In this document: piece after piece, positions 1 through 64,000 of the stretch
Layout of the letters: the number at the start of each line of letters is the position of its first letter
Numbering within the stretch: the stretch's first letter is position 1
Assembly (NCBI GenBank): GCA_002869535.1
Contig: PKUK01000008.1
Location: forward strand, 602,351 to 666,350
Reading direction: 5' to 3'
DNA: 64,000 nt
From: Arcobacter sp.
Lineage (GTDB): Bacteria; Campylobacterota; Campylobacteria; Campylobacterales; Arcobacteraceae
The notes under the pieces: model-generated
The model's database searches: none
What the model saw: the letters and a program-made list of their open reading frames with translations, nothing else
What the model was told of the DNA's origin: nothing
Translations under genes and position numbers: made by a program

Positions 1-1807
1 TATTACTCTCTTTTAATTTGTTTTTTTGCTCTTCTATTTTTCTGTTTTTAGAGAGTAACTCTTTTTGTCTATAACCTATTAAGAGTAAAATAACCAAAAA
101 GCCTAAAACTATTTTCCAAATTATAGAATAATCTATTCCACTATCAAACTTTACATTTACCCATTTATTATATATCTCATGTTTTTTATCTTCAGGAATA
201 TTTTTTATAATCTTATTAAAAATTTCCAATAAAGCTAAATCATCTTTTTGAATAGCAATACTTAAATCTAAGGAATCATCAAATTTCCCTGCAATTTTAA
301 GTTCACCTATAAAATCTTTTTGTATTTCATAACCAATAGCTGCTAGGCAATCAATAAAACCATAAACTTCACCCTTTGCAACTTTTTCTAGCCCCTCTTT
401 TACAGAATCTACTTCAATAATGTTTTCATATTTATATCTTCTCTTCAATAAATCAATTATTGCATAGCCCTTTACAACAGCTAACTTTTTTTTACCTATA
501 ATACTTTCTATATCTGGTATAAAAATCTCTTCATTTTTTGTCGCTATTACAAAATGAGAGGAAATATATGGTTTCGTGAAATTCGCGTACTCTTTTCTAT
601 TATTTGTTTCCATAGCTAAAGATAAAATATCACATTTTTTTGCTTTAAATTTTTCTAAACTTTCACTCCAAGTTTTTGTTTGAATTAAGTTTATTGGTCT
701 TTTTAATATAGCTTGAAAATAATCCATGTATTCTCTACTTATTCCTATATGTCTGCCATTTTCTATTTTTTCAAAAGGTAGCCAATTGGGATCAATACAT
801 ACATTGATTTTTCTTTTTTTAGTTAAATATTGTTTATCAGCATTAGTTAAAATATTATTAGATTTAAAATCTTTTGTATTAAACACGATATCATTGATAT
901 TTATATTTGGATGAAACTCTTTTAGTTTTGATAAAATATCTTTTATCAATTCATCCCTAATACTACCTATCTCATATAGATTTGGCATCATTAGTTTTTC
1001 TATTTCAAGTGCTTCAAAAAGTAAGGCATCTTTTGATTTTAATTTAGAGTATTTATTATAAATTATATCTACTAACTCTTTTTTATGATCAAAGGCATAT
1101 TTCCATCCTCTGTTTGTTGCTTCAATTATTCTCTTCATTTTGTCTTGATTTGATAAAGCATAATCTTTTAAAGCAAATAAATTCAAGCTAAAATTATACA
1201 TTCCATAATTTGCTGGAGTAATTACAGTATAAGGTACTTTTGATTTTTTGATTTTATATAATTCATTTGATAAATAAGCTGTCATAATGTCTACATTACC
1301 ATTTATAAAACTATCGGCGGAAAAGTCATGATTTCTTATCTCTTTAAAATCAGATTTTTTTATTTCAAATTTTTTAAGTAACTCAGATAGAATAGATTTA
1401 TCAAGCTGACTTTTTTCTGCCATAATTATTTTGTTCTTAAAATCATAGGGAGTAATAATATCTTGTTTTGCAACAAATACAAGTGCTGATTTTTTCATAT
1501 AATTAGCTAAAAGCATTAATGGCTTTTTTTCATCATAATATTCTAATAAAGATAAATCATAAACTCCAAAATCGGCTTTTTTATTTTTCACTTCATTTAT
1601 TACATTTATTTTATCTTCATATTCTCGTATCTCAACATCAAACCCAAGCTCTTTATAAAAACCTTTTTCATAAGCTGCAATAAACCCTGCATACTCAAAT
1701 TGATATTTCCAATTTAATTGAATAGAGACTTTTTCTAAATTTCTTGCATATAAAGCAGAAAAGAGAGATAAAAATAATATAAAAAGTAATTTAATTTGTT
1801 TTTGCAT
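1..1807 (-). CDS. Membrane sensor protein with NMT1-like and SBP_bac_3-like periplasmic domains (C-terminus beyond window)
   Basis: Reading the minus strand from an ATG at 1807 gives about 602 open codons that run off the left edge, so the protein is partial. It has a hydrophobic signal peptide (residues 1-20). An NMT1/SsuA-like binding domain follows: the segment QLNWKYQFEYAGFIAAYEKG near residues 34-53 is typical. A second bacterial solute-binding domain (SBP_bac_3-like, around CIDPNWLPFEK) starts near residue 320. One membrane helix (IIWKIVLGFLVILLLIGY) comes before a charged, probably coiled segment where the window ends. Family knowledge says such tandem binding domains belong to sensor kinases or GGDEF/EAL proteins, and the output domain lies outside the window. 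The ligand is unknown. The start is preceded by CTA and a weak ribosome site. No in-frame stop is present. Confidence 0.8.
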   Translation of the reverse strand, partial: MQKQIKLLFILFLSLFSALYARNLEKVSIQLNWKYQFEYAGFIAAYEKGFYKELGFDVEIREYEDKINVINEVKNKKADFGVYDLSLLEYYDEKKPLMLLANYMKKSALVFVAKQDIITPYDFKNKIIMAEKSQLDKSILSELLKKFEIKKSDFKEIRNHDFSADSFINGNVDIMTAYLSNELYKIKKSKVPYTVITPANYGMYNFSLNLFALKDYALSNQDKMKRIIEATNRGWKYAFDHKKELVDIIYNKYSKLKSKDALLFEALEIEKLMMPNLYEIGSIRDELIKDILSKLKEFHPNININDIVFNTKDFKSNNILTNADKQYLTKKRKINVCIDPNWLPFEKIENGRHIGISREYMDYFQAILKRPINLIQTKTWSESLEKFKAKKCDILSLAMETNNRKEYANFTKPYISSHFVIATKNEEIFIPDIESIIGKKKLAVVKGYAIIDLLKRRYKYENIIEVDSVKEGLEKVAKGEVYGFIDCLAAIGYEIQKDFIGELKIAGKFDDSLDLSIAIQKDDLALLEIFNKIIKNIPEDKKHEIYNKWVNVKFDSGIDYSIIWKIVLGFLVILLLIGYRQKELLSKNRKIEEQKNKLKESN

Positions 1808-1830
1808 TAGATATTCTAGTGAATTTAAAC

Positions 1831-2718
1831 TTAAAGATATTTGTTTATATATCGTTTTATCATACTTTCATTACCCAATATTCCGCCTTGGTGTATATAT
1901 ATGATATCATCATCTTGAAAGTAATCTGATGATATCAAATTTAGCCAACCCAAACTATCATAAAGTAAGTCAAACTCTATATTAGTATCTTTTAAAAGTT
2001 CTAATTGTATTTCATAAAACTCTTTGTAAAGTTTTCCAAAGTGATACTTCTTTTTATTTTTTAATATGGTTGGGTGTTGTGTTTCATCGCAGTTTAGTTG
2101 TAAAAACTGTTTTTTAAGATACTCTTCATCTCCAACACATGCACAGGTTATCACTTCATGATTTAGATGTTTTTGTAAAAATAAGGCAGTAGTCCCTGTA
2201 CCACTTGGTAAAAATACTTTTAAATTCTCTTTTTTATTCTCTTTTGCCCATTTGTTTATCTCATTTGCTAAAATTTGGATTCCATATTCAGCCTCTTTTA
2301 CTCTACCACCCTCTTCTATATAAATATACTCTTCTTCACTTTTTAAGATATGGTTTTCTATATACTCTTGCGTTGATAATTCATTTTGATTAAGTTCTAT
2401 TATATTTGCACCATTATTTAAGGCCTCTTTATAGTTTCCTTGAAGATTCTCTTTTAGATATGTAGCTATGTGAGAGACATAAAAATCAAGTTTTACATTT
2501 TTTATTTTTGCTAAAACTGATAGGGAATACAAAGAGTTTGCTTGGGCAGAACCAAAAGATATAATTTTTTTAATACCTTTAAAATCATGCTTTAAAAAAT
2601 AGTAAAACTTTCTAGCTTTATTGCCTGAAAAATCAATATCAAGTAAATCATCTCTTTTTATAAATATTTGACGATTTTTAAAATTTATTGTACTTATGGG
2701 TGAGTTTATGTATTTCAT
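1831..2718 (-). CDS. PLP-dependent ACC deaminase/D-cysteine desulfhydrase family protein
   Basis: The 295-residue protein belongs to the fold-type II PLP enzymes. FSGNKARKF near residues 30-38 carries the probable Schiff-base lysine (K34), and SGTGTTALF is a glycine-rich phosphate-binding loop. Relatives deaminate 1-aminocyclopropane-1-carboxylate or desulfhydrate D-cysteine; which substrate applies here cannot be read from sequence. An upstream in-frame ATG at 2787 would add 23 residues, but that stretch overlaps the divergent exbB start and looks non-conserved. I therefore chose the ATG at 2718, where the family-like sequence MKYINSPIS begins. The gene is divergent from exbB, with about 43 bp between the starts. 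Confidence 0.75.
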   Translation of the reverse strand: MKYINSPISTINFKNRQIFIKRDDLLDIDFSGNKARKFYYFLKHDFKGIKKIISFGSAQANSLYSLSVLAKIKNVKLDFYVSHIATYLKENLQGNYKEALNNGANIIELNQNELSTQEYIENHILKSEEEYIYIEEGGRVKEAEYGIQILANEINKWAKENKKENLKVFLPSGTGTTALFLQKHLNHEVITCACVGDEEYLKKQFLQLNCDETQHPTILKNKKKYHFGKLYKEFYEIQLELLKDTNIEFDLLYDSLGWLNLISSDYFQDDDIIYIHQGGILGNESMIKRYINKYL

Positions 2719-2761
2719 TAAACTTATTATACTAAAATAACAAAAAAAATTGGAGTATTCT

Positions 2762-3238
2762 ATGGATTTAATGCAATATGTTGACAAGGGTGGAATTATT
2801 GTTTATATTCTTATTTTTTTAAACATTATAGGATTTACAATTATTATTTGGAAATTTTTAACACTACCCCGAAAAAATGCAATGGTAAAAAAAGTAAGAG
2901 ACAAAGTTAATACTCAAAATGGCCTTACAATATATGCTCAAATAGAATATTAAGTAAAAAAACTAGAAACAGGTTTAACTTATGTGAAGAACATAGCTTC
3001 TGTAGCGCCACTTTTAGGTCTACTTGGTACTGTTTATGGAGTATTTAAATCTTTTGAATCAATTACTAAAAATGGATTAGGAGATCCAAGTATCTTTTCT
3101 AATGGTATTTCAATAGCTCTTATTACTACAATTGCCGGGCTTATTGTTGCTATTCCACATCATATAGCTTATAACCACTTTATCTCACAAATTGATGCCA
3201 TAGAGTTAAAAGCAAAAAAAGAGATTATTGCAGCATGA
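2762..3238 (+). pseudogene. exbB: ExbB/TolQ-type proton channel subunit with in-frame TAA
   Basis: The frame encodes a short MotA/TolQ/ExbB protein of 158 codon positions. It has an N-terminal helix (VYILIFLNIIGFTIIIW) and the family core SVAPLLGLLGTVYGVF, followed by a C-terminal helix. ExbB with ExbD forms the inner-membrane proton channel that energises TonB-dependent uptake. The ATG at 2762 has GGAG 8 nt upstream; a TTG at 2750 is the alternative. A TAA at 2951-2953 interrupts the frame between IEY and VKKLETGL. Homologues read straight through here, often with Glu, so GAA to TAA is likely (inference). The stop codon overlaps the ATG of exbD (ATGA). If it is not suppressed, only 63 residues would be made. 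Confidence 0.8.
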
Positions 3239-3627
3239 AAAGAAGAGAGAGTTTAGGTATAGACTTAACCCCTGTTATTGATGTAGTTTTTATCTTACTA
3301 ATATTTTTTATTGTAACTTCAGTATTTAAAAAAGAGGAGTTAGCTTTAGTATTGGACTTACCAAAATCTAGTGCAAAAGAATCTGAAGTATCCAAAGATG
3401 ATATTTTCATAGAACTCTCACCTACGAAACTAGCCATAAAAGGAATAGAGGTATCTTTTGAGTCTTTAGAAGATAACTTAAAAGAAGTAAAAGATAAAAC
3501 AAAACCTTTAATAGTAAGAATTGACGAAAAAGTTGAATACAAAAGAGTAGTAAAAGTTTTGGATTTACTACAAAAATATGACTTGAACAATTTAGCTTTA
3601 ATCACAGAAAAAGAAGAATCTAATTAA
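3235..3627 (+). CDS. exbD: ExbD/TolR biopolymer transport protein
   Basis: The 130-residue protein has a short basic N-terminus and one membrane helix containing LTPVIDVVFILLIFFIVTS. This is the ExbD signature, with the proton-path aspartate in VIDVVF. A periplasmic domain follows. It partners ExbB in TonB energisation at the inner membrane. It overlaps the exbB stop by 4 nt (ATGA), so the two are translationally coupled. The stop inside exbB could therefore also lower ExbD synthesis. No tonB gene is seen beside it. TonB-dependent receptor substrate exists elsewhere in the window (22-24 kb), but a link is only inference. Confidence 0.88.
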   Translation: MKRRESLGIDLTPVIDVVFILLIFFIVTSVFKKEELALVLDLPKSSAKESEVSKDDIFIELSPTKLAIKGIEVSFESLEDNLKEVKDKTKPLIVRIDEKVEYKRVVKVLDLLQKYDLNNLALITEKEESN

Positions 3628-3698
3628 TAAAATTATTTATTTATAGTAAATTAAAAAATAGTTCGATACAATGGTCTTTTTTATAAAAAAGGTTTGTT

Positions 3699-5126
3699 AT
3701 GTTTAAAAACTATAAAGATGAAATGATTCTTATTTTATTAGTTATACTTATTTCTCCTCTTTTAATTTATCTAGATTTATTTGATTTGATTTATAACTTT
3801 ACCCGTAGCCATGAAGAGTATCAATTAGATGAATACTTTATTATTTTTATATCTATTTTGATTGCTCTATCCCTATACTCATTTAAAAAAGTAAAAGATT
3901 TAAATAATATAAAAAAAGAACTTATTCTAAATCATGAAACCGATTCCCTCACTTCTTTAAAAAATAGAACTGCCTTTTTACAATATAATGAAAATATATA
4001 CAAATACGTAGTACTACTAAATATAATTGATTTTTCAGTATTTAATAAATATTTAGGGTTTAGAAAAGCTGATAAACTTCTAATATTGGTTGCCAATGAA
4101 CTTAAAAGTATAGTAAAAGAAAATACAAATGAAGAACTTTTTAGAATATATGGGGATGAGTTTGCTTTCTACTCTAATAATAGTAACATTATAGAATTAT
4201 TAAGAACTATTAAATTAACATTTGAGGAAAAACATTTTACCCTAGATAATTATGAATTTACAATTCACTTAAATCTTGCATACTCAAGTACATATCCCAA
4301 ATATCTCACGGCAGTATCTGCTTTACATTTTGCTCGAAACTCTATTCATAAAAGTATATATAATTATACAGAAGAGTTAGATGCAAAATCAGACTCACTA
4401 AAGATGCTACATACTCTTAAAGAAGGATTTACTACTAATAATGTAATTCCAGTTTATCAAGCCATATATGACAATACAAACAAAACCACGTACAAATATG
4501 AAGCACTAGTTAGAATAAAACAAGAAGATAACTTGATTAGTCCTTATCTTTTTATTGATGTTGCTAAAAAATTTAAACTTTACCACAAGATAACAGAAGA
4601 GATTTTAAAGCATACATTTGAAGACTTTAAAAATATCTCAGATGAGTTTTCAATAAATCTATCTTATATTGATATTATAAATGCCAATACAAACAAATAT
4701 ATTTTTAAAATGTTTGAGTCTTATCCCCAAGTTGCAAAACGTTTAACAATTGAATTTTTAGAAACAGAAAATATTATGAATTATGAAATTTTAATTCAAT
4801 TTACAGAACAAATAAGAAAATTTGGTGCAAAAATAGCGATAGATGATTTTGGTTCTGGGTATTCAAACTGGAACAATGTGCTAAAACTTAGACCTGATTT
4901 TATTAAAATAGATGGGAGTCTTATTCAAAACCTTCTAAACAATCAAGATAATATAAATATCATAAAACTAATTGTTGAATTCTCTAAAATAAATAATATA
5001 AAAACAATCGCAGAATTTGTTGATAATGATAAATTAGCAGAGCTAATTATAGAGTTAGGAATAGATTATTCACAAGGATATCTTTATGCTCAACCTAAAG
5101 AAAAACATTTAATATGGAATAATTAA
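3699..5126 (+). CDS. GGDEF-EAL domain cyclic-di-GMP protein
   Basis: The 475-residue inner-membrane protein has two N-terminal helices (about residues 8-25 and 46-62). A GGDEF domain follows, whose active-site motif reads RIYGDEF rather than GGDEF, so cyclase activity is doubtful. The EAL domain from about residue 240 keeps YEALVR, the metal-binding AIDDFGSGYS, IKIDGSLI and QGYLYAQP, and so looks catalytically competent. The protein probably hydrolyses cyclic-di-GMP, with the GGDEF half acting as a GTP-sensing or regulatory module. That reading is inference from motif conservation. The gene is monocistronic and follows exbD after about 70 bp. Confidence 0.85.
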   Translation: MFKNYKDEMILILLVILISPLLIYLDLFDLIYNFTRSHEEYQLDEYFIIFISILIALSLYSFKKVKDLNNIKKELILNHETDSLTSLKNRTAFLQYNENIYKYVVLLNIIDFSVFNKYLGFRKADKLLILVANELKSIVKENTNEELFRIYGDEFAFYSNNSNIIELLRTIKLTFEEKHFTLDNYEFTIHLNLAYSSTYPKYLTAVSALHFARNSIHKSIYNYTEELDAKSDSLKMLHTLKEGFTTNNVIPVYQAIYDNTNKTTYKYEALVRIKQEDNLISPYLFIDVAKKFKLYHKITEEILKHTFEDFKNISDEFSINLSYIDIINANTNKYIFKMFESYPQVAKRLTIEFLETENIMNYEILIQFTEQIRKFGAKIAIDDFGSGYSNWNNVLKLRPDFIKIDGSLIQNLLNNQDNINIIKLIVEFSKINNIKTIAEFVDNDKLAELIIELGIDYSQGYLYAQPKEKHLIWNN

Positions 5127-5275
5127 AAGTAGAAAGCAAGCATAAAAGTCAACAATGTAAGTTCTAAAACTAAAGCTATTAATGTACAAAAAACTTTTGA
5201 AAATAGCACATTTTTAGCTTGTATTAGAATACTATATCATCTTAAAGTATTAGTGGAATAGTTTAGATTATGAGG

Positions 5276-5360
5276 TGGTACCGCTAGTCGGACTTGAACC
5301 GACAAGACCGAGGTCACCGGATTTTGAATCCGACGTGTTTACCAGTTTCACCATAGCGGC
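5276..5360 (-). tRNA. tRNA-Leu (CAA anticodon)
   Basis: The minus strand folds as an 85-nt cloverleaf: acceptor GCCGCTA pairs with TAGCGGT, the T-arm is GTCGGTTCAAGTCCGAC, and the anticodon loop TTCAAAA gives CAA. The extended variable arm expected of tRNA-Leu and an encoded CCA end are present. It lies about 50 nt downstream of fba on the same strand. The 149 bp between it and the GGDEF-EAL gene (5127-5275) show nothing else I can name. Confidence 0.95.
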
Positions 5361-5366
5361 ACACAA

Positions 5367-5384
5367 ACTAGTTTAAAAACTAGT
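5367..5384 (-). other. Small inverted repeat between fba and tRNA-Leu
   Basis: ACTAGTTT and AAACTAGT form 8-bp arms with a 2-nt loop directly before the tRNA 5' end on the minus strand. It may be a processing or weak termination hairpin separating fba mRNA from the tRNA. There is no clear T-run, so the role is uncertain. Confidence 0.35.
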
Positions 5385-5407
5385 CTGGAATCATAGTGAG
5401 TTTATGA

Positions 5408-6475
5408 TTAATTTTTGTTTAATGCTTGTAAATCTGAATAGGCAACTTCAAGTCTTGCAATCATTGTTTCCATTCCAGCTCTTAGCCATTTTCTAGGGTC
5501 ATAGTAAGATTTATTTGGTTTATCTTCACCGTCTGGATTACCGATTTGTCCTTGTAGATAGTCATGGTTTTTAGCTTCAAAAGCTCTTACCCCATCCCAA
5601 AATGCCCATTGAGTATCTGTATCAATATTCATTTTAATAACACCATAATCAATAGCTTCTCTTATCTCTTCTAATGCAGAACCAGAACCACCATGGAAAA
5701 CAAAATTTATTGATTTTGCAGGGATATTGTGTTTTTGCGAAATATATTTTTGAGAGTTATCTAAAATCTTAGGACTTAAAGAGACATTTCCTGGTTTATA
5801 TACTCCGTGTACATTTCCAAAAGATGCAGCAATAGTAAAGTTAGGTGATACCTCTTTTAATTGCTCATAAGCATAACAAACTTCTTCTGGCTGTGTATAA
5901 AGTAGTGCGTTGTCAATATCACTATTATCAACACCATCTTCTTCTCCACCTGTAATTCCAAGCTCTATTTCTATCATCATATTAATAGTTTTCATTCTTT
6001 TGAAATATTTTACACAAGTGCTGATATTTTCTTCTAAACTCTCTTCTGAAAGATCAAGCATATGAGAAGTAAAAAGAGGTTTACCATGCTTAGAATAAAA
6101 AGATTCGCCAGCTTCAATTAAGCCATCAATCCAAGGTAAAAGTTTTCTAGCAGCATGATCAGTATGTAAAATAACAGGTACTTTATAAGCTTCTGCTAAA
6201 GCATGTACATGCATAGCTCCTGAAATTGCTCCATAAATTGCTGCATTTGGATCTTTTAAACCTTTTCCTGCAAAAAAACCAGCTCCACCATTTGAAAATT
6301 GAATAATGATTGGTGAATTAACTTTTGCAGCAGCTTCTAAAACTGCATTAACTGAATCAGTACCTACAACATTTACAGCAGGTATTGCAAAAGAGTTTTC
6401 CTTTGCATATTCAAAAAGCTTGTGTGCTTCACTTCCACTTAATACACCTGGCTTAACAATATTTAAAACTGACAA
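5408..6475 (-). CDS. fba: Class II fructose-bisphosphate aldolase
   Basis: The 355-residue cytosolic enzyme interconverts fructose-1,6-bisphosphate with DHAP and glyceraldehyde-3-phosphate, mainly in gluconeogenesis in these bacteria. Zinc-site histidines are in VILHTDHAARK. The segment EIELGITGGEEDGVD and the phosphate loop FHGGSGSALEEI are class II signatures. The start is a TTG at 6475-6473, matching the family's N-terminus (MxVLxIVKPG). An ATG 4 nt upstream of it, between the GGAG ribosome site and the TTG, is out of frame and ends after five codons. It follows the PpiC gene by 13 nt, the same pairing as peb4-fba in Campylobacter, so the two are co-transcribed. Confidence 0.95.
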   Translation of the reverse strand: MSVLNIVKPGVLSGSEAHKLFEYAKENSFAIPAVNVVGTDSVNAVLEAAAKVNSPIIIQFSNGGAGFFAGKGLKDPNAAIYGAISGAMHVHALAEAYKVPVILHTDHAARKLLPWIDGLIEAGESFYSKHGKPLFTSHMLDLSEESLEENISTCVKYFKRMKTINMMIEIELGITGGEEDGVDNSDIDNALLYTQPEEVCYAYEQLKEVSPNFTIAASFGNVHGVYKPGNVSLSPKILDNSQKYISQKHNIPAKSINFVFHGGSGSALEEIREAIDYGVIKMNIDTDTQWAFWDGVRAFEAKNHDYLQGQIGNPDGEDKPNKSYYDPRKWLRAGMETMIARLEVAYSDLQALNKN

Positions 6476-6488
6476 TTCATTCTCCTAG

Positions 6489-7298
6489 TTATTTGATTAC
6501 TATTTTAGCATCTTTTTTTAAGTTCTCAACTTCTTCTTTTATGATTTTTCCATATTTTTCTTGAACAATTAGTTGAGCTATTTTAGCTTTTACTTTTTCA
6601 AAAGGTAATGTTTGAGCTACCTCTTTATTTTCTAAATAAATAACATGGTAACCAAATTGTGTTTTAACAGGAGTTTTTGTATATTCACCTTTTTTAAGCT
6701 TCATTGCAGCATCTGAAAATTCTGGTACCATTTGCTTAGCTTGGAATTTACCTAAATACCCACCCTTTTCTTTTGTTGGTCCTATTGAGAATTTTTTTGC
6801 TAACTCTTCAAAAGAGCCTTTCTTATTTTTTGCAATTTCAAGTTTTGAAATTATATCTTTTGCTTCAGCTTCAGTTTTTAATAAAATATGTCTTGCTTCT
6901 AATGTATCAGGTGTTTTGAACTTATATTTGTTTTTATCATAAAATGATTTTTGTTCAGCTTCACTTGCTTTTACTTTTACAAACTCTTTTTGCATCCATA
7001 ATTCTAATGCTAAATATTCTTTGATTTTGTCTAAAGCTTCTTTATATTTTGCATCTTTTTCAATGCCACTTTTCATCGCTTTTTGTGTTAAAAGTGTTTT
7101 TTCAATTAGTTGTTGAATAACTTTATCTTTTGACTCTTTTGGAAGTGCTTCAAATTGAACATTTTGACCTCTTAAAAGTTGAGCAACGTCTTTAGTAGTT
7201 ATCTCTTCTCCATTTACAGATGCAAAAGTTTCAGCTGCGCTTAAAGTAGAAGCTGTCAATGCTAAAGCTGTTACAACACTTAAAATTGTTTTTCTCAT
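6489..7298 (-). CDS. Periplasmic SurA/PpiC-type peptidyl-prolyl isomerase (Peb4/CBF2 type)
   Basis: The 269-residue protein has a cleavable signal peptide (MRKTILSVVTALALTASTLS, cut near AAA-E). A SurA-like N-terminal chaperone region comes next, then a parvulin domain at about residues 130-235 (LEARHILLKTEAEA to FGYHVIYLENKE). Homologues such as Campylobacter Peb4 assist outer-membrane protein folding in the periplasm. AAGGATATT before the ATG is a good ribosome site. fba follows immediately, as in Campylobacter, which supports orthology. Confidence 0.9.
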   Translation of the reverse strand: MRKTILSVVTALALTASTLSAAETFASVNGEEITTKDVAQLLRGQNVQFEALPKESKDKVIQQLIEKTLLTQKAMKSGIEKDAKYKEALDKIKEYLALELWMQKEFVKVKASEAEQKSFYDKNKYKFKTPDTLEARHILLKTEAEAKDIISKLEIAKNKKGSFEELAKKFSIGPTKEKGGYLGKFQAKQMVPEFSDAAMKLKKGEYTKTPVKTQFGYHVIYLENKEVAQTLPFEKVKAKIAQLIVQEKYGKIIKEEVENLKKDAKIVIK

Positions 7299-7454
7299 CT
7301 AATATCCTTAAATTTGTTATAGTAAGTATTTTACCTAGTTTTTATTAATAAAGAGTTAATCATCTTGTAAGACTATTTTACAATAACTTATATGAAACAT
7401 TGAGAAATTTTGATATTTAGCTTAAAAACCCTTTAAATTTGCAATAATTTATGA

Positions 7455-7490
7455 TATAATTCGCGAAAATTAAATTAAACTTAAGTTTAA
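7455..7490 (+). promoter_or_regulatory. -10 box and 16-bp palindrome before the two-component operon
   Basis: TATAAT at 7455-7460, preceded by TGA, is a good -10 element. It would start transcription near 7467. A perfect palindrome, TTAAACTTAAGTTTAA, occupies 7475-7490, just downstream of that start and 23 bp before the response-regulator ATG. It may be an autoregulatory operator or an RNA hairpin; the function is inferred. Confidence 0.45.
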
Positions 7491-7512
7491 CATATGAAAT
7501 TAAGGGATGTAA

Positions 7513-8199
7513 ATGCGAATATTGATCATTGAAGATGAAATAACACTTAACAGAACACTGCAAGAGGGATTAACTGATTTTGGTTACCAAGTAGATGCAG
7601 CAGAAAACTATAAAGATGCAGAATATTTTATAGATATTAGAAACTATGATTTAGTATTAACTGATTGGATGTTACCAGATGGTGATGGTATTGAATTATG
7701 TAAAATCGTAAAAAATAGAAGTAGCAGAACTGCAGTTGTAATTATCTCAGCAAGAGATGATAAAGATAGTGAAATCGAAGCATTAAAATCAGGAGCTGAT
7801 GATTATATTAAAAAGCCATTTGATTTTGATATTTTACTTGCAAGAATTGAAGCAAGATTAAGATTTGGTGGAACAAATGTAATTGAGATTGATGAATTAT
7901 CAATTAATCCTGATGAAGAAAAAATTCTTTATGCTGGTGAAGAGATTGAATTAAAAGGTAAACCTTTTGAAGTTTTAACTCACCTTGCAAGACATAGAGA
8001 TCAAATCGTTTCAAAAGAACAATTACTTGATGCTATTTGGGAAGAGCCAGAATTAGTTACTCCAAATGTAATTGAAGTTGCAATTAACCAAATTAGACAA
8101 AAAATGGATAAACCATTAAATATCTCTACTATTGAAACAATCAGAAGAAGAGGTTATAGATTCTGTTATCCAAATACAGATGAAGAAACTACTGTATAA
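7513..8199 (+). CDS. OmpR/PhoB-family response regulator
   Basis: The 228-residue protein has an N-terminal receiver with the acidic pocket IIEDE, the phospho-acceptor Asp51 in LVLTDWMLPDGDG and the lysine in DDYIKKPFDF. Its C-terminal winged-helix DNA-binding domain ends in the typical IETIRRRGYRF. It is phosphorylated by the histidine kinase encoded 17 bp downstream and acts as a transcription factor. The regulated genes are unknown. A palindrome in the leader (7475-7490) could be its own operator. Confidence 0.9.
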   Translation: MRILIIEDEITLNRTLQEGLTDFGYQVDAAENYKDAEYFIDIRNYDLVLTDWMLPDGDGIELCKIVKNRSSRTAVVIISARDDKDSEIEALKSGADDYIKKPFDFDILLARIEARLRFGGTNVIEIDELSINPDEEKILYAGEEIELKGKPFEVLTHLARHRDQIVSKEQLLDAIWEEPELVTPNVIEVAINQIRQKMDKPLNISTIETIRRRGYRFCYPNTDEETTV

Positions 8200-8216
8200 T
8201 TAGGAACTATTAAAAA

Positions 8217-9542
8217 GTGAACTTTAAAAGCATTTATAAACAGTTTTACCAAAAACTTATAATTGCTACTTCACTTTTTATTATTACAATCTCATTTTTA
8301 TTTTATGGCTATACAAAAGCCACTATCTACGAAGGTATCAAAGAGAGTCTTTTCAATGATGCAAAAATAATCTACCAAATAAGTATCAATAATGAATCAA
8401 CTGAAGATTACTTTAATATAATTACAAACTCTGGAATTATAGTTGATATTATTACAATGGAAAATCTCACCGAAGTTCAATATAAAGATTATAAACAAGG
8501 CGATGACTATTTTATAGAAATCCTATATCCATTTGATGTCAAAAACCACAAGTTTATTAAAATAATCAAAAATGTAAACTATGCAATTGCTATGCTAAAT
8601 AAGATATTCAATAATGTAATCTTGCTTTCTATTGGTGGCTTAATAATGGTTGTGCTATATGCGTTTACTGTATCTAAAACACTTTTGCGTCCTATTATTC
8701 AAATCACTGATAAATTATCAAATATGGATGAAAACTATCTTACTAAGATTGATAAAAGTAATTTACCAATAGAGTTCCATGCCCTTGCAAACTCAATCAA
8801 TAAACTTACAAATAGAATTCAAACCTTTGTAATGTTTAAAAAAGAGCTTTTTGTAGGTGCTGCCCATGAGCTTAAAACACCTCTTGCAGTAATGAAATTG
8901 AAAAATGAAGTAACCCTAATGAAACAAAGAGAGCCAGAAAAGTATCAAGATACTTTAAAACTCAATATCCAACAAATAAACGATATGAATAAAATGATAT
9001 CTTCTATTTTAGATATAGGAAGACAAGAGGGAGCTCAATTTGAAAAAGCAGAAGAGTTAGATTTAGTTCAATATATGAAAATAAAAGCAAATGATTTTAG
9101 AATGTTAAGTGCTGAGAAAAAAATCACAATAACATATTATGCAAGTGTAAATAACTTTTTTACTTCTATTCAACCTACACTATTAAATCAAGTTATTCAA
9201 AACTTTATGCAAAATGCCATTAAATTTACTCCTGTGGATAAAAGCATAGCGATTGTCTTAGATAGAATTAATGACAAAGCTGTATTAACAATAACTGATG
9301 AAGGCATAGGAATTGATGAATCACTAGATTTATTTGCTCCATTTAAGAGATTTGGAGAAGAAGGTGGCGCAGGACTTGGACTATTTTTAGCAAAAAATGC
9401 TGCTGATTCACTAGGAGCAACAATCAGTTTAAAAAATAGAACAGATGGCAACAGTGGGACTGTTGCAAAAATTGAACTCCTGAACAATCCACACTTAAAA
9501 GCTCTTAGTAAAGTTAAAAAAGACTCGCGTGCTCTATTTTAG
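8217..9542 (+). CDS. Sensor histidine kinase
   Basis: The 441-residue inner-membrane kinase has helices near residues 13-32 and 137-158 that flank a small periplasmic domain of roughly 100 residues. A HAMP-like linker, an H-box VGAAHELKTPLAVMK (phosphorylated His near 217), an N-box QNFMQNAIKFTP and G-boxes DEGIGIDE and GGAGLGLFLAK follow. The start is GTG at 8217. It pairs with the upstream response regulator. The signal sensed cannot be read from sequence. Its 3' end overlaps the convergent CoA-binding gene by 29 bp. Confidence 0.9.
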   Translation: MNFKSIYKQFYQKLIIATSLFIITISFLFYGYTKATIYEGIKESLFNDAKIIYQISINNESTEDYFNIITNSGIIVDIITMENLTEVQYKDYKQGDDYFIEILYPFDVKNHKFIKIIKNVNYAIAMLNKIFNNVILLSIGGLIMVVLYAFTVSKTLLRPIIQITDKLSNMDENYLTKIDKSNLPIEFHALANSINKLTNRIQTFVMFKKELFVGAAHELKTPLAVMKLKNEVTLMKQREPEKYQDTLKLNIQQINDMNKMISSILDIGRQEGAQFEKAEELDLVQYMKIKANDFRMLSAEKKITITYYASVNNFFTSIQPTLLNQVIQNFMQNAIKFTPVDKSIAIVLDRINDKAVLTITDEGIGIDESLDLFAPFKRFGEEGGAGLGLFLAKNAADSLGATISLKNRTDGNSGTVAKIELLNNPHLKALSKVKKDSRALF

Positions 9543-9942
9543 TACATTTATTTTGTACTACTTTCATACCAGCTTCCTTTGCTTTTTCTCCAGCTTCATT
9601 ATTCACAAGACCTAATTGAGTCCAAACAGTATCAACATCCCCTCTTTTTATGCAAGAGTCAACTACAGCTGCAATTGCATCAGGCTTTCTAAATATATCA
9701 ACCATATCTATTTTAAAAGGTATCTCTTCCAAACTTCTATAAACCTTTTCACCTAAAATAGTCTCTTCTTTTGGATAAATTGGTACTATTTTATATCCTG
9801 CATTTTGTAAATATCTAGCAACCATATTACTAGCTTTACTAGTATCTGGAGAGAGCCCAGCAATAGCTATTGTTTTAGTGTTATTAAATATCTCTTTAAT
9901 CTCTTCGTTATTTGAATTAACTGTTGGAAATTCACACTCCAT
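9514..9942 (-). CDS. CoA-binding (YccU-like) Rossmann protein
   Basis: The 142-residue cytosolic protein belongs to the CoA_binding_2 family. TIAIAGLSPDTSKASNMVARYL forms the nucleotide-binding loop, and GEKVYRSLEEIPFKIDMVDIFRK and VDTVWTQLGLVN are the conserved later motifs. Members bind CoA or acyl-CoA, but their physiological role is undefined. It is transcribed alone. Its end overlaps the convergent histidine kinase gene. Confidence 0.85.
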   Translation of the reverse strand: MECEFPTVNSNNEEIKEIFNNTKTIAIAGLSPDTSKASNMVARYLQNAGYKIVPIYPKEETILGEKVYRSLEEIPFKIDMVDIFRKPDAIAAVVDSCIKRGDVDTVWTQLGLVNNEAGEKAKEAGMKVVQNKCTKIEHASLF

Positions 9943-10050
9943 GTTACTTCCTTTATTTATATTTTAAGTATTAAACAATAGTATAGCTTATTTAGAAATA
10001 AACCAAAATAAATATAAATTATTAGCTATAAAAAATTTTTTACTCTATCT

Positions 10051-11004
10051 TTATAAAATAGCATTAAATAAATATCCTGTTAGAAGAATAGCAAAGCCAA
10101 CAATTCCAAAGAATATTGATATTAGTTTTATACTCAAAACTCTTTTTAAAATCATAGCTTCAGGAAGACTCAAAGCAACAACAGCCATCATAAAACTAAG
10201 TGCCGTTCCTAAAAGCATTCCTTTTTGTGTTAAAACTTCAACAAGGGGTAAAATTCCTGCTGCATTGCTATACATAGGAATTCCCATAATAACTGCAACT
10301 ATTGGAGCATACCATACATCTCCCCCTGCATATTTTGTAATAAAATCAGCTGGAACATATCCATGTATAAATGCTCCAATACCAACTCCAATAATTACAT
10401 AAAGATAAATCTTTTTAAATATATCACTTGTATATTCCCAAGACTCTTTAATCTTATAAGAAAATTTTCTCTGTTCTTCTTCATACTCTACATCTACAGG
10501 TTTTACTTCTATTAAAACCTCTTTTTCTAAGTTCATAGTTCCAATAATCAGTCCTGCAAATATTGCTATAATCAGTCCAATACCAACATAAAGAAAAGCT
10601 ATTTTCCAACCAAAAAGTGAAAATATAAGTGCTATAACAACTGCATCACTTAGAGGAGCTGATATAAGATATGAAAAAGTTACTCCTAAAGGAATCCTAG
10701 CTTGTAAAAATCCTAGAAAAAGTGGAATTGCACTACAAGAGCAAAAGGGAGTAATTACTCCAAAAATTGCAGCCATGATATGCCCTATAATTTTATGTTT
10801 TCCACTTAAATAATCCCTTGCTTTTTCTATGGGAAAATAACTTCTTAAAAGTGTCACTAAATATATAATTGTAATTAAAAGTATAAATATTTTTATAGTA
10901 TCATAAATAAAAAAATGAAAAGCTTCACCTAAATGGCTCCCTTTTTCAAGGCCTAAATTATCAAATACAAATATTGCACTTAAGTTTACTAGCCAATCAA
11001 ACAT
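10051..11004 (-). CDS. ArsP-like permease (DUF318/YraQ family)
   Basis: The 317-residue protein has about eight membrane helices. It carries the family motif PFCSCSAIPLFLGFLQARIP, with a paired-cysteine CSCS, and a second repeat with GIPMYSNAAGILPLVE. Members include ArsP, which exports organoarsenicals. Its place at the 3' end of the ars operon, 21 bp after arsA, supports an arsenical export role, but substrate is inference. A cytosolic loop near residues 155-185 separates the two halves. Confidence 0.8.
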   Translation of the reverse strand: MFDWLVNLSAIFVFDNLGLEKGSHLGEAFHFFIYDTIKIFILLITIIYLVTLLRSYFPIEKARDYLSGKHKIIGHIMAAIFGVITPFCSCSAIPLFLGFLQARIPLGVTFSYLISAPLSDAVVIALIFSLFGWKIAFLYVGIGLIIAIFAGLIIGTMNLEKEVLIEVKPVDVEYEEEQRKFSYKIKESWEYTSDIFKKIYLYVIIGVGIGAFIHGYVPADFITKYAGGDVWYAPIVAVIMGIPMYSNAAGILPLVEVLTQKGMLLGTALSFMMAVVALSLPEAMILKRVLSIKLISIFFGIVGFAILLTGYLFNAIL

Positions 11005-11025
11005 ATTAGCTCCTAATTTTGATTT

Positions 11026-12765
11026 TTAATTTTCTGCATTTACTTTCCAGGCTTCAATTAAAGTTTTTGAACTTAACTCTTTTTTTATTTCATCTATATA
11101 CTTTAACTCATTTAAAGCTTTTTGACAAAGTAAATTATTTGAACTATTTGTTAAACTAAAACTTCTATTAATTATCCATGCATATGGGATTATACCCGCT
11201 CTTTTTAAATCTTCTTGTAAATCCTTTGCTTCATGTGTTGGTGTTGCTTCTGCTAGTGTTACAAGTAAAATCTTTGTATATTTTTTATCTTTTATTAAAG
11301 GAAGAAGTTCAATAAGCTCTTCTTCTAAACCATCATCTTTATTTTTTAAAACTTCTTTATGATAGGCTTGTGAAGCATCAAGTAGAAGTAAGGTATGTCC
11401 AGTTGGTGCAGTATCAAGTACCACAAAACTCTTTTTTGCTTTTGATACTATTTTTGCAAAAGCTTTAAATACTGCAATCTCCTCTATACAAGGTGTACTT
11501 AACTCTTCTTTTAAAAGTGCCATATCTTCTTGTGAGATTTTACCTTCATTTGAACTTATCACCTCATCGATGTGTTTTTGAGTCTCAATTTTAGGATCAA
11601 TCTTTTGAATAGTTAAATTCTTATTCTCTTTTGAGATATATTATAAATGTGCTGCAGGGTCAGTTGTGGAAAGGATAACATTATGTCCTTTTTTTGCTAA
11701 ATCTAAAGCAATCCTAGAAGCTATGGTAGTTTTTCCAACACCACCTTTTCCCATAGTCATGATAAGTCCATTTCCATCTTTTTCAAAATCATTTATCAAA
11801 TTAGCCCAAGAGTATGTTTCTTCTAAAATACTTTGTAAAGAGTTTTGCAACTTTTCTTTTGCATCTTTAAACTCTTCTGGTATTTTATTTTCTATTATAT
11901 TTTCTAAAGCTTCAATCCCAACTGCACCATTTGGATAAAATCCAATAGTTGTTTTATCCAAAGTATTTAATGTATCATCAATAGATTCTAAAGCTTTTTT
12001 TGATTTTTTTTCAAAACTTTTTGCAACTATATCATCGTCATTTGATTTAAATAGACCATTTATAATTAAGTGTTGGTTTTTTATGCCTTGATTTGCCAAC
12101 TCACTTGAAGCTTTAGAAGCTTCTATTAAAGATAACTCTTCAGCCCGTGATACTAAGATCAAAAGTGTTTTATCACTATTTTTTAAATTTTCAACTACAT
12201 TTTCATACAATTTTTTATTTTCACTTAAACCTGATACAGCGCCCAAACATGAACTACCTGTACTATTCTCTTCAATAAAACTATTCCAAGCACTAGGAAG
12301 TTTTAAAAGTCTTAAGGTATGTCCAGTTGGTGCAGTATCTAAAATAATATGTTCATAATCTTTAGAAATGTCATCATCACCTACATATTTCGAAAACTCA
12401 TTAAATCCAGCAATCTCCACAGTACAAGCTCCGCTCAACTGCTCTTCCATTTGCTCAATCGCTTCTTTTGGCAAAATATTTCTAAAAGGTGCCACCATCT
12501 TTTCTTTATATTCAAAAGCTGCAACAACAGGGTTTATATTCATAGCTTCAAGATTTTCAACTTCTTCTATTTTTGTAGGTGTAGATTTTAACTTTGTTTC
12601 TAAAACTTCATCTAAATTTGAAGCTGGGTCTGTACTTATTAATAAAACCCTTTTACCCTTTTTTGCTAGTGCAACAGAAATTGCACATGACATTGACGTT
12701 TTTCCAACTCCACCTTTACCAGTAAAAAAAAGAAATTTAGGTATTTTTTTTAATAAATTTTGCAT
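11026..12765 (-). pseudogene. arsA: Arsenical pump ATPase ArsA with in-frame TAA
   Basis: The frame encodes a 579-codon, two-domain ArsA, the cytosolic ATPase that drives arsenite export through ArsB. P-loops GKGGVGKT lie at residues 16-23 and 339-346, and DTAPTGHTL occurs in both halves. The three arsenite-binding cysteines of the family are at C114, C173 and C426. A TAA (11643-11641) falls at codon 375, after TTDPAAHL and before YISKENKN, in the same frame. It removes almost all of the second domain, including C426. The sequence past it is well conserved and open to 11026. This is therefore a single-base nonsense change, not a gene boundary. The gene starts 1 bp after arsD. Confidence 0.88.
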
Positions 12766-12766
12766 A

Positions 12767-13090
12767 TTAAATACTTGCTACAAAAGAAGCAAGACCTAAT
12801 TTTGAACTAAGTGTTGGAATAGATGGATACTCTTTAGAAAAAATCAATTCATCATCTAAAAAAAACAGTGGTAAGGATTCAACACCCTCTTTATTTAATA
12901 TTTCCGAGACTTTACTATTTAGTACATACTCTTGAGGATGTGTTGATAGTCCAAATCTTTTTACTTCAAATATATTTTTATCTAGTGTACTTAAAAAACT
13001 TGCTAATTGTAAAAGTTTGCTATCAACACTTGTTCCACAAACACCTGTTGGACAACACATTGCTGGATCATAAATTTTCAATGTTTTCAT
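12767..13090 (-). CDS. arsD: ArsD arsenite metallochaperone
   Basis: The 107-residue cytosolic protein hands As(III) to ArsA. The N-terminal motif DPAMCCPTGVCG holds the three metalloid-binding cysteines C12, C13 and C18. The family's thioredoxin-like fold and the motif VESLPLFFLDDELIF are present. It overlaps the arsC stop by one base and precedes arsA directly, the usual arsDA arrangement. Family length is about 110-120 residues, so it appears complete. Confidence 0.9.
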   Translation of the reverse strand: MKTLKIYDPAMCCPTGVCGTSVDSKLLQLASFLSTLDKNIFEVKRFGLSTHPQEYVLNSKVSEILNKEGVESLPLFFLDDELIFSKEYPSIPTLSSKLGLASFVASI

Positions 13091-13488
13091 TACTTTAATG
13101 CTTCCACAATTTTAGGAAGAAGTACTTCATCTATTTCATTATAAGTATCTTCAAAAGCATCAAATCCTTTTCCATCTGGATCTTCAAATCCTACATGAAT
13201 TTTTGGTATTGGTTTTGGGAACATTGGACAAGTCTCATTTGCATGATCACAAACTGTTACTATCAAATCATAATCATTTTCAATAACTGTATCTAACGTT
13301 TTTGAATGATATTCTTCTTTCCAAATTCCCTTATCTTCAAGTAATTTTTTAGCATTTGGATTTACTCTTCCACTTGCTTTTACTCCTGAACTATCTGCAC
13401 TTACACCATCAAGCTTAGCATTAATTAATGCCTCTGCAATAATACTTCTACAAGAATTCCCTGTACATAAAATCAAAACTTTTTTCAT
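13090..13488 (-). CDS. arsC: Arsenate reductase, thioredoxin-coupled (LMW phosphatase fold)
   Basis: The 132-residue enzyme reduces arsenate to arsenite. LILCTGNSCRS (C8 to R14) is the CX5R phosphate/arsenate loop. VTVCDHANETCPMFP carries the redox pair of cysteines (about C81 and C88) of the thioredoxin-dependent type. It sits between arsB and arsD on the minus strand. It is preceded by GGAG-like sequence and a 128-bp gap from arsB in which I see no gene. Confidence 0.93.
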   Translation of the reverse strand: MKKVLILCTGNSCRSIIAEALINAKLDGVSADSSGVKASGRVNPNAKKLLEDKGIWKEEYHSKTLDTVIENDYDLIVTVCDHANETCPMFPKPIPKIHVGFEDPDGKGFDAFEDTYNEIDEVLLPKIVEALK

Positions 13489-13616
13489 CTTTTTTTCTCC
13501 TTAAAAAATGTCCCATTTTTGAAGGGACCATATATATTGATTATTACTTTTTACCCTTGGAATAAATCCAACTAAAAGTAACAAAACCTAAAGAGAGCAA
13601 CGAGTTACTCTTACAC

Positions 13617-14870
13617 TTATATCAATGTTAATAAAACTACAAATAGTATAGGTGGAGTAACTATTAATCCAAATTTACTATATTGCCAAAATCCAATTTT
13701 TACACCCTTTTGACTTAATACATGAAGCCAAAGCAGAGTTGCCAAAGAACCAAATGGAGTCATCTTAGGACCTAGGTTACATCCAATGATATTTGCATAA
13801 GCTAAAGTTTCATTCCCTATATCTTTTAGTGCAATATCCATAATCATAACTGTTGGCATATTATTCATAATAGCACTTAAAAATGCACTAATAAAACCTG
13901 TCCCAATTATGGCTACAAAATCTCCTTGGGTACTTAAATCTTTTAAAATTATTGTAAGATAATCTGTAAGTCCTGCATTTTTTAGACCATACACAACTAT
14001 ATATAAACCAATACTAAACCAAACTACCTGCCAAGGTGCTGTTTTTATTGTAAGCCATGCACGAGCTGATTTTGTATAACTAGCGATGCTTAAAAATATA
14101 AGTGCTCCACCTAAAGCAAAAACTGAAATAGGTAAATCATATCTATCTCCCACAAAATATCCAACTAAAAGTAAAGCTAAGAAAAGCCAAGAAAATTTAA
14201 ATAGTGTTTTATTTTTCAATACCTCATCTGGATTTTTAAGTAAGCTTGTATCTACTGTTTTTGGAATATCATTTCGTAAAACTAGCCATAAAACTATAAT
14301 AGAAACTATTGTACTAACAACATAAGGTATAAACATATTTGATAAGTACTGCATAAAACCTATATCAAAATAGTTTGCAGTTACTATATTTGTAAGGTTT
14401 GAAAATACAAAAGGTAAAGAGGCACTATCGCTTATAAAACCTCCTGCAAGAAGAAAAGCTAAAATTGTTTTTGCATTAAGTTTTAAAATTCTCATTTTTG
14501 CTAACAATATAGGAGTTAAAATAAGTGCAGCTCCATCATTTGCAAAAAGAGCTGAAACAAATGAACCCAAAACTAAGGCATATACAAACATCAAATGGCC
14601 ATTTCCATTTGATAGTTTTGCCATTTTGATGGCACACCACTCAAAAAATCCTATCTCATCAAGAACCATAGATAATATAATAATCCCTATAAAAGCTAAA
14701 GTAGCATCCCAAACTATGTCTGTGACTATTAAGACATCTTCTAAACTAACAACTTGCAAAAGTAAAGCTACAACTGCTCCGATTACAGCTGTTGTTCCTA
14801 TTTGCAAACCACGAGGTTGCCAAATTACAAAAATTAAAGTTACTAAAAAAATCGAACTAGCAAGTATCAT
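13617..14870 (-). CDS. arsB: ArsB arsenite efflux permease
   Basis: The 417-residue polytopic membrane protein of the ArsB/NhaD ion-transporter superfamily has about 11-12 helices. Typical motifs are FANDGAALILTPILLAKM in the first half and ANIIGCNLGPKMTPFGSLATLLWLH near the C-terminus. It exports arsenite, with ArsA as ATPase partner when present. It overlaps arsR by 4 nt and is the first structural gene of the island, ahead of the arsenate reductase. Confidence 0.92.
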   Translation of the reverse strand: MILASSIFLVTLIFVIWQPRGLQIGTTAVIGAVVALLLQVVSLEDVLIVTDIVWDATLAFIGIIILSMVLDEIGFFEWCAIKMAKLSNGNGHLMFVYALVLGSFVSALFANDGAALILTPILLAKMRILKLNAKTILAFLLAGGFISDSASLPFVFSNLTNIVTANYFDIGFMQYLSNMFIPYVVSTIVSIIVLWLVLRNDIPKTVDTSLLKNPDEVLKNKTLFKFSWLFLALLLVGYFVGDRYDLPISVFALGGALIFLSIASYTKSARAWLTIKTAPWQVVWFSIGLYIVVYGLKNAGLTDYLTIILKDLSTQGDFVAIIGTGFISAFLSAIMNNMPTVMIMDIALKDIGNETLAYANIIGCNLGPKMTPFGSLATLLWLHVLSQKGVKIGFWQYSKFGLIVTPPILFVVLLTLI

Positions 14871-15175
14871 ACTTCACAACCTTTTTCTAACTTTGGAATA
14901 TCTATTTCTAAATACCCAATTTCTTTAATAATTGATTGTCTAAAAATATCCAAAGGTTTACGAATACTATAATATGCCCACCGACCTTCTCTTCTTAAAC
15001 TTAAAAAACCACCATCTTTTAAAATTTTTAGATGTCTTGATACTCTTGATTGAATCATATCAAATGAATTTTCTATATCACATACACAAACTTCTGTATT
15101 TACATCCACAAATCTCAATATCTTAATTCTTGTTTCATCATTTATTGAACCAATTGTATTTAAAAAATATTCCAA
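14867..15175 (-). CDS. arsR: ArsR-family arsenite-responsive repressor
   Basis: The 102-residue winged-helix protein has a CVC metalloid site (C30, C32 in TEVCVCDIENSF). The recognition helix region SRVSRHLKILKDGGFL and a wing with REGRWAYYSI are also typical. ArsR represses the operon until As(III) binds. It is the first gene, and it overlaps arsB by 4 nt. A large palindrome starts 42 bp upstream of its ATG and is the probable operator. Confidence 0.92.
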   Translation of the reverse strand: MEYFLNTIGSINDETRIKILRFVDVNTEVCVCDIENSFDMIQSRVSRHLKILKDGGFLSLRREGRWAYYSIRKPLDIFRQSIIKEIGYLEIDIPKLEKGCEV

Positions 15176-15216
15176 GGGTTTCCTTCTTGATTTCTTATTT
15201 TTAAAATTATATCAGA

Positions 15217-15258
15217 TTTATATTTATATATCAAGATATATTGATATATAAATATAAA
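15217..15258 (-). promoter_or_regulatory. Probable ArsR operator: 18-bp perfect inverted repeat
   Basis: TTTATATTTATATATCAA (15217-15234), spacer GATATA, then its exact reverse complement (15241-15258). The core ATCAA-N6-TTGAT resembles ArsR/SmtB sites. It lies just upstream of arsR on the minus strand and should overlap its promoter. Arm length and symmetry are seen directly; ArsR binding is inferred. Confidence 0.7.
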
Positions 15259-15273
15259 AAAAAAGAGTTTTGG

Positions 15274-15296
15274 GAAGTTGAGTTAAACTCAACTTC
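15274..15296 (-). terminator. Hairpin downstream of the chemoreceptor gene
   Basis: GAAGTTGAGTT and AACTCAACTTC are perfect 11-bp arms around one A, directly after the stop of the minus-strand chemoreceptor. A run of T on the minus strand follows about 10 nt further (15254-15264). Confidence 0.65.
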
Positions 15297-17411
15297 TTAA
15301 AAACTCTCCCACTCATCTTTAGTAGAACTTGTTGACTCTACTTTATTATTGCTTTTTTGAACAGCTTTTTCTATTTTTTTATTCTCTTTTTTCTCTTCAG
15401 CTTTTTTTTCAATTTTTTGCATTGTATCTTCTTTTTTTGATGATAAGTCTAAAGCTTTTGCTTTAACTTTTTCTTTACCTATAAACTCTTTAGAGTCGGC
15501 ATTACTCACAATTAATTTAGATATATTATGGGTAATTGTTGCAATATTATTTGTCTCTGCTGCTATTGATGCATTTTCTTGTGTTTGTCTATCTAGTTTT
15601 GTAACTGCATCATTAATCTGTTCAATTCCACCTAGTTGCTCTTTACTTGCCATTTCAATGTCTGCTATTAAATTTATAGTATGGGTGATATTTACATTTA
15701 GGTTTTTATATCCATTTATCATATCATTTGCAATATCTTTACCTTCATTTGCCTTTGAAGTTGCACGTTCAACTATTCCTTTTATCTCTTTTGCAGCTTC
15801 TGCACTTCTTGTTGCTAGATTTCTAACCTCTTGGGCAACAACTGCAAAGCCTTTTCCAGCCTCTCCTGCTGTTGCTGCTTCAACTGCTGCATTTAGTGAT
15901 AGTATATTTGTCTGAAATGCTATTTGGTCAATTACTGTGATTGCTTCATGGATTGAACTAACTTGATTATTTATCTCTTCCATTGCACCTGTAGTTTTAT
16001 TTGCTAACTCTTCACCTTCATTTGCAGATTTTGTTACATCACTTGAAAGCTGTGCCATTTTTGCAATATTGTCAGTATTACTTCTAATATTTCCTGTTAC
16101 TTGTTCTAACGCAGCTGCTGTCTCTTCTAATGAAGCGGCAGCTTCTGTTGAACTTAAATTTAATTTATTCATATTTACCAATAAAACATCAGAACCTTCA
16201 TCTAGTGTAAGCCCGTTCGTTTTATTTTCAATCAATATCTCTGTAATTGAACTACCTAAATCATTTACACCATTTGCAAGTTTTAATAAATCTTCTTTAA
16301 TATTTTTAGTTTCAACTTTATTTAAATACTTATAATGAGTGTACTCTTCAAGAATATCAAGAACACCATCTATATTTTTTTCAAGGTGTTCTGCCATATT
16401 ATTTAGTACTTTTTTCAACTGCATAAGTGAAGGGTTATTAACATCCATATTTAATCTTTGACATAAATCACCCTGTTCAAACTCACCTAAAACTAATATG
16501 GTTTCATCAATTAGTTTTCTATCTTCTGCAATTCCAGTTTTTGTTCTTTCTATATTTTTATTTACAACTCTTGACATCATTCCAAATTCATCTTTGCATG
16601 TGATTGCAGTAGGATGAATTTCATCAATTTCTCTATTTAAGTATGCAAAAAAGTTTTCTAAATCTTCTTTTAGAATCCCTACTTTGGATACAATATCTTT
16701 ACTTACCATTGAGAATGAAATCATTAAAACAGCCAATATTATTGCCATAATTATTACAACTTTTATAATACTGTTATTAAACTCTGTATCTATATCATCG
16801 ATATAAATTCCAGTACCTAAAACCCAACCCCACTCATCAAACTTTTGTACATATGATAGTTTTGGATATTTTGTTTTTGAGACTGTTCCATCTTCTGAAG
16901 CTTTAGTCCAGCTATATTTTACAAAGCCTTTTCCGCTTTTATTTGAAATTTCTGCAAATGCTTGAAATATATTTTTATTATTTGTCTCTTCAATTACATT
17001 GCCATGCTCTAAACTATAAGCACTATCAAACATATTATCATCAAGAACTTTACCATTTAAAGATTCAGAAATAGGATGCATAATCATTCTTGGAAAAGGT
17101 TCTGTGTCATCATTAATCCAAATGTAATTTGTCAGATCATATCTTAGATTTTTAATAGCATTTATTGCATTTGTTTTTGCAGTTTGTTCATCTATAGTAC
17201 CTGCTTTAAATTCATTATATTCATGCTCAACTAAACTATATGAAAGTTCGACAATATTAGTTAACTTTGATTTTTTTTCAAAAAGCATCATGTCTTTTTG
17301 TGCCATCAAAAAAATAGCACTAATTATAATAAATGATAAAAGAGTTAAAGCTCCTATTACAAGCATCTTCTTTAATACATTTAAATTTCCAAATATTTTT
17401 CTACCTAACAT
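15297..17411 (-). CDS. Methyl-accepting chemotaxis protein with Cache sensor
   Basis: The 704-residue receptor has a first helix at about 17-36 and a periplasmic single-Cache domain (conserved [19 protein letters not shown] and the [10 protein letters not shown] region). A second helix lies near 212-232. A long linker leads to the cytoplasmic signalling hairpin, whose tip reads [20 protein letters not shown], the CheA/CheW contact. The C-terminus ends in a Lys/Glu-rich tail and DEWESF, possibly a tether for adaptation enzymes. Cache receptors of this type sense small organic acids; the ligand here is unknown. It is monocistronic, with a hairpin terminator downstream. Confidence 0.9.
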
Positions 17412-17526
17412 AATCTTACCTTATAAAAATTTATACCTAAGCTTATAATACAAACAATTAATTGTCACTTATATTTTATTATTTAAATAAAATTTAATTT
17501 AACTTAAATAATTTAAATATTTATAA

Positions 17527-18693
17527 TTAGATACTAATAAAATCTTTTTTGTATTTAATTACTTTTTTAAGATAATTTCTTGTCTCTTCATATTGAAGAT
17601 TATTAATCAATATTTCATATACATCTTGTGCATTTTTTTCATTTATTATCTCTTTTGCACTTGTTCTATTTTTATGAAATGTTTTTAAAACATTTCCACT
17701 TCCAGTATTATATGCACTTATAATACAATACTCTTTTGAAATAGGATTTATTATTCCATCAAGATATTTACTATCTAAGATTTTTAAATAAGCACTTCCT
17801 AGTTCAATATTATTTTGAGCATCAAAAAGGTATGATTTTGTAGGAGTCCAAGTTCTGCCTTTAGCATACTTATAAGCATCTCGTCCTGCACTTGTTGGCA
17901 CTATTTGCATAAGCCCATAGGCATTGGCACTACTTATTGCAAATTGATTAAAGTTACTCTCTGTTTGAATTATTGCATATACTAAATTTTCACTAAGATT
18001 ATATTTTTTAGCAAATCTTTTAACCAAAGGTTTAAATTTAGCAACTCTTATATTTGCATGATCTTTTACCATTGGAATATCAATAGAATAAACTGTTACA
18101 TCTTTTCCTGCATTTTTTATACTTTTTGTTTTTATCTCTTTTTTTAATAAAATATCAGCAAACCTATTTGCTCTCCATTCATACCTTATCTCTTTATTTT
18201 GGTCATCCTTTACCTCACCTAATAAATAAGGAGTAGCTCCTAGTTTTACACTTTTTGCTTCAAATAAATCAGCAGCCCTTGGATCATCTGGTAATAATAG
18301 TGTTGTAACAATTGCATTTTTTAAACTCTTTTTATAATCTTTATCATCTAGGGTTTCAATTGTAACTATTCCCTTGTCAAAATCCACCAATGCCCTACTT
18401 TTGTAGTTTTGCATATATTTAACATACTCTTTTTGTTTTGGAATTTTTACATTTTTTTCACCCCAAATATTTGAAATCTCTTTTATAAAGTTTGATAAAA
18501 ATTTATCTAAACTATCGATATCATTTTTGAGTTTTTTAGGGTTTGTTGTATATTGAATAGTTTTATCTCTTGCCATTGCTTTAATTACAGCTGAAGGGTC
18601 TTTACTAATTGCTGCTCTTGCTACACTTTGGACATCTGACACGCTACATGAAGTTAAAAAAAATACTATAAAAATTAAAGCAAATCTTATCAT
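17527..18693 (-). CDS. mltC: Membrane-bound lytic murein transglycosylase C-like lipoprotein
   Basis: The 388-residue protein starts with a lipoprotein signal (FIVFFLTSCSVSD, lipid on Cys16). An MltC-type N-terminal domain (DUF3393) follows. The SLT domain from about residue 235 includes IIQTESNFNQFAISSANAYG, with the catalytic Glu in QTESNF, and ends in AYNTGSGNV. The enzyme cleaves glycan strands of peptidoglycan from the periplasmic face of the outer membrane. It overlaps the upstream response-regulator gene by one base, implying co-transcription. Confidence 0.88.
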   Translation of the reverse strand: MIRFALIFIVFFLTSCSVSDVQSVARAAISKDPSAVIKAMARDKTIQYTTNPKKLKNDIDSLDKFLSNFIKEISNIWGEKNVKIPKQKEYVKYMQNYKSRALVDFDKGIVTIETLDDKDYKKSLKNAIVTTLLLPDDPRAADLFEAKSVKLGATPYLLGEVKDDQNKEIRYEWRANRFADILLKKEIKTKSIKNAGKDVTVYSIDIPMVKDHANIRVAKFKPLVKRFAKKYNLSENLVYAIIQTESNFNQFAISSANAYGLMQIVPTSAGRDAYKYAKGRTWTPTKSYLFDAQNNIELGSAYLKILDSKYLDGIINPISKEYCIISAYNTGSGNVLKTFHKNRTSAKEIINEKNAQDVYEILINNLQYEETRNYLKKVIKYKKDFISI

Positions 18694-19958
18694 TATCTCT
18701 TTTCTTTTAACTCTTTATCTCTTAATTTTATTACATCTAGTAAATCTTCAATTCGTTTGTTTCTTTCTTCTAATCTAGTTTGTAAATCCAAAATCACATC
18801 CTTTTTTAAAGCAACTTCATCTTCAAGTTCTTTAAAATCTTTTAGAAGTTTATCATTTTCTGTTTTTATCTTTTTTAAAATTACCACCGACTCACTAACT
18901 TTTTTATTTGCACTATCTATTAAGCTTTCATTTTTTAATCTATACTCTAAAATCTGTTTATCATACTGGTTTACTTGTGATTTTAACTGTCCATTTTTTC
19001 TTTTTAAATTATCCATTTGCTCCAAATATACAGATAAATCTGGCTTTTGATTTTTTTTAACTTCTTGTTCTAGTCTTTTTATTTTGTTTATATACTCTAA
19101 CTCTTTTCTCTTAGATTGTTGAATATTATCGATTACTTTTTTTCTAAACTCTCTTTTTGTAATCTCTTCTTCTGTTGTTAAAAACCTAATACCAACATAC
19201 TCAATAATCTCTTCACCCAAATCATCAAAAATAGGAATTACTGTACTATTTACATAATATACAGAGCCATCTTTTGCAAGATTTTTAATTTTACCATTCC
19301 AGGTTTTACCTTTTTGAATTGTTTCCCAAAGATTTTTAAAAACCTCTTTTGGAGAATCTGGATGTCTAATTATATTATGAGGTTGACCTAGAAGTTCATC
19401 TCTTGAATATTTTGCTAATTCACAAAAGAAGTCATTTGCAAATGTGATATTACCTTTTAAATCAGTTTTAGAAACAATTGCTACATTATCTATAGCATGT
19501 AAATATCTCTCTAATTCATTTTTTTGATTTTGAATAATTTGGTTTTGATTATATTTTTGACAATCTTTGCTAACTTTTTCTAATAAACTTTCAATTTCTA
19601 CAGGCTTTATAAAATATGATGTAACATTTAATTTTATTGATTCCATCAAATAAGTTTCGTCTGAATATGCAGTTGTAAAATAAAAAGGGATATCTTCATT
19701 GAGTTTTCTGATTTCTTTTAAAAGTGATACCCCATTCATATTTGGCATATTGATATCACTAATTATTGCATCTACTCTTATATTTTCTTTTTGCAGGTCA
19801 TTGTATTTTTCTAGGGCTTTTGCACCATCTGTTGCTATATATACATTTTTGAAAAATTCTTTAAAAATATCTTCAAAATTTTTTCTTATTTGTTCATCAT
19901 CTTCTACATAAATAATATTAAATTTTTTTGATAAAGGGCCATTCTTACTAATTTCCAT
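18693..19958 (-). CDS. Response regulator receiver-PAS-coiled-coil protein
   Basis: The 421-residue cytosolic protein has a receiver domain (IIYVEDDEQIR; phospho-acceptor Asp in AIISDINMPNMNG, about residue 66; switch lysine in SYFIKPVE). A PAS domain at about 150-255 reads DLKGNITFANDFFCELAKYS and is similar to Aer-type PAS. A coiled coil of about 150 residues fills the C-terminus. No kinase, GGDEF or DNA-binding output is present, so it probably acts by protein contact. It is transcribed ahead of mltC with a one-base overlap; the functional connection is unknown. Confidence 0.82.
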   Translation of the reverse strand: MEISKNGPLSKKFNIIYVEDDEQIRKNFEDIFKEFFKNVYIATDGAKALEKYNDLQKENIRVDAIISDINMPNMNGVSLLKEIRKLNEDIPFYFTTAYSDETYLMESIKLNVTSYFIKPVEIESLLEKVSKDCQKYNQNQIIQNQKNELERYLHAIDNVAIVSKTDLKGNITFANDFFCELAKYSRDELLGQPHNIIRHPDSPKEVFKNLWETIQKGKTWNGKIKNLAKDGSVYYVNSTVIPIFDDLGEEIIEYVGIRFLTTEEEITKREFRKKVIDNIQQSKRKELEYINKIKRLEQEVKKNQKPDLSVYLEQMDNLKRKNGQLKSQVNQYDKQILEYRLKNESLIDSANKKVSESVVILKKIKTENDKLLKDFKELEDEVALKKDVILDLQTRLEERNKRIEDLLDVIKLRDKELKEKR

Positions 19959-20074
19959 AAATCTACCTTGAAAAAATAACTACTTTTCTTGTAATCTTAT
20001 CAAAAAAAAGCAATAAAAAGAGAGTTTTTAAGAGAAAATAAGTAAATTTATAAAAAAATAACTAAAAAAAATAA

Positions 20075-21127
20075 TTACTTTAAATTATTAAGTTTATTTT
20101 GAATATATTTTTTCACATCACTGTAATTAATAACTTCTCTAAAGTCATCAAATTTACATCCTGAAGCATTTGGATGTCCACCACCATTTGCCAACTTTTG
20201 GGCAAGTACACCAACATCTAAATTACCATCTGCTCTAAAACTTGCATTTCCTCTTTTTGACACATCAATAAAAAAATCATAATCTTTATTTGCTTTTAAA
20301 AATGCATTTGCTGGAATTGAAATACCACCTAAAGTATAGGTCAAAATTCCTTTTTTATCTTGATAATTAATTGTTAATTCATCTTTAATACTAATAATTG
20401 AATGTACCAAATATTTAGCACTCAAATTATCAATAGTATCATCATTTTTATCAAGATTTAAAAACTCTTTTTTTAATCTATGTATGTCATTATCAAGTTT
20501 AATATTTCCATTTTCTTGAGATATATAAGAAGAGGCTTTTTTTAATAAATATATTCTAAAATCTCTATTTTTATCTGCAAAAAGCACATTATTTATCTCT
20601 CTTACTTTTGAAATCATACTAAGTAAAACTTTTCCAAACTCAAAATTCTCAACCTCATCTTCAAGCCAGATATCAATTGCATTTATTGCATTTACTAAAG
20701 GTTCTAACCATGCATATGATTCATCTTTAAAAGCATCATACTCTTTTACGAAATAATCGTAAGTGATTTTAGTAGCACACCTTGAAGTATCTAAAAAATA
20801 CCAATCATATTTATCTGCACAATTTTGTCCAGTAGCATGGTGGTCAAGAAGTTGTACTTTTATATTGTAGCCATCTTCATTTAATTTTATTGTTTCATTG
20901 TTTAAATATTTTGATTCTGCCATTGTGAGATTTACGTCAGTAATTAGAAAAAGAATATCTTCTTTTATCTCTTCATTTTTAATAATATCTAAAAAATAAA
21001 CAATACTTTGTTTTACTTCTAAACCATAATTTGCATTTAAATAGTAACTTTGAGAGAAAATCTCTTTTGTTAAAAGTTGACAACCATATCCATCTAAATC
21101 TGTATGAGAGACATGAAATAGTATCAT
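20075..21127 (-). CDS. DHH-family phosphoesterase
   Basis: The 350-residue cytosolic protein has the DHH superfamily motifs: SHTDLDGYG (metal Asp residues near 10 and 12), LITDVNL, and the name-giving LLDHHATGQ. A C-terminal DHHA1 substrate domain ends in the glycine-rich GGGHPNASGC. Relatives are nano-RNases, pAp phosphatases or cyclic-dinucleotide phosphodiesterases; which applies here is open. It overlaps the upstream Rrf2 regulator by 4 nt, so the two are translationally coupled. Confidence 0.83.
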   Translation of the reverse strand: MILFHVSHTDLDGYGCQLLTKEIFSQSYYLNANYGLEVKQSIVYFLDIIKNEEIKEDILFLITDVNLTMAESKYLNNETIKLNEDGYNIKVQLLDHHATGQNCADKYDWYFLDTSRCATKITYDYFVKEYDAFKDESYAWLEPLVNAINAIDIWLEDEVENFEFGKVLLSMISKVREINNVLFADKNRDFRIYLLKKASSYISQENGNIKLDNDIHRLKKEFLNLDKNDDTIDNLSAKYLVHSIISIKDELTINYQDKKGILTYTLGGISIPANAFLKANKDYDFFIDVSKRGNASFRADGNLDVGVLAQKLANGGGHPNASGCKFDDFREVINYSDVKKYIQNKLNNLK

Positions 21128-21525
21128 TGAGCGATATCCTTTAGTGTCAAATCTTCTAAAAATAGATTTATTTTTCCCTGTAAATTATTTAATAAAGGCC
21201 ATACTGAACACAGACTTCCTGATTCAGAAGGACAAGCTTCCATAGATGGTGCACATTCAAAAACAGAAGGAATTCTCTCTTCTGCAGCTGTTGTTATAGA
21301 TAAAATTGTAAGCTGGTCATAGTGTTTTGCAAGGATAAATCCTCCATTAACACCTCTTTGAGATATTACTATTTGACTTTTTGCTAGATTTTGCATAATT
21401 TTTGCTAAAAAAGATTTAGGAATTTTTAATTCTCTTGAGAGTTCATCCACATTTTTAGGACTATCACTTTTGGCTATAGAGATAAGAGAAAGAAGGGCAT
21501 ACTCACTTTTTTTAGTCAATAACAT
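21124..21525 (-). CDS. Rrf2-family transcriptional regulator, probably Fe-S binding
   Basis: The 133-residue winged-helix regulator begins with MLLTKKSEYALLSLI, typical of Rrf2/IscR/NsrR. It has the wing motif GVNGGFILAK and three cysteines, C91, C98 and C106, in the spacing used for a 2Fe-2S or 4Fe-4S cluster. Such proteins sense iron-sulphur status, NO or redox. A Fur-like site lies 46 bp upstream of its start. The downstream DHH phosphoesterase overlaps by 4 nt. The targets are unknown; NsrR-type NO sensing would fit a denitrifier but is only a possibility. Confidence 0.83.
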   Translation of the reverse strand: MLLTKKSEYALLSLISIAKSDSPKNVDELSRELKIPKSFLAKIMQNLAKSQIVISQRGVNGGFILAKHYDQLTILSITTAAEERIPSVFECAPSMEACPSESGSLCSVWPLLNNLQGKINLFLEDLTLKDIAQ

Positions 21526-21570
21526 CTTGGATTGATTCCTTTTCTAAATTTATAATATTCTACAAGAAAG

Positions 21571-21589
21571 AATATTAATAATCATTATA
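21571..21589 (-). promoter_or_regulatory. Fur-box-like sequence upstream of the Rrf2 gene
   Basis: AATATTAATAATCATTATA matches the classical 19-bp Fur consensus at about 15 of 19 positions by eye. It lies 46 bp upstream of the Rrf2 start, where it could cover the promoter. AT-rich background makes chance matches likely, so confidence is limited. Confidence 0.35.
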
Positions 21590-21616
21590 CAAAAAAATTA
21601 ATTTTTTTGTTTAAAA

Positions 21617-21652
21617 AAAAAGGGTTGCAACCTAAAGGTTACAACCCTTTTT
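21617..21652 (-). terminator. Rho-independent terminator of rpsO
   Basis: AAAAAGGGTTGCAACC pairs with GGTTACAACCCTTTTT around a TAAA loop, with one mismatched pair. The stem has an A/T-rich foot and lies 19 bp past the probable rpsO end on the minus strand. The arms also work on the plus strand. Confidence 0.85.
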
Positions 21653-21685
21653 AAAACTAAGTAATTAAACTTATTTAGCTCTAAT

Positions 21686-21943
21686 TCATAAAGCTCCAGC
21701 TAGTTCTACGAATCTAGCATAATCTTTAGCTCTTAGATATTTTAATAATCTTTTTCTTTTACCAACCATTTTTAAAAGACCTAATCTAGATGAGTGATCT
21801 TTTTTGTTGATTTTTAAGTGCTCTGTTAACACTCTAATTTGCTCAGTTAAAATTGCAACTTGAACTTCACAAGAACCTGTATCTTTTTCATCTCTTCTGT
21901 ATTTTTCAATAATACTGTTTTTTACTTCCTGATCTAAAGCCAT
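21686..21943 (-). CDS. rpsO: 30S ribosomal protein S15, ended early by a TGA at the Gly86 position
   Basis: The frame gives 85 residues, with the S15 signature [47 protein letters not shown]15 binds 16S rRNA in the small-subunit platform and is monocistronic here. The TGA at 21688-21686 follows FVELAGAL; the frame then continues IRAK to a TAA at 21671. Helicobacter and Campylobacter relatives are 90 residues long and end L-G-I-K/R-x-K/R, so this TGA stands exactly where Gly (GGA) is expected. As written, the protein loses five C-terminal residues and may still work. The terminator lies after the 21671 stop. Confidence 0.93.
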
Positions 21944-22050
21944 AGAAGACCTCCTAATAGGTATACTAATCTCACTTCATTTTGAAATGGAAGCGAATTA
22001 TATTTAATTTTTATTTAAATCTTGTTTAATAATTATATATTTAAAAATAA

Positions 22051-24105
22051 TTAAAACTTAATTCTTACTCCTGTATAAAAAAATGTCCCTACATTTACAC
22101 CAATATTTTCCTCTAACTGTTTATCAAAAATATTATCTATTCCACCATAAATAGCTAAAGTGTTATTTATATCATAATTTATTCCAATATCAATCAATGA
22201 ATAGTCGTCTGCTTTTGTTGTATTTTGACTATTTGCATATTGTTCTCCAATATATCTAATAGATAGATTTGTTATTAAGTTTGGTATTATCTGGTAACTT
22301 AGACCTAAAGAAGCTGATAAATCAGGAGTAAATAACAGTTCTTTTTTTGTAGTTTTATCTTCTGTATTTAAGTAAGTTAAATTAAAATTCAAGTCACTAT
22401 TTTCAGTAATATTGTAAGCAATATTTAGCTCCAACCCTTTTATATCAACTTTTTCTAGATTTTCTGAAGTATAATATTTTGCATTACCCGTTCCATATGA
22501 GGCAAGTTCTATTTTATCATCTATTTTGGTATTAAATAAAACAATTTCTGAGAAAAGATTTTCCAATTTATTTGATAAAGCTATTTCAAAAGTTTGTGAC
22601 TGTTCAGGTTTTAAATCATAAGCTTTTGTTTTTGGTCCAAAAATCACATCTGATCCAAATCTTTTCCCATCTTTATATGAAGGTGAAACTACATATAACT
22701 CTGCAATATCGGGTGCTCTGTATCCTTGTGCATAATTTACCCTAAGATTTGTTTTATCTGTTAATTTTTGTACCAATCCTGCTTGGAAAGTAACTTTATT
22801 ATCTGCATTTGATATATTATCATATCTTGTACCCATAGTTGCATTTAAACTATCTGTGATTGCCATTTCATCTTGAATAAATAGTGACTTATATTTTACT
22901 ACTTTCGTTACAAATTCACTTGAACTTGGATCTATATTTATTGCACTTGAATCTCTTGTTTCTTTTCTATATTCAAGACCAGTTGTAATAATATTTGAAT
23001 CATTTAAAAGATAAGTCAAATTTGACTCTAAAGTATCAATAGTAACATTTGCACTAAATTTTTTATTAACAGGTCCAGTGAAATTAATAGGTGTAGTTTC
23101 ATTTCTTTTTTTATAATACGATCTATATACCTTTGTTTGCCCAGATAGATTATTTGATATTTCATATTTAAGATCAGATGATATATCAATTCTTTTATTA
23201 TTATCTTCAGAATTAACAGGAGTATTTTGAATCAACCCTCCTCCTGAAAACTTAGCGTTACCTAAGTACGTTCCTTTTCTGTTTTCATCTAAATAATTTA
23301 CATCTAAACCTAAAGTTAATGTATCATTTAAATCTTTTTCTACTCTTCCCCCAATATTATTTACAGTTCCTTCATCTATATATGTTACTTTACTTGAACC
23401 ATTAACTCCATTTTGTGAATTTCCAACTAAAATTGCACCGGTTGATGGATTTGTTGCTACTTGTGAATATGATTTATTTTTACTATAAGAAGTGGTGTCT
23501 ATTATTGATCCAAAAAGTTTATATCTAAATTCATTTGTTACTCCACGTGTAGTAAAGTTTATGTTCTTTTCTTTAGCTTTACCTTCTTCACCTTGTCCAT
23601 ATTTTATATCAATAGTTGAACTATTTGTTTCAATTTTTTTTGTAATTATATTAATTACTCCTCCAATAGCGTCAGAACCATAAAGAGTAGACATAGAACC
23701 TTTTACTATCTCGATTCTCTCAATCATTGAAGCTGGTATTCTATTCAACTCATAAGGTCCTTCAGTTTCCCCAGATAACCTTTTTCCATCAATTAAAATC
23801 AAAGTTCCATTTGCTCCTGCTCCTCTAATAGATATAGAAGCTTTTGAAGCTGAACTAGGATGAGGAAATCTTCCAAATTGTGCATTTATTGAAGGTATTT
23901 TTTCAAACACATCTTTTAATGTTGAAGCTGCTATTCGCTCAATATCTTTCTGAGTAACTACAATAACAGAAGCACTGACCCCTTGAATATTTTTTTCAGT
24001 TTTTGTAGCTGTGGTTACAATTACATCCTCTAAAATAGTATTAGCAAAACTATCTTGAAATAAAATCAAACTTGTTATTGCCGAGATTAAAATTATTTTT
24101 TTCAT
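22051..24105 (-). CDS. TonB-dependent outer-membrane receptor
   Basis: The 684-residue protein has a signal peptide (MKKIILISAITSLILF) and an N-terminal TonB-box-like DVIVTTATK. The plug domain contains ASISIRGAGANGTLILIDGKR and GSDAIGGVINIITKK. A 22-strand barrel ends in the classic aromatic C-terminus (FFYTGVRIKF). The ATG at 24105 has AAGGA upstream; an in-frame ATG at 24153 is a worse choice. It imports a chelated metal, haem or another large ligand across the outer membrane. It is the last gene of the Fur-boxed ABC/NnrS operon, 10 bp after the binding-protein gene, so the same substrate is likely. Confidence 0.9.
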   Translation of the reverse strand: MKKIILISAITSLILFQDSFANTILEDVIVTTATKTEKNIQGVSASVIVVTQKDIERIAASTLKDVFEKIPSINAQFGRFPHPSSASKASISIRGAGANGTLILIDGKRLSGETEGPYELNRIPASMIERIEIVKGSMSTLYGSDAIGGVINIITKKIETNSSTIDIKYGQGEEGKAKEKNINFTTRGVTNEFRYKLFGSIIDTTSYSKNKSYSQVATNPSTGAILVGNSQNGVNGSSKVTYIDEGTVNNIGGRVEKDLNDTLTLGLDVNYLDENRKGTYLGNAKFSGGGLIQNTPVNSEDNNKRIDISSDLKYEISNNLSGQTKVYRSYYKKRNETTPINFTGPVNKKFSANVTIDTLESNLTYLLNDSNIITTGLEYRKETRDSSAINIDPSSSEFVTKVVKYKSLFIQDEMAITDSLNATMGTRYDNISNADNKVTFQAGLVQKLTDKTNLRVNYAQGYRAPDIAELYVVSPSYKDGKRFGSDVIFGPKTKAYDLKPEQSQTFEIALSNKLENLFSEIVLFNTKIDDKIELASYGTGNAKYYTSENLEKVDIKGLELNIAYNITENSDLNFNLTYLNTEDKTTKKELLFTPDLSASLGLSYQIIPNLITNLSIRYIGEQYANSQNTTKADDYSLIDIGINYDINNTLAIYGGIDNIFDKQLEENIGVNVGTFFYTGVRIKF

Positions 24106-24115
24106 TTTTGTCCTT

Positions 24116-25093
24116 TTATTTATAATATAAATTTGAATTAGGGATTTCTCCACCTATTGATTTTGGGTCATTTTTTTTTAAAATATTAAAGAAAAAGTCT
24201 AAATCATCTTTTGCATCAAGTGCTTTTATATTTTCAAATAATATATGAGAAATAGAGTCAGCCAAACCTTTTTCTTCTAACATTGGAAGCTCTTTTACTA
24301 TTAACTTTGAAGCTTCAACAGGATTTTCTTTGTACCATACAAGTGATTTTGAATACTCTTGTAAAAATCTATTTATTAATTCTTCTTTTCCTTTTGTATC
24401 TCCTATATAAGCAATTCCTGCTTGTGGTAATTTAGCTTTTGTAACAAATAGTTTTCCCCATTCTTTTTGTAAATCAACACTTCTATACAGGTCAGGGGCA
24501 ACAACACTGAGTGGGAAAGATTTTGTTTTTCGTAAAGCTATTGAAATAGCAGGTTCAGCTAATAAAGCATGATCAACTCTTCTTAAAATTAACATTTGCA
24601 TCGCATCAATTGGACTAGATACATATCGTAAGTTAAAATCTTTTTGAGAATCTAAACCAGATTTTTTTATTAATTCTTTAAAAATAATATCTGGCATATC
24701 AGCTCTAAAAGGAACCACAATTTCCTTTCCTTTAAAATCTTTTAATGTTTTTAACGTGGGGTCTCTACTTATCATTCCTAGTATTCCCCAAATAGAGACA
24801 TTTAAAAGTTTTATATCTATTCCTTTGTTATATAAATTTGCAGCAACATTGGTAGGTATTGCTATAAAATTTATATCTTTGCTTAAAATCAAAGCTCTCA
24901 ATTCATCTGGATTTTTCCAAAGCACAAACTCTATATTTATTCCCAAGTCTTTCAGAGATTGGTTCTGTGCCATATGTATAATGGGGTGGGATACACTTGC
25001 AAATGGACCAGCCACTTTTATTGTTATTTGTTCTTTTATTTCACTTGAAAATAAAAAAACAGCCATAACTAACACACTTAATAATTGTTTCAT
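24116..25093 (-). CDS. ABC transporter periplasmic substrate-binding protein (SsuA/NMT1-like)
   Basis: The 325-residue protein has a signal peptide (MKQLLSVLVMAVFLFSSE). Its two-lobed NMT1/SsuA-like binding fold includes GKEIVVPFRADMPDIIFKEL and LRRVDHALLAEPA. Relatives bind sulphonates, nitrate, bicarbonate or thiamine precursors. The ligand here is not readable, and the pairing with a TonB-dependent receptor argues for something too large or scarce for porins. It lies 31 bp after the end of the full nnrS frame, in the same operon as a matching permease and ATPase. Confidence 0.82.
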   Translation of the reverse strand: MKQLLSVLVMAVFLFSSEIKEQITIKVAGPFASVSHPIIHMAQNQSLKDLGINIEFVLWKNPDELRALILSKDINFIAIPTNVAANLYNKGIDIKLLNVSIWGILGMISRDPTLKTLKDFKGKEIVVPFRADMPDIIFKELIKKSGLDSQKDFNLRYVSSPIDAMQMLILRRVDHALLAEPAISIALRKTKSFPLSVVAPDLYRSVDLQKEWGKLFVTKAKLPQAGIAYIGDTKGKEELINRFLQEYSKSLVWYKENPVEASKLIVKELPMLEEKGLADSISHILFENIKALDAKDDLDFFFNILKKNDPKSIGGEIPNSNLYYK

Positions 25094-25123
25094 ATATACT
25101 CCTTTGTATACTTAAATTTTGTT

Positions 25124-26365
25124 TTAACCGGGTATGCCATCAGCTCTTTTATTGACTAAAAAAGGAAAAAATATTTTCATATAAATCATAAAAGGAATGG
25201 CCCAAAAAATCGAAGAACTGATATATGCCATCATCGAAAACTCTTAGTAAAAGGGAATAAAACTTCTAATTATTGTTGCTAGAATTATTAAAAAAACTCC
25301 AAGATTTAACCAAAAGTTTGTAAACAGTTCTCTTCCTGTATGCACTGTTGAAATAACAACCATCACTATGAAAAAGACTATTCCAAAAACTCCAGTTGTC
25401 AAAAAATGTCGAAAATGATTTAAAGCATATATGCTATCATCGAGATAATCAAATCCCAAAAGCCCATAACCAATTGCCATTAAAATTAAAATACTCATCA
25501 AATAAACAACAAAAGGTTTAAATAAAATATTGTTATCTTCTAAAATAAAATCATTTAAAATATTTAAAATGGCAGCTGCACTCGCAAAAGCAAAATATCC
25601 TAAAATAGAATTTTGAGGATAAAAAAACTCTACAAAGCTGTACAGAATTACACAAAAAATAGCAAGATTGTATCTTGGTGATCTGGCATAAAAGGTTTCA
25701 TCAATCCCTTCCTGTTCTAATATCTCATTGATAGCTTCCATATTAACTCTACGAAGAGCCAATAAGATTAAAACCATAAATAATCCAAGGGATAAAAGCA
25801 TGATTGAATGAGTATCAAAAGAGATGAAGCCTGCAGAACTTGCAAAAAATAAGGTTTGAGTTACAATCAAAGAGACAAGTGAAAAACCAAGGGAAATATG
25901 CCTTTTTGTAATATCAGCAAAAAGAGGTTTTATCACAAGTGCAGTAATATAAATAAGTAAAGATATATTTATAAAACCGACAAAATAAATACCCAAATAA
26001 TCCATACACCAAAAACTGATTCGCCCTACTACCCATAAAAGAATAATAAATGCTAATTTTTTCCCAACAATAGGAATGGTTCCAGGAAATAATTCAGGAG
26101 CACCCGTTAGAAAAAAAGCTACAATTCCAGCACTTCCTATTCCAAATATCATTTCATACATGTGCCAACTAAGAAGATCACTTATAAAAGGAAGAGAAAT
26201 ATACCCAGCAAACACAAAAGACCATAATATGATTGAAACCGCAATATAAGGAGCAAGAACTAAAAACATAGGTCTAAAGGCATATGCCAAATAAGAAGGA
26301 TATTCTCCTTTTGGATAGTGCGTATAATGATTTGTTGCGTATTGTTTTTTTTTTTCTTCTGTCAT
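25124..26365 (-). pseudogene. nnrS: NnrS family membrane protein with in-frame TAA
   Basis: The frame covers 413 codons with about 12 membrane helices. NnrS is a haem- and copper-binding membrane protein linked to nitric-oxide tolerance in denitrifiers. Seen here are AYAFRPMFLVLAPYIA near the N-terminus, HMYEMIFGIGSAGIVAFFLTGAPEL and LRHFLTTGVFG-like HFRHFLTTGVFG. A TAA at 25246-25244 follows RSFIPFY. The same frame then reads EFSMMAYISSS, a last helix, and RADGIPG, which matches the usual NnrS C-terminus (R-x-D-G-x-P-G). So about 40 residues, including the last helix, are cut off by one base, probably TCA or GAA to TAA. It overlaps the ATPase gene by 4 nt. Confidence 0.85.
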
Positions 26366-27111
26366 TTTAATTCCAATTCAAATGTATTTATAATAGTTTC
26401 ATCACTTAAAAGTTTTGCTGTTTGTTCATACACAAAAGTATTGTCTCTTAGATTTTTATGATAATTAAACATGAAACTTTTAATGATATGACCTACGGGT
26501 TCAGCTTTTAAAACAAGCACCTCATCACTTAGTTTTATCGCTTCCATCAAATCATGTGTTATAAAAAGAATACTTAACTCTTTCTCTTCAATTATTTGAA
26601 GTAATAAAGCTTGTAACTCTTTTTTTAATCCAATATCTAAAGCAGAAAAAGGTTCATCTAAAAAAAGTAAAGTTGGATTTGTCACTAGTGCTCTTGCAAA
26701 TGAGACTCTTTGTTTCATTCCTCCACTTAAATCTTTTGGGAATTTATAAAAATCATCTTTTTCTAAACCAAATTTTAAAGCAATTTCTTTTGCCTCTTTT
26801 TCTCTTTTATCTTTTGCCATACCTTGTGCTTTTAATCCTAGAGCAATATTATCAATGACATTTTTCCAAGGAAGAAGTCTTGCTTCTTGAAAAGCAAAAG
26901 AAGAGCTTTTAAAACTGTTTTTTATCTTTCCCATTTCAAGTGTCAATAATTTTGCACAAAGATGCAGTAAAGTCGTTTTACCACCACCACTGGGTCCTAC
27001 TATTGATATAACTTTTCCTTTTTTTAAAGTAAAACTTATATCTTTTAAAATATCACTGAAACCAAAAGAATGTGATACATTTAGAACTTTTAACTCTTCT
27101 ATTATCTCCAT
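26362..27111 (-). CDS. ABC transporter ATP-binding protein (SsuB/TauB type)
   Basis: The 249-residue ATPase has Walker A GPSGGGKTTLL, signature LSGGMKQRVSFARAL, Walker B LLFLDEPFSALD and the H-loop FITHD. It is the cytosolic energy subunit for the permease encoded just upstream (10-bp overlap) and the binding protein downstream. NnrS follows with a 4-nt overlap. The family is the nitrate/sulphonate/taurine group, but substrate specificity is not encoded in this subunit. Confidence 0.9.
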   Translation of the reverse strand: MEIIEELKVLNVSHSFGFSDILKDISFTLKKGKVISIVGPSGGGKTTLLHLCAKLLTLEMGKIKNSFKSSSFAFQEARLLPWKNVIDNIALGLKAQGMAKDKREKEAKEIALKFGLEKDDFYKFPKDLSGGMKQRVSFARALVTNPTLLFLDEPFSALDIGLKKELQALLLQIIEEKELSILFITHDLMEAIKLSDEVLVLKAEPVGHIIKSFMFNYHKNLRDNTFVYEQTAKLLSDETIINTFELELK

Positions 27112-27881
27112 GACTCAACCTCTCTTTTTATAGGCTCTAAAATAAGATATTCAATGAAGAGTAAAGTTCCAATCATAATTACAACTAAAGCTAAAGCAGT
27201 TGGCGTATCAAGTTGACTTCTTGCAATTGCTAAAGCAGAACCTATTCCATCATTTGCAGATAATAATTCAGCCATAACAACAATTTTCCAAGCCATACCT
27301 AAAGCTCCAATCCATGCTGGAAAAATATAAGAAAATATATGGGGGAAATATAAATCAAACAATTTCATCTTAAAAGGAAGATGAAAACTATCAGCCATCT
27401 GTTTTAAATCTCCTTCAAGGGTTCTTGTTCCTTGTAAAGCACCTATAAAAATAATAGGAAAAGAAGCTACAATCACAGTAAAAATTACTGTCATATCCCC
27501 CATCCCAAACCAAATCATTGCCAAAACTATCCAAGCTATAGGTGGCATTCCCATAAGAATAGTGACTATGGGTCTGCTCATCATTGAGGTTGTAATAAAA
27601 AGACCCGAAAGTAACCCTAAAAGTGTCCCAAAAAATAAAGAGATAGAAAAGCCAACAACGGCTCTTTTTGTGGTAATGACTATTTCCTGTAACATACTTT
27701 CATTTTTTAACATTTCAAAAAGAGTTAAAAAAGTCTCTTTAGGACTGGGTAATATTAAGTCTCCATATATTTGGTTTCCCATATCCCATAAAGCAAGAAA
27801 CAAAAATATGGAAGAAATTGCACCCCAACCACTCCATAGATATGAAGGGAAGTCTTTTATTATTTTTATAAAAAAGTTCAT
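27102..27881 (-). CDS. ABC transporter permease (SsuC/TauC type)
   Basis: The 259-residue membrane protein has about six helices and the EAA loop region LEGDLKQMADSFHLPFKMKLFD followed by the conserved Gly-containing LPHIFSYIFPAWIGALGMAW-like stretch. I chose the ATG at 27881 (MNFFIKIIKDFPS); an in-frame ATG at 27920 would add 13 unusual residues and lies nearer the Fur box. It is the first gene of the operon. It forms the inner-membrane channel with the ATPase encoded next. Confidence 0.85.
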   Translation of the reverse strand: MNFFIKIIKDFPSYLWSGWGAISSIFLFLALWDMGNQIYGDLILPSPKETFLTLFEMLKNESMLQEIVITTKRAVVGFSISLFFGTLLGLLSGLFITTSMMSRPIVTILMGMPPIAWIVLAMIWFGMGDMTVIFTVIVASFPIIFIGALQGTRTLEGDLKQMADSFHLPFKMKLFDLYFPHIFSYIFPAWIGALGMAWKIVVMAELLSANDGIGSALAIARSQLDTPTALALVVIMIGTLLFIEYLILEPIKREVESWR

Positions 27882-27923
27882 TTTTGTAATCCAATTTAAT
27901 AAATTTCCGTAGAATATCAATAT

Positions 27924-27938
27924 TAATAATAATTATCA
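27924..27938. promoter_or_regulatory. Fur box between the ABC/NnrS operon and the divergent ABC ATPase
   Basis: TAATAATAATTATCA matches the 7-1-7 Fur consensus (TGATAATNATTATCA) at all but one defined position. It lies 43 bp upstream of the permease ATG and 62 bp upstream of the divergent ATPase start. It could control one or both. Iron control is inference from the site. Confidence 0.6.
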
Positions 27939-27999
27939 TTGATATAAATCAATCTTTTTAATATTTTTGATAAAATAGACTTTTTAAAAAGGTTTTATT

Positions 28000-28785
28000 A
28001 TGAATATTATAGATTTTGAAAATATACACGTAAGTTATGATGACAAACTTATACTAAAAGAAGTTAATTTAAAAATAGAAGATAACCAACATTGGGCTAT
28101 TTTGGGTGCTAATGGTAGTGGAAAATCAACCCTTATAAAGCTTATAGCATCACAAATTCATCCAAGACAAAACTATCCACATAAAAAGTTAATCTTGGGA
28201 AAACAGAGGTATTCACTTACTGATTTAAGAAAAGCTATGGGAATTATTACAAATGATTTGCACAACTATATTTATGATCAGGGTAAATTTTTAACTGGTT
28301 ATGAAGTAGTAATTAGTGGATACTACTCCTCTATTGGCGTTTTTAAATATCAAGATTTTACTTTACAACAACATAAAAAAGCAGATGAAATCTTAGCATT
28401 TTTAGAAATACCAGAATTGAAAGATAAAACTGTAGCAAAAATGAGTACCGGACAACTAAGAAAATGTATTATTGGTCGAGCTTTAATTCATGAGCCAAAG
28501 GCATTTATTCTTGATGAACCAACAGTTGGACTTGATATAAAAGCACAATTGAATTTTATAAAGTTATTGCGAAAATTAAGTCAAAAGACAACTATTATTT
28601 TAGTAACCCATCATATAGAAGAAGTTTTCGATGAAATTACACATATAGCACTCATAAAAAACGAAACTATTTACAAACAAGGTATAAAAGAGGAGATTTT
28701 AAACTCTGAAAATATCTCAGAAACTTTTGGTATAAAACTTAAAATCAACTCATCAAAAAGTAGATACTTTATAGAAGAAATATAA
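28000..28785 (+). CDS. ABC-type ATPase of unknown partner
   Basis: The 261-residue ATPase has Walker A GANGSGKSTLI, signature STGQLRKCIIGRAL, Walker B AFILDEPTVGLD and H-loop VTHH. There is no permease gene beside it, so it either works with a permease encoded elsewhere or is a non-transport ABC protein like ModF/PhnL-type ATPases. It is divergent from the Fur-boxed ABC/NnrS operon and shares that upstream region. A strong terminator follows. Confidence 0.85.
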   Translation: MNIIDFENIHVSYDDKLILKEVNLKIEDNQHWAILGANGSGKSTLIKLIASQIHPRQNYPHKKLILGKQRYSLTDLRKAMGIITNDLHNYIYDQGKFLTGYEVVISGYYSSIGVFKYQDFTLQQHKKADEILAFLEIPELKDKTVAKMSTGQLRKCIIGRALIHEPKAFILDEPTVGLDIKAQLNFIKLLRKLSQKTTIILVTHHIEEVFDEITHIALIKNETIYKQGIKEEILNSENISETFGIKLKINSSKSRYFIEEI

Positions 28786-28805
28786 AAAGAGCAAAAGCTC
28801 TTTTT
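28784..28805. terminator. Bidirectional hairpin terminator
   Basis: AAAAAGAGC, loop AAAA, GCTCTTTTT: 9-bp perfect arms between two convergent genes, with T-runs available on both strands. Confidence 0.85.
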
Positions 28806-29868
28806 ATGAAAGAAAATCTAATGAAGAAATAATTCCTGCAGTTCCATCTTCTCGTAAAAATATTGAGTTAGATTTTAGATGTGCTAAACTCTCATTTGCA
28901 GATTTATTATAAGCCATATCAGCTCCAACATCACCCAAATAAAGTGCACCTATTCCAGTTTGTCCAAGGGCTATTAAATTCTCAGTGCCACTTTCATCTT
29001 TTGTCCAAATTCTCAAATCTTTAAATATTGAATCATTTTCATCAATCCAATTATTTCCATCACTATCATACTCACTCAACTCACAAAAGCCATCATTAGA
29101 TGAAGGTCCAAAAAGTTCACTTCCATCATCTATTGTTCCATTTTGATTTTTATCTAATACTAAAAAACCATTTCCATCTTTTAAAAGTGGTAGTTCTTTT
29201 TCAGTTCCATCACTATTGATATCAAAATTAAAACACATAGTGTCACTTAGACTATCAAAAGCACTTGCTTCACAATCATATTGAATAACAAGTGGGTCTA
29301 AAAAATGTGTCTCTTCAAAAACTAGTTTTTCACTATGTTTTTCATAAAATTCTCTTGTGTAAGATAAGTCTAAATCGATATTAATATCTTTATTATCTTT
29401 AGTTTTTATAGTTGCTTGTGTATTAAACTCAATTGAATCACTTCTACTATATTCATAACTTCTCTCAATTGATATTTTATTTTTTATAAGCATCTTTTGG
29501 GCATCAAAAGCTGGTTCGTTTTCTTGGCATTTAATATCTTTTAAACTAGCCATTTTATCATTTTCTTTTCCGCCAAAAAAGCTTGCAAGTATCATCTCTA
29601 AAATCATTCTTTCAATCTCTTCGTAGGGACTCAAAAAATTACCACTCTTAGAAACATCATTTGCACTTTCTACTTCATTGTCATTTGTTGCCATATTTTT
29701 ATCTGTATGTTCTTTTTTATATCCATCAGATTCTAATTTTTGTGTATCTTCGTTTACATTCATAAAACCTAATACTTCATGGCTAAAATCTACTTGAGAT
29801 TGTGTAATCATCTCAAAAGAGCTTTTCGTTTGTGAACTAATTTTCACATTTGACGATTCTATTATCAT
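28804..29868 (-). CDS. Hypothetical protein with EF-hand-like Asp/Asn-rich repeats
   Basis: The 354-residue protein has no signal peptide or membrane helix. The N-terminal third is polar and low in conservation. The C-terminal half holds calcium-loop-like segments: FDINSDGTEKEL, LDKNQNGTIDDGSE and YDSDGNNWIDENDS. These resemble the dockerin/EF-hand motifs of secreted Ca-binding proteins, and VLDKNQNGTIDDGSELFGP is common in large uncharacterised proteins of Campylobacterota and other Proteobacteria. Export, if it occurs, would need a C-terminal type I signal; function unknown. Its gene is convergent to the ABC ATPase and separated by a terminator. Confidence 0.7.
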   Translation of the reverse strand: MIIESSNVKISSQTKSSFEMITQSQVDFSHEVLGFMNVNEDTQKLESDGYKKEHTDKNMATNDNEVESANDVSKSGNFLSPYEEIERMILEMILASFFGGKENDKMASLKDIKCQENEPAFDAQKMLIKNKISIERSYEYSRSDSIEFNTQATIKTKDNKDINIDLDLSYTREFYEKHSEKLVFEETHFLDPLVIQYDCEASAFDSLSDTMCFNFDINSDGTEKELPLLKDGNGFLVLDKNQNGTIDDGSELFGPSSNDGFCELSEYDSDGNNWIDENDSIFKDLRIWTKDESGTENLIALGQTGIGALYLGDVGADMAYNKSANESLAHLKSNSIFLREDGTAGIISSLDFLS

Positions 29869-30015
29869 AATAACTCCTTTTTTAATTAGTTATTATCAAT
29901 GATAGTATTTTTTTTTAATAAAGAGAATAGAAAAAGTGTCAAAATAATAAATAATATTATTTATTATTTTGTTTTTTAGTTAATATAAAGAAATGAAGAA
30001 GCAGTTTTTATATCA

Positions 30016-30978
30016 TTATCCACCAGTTTCATAAAAAGCCCGTGCTGAAACCTCAGGGTTTTCAGACCATTTGTTCTTTTCTGGCTTATTTAATAGTACA
30101 TCATTTAAAATTGCAGCTGCTTTGTCTATGTCATTATTTTGAATAGCCTCTTTTATACTTTGAGAATCTTCAAAATATAAACAAGGGATTAAAACTCCAC
30201 TTGCAGTTAGTCTTATACGATTGCATGTAGCACAAAAATCATCTTTATGAGGTTCAATTATCCCAAATACATAACCATCTTCCATAATATAATCCTGTGA
30301 TGGAGAGCTACCACTTCTCTCAAGTTTTTTAAAACTATATTTTGCTTTTAAGATATTTTGTATTTGAATTGAGTTATACCCCTTTGCACCATCTTTTGCA
30401 TGGTCATTTTCCATGAATTCGATAAATCTTATGGGATAACCTTTTGATTTACAAAACTCTACTAAATCACAAAGCTCGTTATCATTTATCCCTTGCATTG
30501 GTACGCAGTTTATTTTTATTTTAAGTCCTGCACTATGGGCTGCTTCAATACCTTTTAATACTGTAGGTAATACATCTTTTTGTGCAATTTTATGTGCAAC
30601 GTCTGGTATGAGGCTATCTAAAGATACATTTATTCTTTTAAGCCCTGCATCTGCTAGTTTTTGTGCTGATTTTGGTAGTAGATATCCATTTGTAGTAAGG
30701 GCCAAATCAATATCATCTTTATATTTAGATATCATCTCTATAAAGTTATCCAATCCTTCTCTTAAAAGCGGTTCTCCACCTGTAATCCTTACTTTTTTCA
30801 CACCTCTATCAATACATACTTTGATAAATTTGAATAAATATTCATAAGAGAGAAGTTCTTCTTTAGGTACCCAAGAAAATGGTTTTTCTGGCATACAATA
30901 TTGACATCTAAAGTTGCATCTTTCAGTTACAGAGACTCTTAAATAATCAACTACTCTACCATGTCCATCTTTTAACAT
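30016..30978 (-). CDS. moaA: GTP 3',8-cyclase MoaA (molybdenum cofactor synthesis)
   Basis: The 320-residue radical SAM enzyme converts GTP to 3',8-cyclo-GTP, the first step of molybdopterin synthesis. The N-terminal cluster motif is [11 protein letters not shown] (C21, C25, C28), and the C-terminal cluster motif is [20 protein letters not shown]. It ends in the double glycine required for activity. I chose the ATG at 30978 (MLKDGHG) with AAGGTGA upstream over the in-frame ATG at 30999. Molybdopterin is required by NapA in this window. The gene stands alone on the minus strand. Confidence 0.93.
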
Positions 30979-31073
30979 AAAATCACCTTCAAGTGTCAAA
31001 AATTTGCCACTTAATATTAAATTGCGTTAGCTTATTATAAAATTCCTTAAACAAAAAGGATACAGGGAGTTTA

Positions 31074-31739
31074 GTGGATAAATTAAAGATTATTACTCAA
31101 TTGGACTTTTTTAATGAATTAACGCCAAGCCAGATAGAAGAGATATTTACAATATCTAATCTAATTACCTATCCTAAAGATTCAATTCTTTATTATGAAG
31201 ATGAAATAAAAGAAAATATTCTTTTTTTAGTTGAAGGACTTATAAAAATTTATAAGATCGATAAATTTGACAATGAAATATTTTTATATCATATATATAA
31301 AAACTCAATGATTTCTGAATTAACTTCAATAAATAAAAATAGTATCTATTGTTTTTCAAACGCAGAGTTTGTGGAAGACTCAATAGTCTTATCTATAAAT
31401 TTTGATAAATTTAAAGATATGTTTTTATCTAAAAATATCTTATCATATAAATTAATTGAGACCTTACTAGAAAAAACCCATCAACTACAGTGTATTGTAA
31501 ATCGTGAGTTAGTATTTGATGCCACCGCAAAAGTAGCCTTTATGATTTATAATGACATTCAAATGTTTAATAAACTCAAAAGACAAGAGGTATCATTTAT
31601 GTTGCACATTCAACCAGAGACACTTTCTAGAGTTTTGAAAAGATTGACAAGAAATGGTGCTATTGATGTTGATAAAGGTGAAGTAATCATCTTAAATAAA
31701 AATCAATTGGAATCAACCTTTAAAGGAGTTGGCATTTGA
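31074..31739 (+). CDS. Crp/Fnr-family regulator, candidate denitrification regulator
   Basis: The 221-residue protein has an N-terminal cyclic-nucleotide-type beta-roll and a C-terminal HTH with QPETLSRVLKRL. This matches the Fnr recognition helix (E-x-x-S-R), which reads TTGAT half-sites. The N-terminal cysteines of Fnr's 4Fe-4S cluster are absent, so it is more like NnrR/Dnr/NssR than Fnr. The start is GTG at 31074 with a GGGAG ribosome site. It overlaps the NarX-like gene by 4 nt and precedes nosZ. That suggests it senses NO, nitrite or nitrate status, which is inference. Confidence 0.83.
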   Translation: MDKLKIITQLDFFNELTPSQIEEIFTISNLITYPKDSILYYEDEIKENILFLVEGLIKIYKIDKFDNEIFLYHIYKNSMISELTSINKNSIYCFSNAEFVEDSIVLSINFDKFKDMFLSKNILSYKLIETLLEKTHQLQCIVNRELVFDATAKVAFMIYNDIQMFNKLKRQEVSFMLHIQPETLSRVLKRLTRNGAIDVDKGEVIILNKNQLESTFKGVGI

Positions 31740-32731
31740 AAACAAATAAAATAAGTACAAAAATAAAAACATTAGGTGCCTTATTCATAATATTAATGGC
31801 AGTCATTATTTTTACGACTGTATATTTAAATAATAAAAATAAAAAAGATGCCTTGGTAATTAATATAGTTGGTAAAGAGAGAATGCTAACACAAAAAATC
31901 TCTAAAAATATTTTTTACCTTTATTACAGTGAAAAAACAAATTTTTCAGAACTAAATAGTGCTAGTGAAGAGTTTATTCAAGGATTAGACTCTTTAAAAA
32001 ATGGTAATAAATTAACAGGGATAGAACCTGTGCCAAATGATAAAATTGGACAACAACTCTATAAAGTAGAAATTTTATGGAAAGACTTTTTTGACAATGT
32101 AACTAGCTTTAAAAAACTGCAAATAAAAAATGATGAAGAGAGCGAAAAGTTATTAAAAACAGTAGTTGAAACAATCTATAATACAAATAACAACTTATTA
32201 AATGAAGTTGATGAGTTAGTGACTTTATATACTTTACATGCAGAAGATAAAACTGTTTTAATTAAAAACTTCCAATATTTAGCTGCAGTACTTATTCTTT
32301 TACTTATATTTTATGCTTTTACACAACTTAAAGGTATTGAAGAAAATGCTAACAAATTTTTAGAATTTTAAAAAAAAATAGCCAATGAAAAGAATGAACA
32401 ATTAGAAACTCTATCAATAGATGTAAATGAAAAAGAGATTTTAGAAGTAACGGATACTTTTAATTGCTTTATTAATAAAATCAATTCGGCTATGAATGAA
32501 TCTGCTGTTGCAATGGAACACTCTAAAAATGCAAGTTCAAAACTAGAAGAAATAACTAATGAATTCGATAATGTAATCAATGATCTAAAAAACCGAACAG
32601 ATATCGGTAATCAATTAAACAAAAGTGAGGATATGGTTATTGAGTCAACAGAAGATTTAATTAACTCAACTAAAAAACTTCAAGACCTAAAAGAAGAACT
32701 AGACAAAATACTTCATACTTGTAAACTTTAA
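31736..32731 (+). pseudogene. NarX/PilJ-type nitrate-sensor-like membrane protein with in-frame TAA
   Basis: The frame has 331 codons starting at TTG (31736, AAAGGAG 7 nt upstream). It has a first helix at about residues 11-29. A PilJ/NarX-type periplasmic domain contains NIVGKERMLTQKISKNIFYL, similar to the nitrate-binding P-box of NarX and NarQ (G-x-x-R-M-L-x-Q). A second helix (YLAAVLILLLIFYAF) follows, then a coiled-coil cytoplasmic tail. No kinase or chemoreceptor hairpin is present. TAA at 32369-32371, after FLEF, is followed in frame by KKIANEKNEQL and 120 more codons. It cuts the protein just past the second helix. It is coupled to the Crp/Fnr gene, so the pair may form a nitrate-sensing unit. 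Confidence 0.7.
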
Positions 32732-32732
32732 T

Positions 32733-32757
32733 AATCAAAGGATTTTCTCCTTTGATT
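32733..32757 (+). terminator. Terminator after the NarX-like gene
   Basis: AATCAAAGGA, loop TTTTC, TCCTTTGATT followed by TT: 10-bp perfect arms, two bases after the stop codon region. It isolates the Crp/NarX-like pair from nosZ. Confidence 0.85.
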
Positions 32758-32811
32758 TTAAACATTACTTTTTCAAAAAAATTATAAACTTTCTTCAAAA
32801 AAATCATATTA

Positions 32812-32852
32812 TTGATATATATCAATAAATTAAAATTCCTAATAGTTATAAT
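32812..32852 (+). promoter_or_regulatory. nosZ promoter with Fnr/NnrR-type box
   Basis: TTGATATATATCAA (32812-32825) is a perfect Fnr-type site. TATAAT at 32847-32852 is a perfect -10 box. The predicted start near 32859 puts the site centre at about -40.5, the class II activation position. A near-tandem AATGCTATGT repeat lies at 32850 and 32861. The leader to the nosZ ATG would be about 158 nt; no gene is seen in it. Confidence 0.75.
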
Positions 32853-33016
32853 GCTATGTAAATGCTATGTTATAGTTTAATAAATATATTGAACGCATCT
32901 AGTTAATTATGCATTTTATGCTTTATTTTTATTTATTCAGTAAATAAAAGTTTATGGATTAGTTTTTGGTGGTGCTTAAACTATAGTGTTACTAATTAGT
33001 ATAAAAGGGAGAAGAA

Positions 33017-35611
33017 ATGAAAAATCTTAATAGAGTCACTTCGCTATTAATAGGAAGTGCTTTAGCTGCAACAGTTTCAATCGCAAATGACAGTACTCTT
33101 CAAAAAGTTATGAAAGATAGGTGATTGAATGAACAAGATGTTATTCGAGCTGCTAAAACTTATAACCCAACAGGAGTAAAAGATGACTATGTCATATTTT
33201 CATCAGGTGGACAATCTGGACAAGTGATTGTCTATGGTGTTCCATCAATGAGAATTCTTAAATATATTGGTGTGTTTACACCAGAGCCTTGGCAAGGGTA
33301 TGGTTATGATAAAGACTCATTAGCTATTCTTAGACAAGGGGATGTAAGAGGAACAGAAATTAACTGGGGCGATACACATCACCCTGCACTTTCTGAAAAA
33401 GATGGTAAATATGATGGTAGATGGTTAGCTATTAATGATAAAGCAAATCCAAGAATTGCTATCATTGATTTAGCTGACTTTGAAACAAAACAAATTGTTC
33501 CAAATCCAGTATTTAAATCAAATCATGGGGGAGCATTCTTTACTCCAAATTCTGAATATATTATAGAAGCATCACAATATGCTGCTCCTTATGATAATAA
33601 CTATCACGCAATTGACGACTACAAAGAGTCTTACAGAGGTGGTGTTACAATGTGGAAATTCGATGATAAAATTGGTCGAATTCTTCCAAAAAATTCATTT
33701 ACTATTGAAATGCCTCCATATCATCAAGATTTAAGTGATGCCGGAAAAGGTGTAAGTTATGGATGGGGATTTACGAACTAATTTAATACAGAAATGTATA
33801 CAGGTGGCATCGAAGTTGGTAATCCACCAAATGAAGCTGGTATGTCAAGAAATGATACGGATTTTCTACATGTATATAACTGGGAAAAACTTGCAGAAAT
33901 TGCAAAAGATCCTAAAAATGTAAAAGTTATTAATGGTCATAATATTATACCTATTGAAGTTGCAGTAAAAAATAATGCACTTTTCTTAATTCCTGAACCA
34001 AAATCACCACATGGTGTTGATGTTTCTCCAGATGGTAAATACTTGATTGTTTGTGGAAAATTAGATACACATGCTTCTGTTTATTCTTTTGAAAAAATTA
34101 AAAAACAAATAGATAATAAAGAGTTTATTGATAAAGACCCATATGGTATTCCTATTTTAGATATGAAAAAATCTTTACATGGACAAGTTGAACTGGGACT
34201 TGGGCCTTTGCATACGCAATACTCACCTGTTGATGGACAAGTGTATACATCATTGTATGTTGACTCACAAGTTGTTAAATGGGATTATAAAAATTTAAAA
34301 ATATTAGATAAAGAAAATGTACACTATAACATTGGACATTTAGCTGGTATGGAAGGTAAAACTTCTGACCCTCAAGGTAAATATATTATTGCATTAAACA
34401 AATTATCTATTGATAGATTTCAAAATGTTGGTCCACTACATCCACAAAACCATCAATTAATTGATATATCTGGTAAGACAATGGATTTATTAGTGGATAT
34501 GCCTTTACCTTTAGGAGAGCCTCACCAAGCAGTTGGAATTAGAGCTTCAAAACTTCACCCACATATTAGATATACGATGGGTACAAATACAAAAACTGGT
34601 AAAGAGCACATTGGTAAAACTTTAGCGGGACAAGAAAGAATAGTAAGAGATGGGAAAAATGTAACAGTATATTCTACATTAGTAAGATCTCATATTAACC
34701 CTGAAAGAATAACAGTTAATAAAGGGGATAAAGTTACCATTCACATGACTAACTTAGAAAGAGCCCAAGATGAAACTCATGGGTTTACAGTTGGTGGATT
34801 TGATCAACATGCCTCACTAGAGCCAGGAGAAACTACAACAATTGAATTTATTGCTGATAGAGAAGGTGTTTTCCCTTACTATTGTACTGAATTCTGTTCA
34901 GCTCTTCATTTAGAAATGATGGGTTATTTAATGGTAAAAGATCCTAACAAAAAATATGTTAGTGCAAATAAAATGAAAATAGAAGCAATGAGTCCAGCTG
35001 AATTAAAAGCTGAATATGACAAAGTTGTTGCGGTAAATGCAGCAACAGATTCAGTTATTCAAAGTGTTGTTGCCTTCTTAAAAGCTAACGGCTTTGATAA
35101 ACATAAAGTTGTTGCTGACTTAGTAACAGATGCATTTGACCAATATGGGCAAATTCCTGATGAAAAGAAAAAAGCTAATGCTGCCTTTAAAGCTGGTGAT
35201 GTAGAAAAAGCGATTTTACATGAAGGTATGATTTGGCAATTGATGGTTAAAACAGCTGATGTTGGAATTAGAGCTAAAGATGCATTAGTGCGAAAAATAG
35301 CTACAGAACAATCTGCTGCTGCTGCTAGAGGTGAAAAAGCATTTGCAGAAGGTGGATGTAATGGTTGTCACGTTATTGGAAAAGTATCTTCAGGTCCTGA
35401 TTTAACGGGTGTTTTATCTAGACATGAAAATGCAGAAAAATGGGTAAGTGAATTTATTTTAGATCCAGAAGCTAAATACAAAGAACCTTACATAAAAGCA
35501 ATGATTGATTACTTTAATTTAAAAATGCCTAATCAAGAAATGAGTGAGAAAGAGACTGAAGATATTATTGAATATCTAAAATGGGTAGATGATAACGCTA
35601 ATCTATTCTAA
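33017..35611 (+). pseudogene. nosZ: Nitrous-oxide reductase NosZ (clade II, cytochrome c fused) with two in-frame stops
   Basis: The frame has 864 codons and encodes the periplasmic enzyme that reduces N2O to N2. It has a Sec-type signal peptide (ending near TVSIA-ND). CuZ histidine motifs are GDTHHP, SNHGG, PPYHQD, SPHGVD, GPLHTQY and GHLAGMEG. The CuA domain carries DETHGF and YYCTEFCSALHLEM. A C-terminal cytochrome c domain carries GGCNGCHVIG. TGA at 33122-33124 stands at the Gly of MKDR(G)LNEQD; TAA at 33779-33781 stands at the Ser of GFTN(S)FNTEM. Both are single-base changes in an otherwise conserved frame. Restarts after the first stop would lack the signal peptide. The ATG has GGGAGAAG upstream. 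Confidence 0.93.
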
Positions 35612-35616
35612 TCTTG

Positions 35617-35648
35617 ATAAAACAGAAGATTCATCTCTTCTGTTTTAT
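35617..35648 (+). terminator. Strong hairpin between nosZ and nosB
   Basis: ATAAAACAGAAGA and TCTTCTGTTTTAT are perfect 13-bp arms around TTCATC, six bases after the nosZ stop. It has only a short T-run within the arm. It may be a partial terminator or an mRNA 3'-end stabiliser that raises nosZ output over the downstream nos genes. Confidence 0.75.
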
Positions 35649-35755
35649 TGATAGCTGTCAATACAAATAATAACTATGATAGCTATAATTAATGTAGATG
35701 ATTTATTTAAACATTTTAGAGTGTTTTAGTAAGTTATCTAATAAAGGATTTATCT

Positions 35756-36532
35756 ATGCACACAAGTTTTAAAAAATCAAAAGTATTTGCTTTTTTAGCA
35801 CTATTTATCTTGACCATAAGTTTTACAATTCCTGTAGTATTTTTTCATGGTGCACTTAATAATATTCATAATAACAAAGAAGTATCAGCAATTTCAACAA
35901 CAATATGGAACTTATATTCACTAAATAAATATGTAAGTACAAATACACCAAAAGAGGCTTCAAATGATTTGAATAAAATGATTTAATCAGCTTCTGAAAT
36001 AGGTGCAGCTTCACTGCCAATTTGGTCAGTATCACTTGAAGCACCAAATTATCCAAAAGAAGCATTTCCTATGGGGATTCCCGTGTATTTTCATTTTGAT
36101 GGATTTACTGGAGAAGTACATGAAATGAATACAATTAATCACTATATTGGAATGGATCCAATGTGGAGAGGAGGACAATTTGAAAGAGAAATTGCTCCTT
36201 ATGCATTATTATCATTATGTTTAATTATGATTCTTTTTATTGCTTATAATAAAAAAATATTTTCATATTTTATGTTTATTCCTGTATCTCTACCATTCTT
36301 ATTTATAGCAGATTATGCTTATTGGCTATATTGGTTTGGACATAATTTACATGATTGGGGAGCTTTCAATATAAAACCTTTTATGCCAACAGTTTTTGGA
36401 GATGGTAAAGTTGCTCAATTTATCACGCACTCATATCCTGGTATTGGCTTTTATTTACTTGTAGCAATAAGTTTGTTAAGTCTTTTAGCATTATTATCAA
36501 GAAATAAAGCTATAAAAGAAAGTAGTTTATAA
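35756..36532 (+). pseudogene. nosB: NosB membrane protein with in-frame TAA
   Basis: The frame has 258 codons with about four helices: one N-terminal and three C-terminal. NosB occurs directly after nosZ in Wolinella-type nos clusters and is needed for N2O respiration in ways not yet defined. TAA at 35984-35986 follows NDLNKMI. The frame continues SASEIGAASLPIWSVSLEAP without a break to 36532, so the stop looks like one base change (GAA to TAA fits). A fragment from the ATG at 36071 would start inside the conserved periplasmic segment and lack the first helix. nosD starts 7 bp downstream. Confidence 0.82.
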
Positions 36533-36538
36533 GTAACT

Positions 36539-37756
36539 ATGATGAAAAAGTATTTAATGGCTATCCTATCAATATTATCATTTTCAAATGCAACTATCTT
36601 GCAAGATGCAATTAACAATGCGCAAGAGGGGGCTATTTTAAAACTTTCGGATGGTATTTATGAAGGGAATATAATAATTGATAAACCTTTAACTATTTTA
36701 GGTGTTGGAAAAAATGTACTAATAAGTGCAAAAGGAGAAGGTACTGTTATTACTATAAATAGTTCTTTTGTAACACTAAAAAACCTAAAAATTCAGAACT
36801 CTGGGGATAGACATGATAAATTAGATGCTGCAATTGTTATAAAAAAAGCTACTCAATGTGAAATATCAAATGTTGAAATTACAAACTCATTATTTGGGAT
36901 AGATTTACAACAAGTGAGTAATACCTTAATATCTAACAATTATATTCAATCAAAAAATTTAGAATTAGGATTAAGAGGTGATGGAATTAGGCTTTGGTAT
37001 AGTAATGATAACATCATAAAAAATAATCATTTATATAAATCAAGAGATATGGTTGTTTGGTATTCTCATGGAAATACAATAGAAGATAATAAAGGAGAAT
37101 ATGGTAGATATTCTCTTCATTTTATGTATGCGGGAAAAAATATAGTTAAAAATAATCATTATAAATTTAATTCAGTTGGGATATTTTTTATGTATTCAAA
37201 AGACACTATTGCTTCAAACAATATAGTACAAAGTTCTTTAGGTAACACAGGAATGGGCATTGGACTAAAAGAAGTTAGTGGTTTTACTCTTAAAAATAAT
37301 ACATTGCTTTACAATGCAAGAGGTATGTATATAGATAGATCTCCTTTTGATAAAGATAATAGAAATACTATTTCAAATAATAATATTCTTTATAATACAG
37401 AAGCTATGCACTTTCATTCAATATGTGAAGATAATGATATCAATAACAATCAAATAATAGGAAATATAGAAGATGTGGTAAATAATACAAGGGGTGGAAA
37501 AATTTATAATAATAATTGGAATAATAACTACTGGGATAACTACGAAGGATTTGATAAAAATCTAGATAATATTGGTGACAATTCTCACAAAATTTATAAA
37601 TATGCAGATAAATTATGGCTTAACTACCCAGAAGTAAAATACTTTTACGGATCACCTATAATTTCAATGTTGAATTTTCTTGCAAAACTTGCACCCTTTA
37701 CACAGCCGCTATTTTTAGTAGAAGATAAACAACCTATAATGTTTAGTGGAGAATAA
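36539..37756 (+). CDS. nosD: NosD periplasmic copper-site maturation protein
   Basis: The 405-residue protein has a signal peptide (MMKKYLMAILSILSFSNA). It folds as a right-handed beta-helix of parallel NosD/carbohydrate-binding repeats, recognisable as recurrent N-N-x-I/L steps such as SNDNIIKNNHLYKSRDMVVWYS. With NosF and NosY it forms the ABC machine that assembles the CuZ site of NosZ. Two adjacent ATGs (36539, 36542) are possible starts. It overlaps nothing and ends one base before nosG. Confidence 0.93.
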   Translation: MMKKYLMAILSILSFSNATILQDAINNAQEGAILKLSDGIYEGNIIIDKPLTILGVGKNVLISAKGEGTVITINSSFVTLKNLKIQNSGDRHDKLDAAIVIKKATQCEISNVEITNSLFGIDLQQVSNTLISNNYIQSKNLELGLRGDGIRLWYSNDNIIKNNHLYKSRDMVVWYSHGNTIEDNKGEYGRYSLHFMYAGKNIVKNNHYKFNSVGIFFMYSKDTIASNNIVQSSLGNTGMGIGLKEVSGFTLKNNTLLYNARGMYIDRSPFDKDNRNTISNNNILYNTEAMHFHSICEDNDINNNQIIGNIEDVVNNTRGGKIYNNNWNNNYWDNYEGFDKNLDNIGDNSHKIYKYADKLWLNYPEVKYFYGSPIISMLNFLAKLAPFTQPLFLVEDKQPIMFSGE

Positions 37757-37757
37757 A

Positions 37758-38477
37758 ATGGAACAAAAAAGAAGAGAATTTATACAGTTTTCAACACTAG
37801 GAATATTAGGATTAGTATTAGCAGGTGGTGTTGCAGGTGTACCTTATTTAAAAGCAAAAACATTAAGAGTTAGACCACCTGGAGCTCTAGATGAAGATGA
37901 TTTTTTAGCCCTATGTATTAAATGTGGTCAATGCTTACAAGTTTGCCCATATCATAGTATTGAACTTGATTCATTATTTACAGGGCATGGTATAGGAACA
38001 CCATACATAGATACCTTAAATCGAGCTTGTTATTTATGTACAGCTCTTCCTTGTGTTTTAGCTTGTCCCTCAGGAGCATTAGACCATAATGTTTCTAAAC
38101 CTGAAGATTTAAAACCAATGGGAATAGGAGTATTAGAAAACCCTAATAAATGCATTGCCATTTCAAAAGAAATGGTTGAAAAAAAACATATTCAAAAAAT
38201 ATATTCACATCCTCATTCAAATGAACAAGAGAATGAAGTGTTAGAAAAACTTGAAACTTTTGTTGGGAAAGGCTGCACAATTTGTGCAGATATGTGTCCT
38301 TATCCCAATGCCATCGAAGCAATTGAAATGGTTAGTGATAGTTCTGGTGGATTTCGACCACAGTTTAATGAAAAGTGTATAGGGTGTGGAGTTTGTGAAG
38401 AATTGTGTCCTACAAATGCAATTACTATTAAAGCTCGTTTAACATACGATGATTATTATATAAAAGGTAAAAAATAA
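37758..38477 (+). CDS. nosG: NosG ferredoxin-type electron-transfer protein
   Basis: The 239-residue protein has a twin-arginine-like N-terminus (KRREFIQFSTLGILGLVLAGG), so it is probably exported folded. Four CxxCxxCxxxC clusters follow: CIKCGQCLQVCP, CYLCTALPCVLAC, CTICADMCPYP and CIGCGVCEELCP. It resembles NapG and is thought to pass electrons from menaquinol via NosH towards NosZ. ATG 37758 follows GGAG in the end of nosD; the GTG at 37746 is an unlikely start. It overlaps nosC1 by one base (TAATG). Confidence 0.92.
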   Translation: MEQKRREFIQFSTLGILGLVLAGGVAGVPYLKAKTLRVRPPGALDEDDFLALCIKCGQCLQVCPYHSIELDSLFTGHGIGTPYIDTLNRACYLCTALPCVLACPSGALDHNVSKPEDLKPMGIGVLENPNKCIAISKEMVEKKHIQKIYSHPHSNEQENEVLEKLETFVGKGCTICADMCPYPNAIEAIEMVSDSSGGFRPQFNEKCIGCGVCEELCPTNAITIKARLTYDDYYIKGKK

Positions 38478-39022
38478 TGAAATTAAAAATTATAAGTTTA
38501 ACAATAAGTTCTTTGCTTTTTTTAACAGCATGTTCTGATAAAAAAGAAGAAGAAAGAGAAGTAACACCTTCTGTTGCTGGAAAAATTGAAGTTTCACAAA
38601 AGAATGATATTTATGAAAAGAAAGTGGAAGAAAAAGAGGCTCAAAAAGATAGATCTTATTACTACTCTTACAATAAAGAAAAAGTCGAAGAGAAAGAAAA
38701 AACAGCAATAGATGCAAATATAAGAGTACGATCTCCCTATGAAAGAGTTGAAATTTAAATGTTAGTTGGTAAATTAAGTAAAGAGTTTATTGTGAAATGT
38801 TCTGCATGTCATAATGATTATGCAAATGGAATTATTGGTCCTTCTCTTTTAAATAAAGATGAAAATTTCATTTATGAGTCAATAAATTCTTTTAAAAAAG
38901 ATGCTAATAAAAATGTTCTAATGAGCCAATTAGTAAAACAGATGCCAGAAGAAGAGATAAAAAAATTAGCAAAAGAAATTTCAAATTTCAATATGCAAAT
39001 ACAAGAATTAAAGGCTAAATAA
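38477..39022 (+). pseudogene. nosC1: NosC1 monohaem cytochrome c lipoprotein with in-frame TAA
   Basis: The frame has 181 codons. It begins with a lipoprotein signal (SLLFLTACSDKKEE), then a charged spacer, then a cytochrome c domain with CSACHNDYANGIIGPSL. TAA at 38756-38758 follows YERVEI, and the next codons, MLVGKLSKEFIVKC, are in the same frame with no spacing. The distal half has haem but no export signal, and the proximal half has an export signal but no haem. They are therefore one gene split by a stop. NosC1 and NosC2 are expected to carry electrons from NosGH to NosZ in the periplasm. It overlaps nosC2 by one base. Confidence 0.82.
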
Positions 39023-39474
39023 TGAAAAATATAATTGTAGGACTTTCAACCCTAATAATTGTTGGATTAATGATATATGTAGCTTTAATTGGAAAAGCAT
39101 TTCAAGGTGGAGAGGCTGGTAAAATCATTGAAGATATGAAAACATTTAATAAAGTAAAAATAAGCAAAAAAGATTCATCTAAAGAAAATGATGAACTTAA
39201 TTCTTTAAAAGATAGAGCTGGTAATTCATCAGAATTTAAAGTATCACAAAACTTCAAAAGTAAATGTGCTTCATGTCATGGGGTTAATGGAAAAGGAATT
39301 TTAGGACCTGATCTTTTTGGTAAATCATCAGAAGAAATTTATACTTCTTTAATTGAATATAAAAGTGGAAGAAAAGAGAATCCAATCATGAAAGGATTAC
39401 TAATTAAGATTGAAGAAGCAGAATTAAAAGAGTTAGCTGAAGAAATTGGTTCTTTTAAAGATAAGATAAAATAA
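39022..39474 (+). CDS. nosC2: NosC2 monohaem cytochrome c
   Basis: The 150-residue protein has an uncleaved or poorly cleaved N-terminal helix (IIVGLSTLIIVGLMIYVALIG). The haem-binding CASCHGVNGKGILGPDLFG (axial His in CASCH) lies near residues 87-105, in a C-terminal cytochrome c domain similar to that of NosC1. It is the second cytochrome of the Wolinella-type electron path to NosZ. It overlaps nosC1 by one base and ends 10 bp before nosH. Confidence 0.9.
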   Translation: MKNIIVGLSTLIIVGLMIYVALIGKAFQGGEAGKIIEDMKTFNKVKISKKDSSKENDELNSLKDRAGNSSEFKVSQNFKSKCASCHGVNGKGILGPDLFGKSSEEIYTSLIEYKSGRKENPIMKGLLIKIEEAELKELAEEIGSFKDKIK

Positions 39475-39484
39475 AGGTTCTGTT

Positions 39485-40390
39485 ATGGATAAATTTAACA
39501 ATAGAACAACTATCGAAAACAGTTCTTTTTTATCAACATTTATAGATAAAACAAGGGATGGGAAAAGTAAATTAAGTATAAGAGCCAAAAGATATATAAG
39601 TGTTATTTCTATTCATCTTTTTTTCTTTTTATCTTTTTTTATTGACATCCAAGTTTTAGAAGGAACTCTAAATGCTTCAAGATTTTTAGGGTTTCATTTA
39701 ATCGATATTTTTACTACCATTGAAGTATTCGTTGCTACTTACCATATACCAATAAATATGATTATTGGTACGATTACTATTGTTATTATCTATTTAATAA
39801 TAGGCGGTAGATCCTATTGTTCGTGGGTATGTCCTTATGGAATAATTAGTGAAATTGCTGAAAAACTAAATAATAATTTAGTAAAAAGAAAAATAATTAA
39901 ACAGAGAGTCTTCAATAAAAACATTAAATACATCTTTTGGATAATGTTTCTAACAATGGCTTTTACAAGTGGCTATATCGTTTTTGAAACAATAAATGTT
40001 GTTGGAATATTAAGTAGAGCAATCGTTTATGGTTGGTCCGTGGCACTTATTTGGGTTTTATTTGTATTAGCCATTGAAATATTTTATTCAAGAAGAGCTT
40101 GGTGTAAATATATTTGTCCAATTGGTACAACATATGGAGCTATTGGCTGGGTTAGTGCAACAAAAATCGAATGGAATGATAACTGTGACCACTGTATGGT
40201 ATGCCATGATGTTTGCTTTGAAAACCATGTATTAGAATTAACAAAAGCAAAATATGATAAAGAACGAAAAGAAAAAGGTATCAAGCAACAATATGTTACT
40301 AGTGGTGATTGTACATTATGTGGAAGATGTATTGATGTATGTCACTCAGATGCTTTAAAAATTGATTTTAGGTTGAAAAGTATATTATGA
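39485..40390 (+). CDS. nosH: NosH membrane-bound polyferredoxin
   Basis: The 301-residue NapH-like protein has four helices. Two CxxxCP motifs face the cytosol (SYCSWVCPYG and AWCKYICPIGTTYG), and a C-terminal ferredoxin domain carries CDHCMVCHDVC and CTLCGRCIDVC. It probably oxidises menaquinol and passes electrons to periplasmic NosG. It lies 10 bp after nosC2 and overlaps nosF by 4 nt. Confidence 0.92.
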   Translation: MDKFNNRTTIENSSFLSTFIDKTRDGKSKLSIRAKRYISVISIHLFFFLSFFIDIQVLEGTLNASRFLGFHLIDIFTTIEVFVATYHIPINMIIGTITIVIIYLIIGGRSYCSWVCPYGIISEIAEKLNNNLVKRKIIKQRVFNKNIKYIFWIMFLTMAFTSGYIVFETINVVGILSRAIVYGWSVALIWVLFVLAIEIFYSRRAWCKYICPIGTTYGAIGWVSATKIEWNDNCDHCMVCHDVCFENHVLELTKAKYDKERKEKGIKQQYVTSGDCTLCGRCIDVCHSDALKIDFRLKSIL

Positions 40391-41025
40391 TAAAAATAAA
40401 AAATTTAACAAAAAAATTTGGAAATACCGTATCCTTAGATAGTGTAAGTTTAGAGTTTAATATAAATGACCACATAGCACTGATGGGTCCAAATGGAGCA
40501 GGTAAAACTACACTAATTAGACTAATATTAGGTTATTACCATGCAAATAGTGGGGATGTTTCAATCAATGATTTAAGTCCAATAGAAAACAGAGTTGATA
40601 TACTAAAAAAAGTTAGTTTTGTTCCTCAACTTCCACCTCCAATTAAATTAAGTATAAATGAACTATTACACTATATTTGTACTAGCACAAATATAAATAA
40701 AGAATTAATTTATCACTATTGTAAAGAGATGGAATTAGATATAACTCAAATATTGAATAAGTCATTTTTCAAACTATCAGGTGGAATGAAACAAAAACTA
40801 CTGATTTCTGTATCTTTGGCTAAAAATTCAGAAATTATGATTTATGATGAACCAACTGCTAATTTAGATCCAAAAGCAAGAGATAATTTTTATAGACTAT
40901 TAAAACAAAATGATAAAGAGAAGATTATGCTTTTTGTTACGCATAGATTAGAAGAAGTAAAAAACATAACAAATAGACAAATATATTTTGATTTAGGAAA
41001 GGTAATAAGTGATGAGAAATTTTAA
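40387..41025 (+). CDS. nosF: NosF ABC ATPase for NosZ copper-site assembly
   Basis: The 212-residue ATPase has Walker A GPNGAGKTTLI, signature LSGGMKQKL, Walker B IMIYDEPTANLD and H-loop VTHR. It energises the NosDFY complex. It overlaps nosH upstream by 4 nt and nosL downstream by 14 nt, so the cluster is translationally coupled. It is shorter than Pseudomonas NosF (about 300), as is usual in Campylobacterota. Confidence 0.92.
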   Translation: MIKIKNLTKKFGNTVSLDSVSLEFNINDHIALMGPNGAGKTTLIRLILGYYHANSGDVSINDLSPIENRVDILKKVSFVPQLPPPIKLSINELLHYICTSTNINKELIYHYCKEMELDITQILNKSFFKLSGGMKQKLLISVSLAKNSEIMIYDEPTANLDPKARDNFYRLLKQNDKEKIMLFVTHRLEEVKNITNRQIYFDLGKVISDEKF

Positions 41026-41494
41026 ATATGGCGTATTTTTATTTTTTGCTATTTTCTTTATTTCATGTAGTGATTCAACATCCTCAGAAAATGATATAAA
41101 AAAAATACATTGGGATAGGGATATGTGTGATAGATGTAGAATGGTTATAAGTGAAAAAAAATTTGCTGTGCAAGTTATAAATCCACATACAAATAAAACG
41201 TTTCTTTTTGATGATTTAGGCTGTGCTATATCATGGTTTGAAGAAGAGAATCAACCTTGGATAAAAGAAGCGAAAATTTGGATTAATGATGCACACAATG
41301 GATCATTTATTGATGCAAAAGAAGCTATTTACACAAAAGAAAACATAACTCCTATGGGTTATGGTTTTAGTGCATATACACAAAAGACAAAACCAAAAAA
41401 TGAAAGGTACTTTTCATTTGAAGAGAGTGTTGAACTAATCAATTTACGAAATCATGAATATCAACAAGAAAAAATTGGGACTAAAAATGAATAA
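41012..41494 (+). CDS. nosL: NosL copper chaperone lipoprotein
   Basis: The 160-residue protein has a lipoprotein signal (FLFFAIFFISCSDST). The NosL copper-binding motif is in WDRDMCDRCRMVISEKKFAVQ, with the C-x-x-C-x-M pattern; MGYGFSAY is the second conserved region. It delivers Cu(I) to NosD/apo-NosZ in the periplasm. I chose the ATG at 41012; the GTG at 41009 is an alternative. The start lies inside the nosF end and the gene overlaps nosY by 8 nt. Confidence 0.9.
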   Translation: MRNFKYGVFLFFAIFFISCSDSTSSENDIKKIHWDRDMCDRCRMVISEKKFAVQVINPHTNKTFLFDDLGCAISWFEEENQPWIKEAKIWINDAHNGSFIDAKEAIYTKENITPMGYGFSAYTQKTKPKNERYFSFEESVELINLRNHEYQQEKIGTKNE

Positions 41495-42314
41495 TCTTTT
41501 ATTGGTAGCATTCCTAGACTTAAAAGAGTCAATAAGAGCTAAATGGTTTTTAGTTTATACTCTTGTATTTGGTGGATTAATTGCTATTTTTTTTATTACA
41601 GGAGTTACACAATCTCAAGTAATGGGATTCAATGGTTTGAGCAGATTACTTTTAATGTATATTCAAATTACAATTGTAATTTTACCAATATTTATTTTAA
41701 TTACAACAGTTAGATCTATTTCCTCAGATAGGGATAGCAATATCCTAGAGTATATGCTCTCTTTTCCTATTTCATTAAAACAATACTATTGGGGTAAAGT
41801 TATTGGAAGATTTATTACAGTATTTTCACCTGTATTTTTAGCAATGATTTTAGCAATAATCATTGGATTAGTTAAAGGGGCATCAATTCCTTGGGCTATA
41901 TTATTTTTATATTCTGGCCTAATATTTTCGTTATGTTTATCATTTTTAGGAATTGCTTTTTTTATATCTACTATTGTTAAATCCTCTGAAGTATCTTTAG
42001 GAATTGCTTTTTTTGTTTGGATTTTTCTTTTAGCATTTATTGATATTGCTTTAATATCTTTAATGTTACAAAATAGAATGGACGAAAGTCTTATTATTGG
42101 TATATCATTGCTTAATCCATTAGAAGTATTTAGGGTAGCTGCAATTTCACTTTTTGACCCAGAGCTTACCGTAATGGGTCCTGTTGCATACACTATTTTA
42201 GATAATGTTAATCAAAAAGTTTTTGTAATTTTATCAATTATTTATCCAGTGATTTTAGGTTTTGCTTTTGCATTTATAGGATTAATCACTTTTAGAAAGA
42301 ATGATTTAGTATAG
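41487..42314 (+). CDS. nosY: NosY ABC permease for NosZ maturation
   Basis: The 275-residue protein has six helices of the ABC-2 type, beginning NNLLLVAFLDLKESIRAKWF. It contains SSDRDSNILEYMLSFPISLKQYYWGK, a conserved coupling region of NosY. It forms the membrane part of NosDFY. The ATG at 41487 has TTGGGA upstream; a further ATG at 41454 is less likely because it lies deep in nosL. The gene is followed 9 bp later by a second NosL-type gene. Confidence 0.92.
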   Translation: MNNLLLVAFLDLKESIRAKWFLVYTLVFGGLIAIFFITGVTQSQVMGFNGLSRLLLMYIQITIVILPIFILITTVRSISSDRDSNILEYMLSFPISLKQYYWGKVIGRFITVFSPVFLAMILAIIIGLVKGASIPWAILFLYSGLIFSLCLSFLGIAFFISTIVKSSEVSLGIAFFVWIFLLAFIDIALISLMLQNRMDESLIIGISLLNPLEVFRVAAISLFDPELTVMGPVAYTILDNVNQKVFVILSIIYPVILGFAFAFIGLITFRKNDLV

Positions 42315-42323
42315 GAGAATATT

Positions 42324-42797
42324 ATGTTAAAAAGAAGTATATTTGGATTGTTAATAATTAGTACATTAGGATTTAGTTCACAAATCATCTATTCAAAAGA
42401 TGATTTAGGAGTTGTAAGAAAAATAAATATTGCAAAAAATCCTACTTGGGTTGCACAAATTACGACAAATAAAGGCAAAAAAGCTCTATTTTGTTCTCCA
42501 AAGTCAATGTTTGAATTTTATCATAGACCTCAACTTTTTGAAGAGTATGAAGCAATGAGTTCTGATGATTTAGATGAAATATTAGTAACAGATTATAATA
42601 GTTTAAAACCTATAAATGGAAGAAATGCTTACTATGTTTATGGCTCTTCAAAAACTTCTCCTTCTGGTGATGACTTAGTCGTCTTCGAAAAAGAAATGGA
42701 TGCGAAAAATTTTGCTTCAAAGTATAATGGAAAAAGAATATTTAGATTTTCTAAAGTCTCATTTGCTTTAATTGAACTTTTAAATGGTGATATATAA
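42324..42797 (+). CDS. Second NosL-family protein
   Basis: The 157-residue protein has a signal peptide (MLKRSIFGLLIISTLGFSSQ) rather than a lipoprotein motif. It carries NosL-family features: NPTWVAQITTNKGKKALFCSPKSMFEFYHRPQ and DYNSLKPINGRNAYYVYGS with SGDDLVVFEKEMDAKNFAS. The C-x-x-C-x-M pattern is absent, and it has a single Cys. It lies 9 bp after nosY and ends the nos operon. Its role in copper delivery or sulphur handling for CuZ is unknown. Confidence 0.78.
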   Translation: MLKRSIFGLLIISTLGFSSQIIYSKDDLGVVRKINIAKNPTWVAQITTNKGKKALFCSPKSMFEFYHRPQLFEEYEAMSSDDLDEILVTDYNSLKPINGRNAYYVYGSSKTSPSGDDLVVFEKEMDAKNFASKYNGKRIFRFSKVSFALIELLNGDI

Positions 42798-42845
42798 ATT
42801 AGATATTAAAAAATTATTGTTCTTTAACATCTATAAGCTACTTAC

Positions 42846-42875
42846 TAAACAAAGAGTTAAATTACTCTTTGTTTA
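42846..42875. terminator. Bidirectional terminator between the nos cluster and siroheme gene
   Basis: TAAACAAAGAGT and ACTCTTTGTTTA form 12-bp arms with a TAAATT loop between two convergent genes. Confidence 0.8.
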
Positions 42876-42878
42876 AGA

Positions 42879-43430
42879 CTACTTCCAATTTTCTATAAAA
42901 TCTTTACTTTTCTTTTTTAATAACTCCATTCTACTTTTGCCTTTTGGTAAAGTATTTCTCAGAGTTTTCATCTCTTTTAAAAAATCACCTACACTATTTG
43001 GAATAATATTTTCTAAATAGTTTTTTAACTCTTTAGAAAAAGAGGGAGAAGTTCCATTTGTGGAAATAGATATTATCAAATCATCTTTTTTTAACATGGA
43101 AGTAAAAGTAAAATCACATAGCTCCAAAACATCTGAGCAGGTATACAAAATATTTTTATCTCTTGTATGTTGATAAATCTCCTTTTGAAGATTTATATCA
43201 TCAACACAGGCAATTACTATATTAAAACCTTCTATATCTTTTTTTTCATACTCTTTTTCAAGAGTTTTTATATAAAAACCCTTTATCACACAACTTATTG
43301 TTGGGGCAAGAACAACTATATCATTTGTAAAATTTAGTAATTTCTTTATTTTATTTGTTGCAATTTTACCTGCACCTACAACTAGAATTTTTCTATTTTT
43401 AAGATTTAAAGATATAGGAAAAGCGTTCAT
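42879..43430 (-). CDS. Precorrin-2 dehydrogenase/siroheme synthase (Met8/CysG-N type)
   Basis: The 183-residue protein begins with MNAFPISLNLKNRKILVVGAGKIATNK, a Rossmann NAD-binding loop typical of CysG-N/Met8. The middle segment has CSDVLELCDFTFTSMLKKDDLIISISTNG. It oxidises precorrin-2 to sirohydrochlorin and may insert iron, giving siroheme, the precursor of haem d1. It overlaps the TrpD-like gene upstream by one base, so the pair forms an operon between nos and nor. NirE (52696) supplies precorrin-2. Confidence 0.85.
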   Translation of the reverse strand: MNAFPISLNLKNRKILVVGAGKIATNKIKKLLNFTNDIVVLAPTISCVIKGFYIKTLEKEYEKKDIEGFNIVIACVDDINLQKEIYQHTRDKNILYTCSDVLELCDFTFTSMLKKDDLIISISTNGTSPSFSKELKNYLENIIPNSVGDFLKEMKTLRNTLPKGKSRMELLKKKSKDFIENWK

Positions 43431-44323
43431 TAATCTAACATCTCATAGGCACTATTTATATCTTCTGCTTTATTTGCACAATATAAATGTAAAGCTGCGT
43501 TTAGTTTTGCAAGTTTTTCTAAATTGGCACAGGGGTTATTTATCTCATTTATTGCTTCTTCTAAAGTAATCTTATCAAAACTCTTATCATAATTTATTCC
43601 ATAATATGCAGGATCTATAATAAACTCTTCAAGTCCATTTTGCATTTTTACCCAAGCTTTTGATTTATTGAAAATCTCAGGTCTACCTTCTGCTGCTTTT
43701 ACTACTACAAATTTTTCATAATTTGAAGCAAAAATTTCACTATACTTTTCAACATAAGGCTTATGATAAGCAGAAGTTAAAGCAAATTTTGAATTGGCAG
43801 GATTAAGAAGCTTTTCAACTGTATTAAAAGCACTTCTTAATTTTAATATTTTTCTTAAATCTGTAATTGCACTCAATTTTGGTAAAAACTCTTTTCTATC
43901 AAAATAGTGAATATTTTCATCTAATTTAATGTTTGTAGCAATATCCTTTATTGTAATACCATCTTTTGCTGGTTGTAAAACATCTCCACTAACTACAATG
44001 TTCAAATCAAACTTTTTTAAATACTTTGCCACTAGTGGAAAAAGATATGTACCATCTGTTTTCCCATCATAAGGGAAACCTAGTTCTATTGAGTTTGGAA
44101 TATTTACCTTTTTTATATATTCATTACAAACATCTAATGTTGCTTTTAATTCTGCGTTTGTTTCAAGTCTGACTCTCCATCCAAGTAAAAATGCAACTAC
44201 TAGTTCACTTTGAACTTCTTCATTTAATATTTGTCTAATACAATCTTTCATCTCTTCTTGTGTTAATTCTCTATTTGACTTAGGTCCTGTTCCTACTGCT
44301 TTTATATATTTAAAAAAACTCAT
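43430..44323 (-). CDS. TrpD2/YbiB-like glycosyl-transferase-family protein (copy 1)
   Basis: The 297-residue protein is related to anthranilate phosphoribosyltransferase (TrpD2-like). The N-terminal helical bundle includes AVGTGPKSNRELTQEEM, and the nucleoside-binding half contains VVSGDVLQPAKDGITIKDI. The anthranilate-pathway signature GTGGD and KHGNR are not intact, so tryptophan synthesis is unlikely. It overlaps a siroheme-synthesis gene by one base. A paralogue of the same length (57251) stands beside napA. The family's role is not established, and a link to tetrapyrrole or Mo-cofactor metabolism is only inferred from context. Confidence 0.72.
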   Translation of the reverse strand: MSFFKYIKAVGTGPKSNRELTQEEMKDCIRQILNEEVQSELVVAFLLGWRVRLETNAELKATLDVCNEYIKKVNIPNSIELGFPYDGKTDGTYLFPLVAKYLKKFDLNIVVSGDVLQPAKDGITIKDIATNIKLDENIHYFDRKEFLPKLSAITDLRKILKLRSAFNTVEKLLNPANSKFALTSAYHKPYVEKYSEIFASNYEKFVVVKAAEGRPEIFNKSKAWVKMQNGLEEFIIDPAYYGINYDKSFDKITLEEAINEINNPCANLEKLAKLNAALHLYCANKAEDINSAYEMLD

Positions 44324-44470
44324 AATTACCTCATTTATTTAATGTTGCATGTATTATATAACACTATTCTTATAATTTAGAATTATTTATTATTTAATAC
44401 TTCATGCTAAACACTCTTATTAACTTAATAAAATCTTAATTTATCAAAATACTTTTTTTTATTAAAATTA

Positions 44471-44484
44471 TTGATAAATATCAA
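44471..44484 (+). promoter_or_regulatory. Fnr/NnrR-type box before the nor operon
   Basis: TTGATAAATATCAA is a perfect Fnr-type site ending 64 bp before the first nor-cluster ATG. A TACTAA at 44504-44509 could be the -10 box, which would put the site near -40. Confidence 0.72.
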
Positions 44485-44548
44485 TTTTTTTTTTCAACTT
44501 TTCTACTAAACTTTTGAATAGTTCAGTATATGAATTAGGAGAAAATAT

Positions 44549-44878
44549 ATGGAAATAGCACCTTTAATTATAAGACCGGAAATTCCTCTGGAGAATTTCT
44601 TTCCTATATTTTTATCATCCGCAATGGTAATTATACTAGGGCTTGGATACATTGGTATTTATACTATTGTCCGATTAGGCAAACTTCATAAAAGTTTTAT
44701 GCCAGCAGCATATGCTTTTTGGATTGCGCAAACATACTGTTTATACTACCTTGGTGTTTTAATAAAAAGTGAACCTTTTACACAATATGTGTTATTTGGT
44801 GCGATGGTTGGTTTCCTACTAATTCCACACTTCGTATACTTTTTAATGGTTAAAACCCATGAGTCAGTAGAACATTAA
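44549..44878 (+). CDS. Small three-helix membrane protein before norC
   Basis: The 109-residue protein has about three helices (FPIFLSSAMVIILGLGYIGIY, AYAFWIAQTYCLYYLGVLI and YVLFGAMVGFLLIPHFVYFL). It has no domain I recognise. It is the first gene behind the Fnr-type box and lies 13 bp before norC, so it belongs to the nor operon. Its position suggests an assembly or stability factor for the NO reductase. Comparable small membrane genes accompany nor clusters, but no function is known to me. The ATG has TAGGAGAA upstream. Confidence 0.75.
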   Translation: MEIAPLIIRPEIPLENFFPIFLSSAMVIILGLGYIGIYTIVRLGKLHKSFMPAAYAFWIAQTYCLYYLGVLIKSEPFTQYVLFGAMVGFLLIPHFVYFLMVKTHESVEH

Positions 44879-44891
44879 AAAGGAGAAAACG

Positions 44892-45584
44892 GTGGCTAAA
44901 AAAGAAGTCTCTGTATGGGGAAGTAATAGGTTTTGGCAAAGATCAGCAGCTTGGGTTACTGGATTTAGTGCTATGTTACTAATTTGGTTGACATTTGACA
45001 CTGTACCTCAAATAGCTATGGGTACAGACAAAGATATCCAAAATGGAATAACTAAAAGAGTTCCAAGTCCAACTGTTATTAACTACAAAATTAGTTACGA
45101 CATGAGTGAAAAAAGAGGTCATGAAGTGCCAGTTATTGGTGGAAATGATGGAAGTGGTAATAGTATGTTTACTGAAAAAGAGAAGTTTTTTGGTAGAGAT
45201 GATTATTCACAAAAAGAAGCGGCTGATTTACTTCATTTAGGTAAATTAGGTACGCAAGCAAAAAATTGTATGGATTGCCATACATTACTTGGAAATGGTG
45301 CATATTATGCTCCTGATTTAACTAAAGCTTGGTTAGATCCAATGTGGAGTGAAAATGGACCTTATAGAGGAATGACAGGAAAAGCAACTAAAGAAGAAGC
45401 TATGGCAGAATTTTTAATGCATCCTTCACAATATCCTACACATGCTAGAATGATGCCAAACCTTGGTATTACAGAAGATGAAGCAAAAGGGATTGTTGCT
45501 TTCTTAAAACATATGTCTTCAATTGACACAAATGGTTTCCCTAGAAACTTTGGGAAAATGCAAGGAGCTGTAAATGGCAAGTAA
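44892..45584 (+). CDS. norC: NorC cytochrome c subunit of nitric oxide reductase
   Basis: The 230-residue membrane-anchored cytochrome has one N-terminal helix and haem motif CMDCH (C126, C129, H130) in NCMDCHTLLGNGAYYAPDL. The downstream ARMMPNLGITEDEAKGIVAFL is typical, including the axial Met. It delivers electrons to NorB for 2 NO to N2O. It is longer than Pseudomonas NorC (146) because of an insert of about 80 residues before the haem, as in other Campylobacterota. The GTG start at 44892 has AAGGAG. It overlaps norB by 11 nt. Confidence 0.93.
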   Translation: MAKKEVSVWGSNRFWQRSAAWVTGFSAMLLIWLTFDTVPQIAMGTDKDIQNGITKRVPSPTVINYKISYDMSEKRGHEVPVIGGNDGSGNSMFTEKEKFFGRDDYSQKEAADLLHLGKLGTQAKNCMDCHTLLGNGAYYAPDLTKAWLDPMWSENGPYRGMTGKATKEEAMAEFLMHPSQYPTHARMMPNLGITEDEAKGIVAFLKHMSSIDTNGFPRNFGKMQGAVNGK

Positions 45585-46992
45585 TTTAAAATTTGAATCC
45601 CAAAGACTTGGGACTTGGTATTTTACTGTAGCGGCAACACTTTTCGGTGCACAGTTATTATTTGGTTTAATTGCAGCAACTCAATTTGTTGTTCCAGGTT
45701 TTCTTTTTGAAACATTAGATTTTTCAATTGCAAGAATGGTGCATATCAATGCCTTAGTTGTATGGTTATTATATGCAATGATTGGTGCAGTATATTTTAT
45801 TTTACCTGATGAAACAGGGATTGAGACAGTTGGTGTTGGTATTGGGAAAATACTATTTTTTGTTCTAACAGCAGCTGTTGCAGTTGTGGTTTTAGTATAT
45901 ATTTTTATTCAAGTTGGACCTGCAAAAGAATCTACAATTTGGTTAATTACAGAAGGTAGAGAATATATTGAAGCTCCAAGATGGGCAGATATTGGAATTG
46001 TTGTTGTTGTACTTGGTTTTATTGCTAATGTATATTTAACAGCAATAAAAGGTGAACGAACTGGAATTATGACAGTTCTTATGGCAGATTTACTTGCACT
46101 TGCAGGTTTATACCTTGCTGGTATGTTCTTTACAGATAATATCTCTATGGATCAATATTGGTGGTGGTGGGTTATCCACTTATGGGTTGAAGCTACTTGG
46201 GAAGTTTTTGTTGCTTGTTTAGCTGGTTATGGTTTAATTAAAACTATTGGTGCAAATAGACAAATCGTTGAAATGTGGTTATGGATTGAAGTAGCTATGT
46301 TATTTGGTTCTGGTATTTTAGGTATTGGGCATCACTATTTTTGGATTGGTACGCCTGAGTACTGGTGGGAAATTGGAGCATTATTCTCTGCACTTGAACC
46401 TGTTCCATTAATTGGTATGTTTGTACACGTATTATATGACTGGGGAAAAGAATCTGGTCATGCAGCAGCAAATGGTACAAAACACTCTATTTCAAATACA
46501 CCTGCATTTAGTTGGTTTGTAGTAAATACTTTTGGTAACTTTATTGGTGCTGGTATTTGGGGATTTATGCATACGCTACCTCAAATCAATCTATATACAC
46601 ACGGTACACAATGGCCAGCAGCACACGGTCACCTTGCTTTCTATGGGGCATACGCTACGATTTTAATAGGTATGTTTTATATGGGTGTTCAAGGTTCAAA
46701 TGGAATTAAAGAGTTACGCGCAACTTTTGCTTCTAAAATGGCAATTACTTTAATTACATTTGGTGTTGTGGGTATGACTGTTGCCTTAACTGCTTCTGCT
46801 TATGTTCAAACTATGGTAGAAAGAGCACAATGGGGTGCAACGTGGGAAGGTTTCTTCGCTGCACAAGAATCAATGTGGTTCATGCAAGGTATGGGATGGA
46901 GACTGGCAATGGGTGTTGTTACATTTATTGGATTTATTTACTTAGTAAAAGATTTATTAAGTACAGGTTCTAATCCTAAACACATAAGATAA
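45574..46992 (+). CDS. norB: NorB catalytic subunit of nitric oxide reductase
   Basis: The 472-residue haem-copper-oxidase-family membrane protein has 12 helices. Helix II carries MVHINALVVWLLY, and the dinuclear haem b3/FeB site has histidines in HLWVEATWEVF and GHHYFWIGTPEYWWEIG. The helix VAMLFGSGILGIGHHYF and the glutamates that replace CuB-type tuning are as in cNOR. It reduces NO to N2O. It overlaps norC by 11 nt, so the two are co-translated, and is followed by a 50-codon gene. Confidence 0.95.
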   Translation: MASNLKFESQRLGTWYFTVAATLFGAQLLFGLIAATQFVVPGFLFETLDFSIARMVHINALVVWLLYAMIGAVYFILPDETGIETVGVGIGKILFFVLTAAVAVVVLVYIFIQVGPAKESTIWLITEGREYIEAPRWADIGIVVVVLGFIANVYLTAIKGERTGIMTVLMADLLALAGLYLAGMFFTDNISMDQYWWWWVIHLWVEATWEVFVACLAGYGLIKTIGANRQIVEMWLWIEVAMLFGSGILGIGHHYFWIGTPEYWWEIGALFSALEPVPLIGMFVHVLYDWGKESGHAAANGTKHSISNTPAFSWFVVNTFGNFIGAGIWGFMHTLPQINLYTHGTQWPAAHGHLAFYGAYATILIGMFYMGVQGSNGIKELRATFASKMAITLITFGVVGMTVALTASAYVQTMVERAQWGATWEGFFAAQESMWFMQGMGWRLAMGVVTFIGFIYLVKDLLSTGSNPKHIR

Positions 46993-47002
46993 GGAGTACA
47001 CA

Positions 47003-47155
47003 ATGTTTGAAGTATTTACAGATGTAGTTCCAAGTTTTTTTGGAACACTAAATCAAGGACCTATGACTTTAACAATTTTTCTACATACGGTAATAATTTT
47101 ACCTATGTTTTTTCTTTATAGACAAGAAAAAAAGAGATTGGAAAACGAGCAATAA
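47003..47155 (+). CDS. 50-residue membrane protein after norB
   Basis: A short open frame starts at ATG 47003, with AAGGAG 7 nt upstream, and ends at TAA 47153-47155. It encodes one helix (MTLTIFLHTVIILPMFFLY) and a basic tail (RQEKKRLENEQ). It follows norB by 10 bp and precedes a terminator, so it is the last gene of the nor operon. I recognise no family. Size and topology fit a small accessory subunit like CcoQ, but that is analogy only. Confidence 0.68.
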   Translation: MFEVFTDVVPSFFGTLNQGPMTLTIFLHTVIILPMFFLYRQEKKRLENEQ

Positions 47156-47160
47156 AATAG

Positions 47161-47235
47161 AAATCAAATAGGAGACTTTCTCCATTTGATTTAAGAAACT
47201 CGACAAAGCATAATTAATATTTTACTTATGCTTTG
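47161..47235 (+). terminator. Two hairpins between the nor operon and nirS
   Basis: First: AAATCAAATAGGAGA pairs with TCTCCATTTGATTT (47161-47192, one bulged base). Second: CAAAGCATAA (47204-47213) pairs with TTATGCTTTG (47226-47235), a perfect 10-bp repeat. They lie right after the nor operon. Neither has a strong T-run, so partial readthrough into nirS is possible. Confidence 0.65.
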
Positions 47236-47272
47236 CCAATAAATTGTGTAATATAAAGATAAGGAGACTAGT

Positions 47273-48991
47273 ATGAAATTAACAAAAGTTTTGAGTATGA
47301 CGGCACTTTCAGCAATGGTTGCAACTTCAATGTTTGCAGGATCTTCAAATATGGACTTTCCAAAAGTCTATGAAAAAGAGTGTCAAGGTTGTCATGGACC
47401 AATTCACCAAGGTGGTGTTGGTTCAGATTTAAGACCTGGTGCTTTAAAAAAACAAGAAAGACATGTATTAAGAGATAAAATATTAAATGGTGTTCCAAAT
47501 ACAGCAATGCCTCAATGGACACATATGTTCTCAAAAGATGATGCTGATGGAATGGTTGATTGGCTAATGGATTGGCAAAATAATACTAACTATAAGTTAG
47601 ATTTTAAACAAATTCATGGAACATGGACAAAATTAGCAGACAGAGAATTTTTAGCTAAAAAATATCCAAAATCACACGACACAAAATCTGTACTTGATAT
47701 CACATTTGCAACTGAAAGAGATGCCTCTTTAGTTGACTTTATTGATAGTACTAATGGTAAAGTTCTATCTAGACATAAAGCTGGGTTTGCTGTTCACGTA
47801 ACAGTGACAAATAAGAAAAACCCAAGATATGCTTATTCAATCTCAAGATCAGGTAGACTTACAATGTTTGATATAGCTGCACCTGGTCAACCAGCACTTG
47901 CTTCTGTTCAAGTTGGATTTGAATCAAGAGGACTTGCAGTTTCTCCAGATGGTAAATATGTAATTGCAGGAAACTATACTCCAGGTGGAGCAGTACTTTG
48001 CGATGCTATGACATTAGAACCATTAAAAGCTTATGATACATCTGCAGTTATTAACATAGATGGTCAAATAGAGTCATCAAGAGTTGCTTCTTTAGCTGAT
48101 ACTCCATATGGTCCTTACTTTGCAATGGCATTAAAAGATGCAGGTAGAGTATATATTATTGATTATTCTAAACCTGATTTCCCAATCGTTGGAGATGTTC
48201 CAAATATTGGTAAAGTTCTTCATGATGCATTTTTAAATGAAGATGAAGGTAAAGATTTTGGTAGATACTATATGATTGCTTCTCAAGGAAGTGATGTTAT
48301 TGGTATTGTTGATTATAAAAATAAAAATTTAGCTGCAAAAGTTTATACAGGTAAAAAATCTAAACCACATCCAGGTCAAGGTTCTTCTTGGTATAACAAA
48401 AAAATGGGTAAACAATTACACGCAACTGTATCTATGAATATTGGTTCTGTTGTAATTTGGGATTCAAATTGGAAAGTAGTTAAAAAAGTAGAAACTTCAG
48501 GTGGTGGATTATTCGTAGGAACTGCACATCATACACCATATATTTGGGCTGATACAGTACTGGGAAGTCCAGAAACTTATAATGAAGTTTATTTAATCAA
48601 CAAAGAGACTTTAGAAGCTGATAGAATTGTAAAAGTTGGTAAAACAGAAGGTCAATTAATTGATGCAAAAACTAAAAAAGTATTACAAACTTGGGATGCA
48701 ACACAATATAAAACTGTAACATTCCCTGAATCTTATCCTAAAATTGGGAAAGATAAAGTTATTGAGTATACTGATAAAGTTGGCGAAAAAATTAAAGAAC
48801 CTGTTCAACCAAGATTACTTCATGCTGAACCTGCAAATCATGGTAAATGGACTATGATTTCTGAATGGACAACAGGAAGAATTGGTATTTATGAATCTGA
48901 TAGTGGAAAATTTGTTAAATATATTAACAACTTAACTACTCCTACATTTACATATTCTGTAGAACACAGACAAACTATTCCTGGTGCATAA
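47273..48991 (+). CDS. nirS: Cytochrome cd1 nitrite reductase NirS
   Basis: The 572-residue periplasmic enzyme reduces nitrite to NO. It has a signal peptide (ALSAMVATSMFAGS). The cytochrome c domain has CQGCH (C37, C40, H41). The eight-bladed d1 propeller starts at about residue 120, with repeated SPDGKYVIAGNY-like blades. Active-site histidines are in LHDAFLNEDEGKD and KPHPGQGSSWYN. RBS AAGGAG. No clear Fnr-type box is found in the 117 bp before it, so it may be expressed from the nor promoter. Confidence 0.93.
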   Translation: MKLTKVLSMTALSAMVATSMFAGSSNMDFPKVYEKECQGCHGPIHQGGVGSDLRPGALKKQERHVLRDKILNGVPNTAMPQWTHMFSKDDADGMVDWLMDWQNNTNYKLDFKQIHGTWTKLADREFLAKKYPKSHDTKSVLDITFATERDASLVDFIDSTNGKVLSRHKAGFAVHVTVTNKKNPRYAYSISRSGRLTMFDIAAPGQPALASVQVGFESRGLAVSPDGKYVIAGNYTPGGAVLCDAMTLEPLKAYDTSAVINIDGQIESSRVASLADTPYGPYFAMALKDAGRVYIIDYSKPDFPIVGDVPNIGKVLHDAFLNEDEGKDFGRYYMIASQGSDVIGIVDYKNKNLAAKVYTGKKSKPHPGQGSSWYNKKMGKQLHATVSMNIGSVVIWDSNWKVVKKVETSGGGLFVGTAHHTPYIWADTVLGSPETYNEVYLINKETLEADRIVKVGKTEGQLIDAKTKKVLQTWDATQYKTVTFPESYPKIGKDKVIEYTDKVGEKIKEPVQPRLLHAEPANHGKWTMISEWTTGRIGIYESDSGKFVKYINNLTTPTFTYSVEHRQTIPGA

Positions 48992-49000
48992 TTAGGAAGA

Positions 49001-49037
49001 TAAATCTATTCATCTCTTAGGAGGTGAATAGTATTTA
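49001..49037 (+). terminator. Terminator after nirS
   Basis: TAAATCTATTCATCTC pairs with GAGGTGAATAGTATTTA around TTAG, with one bulge and one G-U pair, followed by TTTT. It lies 10 bp after the nirS stop. Confidence 0.7.
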
Positions 49038-49048
49038 TTTTAATACTC

Positions 49049-49426
49049 ATGATAAAAAACTTACTACTTATATCTCTGTTTATCTCAAACTTATACTCAC
49101 AAAATATATCTTGGTACTCAAACTATGATAAAGCATTAATATTAGCACAAAATGAAAAGAAAAATTTATTTGTTTTATTAGTAGATGAAAAAGAAGAATC
49201 AAAAAAACTATTAGCCAATTTATATAAGAAAAAAGAGTTTGTTAATTTGTTAAACAAAAGATTTATATCTATTCTTATTAATATAAACTATAAGATAAGT
49301 TATCCAATAGAGCTTTATTATACGACAAGGTTTCCGACGATATTTATTGTTGATTCAAAACTTGAGTTGGTATTAAAAGAGCCAATTTACAACATTAACT
49401 CCTTAGAAGAATTAAAACTCTTCTAG
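49049..49426 (+). CDS. Periplasmic thioredoxin-fold protein without CxxC
   Basis: The 125-residue protein has a signal peptide (MIKNLLLISLFISNLYSQ). Its thioredoxin_7-like pattern is W-x-x-x-Y-x-K-A-L-x-x-A-x-x-x-x-K, KNLFVLLVDE and a cis-Pro loop TRFPTIFIVD. The CxxC pair is absent, so it is not a disulphide reductase; a chaperone or binding role is possible. It follows nirS by about 57 bp after a terminator and ends convergent to, and overlapping, a Sel1 gene. Confidence 0.7.
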   Translation: MIKNLLLISLFISNLYSQNISWYSNYDKALILAQNEKKNLFVLLVDEKEESKKLLANLYKKKEFVNLLNKRFISILININYKISYPIELYYTTRFPTIFIVDSKLELVLKEPIYNINSLEELKLF

Positions 49427-50029
49427 TTTAAACTCTTCCCATAAAGCCTTTGCTTTTAAGTCACCTTTATCTTTTGCTTTTTTGATATAATACGCAGCTT
49501 TTTTCATATCTTTTGCAACTCCTTGCGCAGATAGATATATATATCCAAGATTTATTTGAGCTTTAATATTTCCTAAGTCTGCGGCTTTTGTATAATAATT
49601 TATACCTTTTTTATTATCAATTTCTACTCCCAAGCCAACTGTGTATATAAATCCTAAATTATATGAAGCTTCTACATTCCCTATATCTGCTTCTTTTGTA
49701 AAAAGTTCAATTGCTTTTTTATAATCTTTTTCTACGTTAAAGCCTTGCATATACATATTTGCTAAACTCATAATTGCATAAGAATTTCCATCTTTTGAAG
49801 CATCTTTTAACCAATCTAAAGACTTAGTTAAATCCTTTTCTACCCCATCCCCATTTGCATAAATAACAGATAAATTATATTTTGCTTGGGAGTTACCCTC
49901 TTTTGCACTTTTTGTGAACAACTCCATTGCTTTTTTGTACTCTTTATTTTTGTATGCTTCCAATCCAGCATCATAATTACTAGAATATGCAAAAGCAAAG
50001 CTAATTAGTAAAAATAAAATAATTCTCAT
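49412..50029 (-). CDS. Periplasmic Sel1-repeat protein
   Basis: The 205-residue protein has a signal peptide (MRIILFLLISFAFAYS). About five Sel1/TPR repeats of about 36 residues follow, each with the pattern A-x-x-G-x-x-x-A-x-x-x-L-G-x-x-Y, for example GNIKAQINLGYIYLSAQGV. Such solenoids bind peptides or scaffold complexes. It is monocistronic, opposite in strand to the surrounding nir genes, and overlaps the end of the thioredoxin-fold gene by 15 bp. Function unknown. Confidence 0.82.
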   Translation of the reverse strand: MRIILFLLISFAFAYSSNYDAGLEAYKNKEYKKAMELFTKSAKEGNSQAKYNLSVIYANGDGVEKDLTKSLDWLKDASKDGNSYAIMSLANMYMQGFNVEKDYKKAIELFTKEADIGNVEASYNLGFIYTVGLGVEIDNKKGINYYTKAADLGNIKAQINLGYIYLSAQGVAKDMKKAAYYIKKAKDKGDLKAKALWEEFKLEEF

Positions 50030-50083
50030 AGTTCTTCCTTATGATTAATTTCACAATTATACATACAAAGTAAAAAACAATAC

Positions 50084-50097
50084 TTGATAAGCGTCAA
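50084..50097 (+). promoter_or_regulatory. Fnr/NnrR-type box before nirC-J-F-E
   Basis: TTGATAAGCGTCAA, one mismatch from the perfect site, ends 57 bp before the nirC start. A -10-like TTAATAT lies at 50120-50126, placing the site centre near -41. Confidence 0.68.
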
Positions 50098-50154
50098 TTA
50101 CAAGCTCTTAATCTTTATGTTAATATCTTATTAATAAATAAAAAAGAGCAAATA

Positions 50155-50478
50155 ATGATTAAATATTATTTCAAGATAACAGTTATATTTTTACTTCTTA
50201 GCAACATAACTTTTGCACAAGACTTAAATGGAGAAAGCGTATTTAAAACTTATTGTTGGGGCTGTCACCATGAAACTTCTGTTGCCTTTGGTCCCTCTTT
50301 TGAAAGTATTGCAAATAAAAGAACAGTAGGTGAAATACAAGGTCATATTATTGCACCTAAATCAACTTATAAACAACTAGGACACAAACGTTCTGTTATG
50401 CCCTCATTTAAAGAAAAATTAAATCAAAACGAATTAGATGCTATCACATCTTTTATCTTAAAATATAAGAGTAACTAA
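50155..50478 (+). CDS. nirC: Periplasmic monohaem cytochrome c, NirC-like
   Basis: The 107-residue protein has a signal peptide (ending near TFAQ) and CWGCHHE (C34, C37, H38). An axial-Met region SVMPSFKEKLNQNELDAIT follows. It resembles NirC/NirM, cytochromes that donate electrons to NirS or take part in the final step of haem d1 synthesis. It is first in the nirC-J-F-E operon behind a Fnr-type box and overlaps nirJ by one base. The precise role (NirC or NirM) is not decided by sequence. Confidence 0.78.
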   Translation: MIKYYFKITVIFLLLSNITFAQDLNGESVFKTYCWGCHHETSVAFGPSFESIANKRTVGEIQGHIIAPKSTYKQLGHKRSVMPSFKEKLNQNELDAITSFILKYKSN

Positions 50479-51596
50479 TGTTTAGATTATCAAACTTAAT
50501 AAAATCAACTTTTCAAGATGTTAAATCTAGAAGTTTAAATGGCTCAATTATGATTTGGAATTTTACAAATCGTTGTAATCTTTTATGTCATCACTGTTAT
50601 TCAAAAGCCGATGCCAATGAAAAAGACACCTTAACTTTTGAACAAATATCACAAACGATACCCAAACTAAAAAAAGCAGGGGTAAACTTTGTAATTTTTT
50701 CAGGAGGAGAGCCTCTTATTAGAAGTGATATTTATGATATTTCAAGAGTAATGAAAGAGAATAATATCATGACCTATTTGTCAACAAATGGCATGTATAT
50801 CAATCATAAAAATGTTGATAAAATCATAAGTACTTTTAACTATATTGGTATTTCTATTGATGGGATTGAAGAGATTCATGACCATTTTAGAGGATTAGAA
50901 GGTTCTTATAAAAAATCAATTGAAGCCATAAAACTTATCCAAGAGCATGGTGGAAATGCTGGAATAAGATTTACACTTACAAAAGAGACCGAGAGTAGTT
51001 TTTACAAAATGTTTGAACTGTGTGAAGAGTTAAATGTAAATAAACTTTATATCTCACACTTGGTTTATTCAGGGAGAGGACTAGATAATCTAAAAATTGA
51101 TATCTCAAAAGAAAAAAGAAGAGAATATGTACATTTTATAATCAATAAAGCCTTCGAGTATTACAAAAATAACAGTAATATTGAAATAGTTACGGGGAAT
51201 ATGGAAATGGATGCAGTAATACTTCTACAAAAATTTGAAAAAGATTATCCCCAATTTGCTCAAAAACTAAAAGAAAAACTACTTTCTTGGGGAGGAAATT
51301 CTGCTGGAAACAGACTTGGGAATATGGATTGGCTAGGGAATGTCAAACCTGACCCTTTTTTTCCAACAACTATTGGAAACTATTTAGAAAATGATTTTGA
51401 TAAAGTTTGGTTAGATGAGGAAAATGAGCTTTTAAGAAATCTGCGGAAATTTCCAAGACAAATCAGTGGAAAATGTTCACAATGTAAATATTTAAATATT
51501 TGTAATGGAGGTTCTAGAAGTAGAGCTTATGCCATTAGTGGTGATTTATGGAGTGAAGATCCATCATGTTATTTATATGATGAAGAAATAAACTAA
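50478..51596 (+). CDS. nirJ: NirJ radical SAM enzyme of haem d1 synthesis
   Basis: The 372-residue enzyme has the radical SAM motif NRCNLLCHHCY (C33, C37, C40) and the SAM-site FSGGEPL. A C-terminal SPASM-like cluster has CSQCKYLNICNGGSRSRAY. It replaces the propionates of didecarboxysiroheme by oxo groups in haem d1 synthesis. It overlaps nirC by one base and is followed by nirF. Confidence 0.92.
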   Translation: MFRLSNLIKSTFQDVKSRSLNGSIMIWNFTNRCNLLCHHCYSKADANEKDTLTFEQISQTIPKLKKAGVNFVIFSGGEPLIRSDIYDISRVMKENNIMTYLSTNGMYINHKNVDKIISTFNYIGISIDGIEEIHDHFRGLEGSYKKSIEAIKLIQEHGGNAGIRFTLTKETESSFYKMFELCEELNVNKLYISHLVYSGRGLDNLKIDISKEKRREYVHFIINKAFEYYKNNSNIEIVTGNMEMDAVILLQKFEKDYPQFAQKLKEKLLSWGGNSAGNRLGNMDWLGNVKPDPFFPTTIGNYLENDFDKVWLDEENELLRNLRKFPRQISGKCSQCKYLNICNGGSRSRAYAISGDLWSEDPSCYLYDEEIN

Positions 51597-51608
51597 AAGG
51601 AAATGTAT

Positions 51609-52694
51609 ATGAAACTCTTATTACTTGCACTTCTACTTATTACAAGTATTAATGCCAAAGAAAAAATTTTTGTAGTTGAGAGAGAAAGTTCATCTTTAGC
51701 AACAATTTATAATGGTCTTCAACGAACTCATATAGAAGGTATGAGAAATATGAATCACGGAGTTGTAAAATTTGAAGGTAAAGATGCTTATGTTATTTCA
51801 AGAGATGGTTATGTTATAAAATTTGACCCAGAATCTGAGCAAATAACACATGAATATAAAACATCAAAATCTGCTATTGGTTTTGTAATTGGTAAAAATT
51901 ATGTTGCCGTTGCGAACTATGATGATAAAAGCGTTGACATTTTAACTAGAGATTTAAAACCAATAAAAAAAATCAAAACAGACTCAAAAAATGTTGGGAT
52001 AAAAATTTACAAAAGTTTTTTAATCTTTTCTCAAATGGATAATGATACTATTTCAGTTTTTAAAGATATAAATGAAGGAGAGCCACTTCCTAATTTTAAA
52101 CTTTTTAAAGAGTTTAAAGAAGTGGGAGAACTTCCTTTTGATGCAATGATAAAAGATAATAATTATATTGTAGGATTTTTTACTTCAAAGCATTATGGGG
52201 TAGTTGATTTAGATAAAATGACTTTTAAAAAGATTAAAATATTTTTAGATGAAAACAGAAAAATGGTTTTAAAAGTACCACATTTTGGATTTTGGTCAAT
52301 TGGTGGAGATAAAGTATTTGTTCCAGCTGTTGGAGATAATAAAGTTTTAGTTTATGATAATAAATTTAATTTTGTTAAAAATATACAAACACAAGGATTA
52401 CCTGTATTTACTAGTCTAAGTCCAGATAAAAAATATTTAGCAGTTACATATTCAGGAAAAGATTTTCCAACTATTCAAATAGTTGATACAAAAACTTTAG
52501 AGATTATTCAAACTTTTAATTTTCCTGGAAAAGTCTTACATCTAAGATGGTCAAATGAAGATAACTATTTATATGTATCAGTAAATGATGCAAATATGGT
52601 TTCAGTTATTAATACACAAGAATGGTTTGTAGAAAGAGAAATCTTTAACGTAAAAAAACCATCAGGAATATTTATTTATGAGGACGGAAAATAA
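51609..52694 (+). CDS. nirF: NirF haem d1 biosynthesis protein
   Basis: The 361-residue periplasmic protein has a signal peptide (MKLLLLALLLITSINA). It is an eight-bladed d1-type propeller related to the NirS d1 domain, without a cytochrome c domain. Typical segments are NHGVVKFEGKDAYVISRDG and FTSLSPDKKYLAVTYSG. NirF dehydrogenates a late d1 intermediate. The ATG at 51609 is 8 nt after AAAAGG; the in-frame ATG at 51603 is too near. It ends one base before nirE. Confidence 0.9.
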   Translation: MKLLLLALLLITSINAKEKIFVVERESSSLATIYNGLQRTHIEGMRNMNHGVVKFEGKDAYVISRDGYVIKFDPESEQITHEYKTSKSAIGFVIGKNYVAVANYDDKSVDILTRDLKPIKKIKTDSKNVGIKIYKSFLIFSQMDNDTISVFKDINEGEPLPNFKLFKEFKEVGELPFDAMIKDNNYIVGFFTSKHYGVVDLDKMTFKKIKIFLDENRKMVLKVPHFGFWSIGGDKVFVPAVGDNKVLVYDNKFNFVKNIQTQGLPVFTSLSPDKKYLAVTYSGKDFPTIQIVDTKTLEIIQTFNFPGKVLHLRWSNEDNYLYVSVNDANMVSVINTQEWFVEREIFNVKKPSGIFIYEDGK

Positions 52695-52695
52695 A

Positions 52696-53427
52696 ATGGC
52701 AAAAGTATACTTAACAGGTGCAGGTCCTGGCGATATAGAGCTAATGACTTTAAAAGCTGCACGTGTCGTAAAAGAAGCTGATGTAATAATATATGATAGA
52801 TTAGCAAATCCAGAAATTTTAGATATGGCAAAAGAGAATTGTGAACTAATTTATGTTGGAAAAGAAGATGGAAAACATAGTGTTCCTCAAGATAAAATAA
52901 ATGAAATTATTTATCAAGCAAGTTTAAAATATGAAAATATCGTAAGGCTAAAAGGTGGTGATCCTTTTGTTTTTGGACGTGGAGGGGAAGAAGCTATTTA
53001 CCTATATGATAGAGATATAAAATTTGAAATAATCCCCGGTATAACTTCAGCTGTTTCTGTTCCAGCATATGCAGGAATCCCTGTAACTCACAGAGGAATC
53101 ACAACATCTTTTAGAGTTGTAACTGGACATGAAACACCTAAGAAGAAGATTTCTCAACTAGAATGGGAAACTTTCTTAAATGATGAAACAATAGTATTTT
53201 TAATGGGCTTTCATAATATAAAACTAATCACAAATAAATTAATGGACTTAGGGAAAAGAAAAGATTATCCATGTGCAGTAATTTCAAAAGGTACAACTCC
53301 TCAACAGCAAGTTGTAACTGGTACATTAGAAGATATTGTAGAAAAATCTAAAGATTTACCTACTCCTGCAATTATTGTAATTGGAGAAGTTGTAAACTTA
53401 AGAAAAGAGATTTGTTGGTTTAAATAA
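52696..53427 (+). CDS. nirE: NirE/CobA uroporphyrinogen-III C-methyltransferase
   Basis: The 243-residue SAM-dependent methyltransferase makes precorrin-2 from uroporphyrinogen III. Motifs are VYLTGAGPGDIELMTLKA, VRLKGGDPFVFGRGGEE and PGITSAVSVPAYAGIPVTHR, typical of CobA/NirE. The ATG at 52696 follows the nirF TAA by one base, with ACGGAAAAT upstream. The in-frame ATG at 52678 lies in the end of nirF. It provides the first dedicated intermediate for siroheme and haem d1. Confidence 0.93.
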   Translation: MAKVYLTGAGPGDIELMTLKAARVVKEADVIIYDRLANPEILDMAKENCELIYVGKEDGKHSVPQDKINEIIYQASLKYENIVRLKGGDPFVFGRGGEEAIYLYDRDIKFEIIPGITSAVSVPAYAGIPVTHRGITTSFRVVTGHETPKKKISQLEWETFLNDETIVFLMGFHNIKLITNKLMDLGKRKDYPCAVISKGTTPQQQVVTGTLEDIVEKSKDLPTPAIIVIGEVVNLRKEICWFK

Positions 53428-53450
53428 AAGGGTGATTTTCACCTTTTTAT
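53424..53450. terminator. Bidirectional hairpin terminator
   Basis: ATAAAAGGGTGA pairs with TCACCTTTTTAT around TTT (one G-U), between the convergent nirE and Crp/Fnr genes. Confidence 0.82.
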
Positions 53451-54083
53451 TTAGCAAAAGTAACTTTTTAAAGCATCTTTATCAACAAATTTTTTTGAAG
53501 TGTCAATTATATTCTCATCTTTTAAAGTTCTTAAAACTCTAGACAAAGTTTCGGGAGATATATTTAAAATCTCTGCAACTAAAATATTTTTAGTTTTAAA
53601 AAAATCTTCTGCATTATTATAAATATATTTTGCGACTCTCTCTTGTGAATCCAAAACAATATGCATAGAGATTACGTTTTCTAAATTTCTTATTTTTTTA
53701 ATTAAAGAGGTCATAATCTTATAAGATAATGCAGGATTTTTAAAAATAATCTTTTTTAATTCTTCAAAATTTATTTTCAATACTTCAATATCGGTAAAAG
53801 CTTGTGCAGTGGCAGGATAATTAATATTTTCAAAATTTGCAAACTCAGCAATTGTCTCATTTGCATGAAAATATTTTAAGATTACCTCTTTATCATGAGA
53901 AGTTACTTTATATAGTTTAATAATCCCTTTAGTTAATAAAAACATATTCTTTGATTCATCACCTTCATAAAAAACTACAGAATTCTTTGGAAGAACCAAT
54001 TCAGTGGATAAGTTTTCTATTTCTTGAATAATCTCTTTATCTAAATCTCTAAACAAAAATAAATCTTTAAGTTTTGCCTTCAT
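53451..54083 (-). CDS. Crp/Fnr-family regulator (NnrR/Dnr-like)
   Basis: The 210-residue protein has a beta-roll sensor domain (residues 10-115), a dimer helix, and an HTH with SPETLSRVLRTLKDENII. Its E-x-x-S-R recognition helix matches that of Fnr and of the paralogue at 31074. No N-terminal cysteine cluster is present, so haem- or NO-type sensing as in Dnr is more likely than oxygen sensing. A Fnr-type box lies 52 bp upstream of its ATG, suggesting autoregulation. It sits between haem d1 genes and the peroxidase. Confidence 0.85.
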   Translation of the reverse strand: MKAKLKDLFLFRDLDKEIIQEIENLSTELVLPKNSVVFYEGDESKNMFLLTKGIIKLYKVTSHDKEVILKYFHANETIAEFANFENINYPATAQAFTDIEVLKINFEELKKIIFKNPALSYKIMTSLIKKIRNLENVISMHIVLDSQERVAKYIYNNAEDFFKTKNILVAEILNISPETLSRVLRTLKDENIIDTSKKFVDKDALKSYFC

Positions 54084-54109
54084 TATAATCCTTTGATTAA
54101 AATATATAT

Positions 54110-54148
54110 ATTATAACAATCCTATAAAAAAAGATTGACTTAAATCAA
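54110..54148 (-). promoter_or_regulatory. Promoter and Fnr-type box of the Crp/Fnr gene
   Basis: On the minus strand: TTGATTTAAGTCAA (54148-54135), then TATAAT (54115-54110) as -10 box. The site centre is about -39 from the predicted start. Confidence 0.68.
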
Positions 54149-54149
54149 T

Positions 54150-55256
54150 TTAATATTCCTTATATACAATTTTACCATCTAAAGTTTTTAAGAACTCCAC
54201 TATTTCTTCTATCTCTTCTTCTGTAAAAATCTGTCCTAGTTGATATTTACCCATAATTCTCACAGCTTCTTTTAACTCTTTTATTTCACCATTATGAAAA
54301 TACGGAGCAGTTCTTACAACATTTCTCAAACTTGGTACTTTAAATTTTTGATCATTATTTAAGCCCTTAAATCCACCTGTGTTTTTAAAAGGAAAAGAGT
54401 TATCCTTTACTACAATCTCAGGTAAAAAAGAGTCCTTACTTTTAATTAATTCAAGAGCTAACCATTCATTCCACCATGAATGTAAAGGAAATTTTTGAAT
54501 ACTTTGAGAGCCAATTGTAAGTCCAGCATGACAACCTTTGCATCCTCGTGTAATAAATATACCTAATCCTTTTTTTGCTTTTTCGTTAATAGCACTATCA
54601 TCTCCATCTAGATAATCATCAAATGCTCCCCTGGTAACTAAAGTTCTTTCATATGCTGCAATAGCATTTACTATATTCTCAAAATTAACTTCTAAGTTTT
54701 GTGATTTTAAAGATTTCATATAATTTTTATTTTCATTTATTCTTTTTACTATCTCTTCTTTACTCATATTCATCTCAAAACTTGCCTGAATTGGTCCAGA
54801 GGCTTGCTCTTCTACATTTTTTACTCTTCCATCCCAAAATTGTCTAAAATATAAAGATGAGTTTAATACAGTTGGAGTATTTAAATGGAAAGGATTTTCC
54901 TGAAAAGTATCTCCCAAAGCTGTTGGAAGGTTGTCTGCCCCACCATCTTTTAATACATGGCAAGTAGAACATGAAATATCTCTATTTTGAGATAAATTTT
55001 TATCATTAAAAAGTTTTTTACCTAAAGTGATTTTTTCTTTAGTGAGAGGATTGTTTGGATTTATGTTTGTTAATTTTATGATTTCATCATAAGTTTTTGG
55101 CATGGGAGAAAAAGATCTAAGTGCAGCAGTTCTAAGCTCGCTATCATTTTCAAATGTTTTTAATTCTCTTGGGAAAAAATTAGGTAATAAAGTAATTAAC
55201 CCATATACTAAAATACCTACAATAGCAATTATACTTACTTCAATTACTTTTTTCAT
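54150..55256 (-). CDS. Di-haem cytochrome c peroxidase (CcpA/MauG family)
   Basis: The 368-residue protein has an uncleaved N-terminal anchor (IAIVGILVYGLITLLP). Two haem motifs are present: CSTCHVLKDGGADNLPT (peroxidatic domain) and CKGCHAGLTIG (electron-entry domain). LRNVVRTAPYFHNGEIKEL is the conserved C-terminal segment. It reduces H2O2 in the periplasm with cytochrome c electrons. Its 4-nt overlap with a small membrane-anchored protein and the Fnr-type box before that gene place it in the anaerobic regulon. Confidence 0.9.
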   Translation of the reverse strand: MKKVIEVSIIAIVGILVYGLITLLPNFFPRELKTFENDSELRTAALRSFSPMPKTYDEIIKLTNINPNNPLTKEKITLGKKLFNDKNLSQNRDISCSTCHVLKDGGADNLPTALGDTFQENPFHLNTPTVLNSSLYFRQFWDGRVKNVEEQASGPIQASFEMNMSKEEIVKRINENKNYMKSLKSQNLEVNFENIVNAIAAYERTLVTRGAFDDYLDGDDSAINEKAKKGLGIFITRGCKGCHAGLTIGSQSIQKFPLHSWWNEWLALELIKSKDSFLPEIVVKDNSFPFKNTGGFKGLNNDQKFKVPSLRNVVRTAPYFHNGEIKELKEAVRIMGKYQLGQIFTEEEIEEIVEFLKTLDGKIVYKEY

Positions 55257-55636
55257 TTATTAAAAAAATGTTTTATCCAAGCTATCTCTTTTTCATCATT
55301 TAAAATAATTACTGAAATAACTTTTTTATTATTATCTACAACTTCTAATCTATTATCTTTTAATTGTAAATGATCTTTCCCCCACTCTTTATCTAATTCA
55401 TCTACTCTTTTAAATACTTCAGATGCAGGTGGCTTTTCTTTCTCTCCGGTTTCTTTGTATTTAATAGTAAATCCACTCATACTTGGGTCTAACACATATT
55501 TAAAGTGTGGTTTTAATAAATTATAAACTCTTTTATTCTTTTCTTGGGGAATTGCGTCATTAAAAGATATATATCCTATTACAAAAAATCCTATAAAAAA
55601 TCCTAATAATAGTAAATTACTAACTCTTTTATTCAT
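55253..55636 (-). CDS. Small membrane-anchored protein before the cytochrome c peroxidase
   Basis: The 127-residue protein has one N-terminal helix (LLLLGFFIGFFVIGYISF) and a periplasmic domain of about 100 residues, with no cysteines or histidines in a haem-like pattern. I recognise no family. It overlaps the peroxidase by 4 nt (ATGA) and is first in that two-gene operon. It may anchor or assist the peroxidase; this is inference. Confidence 0.68.
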   Translation of the reverse strand: MNKRVSNLLLLGFFIGFFVIGYISFNDAIPQEKNKRVYNLLKPHFKYVLDPSMSGFTIKYKETGEKEKPPASEVFKRVDELDKEWGKDHLQLKDNRLEVVDNNKKVISVIILNDEKEIAWIKHFFNK

Positions 55637-55704
55637 CTTATCTCCAATTTATATGTAATTCATTTTTATTTAAATTAGTCTAACAAAATAGATGTAGATA
55701 TTCA

Positions 55705-55718
55705 TTAACATACATCAA
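55705..55718 (-). promoter_or_regulatory. Fnr-like box before the peroxidase operon
   Basis: On the minus strand TTGATGTATGTTAA has a perfect left half and a weaker right half. It lies 69 bp upstream of the 55636 start. A TAGACT at 55682-55677 could be the -10 box, with the site near -41. Confidence 0.5.
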
Positions 55719-55769
55719 GAAAAATTAATTATTTTAATAAATTTATATCAAAAATCTATTCCAAAAAAA

Positions 55770-55811
55770 TTGTTTTAAGTCAATGTGAAAAAGTTTTTTA
55801 GTTGTTATAAT
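55770..55811 (+). promoter_or_regulatory. Promoter and Fnr-like box of the NirDLGH gene
   Basis: TTGTTTTAAGTCAA (55770-55783; right half GTCAA good) and a perfect TATAAT (55806-55811) set a start near 55818, with the site centre near -41.5. The upstream in-frame ATG at 55785 would then not be transcribed, so the ATG at 55839 is the real start. Confidence 0.65.
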
Positions 55812-55838
55812 TTTCTAGTTTTAAAAAAAGGCATTAGT

Positions 55839-56846
55839 ATGAAAGATGAAATTTTATTAAAAATACAAAAAAGCTTTCCACTGGTTGCAAAACCTTTTGA
55901 AGTACTTGCAAATGAATTAAATATCACAGAAAATGAAGTAATACAAATACTTCAAGATGCCAAGACAAATAATATTATAAGACAAACTTCAGCAATTTTT
56001 GATACAAAAAAACTTGGTTATCAATCTTCACTTGTAGCCTTTGAAATTGATAATGATAAAATTGATGATGCTGTTAAGATTTTAAATTCACATCCAGGAA
56101 TTTCTCATAACTATGAAAGAAACCATAGCTTTAATATTTGGTTTACAATGGCTGTCGCACCTGATTCAAGTTTGGGTTTAGAACAAACGATAAAAATATT
56201 GTCTAAATTAACAAAAGCAAATGATTATATTATTTTACCAACTCTAAAACTTTTTAAAATTTCTGTTAAATTAGATACAACAAATAAAGAAGAAAAAAAA
56301 GAAAAAATTAAAAAAAGAGATTTTAAAGAACTTGAACTAACTCCTTATCACTACGAGATTATTAAACTTCTTCAAGAAGACATTGAGTTTATAAGTGAAC
56401 CCTTTAAATTTATCATTGATAAACTAAATATTACGTATGACGAGCTCTTTTGTATTATGAATGATTTTATAGAATCTGGAGTTATGAGAAGATTTGCTTC
56501 TATTTTAAATCATAGACATGCAGGATTTAATGCAAATGCAATGGTTGTTTGGGAGATAGATGAAAATAATGCCATAGAAATAGGTGAAGAAGCAGCTAGT
56601 TTTTCAGCTGTAAGTCATTGTTATTTAAGACCCAAATATAAGAATTGGAAATATAACCTTTTTACAATGATACATGGAAAAACAAATACAGATACACAAA
56701 ATACAATTGACTCTATTTCAAAAAGTATAAATTATAAATCAAATATGGCGTTGTATTCTTCAAGAGAATTTAAAAAAACAAGAATTAGTTATTTCTCTAA
56801 CGAATTTTCTAAATGGGAAGAAAAAAATCAAAAAGGAATCGCATGA
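55839..56846 (+). CDS. Fused siroheme decarboxylase NirDL-GH type (AsnC-like)
   Basis: The 335-residue protein has two tandem AsnC/Lrp-like units, starting near residues 1 and 170. Each has an HTH-like part (VAKPFEVLANELNITENEV; SEPFKFIIDKLNITYDEL) and a ferredoxin-like part (SHNYERNHSFNIWFTM; SHCYLRPKYKNWKYNLFTM). Together they form the siroheme decarboxylase that removes two carboxyl groups on the way to haem d1. In Pseudomonas the halves are separate NirD, L, G and H; here one chain supplies both halves. It overlaps the next gene by 4 nt (ATGA). Confidence 0.85.
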   Translation: MKDEILLKIQKSFPLVAKPFEVLANELNITENEVIQILQDAKTNNIIRQTSAIFDTKKLGYQSSLVAFEIDNDKIDDAVKILNSHPGISHNYERNHSFNIWFTMAVAPDSSLGLEQTIKILSKLTKANDYIILPTLKLFKISVKLDTTNKEEKKEKIKKRDFKELELTPYHYEIIKLLQEDIEFISEPFKFIIDKLNITYDELFCIMNDFIESGVMRRFASILNHRHAGFNANAMVVWEIDENNAIEIGEEAASFSAVSHCYLRPKYKNWKYNLFTMIHGKTNTDTQNTIDSISKSINYKSNMALYSSREFKKTRISYFSNEFSKWEEKNQKGIA

Positions 56847-57235
56847 AATTTTTAGAATTGGAAGCTGCATATTTAGTTATTGCAGTTTTTATAATGATTG
56901 TTACTATATATGTAACAACAAGACCTTTTATGGCAAAAAGTGCTTTTAAGATAGGAGTTATTGGAGTATTTATTATTTTATCTATTTTTATTGGTTTACA
57001 CTATTTTATTACAACAAATAGAATGGCAGAAGTAAGCGATAGATTTACTTCTGGAAAACCAGTAATATGTGAAAATAAAATCCAAAGAAAAGCAGAACAG
57101 TCTGTTATAATTTCAAAAGACTTAGGATGGTCACTTAAAGATGATATCTTTACAAATCCACAATATAGTAGAGGTTTTCATTCAGCAAGATGTATAAGTC
57201 TTTATACAAAAGAATTTCCAAAACCTACAGAATAA
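56843..57235 (+). CDS. Membrane protein of unknown function after NirDLGH
   Basis: The 130-residue protein has two helices (YLVIAVFIMIVTIYVTT and IGVIGVFIILSIFIGLHYF). A periplasmic tail follows with two cysteines (VICENK and SARCISL), which might form a disulphide. I recognise no family. The ATG at 56843 overlaps the NirDLGH stop by 4 nt (ATGA), so it is coupled to haem d1 synthesis. Its role is unknown. A terminator follows. Confidence 0.7.
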   Translation: MKFLELEAAYLVIAVFIMIVTIYVTTRPFMAKSAFKIGVIGVFIILSIFIGLHYFITTNRMAEVSDRFTSGKPVICENKIQRKAEQSVIISKDLGWSLKDDIFTNPQYSRGFHSARCISLYTKEFPKPTE

Positions 57236-57239
57236 TCAA

Positions 57240-57263
57240 GATGTTAAGCCTTAGCTTAACATC
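57240..57263. terminator. Hairpin between convergent operons
   Basis: GATGTTAAGC, loop CTTA, GCTTAACATC: 10-bp perfect arms, overlapping the last codons of the convergent TrpD-like gene. Confidence 0.75.
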
Positions 57264-58144
57264 TCAAATCCCTCTTCTACATTTTTAGCCTTTTGTGCTG
57301 TGACCAATAATAAAGAGACATTAAGTTTTACTAGTTTTAGTAACTCATCACTTGGATTATTGATTGAATCTAAAGACTCTTCTAAACTTATTCTATCCCA
57401 AGATTTTTTATATTTTACTCCAAAATATTCGGGGTCAATTATATATTCTTTTATTGTGTCATTATCATTTATCCAATATTTACATTTTGAAAAAATTTCA
57501 GGTGTGCCTTCATTTCCTTTTACTATTACTAAATGTTTATATCTAGAAGCAAAAATATCATTATATTTATTTACATATGGTTTATGAAAAGCAGAAGTTA
57601 TTGCATATTCAGAATTTGCAGGATTAAGAAGTTTTTCTAAGGTATTAAAAGCAGTTCTAAGTCCTAAAATATTTCTTATTTCACTTAAATCACTTAATTC
57701 TTTAAAATAATCTTTTCTATCAAAAAAATATATATTATCATCTAGTTTATGATTATTTGCTATATCTTTTACAGTAATACCATGTTTTGCAGGCTGTAAA
57801 TAATCTCCACTTAATACAATATTTAAATCAAATTTCTTAAGATATTTTCCAAATAAAGGGAAAAGATAAGGGTTATCAGCTTTTCCATCATATGGGTAGC
57901 CAAGTTCAATTGAGTTTGGGACATCTACTTTTTTGATATATTTATCAAATACATTTAAGGAAGACTTTAATTCTTCATTTGTCTCCAATCTCACTCTCCA
58001 ACCAAGTAAAAAAGAAGCAATCTGTTCTGTTTTAGGATTTTGTTCTAATATTTGTTCCATACAATCTAGAATCTCATTTTCTGTTAATTCTCTATTTGAT
58101 TTAGGCCCAGTACCCACTGCTCTTATATAATTGTGGAAAGTCAT
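57251..58144 (-). CDS. TrpD2/YbiB-like glycosyl-transferase-family protein (copy 2)
   Basis: The 297-residue protein has the same length and architecture as the protein at 43430: AVGTGPKSNRELTENEI near the N-terminus, VLSGDYLQPAKHGITVKDI in the middle and PANSEYAITSAFHKPYVNKY later. The two are clear paralogues with many shared motifs. It is divergent from napA and shares its upstream region. Its substrate is unknown. Association of one copy with a siroheme gene and the other with nap is described here as context only. Confidence 0.72.
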   Translation of the reverse strand: MTFHNYIRAVGTGPKSNRELTENEILDCMEQILEQNPKTEQIASFLLGWRVRLETNEELKSSLNVFDKYIKKVDVPNSIELGYPYDGKADNPYLFPLFGKYLKKFDLNIVLSGDYLQPAKHGITVKDIANNHKLDDNIYFFDRKDYFKELSDLSEIRNILGLRTAFNTLEKLLNPANSEYAITSAFHKPYVNKYNDIFASRYKHLVIVKGNEGTPEIFSKCKYWINDNDTIKEYIIDPEYFGVKYKKSWDRISLEESLDSINNPSDELLKLVKLNVSLLLVTAQKAKNVEEGFEMLS

Positions 58145-58251
58145 GACTACTCTTTATTTAGATTTTTATACCACTCTATCTGTAAATAAATTTTATTTCA
58201 TTGATTTAAAATAATAGGACAAAAACTGTCCTTAATTTAAACTTATTCTAT

Positions 58252-58293
58252 TTGACTAAAGTCAAAGATTATGTAAATTTTAACAGTTAGAAT
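58252..58293 (+). promoter_or_regulatory. nap promoter with Fnr-type box
   Basis: TTGACTAAAGTCAA (58252-58265) is a symmetric Fnr-type site. TAGAAT at 58288-58293 is a good -10 box. The predicted start near 58300 centres the site at -41.5. The 191-bp region also serves the divergent TrpD-like gene. Confidence 0.7.
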
Positions 58294-58336
58294 TACAGTG
58301 TTAGTAATATGAATTAAACTTTTTAAAGGAGATACA

Positions 58337-61159
58337 ATGACGCTATCAAGAAGAGAGTTTTTGAAAAGCTCAGCAGCAGCAAGTGCTGCAGCAGCGATTG
58401 GTATGAATGTACCAACATCTGTTCAGGCAAAAGCAAATGAAGCCGAAGGTGGCTGGAGATGGGATAAAGCAGCATGTAGATTTTGTGGTACAGGTTGTGG
58501 AATTATGCTTGCTACTAAAGGTGGTAAAATAGTTGCAGTTAAAGGTGACCCAGCAGCACCAGTAAACAGAGGACTTAACTGTATTAAGGGGTACTTTAAT
58601 GCAAAAATTATGTATGGATCAGATAGATTAAAACAACCACTTCTTAGAGTTGGTGCAGATGGTAAATTTGATAAAAATGGTAAATTTGCTCCAATTTCAT
58701 GGGAAAGAGCTTTTGATGAGATGGAATTTCATATCAAAAAAGCTTTAAAAGAGAAAGGTCCTGAAGGAGTTGGTGTATTTGCAAGTGGTCAATATACTGT
58801 TATGGAAGGTTATGCAGCTCAAAAAATGATGAAAGCTGGATTTAGATCAAATGCAATTGATCCAAATGCAAGACACTGTATGGCAAGTGCTGTTGTTGGA
58901 TTTTATCAAACATTTGGAATAGATGAGCCAAGTGGTTGTTATGATGATATTGAACTAACAGATACAGTTGTATCATGGGGTTCAAACATGGCAGAGATGC
59001 ACCCTATATTGTGGTCAAGGGTAACTGATAGAAAATTATCAAATCCTGAGAAAGTAAAAGTTATCAACTTATCAACATATAGACATAGAACTTCTGATTT
59101 AGCTGATACTGAAATTATTTTTAAACCAAATTCAGATTTAGCATTATGGAACTATATTGCAAGAGAGATAGTTTATAACAATCCAGAATCTATTGATTGG
59201 GATTTTGTTAAAAAACATATTATATTTGCAGCAAGTCCTGTAAATATGGGTTATGGAATGAGAAGAACTGGTGAAAAATCTCTTGAAGAGGGTAAATATA
59301 CAGCAAAAGAGATGGAAACTATCTCAAAAGAGATGCAAAAAGTAGTTTCAGCTGATGAAGCACCAGCCTTAGCTCCTTATGGATATAAAGAGGGTGATAT
59401 GATGGTTAACAAACCAGCTGGATTAAAACACTGGGAGATATCTTTTGAAGAGTATAAAAAATTCTTAGAACCATACAATGCTGATTATGTAACACAAGTT
59501 TCAAAAGGTAATCCTGATGAATCTGATGAAGACTTTAAAAAGAAAATCAAAGAATTAGCAGACCTTTATATTGAAAAAAATAGAAAAGTAGTGAGTTTCT
59601 GGACTATGGGTATGAACCAACATACAAGAGGAACTTGGGTAAATACTTTAGCATATAACGTTCACTTTTTATTAAATAAACAAGCAAAACCAGGTTCTGG
59701 TGCATTTTCACTAACAGGTCAACCATCTGCTTGTGGAACTGCAAGAGAAGTTGGAACATTTGCACACAGATTACCAGCTGATATGATGGTAGCTAATCCA
59801 AAACATAGAAGTATTTCTGAAAAAGCTTGGGGAATTCCACAAGGAACATTAAATCCAAAAGGGCATCAACACATCATGAAAATCCATAGGGATTTAGAAG
59901 ATGGTTCTATGAAATTTGCTTGGGTAAATGTTTGTAACCCATACCAAGATACAGCTAGTGCATCACATTGGATTAAAGCAGCTAGACAAATGGATAACTT
60001 CATAGTTACATCTGATGGATATCCAGGTATTTCTGCAAAAGTATCTGATTTGATTTTACCATCAGCTATGATTTATGAAAAATGGGGAGCTTATGGAAAT
60101 GCAGAAAGAAGAACTCAACACTGGAGACAACAAGTATTACCAATAGGTGATGCTATGAGTGATACTTGGCAATGGGTTGAATTATCTAAAAGATTTACTG
60201 TAAAAGATTTATGGGGTGAACAAACACTTATAAGTACTGGTGGGAAGAAAAAACTTCCTAATGTAATTGAAGAAGCTAAAAAAATGGGATATACAGAAGA
60301 TACAACTATGTATGAAATCCTATTTGCAAATGATAAAGCAAAATCTTATAAAGCAAATTTAGATGATCCTATCCAAGCAGGTTTTGATAACTCTGAAGTT
60401 TTTGGAGATAACAGAAATGTTGTTGGAAGTGATGGAAAAGTATTTGATGGATATGGATTCTTTATTCAAAAATATCTATTCGAAGAGTATGCAGACTTCG
60501 GACGAGGACATGGGCATGATTTAGCTGATTTTGATACATATCATAAAGTAAGAGGACTTAAATGGCCAGTTGTTGATGGAAAAGAGACACAGTGGAGATT
60601 TAATGTTAAATATGATCCATATGCAGCACATGCAGTAAAAAAAGATGGAACAAATAACTCACATGCTTTCTATGGAACACTTGCAAAAGCACTTCCATAT
60701 GGAGATTTAAAAGGTGTAACTAATAAAGAGAAAAAACCTTTACCAAACAAAGCAAAAATATTTGCTAGACCATATATGGATGCACCTGAAATGCCAGATG
60801 CAGAATATCCAGTATGGATGAGTACAGGTAGAGTATTAGAACACTGGCACTCAGGAACTATGACTATGAGAGTTCCAGAATTATACAGAGCAGTTCCAGA
60901 AGCATTATGTTATATGCACCCTGAAGATGCAAAAAAATATGATGTAAAACAAGGTGAGTTGGCATGGGTTGAATCTAGACGTGGAAAAGTAAAAGCTAGA
61001 GTTGAGACAAGAGGAAGAAATAGACCATCACGTGGTTTAGTATTTGTACCTTGGTTTGACGAAAAAGTATTTATCAACAAAGTTTGTGCTGATTATACTT
61101 GTCCACAATCAAAACAAACAGACTTTAAAAAATGTGCTGTAAAAGTTTATAAAGCGTAA
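58337..61159 (+). CDS. napA: NapA periplasmic nitrate reductase catalytic subunit
   Basis: The 940-residue protein has a Tat signal ([17 protein letters not shown]) and a 4Fe-4S site C47, C50, C54 and C82 ([10 protein letters not shown] and LNCIKG). The Mo-ligating cysteine C180 is in NARHCMASA, and the bis-MGD binding domains include [13 protein letters not shown] and VFVPWFDE. It reduces nitrate to nitrite. Its length (about 940, longer than E. coli NapA at 828) is typical of Campylobacterota. AAAGGAG before the ATG. It is first in napAGHBFL. Confidence 0.95.
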
Positions 61160-61170
61160 AAGAAGAAAAA

Positions 61171-61953
61171 ATGAATAGTAATAGAAGAGAATTTCTTTTA
61201 AAAAGTGCAAGAACGGCAGGACTTGTCTTCCTTGGTGGTCTTATTTGGAGTGCATATGTTGATGAAGTAACTGCCTCTAAATTAATACTTAGACCACCAG
61301 GTGCTTTAAATGAAAAAGATTTCTTATCGACATGTATCAAATGTGGTTTGTGCGTAGAGGCTTGCCCATTTTATACACTAAAATTAGCAAAACCAGGTGA
61401 TAATAAACCTCTTGGAACTCCTTTTTTTACACCAAGGGAAGTTCCTTGTTATATGTGTACTGATATTCCATGTGTCCCTGTTTGTCCAACTGATGCTTTA
61501 GATGAAAAGCTTGTTAGTACAAATGGAGAGCTTGATATAAATATTGCACAAATGGGTGTTGCTGTTATTGATAGCCAAAGCTGTATTGCTTTTTGGGGTA
61601 TTCAATGCGACGCATGTTATAGAGCATGTCCAATTTTGGGTCAAGCTATTACTATTGAATATGAAAAAAATGATAGAACAGGGAAACACTCTTTTATGAA
61701 ACCAGTTGTCCATGCAGATGCCTGTACAGGATGTGGGTTATGTGAAAGAGCTTGTGTAACTGAAAAAGCAGCCATTTTTGTCCTACCTAGAGAAGTTGCA
61801 CTTGGACGTGCAGGTGATTATTATGTAAAAGGTTGGGATAAAGAGGACCAAAAAAGAGTTAAAAATGCAAAAGAGATTAAGACAACAACAGAATTAAGCA
61901 AAGATACTGCTATTGATTCTTTAAATGATATGAAAGGTTTATTAGATGATTAA
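61171..61953 (+). CDS. napG: NapG ferredoxin-type protein
   Basis: The 260-residue protein has a Tat-type N-terminus (SNRREFLLKSARTAGLVFLGG) and four 4Fe-4S motifs: CIKCGLCVEACP, CYMCTDIPCVPVCP, CDACYRACP and CTGCGLCERAC. It receives electrons from NapH and passes them to NapB/NapA. It lies 11 bp after napA, overlaps napH by 8 nt, and is similar in sequence to NosG. Confidence 0.93.
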   Translation: MNSNRREFLLKSARTAGLVFLGGLIWSAYVDEVTASKLILRPPGALNEKDFLSTCIKCGLCVEACPFYTLKLAKPGDNKPLGTPFFTPREVPCYMCTDIPCVPVCPTDALDEKLVSTNGELDINIAQMGVAVIDSQSCIAFWGIQCDACYRACPILGQAITIEYEKNDRTGKHSFMKPVVHADACTGCGLCERACVTEKAAIFVLPREVALGRAGDYYVKGWDKEDQKRVKNAKEIKTTTELSKDTAIDSLNDMKGLLDD

Positions 61954-62761
61954 TTTTATTTTAAAAAACCCTTATCTTATTTTAAGAAGATTGATACAAG
62001 TTTCAATAATGGCTTTATATATTTTAGCAAATGCATATGTAATTACTATTTTACAAGGGAATCTAAGCTCATCATTGTTCTTGGAAACAGTTCCTTTAAG
62101 TGATCCATTTGCTGTTTTACAAATGTTTTTTGCAGGTGCCTTAATATCAACAAATATACTAGTAGGTGCATCAATAATAACACTCTTTTATTTTTTAGTT
62201 GGTGGTAGAGTTTTTTGTTCATGGGTATGTCCAGTAAATATAATAACTGATTTAAGCTCATTTATTAGAAGAAAACTAGGATTTGATACTATACAAAAAA
62301 AACAACCAGCTAGTAGAAATATGAGATATTGGGTTTTAGCTCTTACCCTTGTACTTTCAACAATCTTAGGATTGGGTGCATTTGAATTTATTTCACCAAT
62401 ATCTATGGTTCACAGAGGTTTGGTTTTTGGTCTTGGATTTGGTTGGGCTGCAATGCTTATCATTTTTCTTTTTGATCTTTTTGTTTTAAAAAATGGATGG
62501 TGTGGACATATTTGTCCTCTTGGTGGATTTTATTCACTTGTAGGAAAATATAGTTTTCTAAGAGTTGATCATAATCATGATAAGTGCACAGAGTGTATGA
62601 AGTGTAAAGAAGTGTGCCATGAAAATCAGGTTTTATGGATGATTAAAAAAGAGTCTATTCCTGTGTTGTCTGGTGAGTGCACTAATTGTGCTAGATGTAT
62701 TGAAGTTTGTGAAGATGACGCTTTAAATTTTTCAATAATCAATAGATTTGAAAAAAAATAG
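61946..62761 (+). CDS. napH: NapH membrane quinol dehydrogenase subunit
   Basis: The 271-residue protein has four helices. Cytosolic CxxxCP motifs RVFCSWVCPVN and GWCGHICPLGG are followed by a C-terminal ferredoxin domain with CTECMKCKEVC and CTNCARCIEVC. With NapG it oxidises menaquinol. It overlaps napG by 8 nt and precedes napB by 9 bp. Confidence 0.93.
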   Translation: MINFILKNPYLILRRLIQVSIMALYILANAYVITILQGNLSSSLFLETVPLSDPFAVLQMFFAGALISTNILVGASIITLFYFLVGGRVFCSWVCPVNIITDLSSFIRRKLGFDTIQKKQPASRNMRYWVLALTLVLSTILGLGAFEFISPISMVHRGLVFGLGFGWAAMLIIFLFDLFVLKNGWCGHICPLGGFYSLVGKYSFLRVDHNHDKCTECMKCKEVCHENQVLWMIKKESIPVLSGECTNCARCIEVCEDDALNFSIINRFEKK

Positions 62762-62770
62762 GAGAAAAAA

Positions 62771-63379
62771 ATGAAAATTACTAAAATAGCTTTAGGGTTA
62801 GCAACAGTAACTGCAATATTTGTTACAGGTTGTACAATAGCTCAAAAAACTTATTCTGAAGAGTCTTTAGGATTAAGAAAGGTAGATATTTATACTGAAA
62901 ATAGTATTGTTCCAGATAAAACAGACTATACAAAACCTGCTGCTGGAGCATCAACAAAGATTGATAGAGCATTTGAAAATGCTCCTCCAATGATTTCACA
63001 TGATGTTGAAGGAATGTTACCAATAACAATAAATAATAATCAATGTATTGTTTGTCATGACCCAGCAGTTGCAGCTTCTATGGGAGCAGTTCCAGTTCCA
63101 TTGACTCACTTTACAGATTTAAGACCGCAAACTTCTTTAAATGAAAATGGTAAAATAGTAAAAGAGGGAAATGTTGTTGATAATACAAGTGATTTAAAAG
63201 TTCCAAAACAAAAAGAACTTGCTCATTTAGCAGGTGCAAGATTTAACTGTACTCAATGTCATGCTCCACAATCAGATACAAAATTGATTGTTGAAAATAA
63301 TTTTGAAGCTGATTTTAGAAAAGATGGTGATAACAAATCATCAAATTTAATAGATAATATCAATGAAGGTGTTAAATAA
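62771..63379 (+). CDS. napB: NapB di-haem cytochrome c subunit
   Basis: The 202-residue periplasmic protein has a signal with a lipoprotein-like VTGCTIAQ. Two haem motifs, NQCIVCHDPAV and FNCTQCHAPQ, and axial histidines in PLTHFTDLR and ELAHLAGAR are present. It transfers electrons to NapA. GGAGAAAAAA lies before the ATG, and napF starts 4 bp after its end. Confidence 0.92.
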   Translation: MKITKIALGLATVTAIFVTGCTIAQKTYSEESLGLRKVDIYTENSIVPDKTDYTKPAAGASTKIDRAFENAPPMISHDVEGMLPITINNNQCIVCHDPAVAASMGAVPVPLTHFTDLRPQTSLNENGKIVKEGNVVDNTSDLKVPKQKELAHLAGARFNCTQCHAPQSDTKLIVENNFEADFRKDGDNKSSNLIDNINEGVK

Positions 63380-63382
63380 CTT

Positions 63383-63856
63383 ATGAAAAGAAGAGAGCTA
63401 TTTAGCTCTCTTGCTTCATCATTTAAAAATGAAAAGCAAGAGAAAGTAATACGTCCACCATATTATGATGATGAAGAACTCTTTTTAAAAGAGTGCATTA
63501 AATGTGAAGGCTTGTGTGCTGATGCTTGTGAAGTGAATATAATACTTATTCAAGATGACAAAACTCCAAAATTAGATTTTTCAAATAGTGGCTGTACATT
63601 TTGTGATGAGTGTGCAAAAGTATGTCCTAGTGAAGTTTTAAAACTTGAGTATAAAAAAAATATTAGTGCAAAAGTGGAAATAAATGTTTTAGAGTGTTTA
63701 AGTTGGAACCAAACTATGTGTTTTTCTTGTAAAGACCCATGTTTAGACGATGCAATAACTTTTTTAGGAATGTTTAGACCTGAGATAAATGACGCTTGTA
63801 CTTCATGTTGATTTTGTTTAAAAGTTTGTCCAACAAATGCAATTAAAATAGGATGA
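63383..63856 (+). pseudogene. napF: NapF ferredoxin-type protein with in-frame TGA
   Basis: The frame has 157 codons and four 4Fe-4S motifs, the first modified (CIKCEGLCADAC), then CTFCDECAKVCP, CFSCKDPCLD and CTSC-x-FCLKVCP. TGA at 63809-63811 occupies the x in the last motif, where Gly (CTSCGFC) is standard, so GGA to TGA is the simplest reading. The frame continues for 15 codons to TGA 63854-63856. NapF is a cytosolic protein thought to help NapA maturation. Loss of the last cluster would probably weaken it. It starts 4 bp after napB. Confidence 0.88.
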
Positions 63857-63858
63857 AA

Positions 63859-64000
63859 ATGAATATTTTAAAGATTTTATTTATACTGTTTTTAATATCT
63901 TCATTAAATGCCAATGAAGTATTGCCAACAAAAAGAGTTGATATAAGTGCAGGAGCAACTGACTTAGTAATAAGTGATAATAAACTATATGTATCAACAA
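63859..64000 (+). CDS. napL: NapL protein (partial, runs off window end)
   Basis: The ATG at 63859 begins a signal peptide (MNILKILFILFLISSLNA) followed by VDISAGATDLVISDNKLYVS, the start of a beta-propeller-like protein. Position after napF in the nap cluster of Campylobacterota fits NapL, a periplasmic accessory protein of unclear function. Only 47 residues are inside the window. It follows the napF stop by 2 bp. Confidence 0.78.
   Translation, partial: MNILKILFILFLISSLNANEVLPTKRVDISAGATDLVISDNKLYVST

Follow-up and report, generated by a model that had tools for sequence, protein, structure and literature searches.

A conserved kinase-free sensor and Crp/Fnr gene pair of Campylobacterota as a putative switch for nitrogen-oxide respiration

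Introduction

NarX and NarQ of Escherichia coli carry a PilJ/NarX-type periplasmic domain with a G-x-x-R P-box between two transmembrane helices, followed by a HAMP segment and a transmitter (DHp/CA), and are accompanied by a response-regulator gene. Replacement of the P-box arginine in these sensors, lysine included, leads to ligand-insensitive phenotypes, as passages of one report describe (PMC8199190), and the title of a PDB entry records NarQ R50K in the apo state. McpN, the nitrate chemoreceptor of Pseudomonas aeruginosa, has a PilJ domain with an N-box; as N-box PilJ domains are also found in transcriptional regulators, according to an excerpt of the McpN paper (PMC6381276), a link between this domain and transcription is no novelty in itself.

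In Wolinella succinogenes the regulators NssA, NssB and NssC respond to nitrate, NO and N2O, as stated in excerpts of two papers (PMC6682613, PMC8139620), and a consensus of TTGA-N6-TCAA is given for Nss in an excerpt of a third (PMC11539149). Within the same excerpts more study is asked for on how nitrate, NO and N2O are sensed for the Nss regulators (PMC8139620), and work on the mechanism of N2O sensing is called for (PMC11539149). Here we analyse a Crp/Fnr gene of this type and the membrane sensor gene that follows it. We recognised no description of the pair in the portions of the literature that were searched; Kern and Simon 2016, which lies outside that scope, may mention the neighbour gene.

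Results

A sensor gene overlaps a Crp/Fnr gene

The window, the whole stretch analysed, comprises 64,000 nt of Arcobacter sp. (Arcobacteraceae; GCA_002869535.1, contig PKUK01000008.1, positions 602,351-666,350, forward strand) from a genome of 2.68 Mb in 12 contigs. A gene for a Crp/Fnr (Nss-type) transcription regulator of 221 aa occupies 31074-31739 (+) with a GTG start, and the features of the Nss type, a cNMP fold and a Crp helix-turn-helix, are both present as Pfam matches above cut-off (PF00027, cNMP_binding, E 2e-8; PF13545, HTH_Crp_2, E 5e-9). The first-pass annotation had read the TTG start of a sensor gene as overlapping the stop of this gene, and the two genes do share the bases TTGA at 31736-31739 (+); the same 4-base overlap is seen in 41 of the 121 unique pairs described below. 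As sequenced, the sensor gene (31736-32371, +) encodes a first transmembrane helix (TM1), a PilJ/NarX-type periplasmic domain and a second helix (TM2) before the TAA at 32369. Its match to PF13675, the PilJ family of NarX/NarQ N termini (E 1e-14), agrees with the annotation of a NarX-like module, and the two membrane helices that had been claimed appear as two maxima of hydropathy, in 19-residue windows that begin at residues 6-16 and 173-184. The P-box-like G-K-E-R-M-L-T-Q is there as well, within I-N-I-V-G-K-E-R-M-L-T-Q (31859-31894, +); the core G-x-x-R-M-L-T-Q is intact, and against the strict N-box, defined in PMC6381276, 10 of 12 positions fit, so that the core is matched and the strict pattern is not.

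The sensor had been said to hold one of the stops of this region, and the TAA at 32369-32371 (+) is indeed in frame, at a position that is a sense codon in 18 of 18 relatives aligning there. Past it the frame reopens and runs to the TAA at 32729, and this stretch (32372-32731, +) corresponds to the HAMP-like segment and conserved tail of the relatives (KSEDMVIESTEDLINSTKKL...; tail profile E 6.7e-25). The claim of a coiled-coil tail stands in part, as a tail is present in frame past the stop, whereas the 211-aa product as sequenced ends soon after TM2. The open frame of the window sensor has 215 codons, while most of the family matches listed have open frames of ~325-350 aa, and no stop lies inside the matched part of any sensor match listed. 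Copies in relatives are intact, with an expected full product of ~330 aa.

The divergent neighbour of the Crp gene is moaA (30016-30999, -; TIGR02666 above cut-off), and on its far side, at 28804-29868, lies a gene for a 354-aa protein of unassigned function with a stretch like DKNQNGTIDDGSELFG, relatives of which are found near the pair in several family loci. Downstream of the sensor follows nosZ, for a Sec-type nitrous-oxide reductase (33017-35611, +), with in-frame stops at 33122 and 33779; its longest piece matches TIGR04246 with E 5e-160 and, as the piece is broken, falls below the full-length cut-off of that family. NosD of the window is named by NCBIfam above cut-off, and nosB, nosC1 and napF were named by position and matching loci. 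Further on, napA (58337-61159, +) is followed by napG, napH and napB (NCBIfam NapA, NapG and NapH above cut-off; Pfam NapB). The region between them, 44549-53424, holds ORFs for a cytochrome cd1 (47273), a NirJ-like radical SAM protein (50478) and a uroporphyrinogen methyltransferase (52678).

Within the nos region (33017-42800) the nosZ piece is closest to genomes of another genus (89%) and less close to the genus mate G033 (83%), and only 4 of 43 nosZ-bearing family genomes have nosZ beside the pair. Because of these two observations the nos cluster may, judging from sequence, have moved into the source genome.

Domain content and fold of the sensor

The first-pass annotation had called the sensor kinase-less, and a Pfam scan detected neither kinase (HATPase_c, HisKA) nor MCP (PF00015) domains in the window pieces or in 24 intact orthologues; 23 of the 24 match PilJ, and they end at ~330 aa. 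No Pfam HAMP match was found in the 24 either, so the HAMP assignment derives from a structure of low confidence, an AF2 model of the Malaciobacter orthologue L185. This model has a mean pLDDT of 75, with ten-residue block means of 84-94 in most of the periplasmic bundle and of 41-71 beyond residue 200, where HAMP and tail lie at low confidence. Aligned with VIA-align, it gives Z 18.2 with PilJ, 18.1 with McpN, 17.4 with a LytS-type domain and 14.4 over 219 residues with the sensor-TM-HAMP part of NarQ; as other four-helix sensor domains, that of LytS being one, rank between these, the fold alone is no proof of a nitrate site. The top Foldseek match of the model was NarQ (E 1.8e-4), and by sequence the sensor profile matched PilJ (1.6e-8) and McpN (1.7e-6) clearly and NarQ weakly (E 0.048). 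The NarX/NarQ order of two transmembrane helices and then HAMP is found by hydropathy and the L185 model, the HAMP of the window sensor lying beyond the stop. From sequence and model, the predicted intact sensor consists of TM1, a four-helix PilJ/NarX-type domain with G-x-x-R, TM2, a HAMP-like segment and a conserved, helical tail in the cytoplasm.

A profile of the last 68 residues alone, run on 200 genomes, listed 52 places in 49 genomes; 49 of the places are in ORFs of 119-494 aa, the 119-aa ORF being the post-stop piece of the source genome; the remaining three matches were weak (ORFs of 683, 509 and 689 aa, E 1.7e-4 to 7.5e-4). Crp adjoins the tail ORF in 6 of 6 extra tail-profile loci examined, and at the locus of one weak match neither a tail (in its ORFs) nor Crp was found. 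We had asked whether the tail might be a general module carried on other sensor domains and rejected this, as these three weak matches were all that the 200 genomes offered outside the sensor group.

The pair is conserved across the phylum

The sensor is present in 87 of 104 family genomes and a Crp homologue (E up to 1e-15) in 94 of 104. Using 98 sensor places and the best 90 Crp places, we find Crp directly upstream of the sensor, on the same strand and with a gap of -1 to 33, in 86 of the 87 sensor-bearing Arcobacteraceae genomes; the exception, G073, has a weak sensor match and no Crp. Across the phylum the sensor (E up to 1e-10) occurs in 130 of 397 genomes, and Crp lies upstream in 20 of 20 sensor-chosen loci from other families and in 19 of 19 further sensor-chosen loci (18 from other families, one from Arcobacteraceae), the twentieth locus being that of G069, to which we return below. 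A scan of named genomes, in which 80 of 447 relatives were kept, gave 72 loci of Campylobacterota type with Crp in all 72, and in none of the eight kept loci outside Campylobacterota (Scalindua, three Nitrospinota/Nitrospinia, two planctomycetes, Krumholzibacteriia and one further genome) did Crp adjoin the PilJ sensor. At L139, L146 and L150 Crp is present and had been masked by a contig end, a fragmentary sensor frame ~430 bases on and the ORF filter. The locus sets overlap in genomes; by sensor sequence, 121 of the pairs are unique.

The coupling of sensor and Crp/Fnr gene that had been noticed in this one genome thus recurs in 86 of 87 family genomes, in 20 of 20 and 19 of 19 chosen loci and in 72 of 72 loci of the named collection, and the survey of other genomes that had been suggested as a check reveals conserved pairing rather than a lack of it. 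The pair is a real, phylum-wide, kinase-free receptor-regulator unit of Campylobacterota.

Three sensor branches and their gene context

We divided the 121 pairs into 54 with a single PilJ domain and the nitrate-binding core (N), 45 with tandem PilJ domains and more than 400 aa (T) and 22 of the single type that lack the core (O, the nosZ branch); since the motif was what told N from O, motif counts within N are true by definition. The O loci were chosen by sensor matches, are mostly second copies in a genome, and nosZ played no part in their choice. The strict N-box, [IVL]-[ND]-x-A-G-x-Q-R-M-L-[ST]-Q, is found in 31 of 54 N, 34 of 45 T and none of 22 O sensors, and the O branch has Lys at the Arg position in 22 of 22 and Asn at the Gly position in 20 of 22. 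Pfam PilJ was found in none of the five O members scanned (L091, L092, L106, L113 and L120), and the kinship of this branch with the sensor group comes from the sensor profile search, not from Pfam. Among the tandem sensors (L095-L105, L126-L168), 41 of 45 have the nitrate-box core in both repeats, and two nitrate sites per chain are a possible reading of these sequences.

One clade of the sensor tree contains all 22 O sensors and no others, and the same holds for their 22 regulators in the Crp tree (support 1.0 in both); the clade with all 45 T pairs includes the same six extra pairs in both trees. For N, a clade of the sensor tree unites 47 of the 54, while the best clade of the Crp tree has 48 N among 70; in that tree the regulators of the single type are not set apart as a clade, a point against the switch proposed below.

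The gene that follows the pair differs between the branches: nosZ comes directly after 21 of 22 O pairs and 1 of 54 N pairs, and napA directly after 19 of 54 N and 21 of 45 T pairs. In 8 of 54 single-type pairs the next gene after the sensor belongs to the ORF group of 44549, and moaA lies within 8 kb of 24 of 54 single-PilJ pairs. Altogether 93 of the 121 unique pairs have a nap, nos, nir-region or moaA gene no farther than 8 kb away, and the other 28 (7 N, 1 O, 20 T) have none of those genes within 8 kb in the stretch examined. Very likely the two genes work as one functional unit in nitrogen-oxide respiration.

Residues and boxes of the regulator

The only cysteines of the window Crp are at 93 and 140 (31350-31352 and 31491-31493); both are invariant in 18 aligned nap-type regulators, 91% of the nosZ branch has Ser at position 140, and a redox or haem role is possible for them. 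Eight positions separate the N from the O regulators, four of them in the conserved segment 140-151, a clustering that is statistically weak; the segment overlaps a stretch (136-148) modelled at pLDDT below 50. We take this as a hint that residues 140-151 could be a docking site.

Boxes of the form TTGA-N6-TCAA number 10 in the window, with 4.3 expected, and as many were reached in 1 of 100 shuffles. Among them are boxes upstream of nosZ (32812-32825, +), of nosB (35648-35661, +), of the ORF at 44549 in the nir region (44471-44484, +) and of napA (58252-58265, +). In the pair loci 19 of 24 nosZ and 31 of 52 napA genes have a box in the 250 bp upstream, compared with 81 of 1287 other ORFs, and boxes are little or no commoner than this background upstream of the pair's own Crp (10 of 118), moaA (2 of 25) and the nir-region ORF group (2 of 9). 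These boxes may also serve further Crp/Fnr paralogues.

Discussion

As a kinase-less sensor lies almost always beside one type of regulator, it may signal to that regulator without a phosphate relay. We propose that the two genes probably encode a transmembrane switch for nitrogen-oxide respiration that consists of two proteins and is phosphorylation-free, with an Nss-type Crp/Fnr factor under the control of HAMP and tail. Periplasmic nitrate would turn or shift the helices of the sensor, HAMP would relay the movement to the tail, and the tail would bind or free Crp/Fnr, possibly at the conserved 140-151 segment, upon which the regulator would switch transcription of nap, nir and nos. Direct contact of tail and Crp is the version that we somewhat favour, and adjacency and co-inheritance would also fit two proteins that serve one process and do not touch.

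In the sequenced strain itself the pair could be a non-working remnant, and we regard the chances of such decay as evenly balanced. Genes of relatives cover 41,850 bases of the window, and within these we found six in-frame stops, each backed by at least five relatives, at 32369 (sensor), 33122 and 33779 (nosZ), 35984 (nosB), 38756 (nosC1) and 63809 (napF); of the 13 positions counted at first we dropped seven, most of them frame ends, which had the backing of one relative each. As the cut falls before HAMP and tail, the pair may not work here and the link from sensor to regulator is probably broken. Against decay, the sensor frame and its tail are still intact past the stop, and the stops could be an effect of sequencing or of a mutator, since 4 of the 73 HATPase_c matches of the source genome also have a stop inside. 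No frameshift was found at the six points, and the transversion class G:C to T:A fits five of them, the sixth being ambiguous; a mutator, relaxed selection and sequencing damage are each a possible explanation. Whichever applies, decay would leave the pair in relatives unaffected and is compatible with a phosphorylation-free switch there.

It is also conceivable, and in our view unlikely, that Crp/Fnr itself senses the signal, for instance NO via haem as in DNR, and that the membrane sensor is a separate, minor or accessory input in a shared operon. DNR is the closest solved relative of the regulator (best PDB match of the Crp profile, E 7e-11, followed by CRP), and the family genome G069 keeps a Crp adjoining nap without a sensor. 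G263, which we take to be Wolinella succinogenes, has three Nss-like Crp genes; a tandem-PilJ sensor adjoins the nap-linked one, which is 42% identical to the window Crp and is probably NssA, and no sensor was found beside the Crp just upstream of nosZ or beside the third, so that two of three lack an adjoining sensor. Such self-sensing is at odds with the matching clades of nosZ-branch sensors and regulators in both trees, which hold even where one genome has two pairs, and with the window Crp itself, which lacks what we take, by CRP numbering, to be the Arg-Ser of the cAMP site and which, with cysteines only at 93 and 140, has no N-terminal Fe-S cysteines. We had also considered that the nosZ branch is the Wolinella regulator upstream of nosZ, an idea weakened by the 24% identity of that G263 regulator to the window Crp and by its lack of a sensor. 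The nosZ of G263 (L211, 8522-12425) is split by an ORF of 396 aa on the opposite strand, perhaps an insertion element.

A separate kinase partner nearby, named beforehand as what would speak against the proposal, was not found: the nearest of the HATPase_c matches lies at 9174-9479 of the window, ~22 kb from the pair, in a HisKA/HATPase ORF (8217-9542) with an OmpR-type regulator of its own adjoining. That the sensor acts via a histidine or chemotaxis kinase encoded elsewhere, in a mixed dimer or array with Crp only a downstream target, could draw on the 73 matches in the genome and on this gene, whose group occurs in the 20-kb stretch examined at 6 of 20 family loci, yet it is very improbable, as kinase and MCP domains are absent from the 24 relatives, the tail profile finds the sensor group and otherwise three weak matches, the near kinase has its own regulator and its group is absent among the named ORFs of the 20 other-family loci. 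From domain scans and neighbourhoods we thus judged a kinase partner or a chemotaxis role unlikely.

Beyond the phosphorylation-free switch, a more far-reaching reading, which we hold only tentatively and think rather unlikely, is that Campylobacterota have a distinct signalling class, a HAMP-tail receptor acting directly on Crp/Fnr with no phosphate transfer, and that its nosZ branch, with Asn in place of the nitrate-binding Gly and a strictly kept Lys in place of the Arg, has come to sense a different nitrogen oxide, possibly N2O; to take N2O for the ligand of that branch is speculative and has at best a small chance of being right. The conserved membrane receptor beside Nss-type regulators is a concrete and testable candidate for nitrate sensing. 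The nosZ branch also provides a natural set of R-to-K changes at the nitrate-binding position, linked to nosZ, whose product breaks down the greenhouse gas N2O. Should direct control be demonstrated, the receptor design would be one that keeps the input of NarX while one tail and one Crp/Fnr factor replace kinase and response regulator.

Compared with the described systems, the sensor is like NarX and NarQ in its layout of a transmembrane helix, a PilJ/NarX periplasmic domain with G-x-x-R, a second helix and HAMP, and differs from them in that it has no transmitter and adjoins a Crp/Fnr gene in place of a response-regulator gene. With McpN it shares a PilJ domain with an N-box, but it lacks the MCP signalling domain and is tied to respiration genes. 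The regulator is like NssA, NssB and NssC in its Crp/Fnr type, its TTGA-N6-TCAA boxes and its nap and nos context; in the excerpts of the literature consulted the Nss proteins are regulators for which no membrane partner is named, whereas the pair described here has a membrane sensor. Control of a Crp-superfamily regulator by the binding of another protein has a precedent in NtcA and PipX, where PipX is soluble and tied to 2-oxoglutarate/PII signalling. Our proposal shares with that system a partner-controlled regulator of the Crp superfamily, and differs in that the proposed partner is a membrane receptor.
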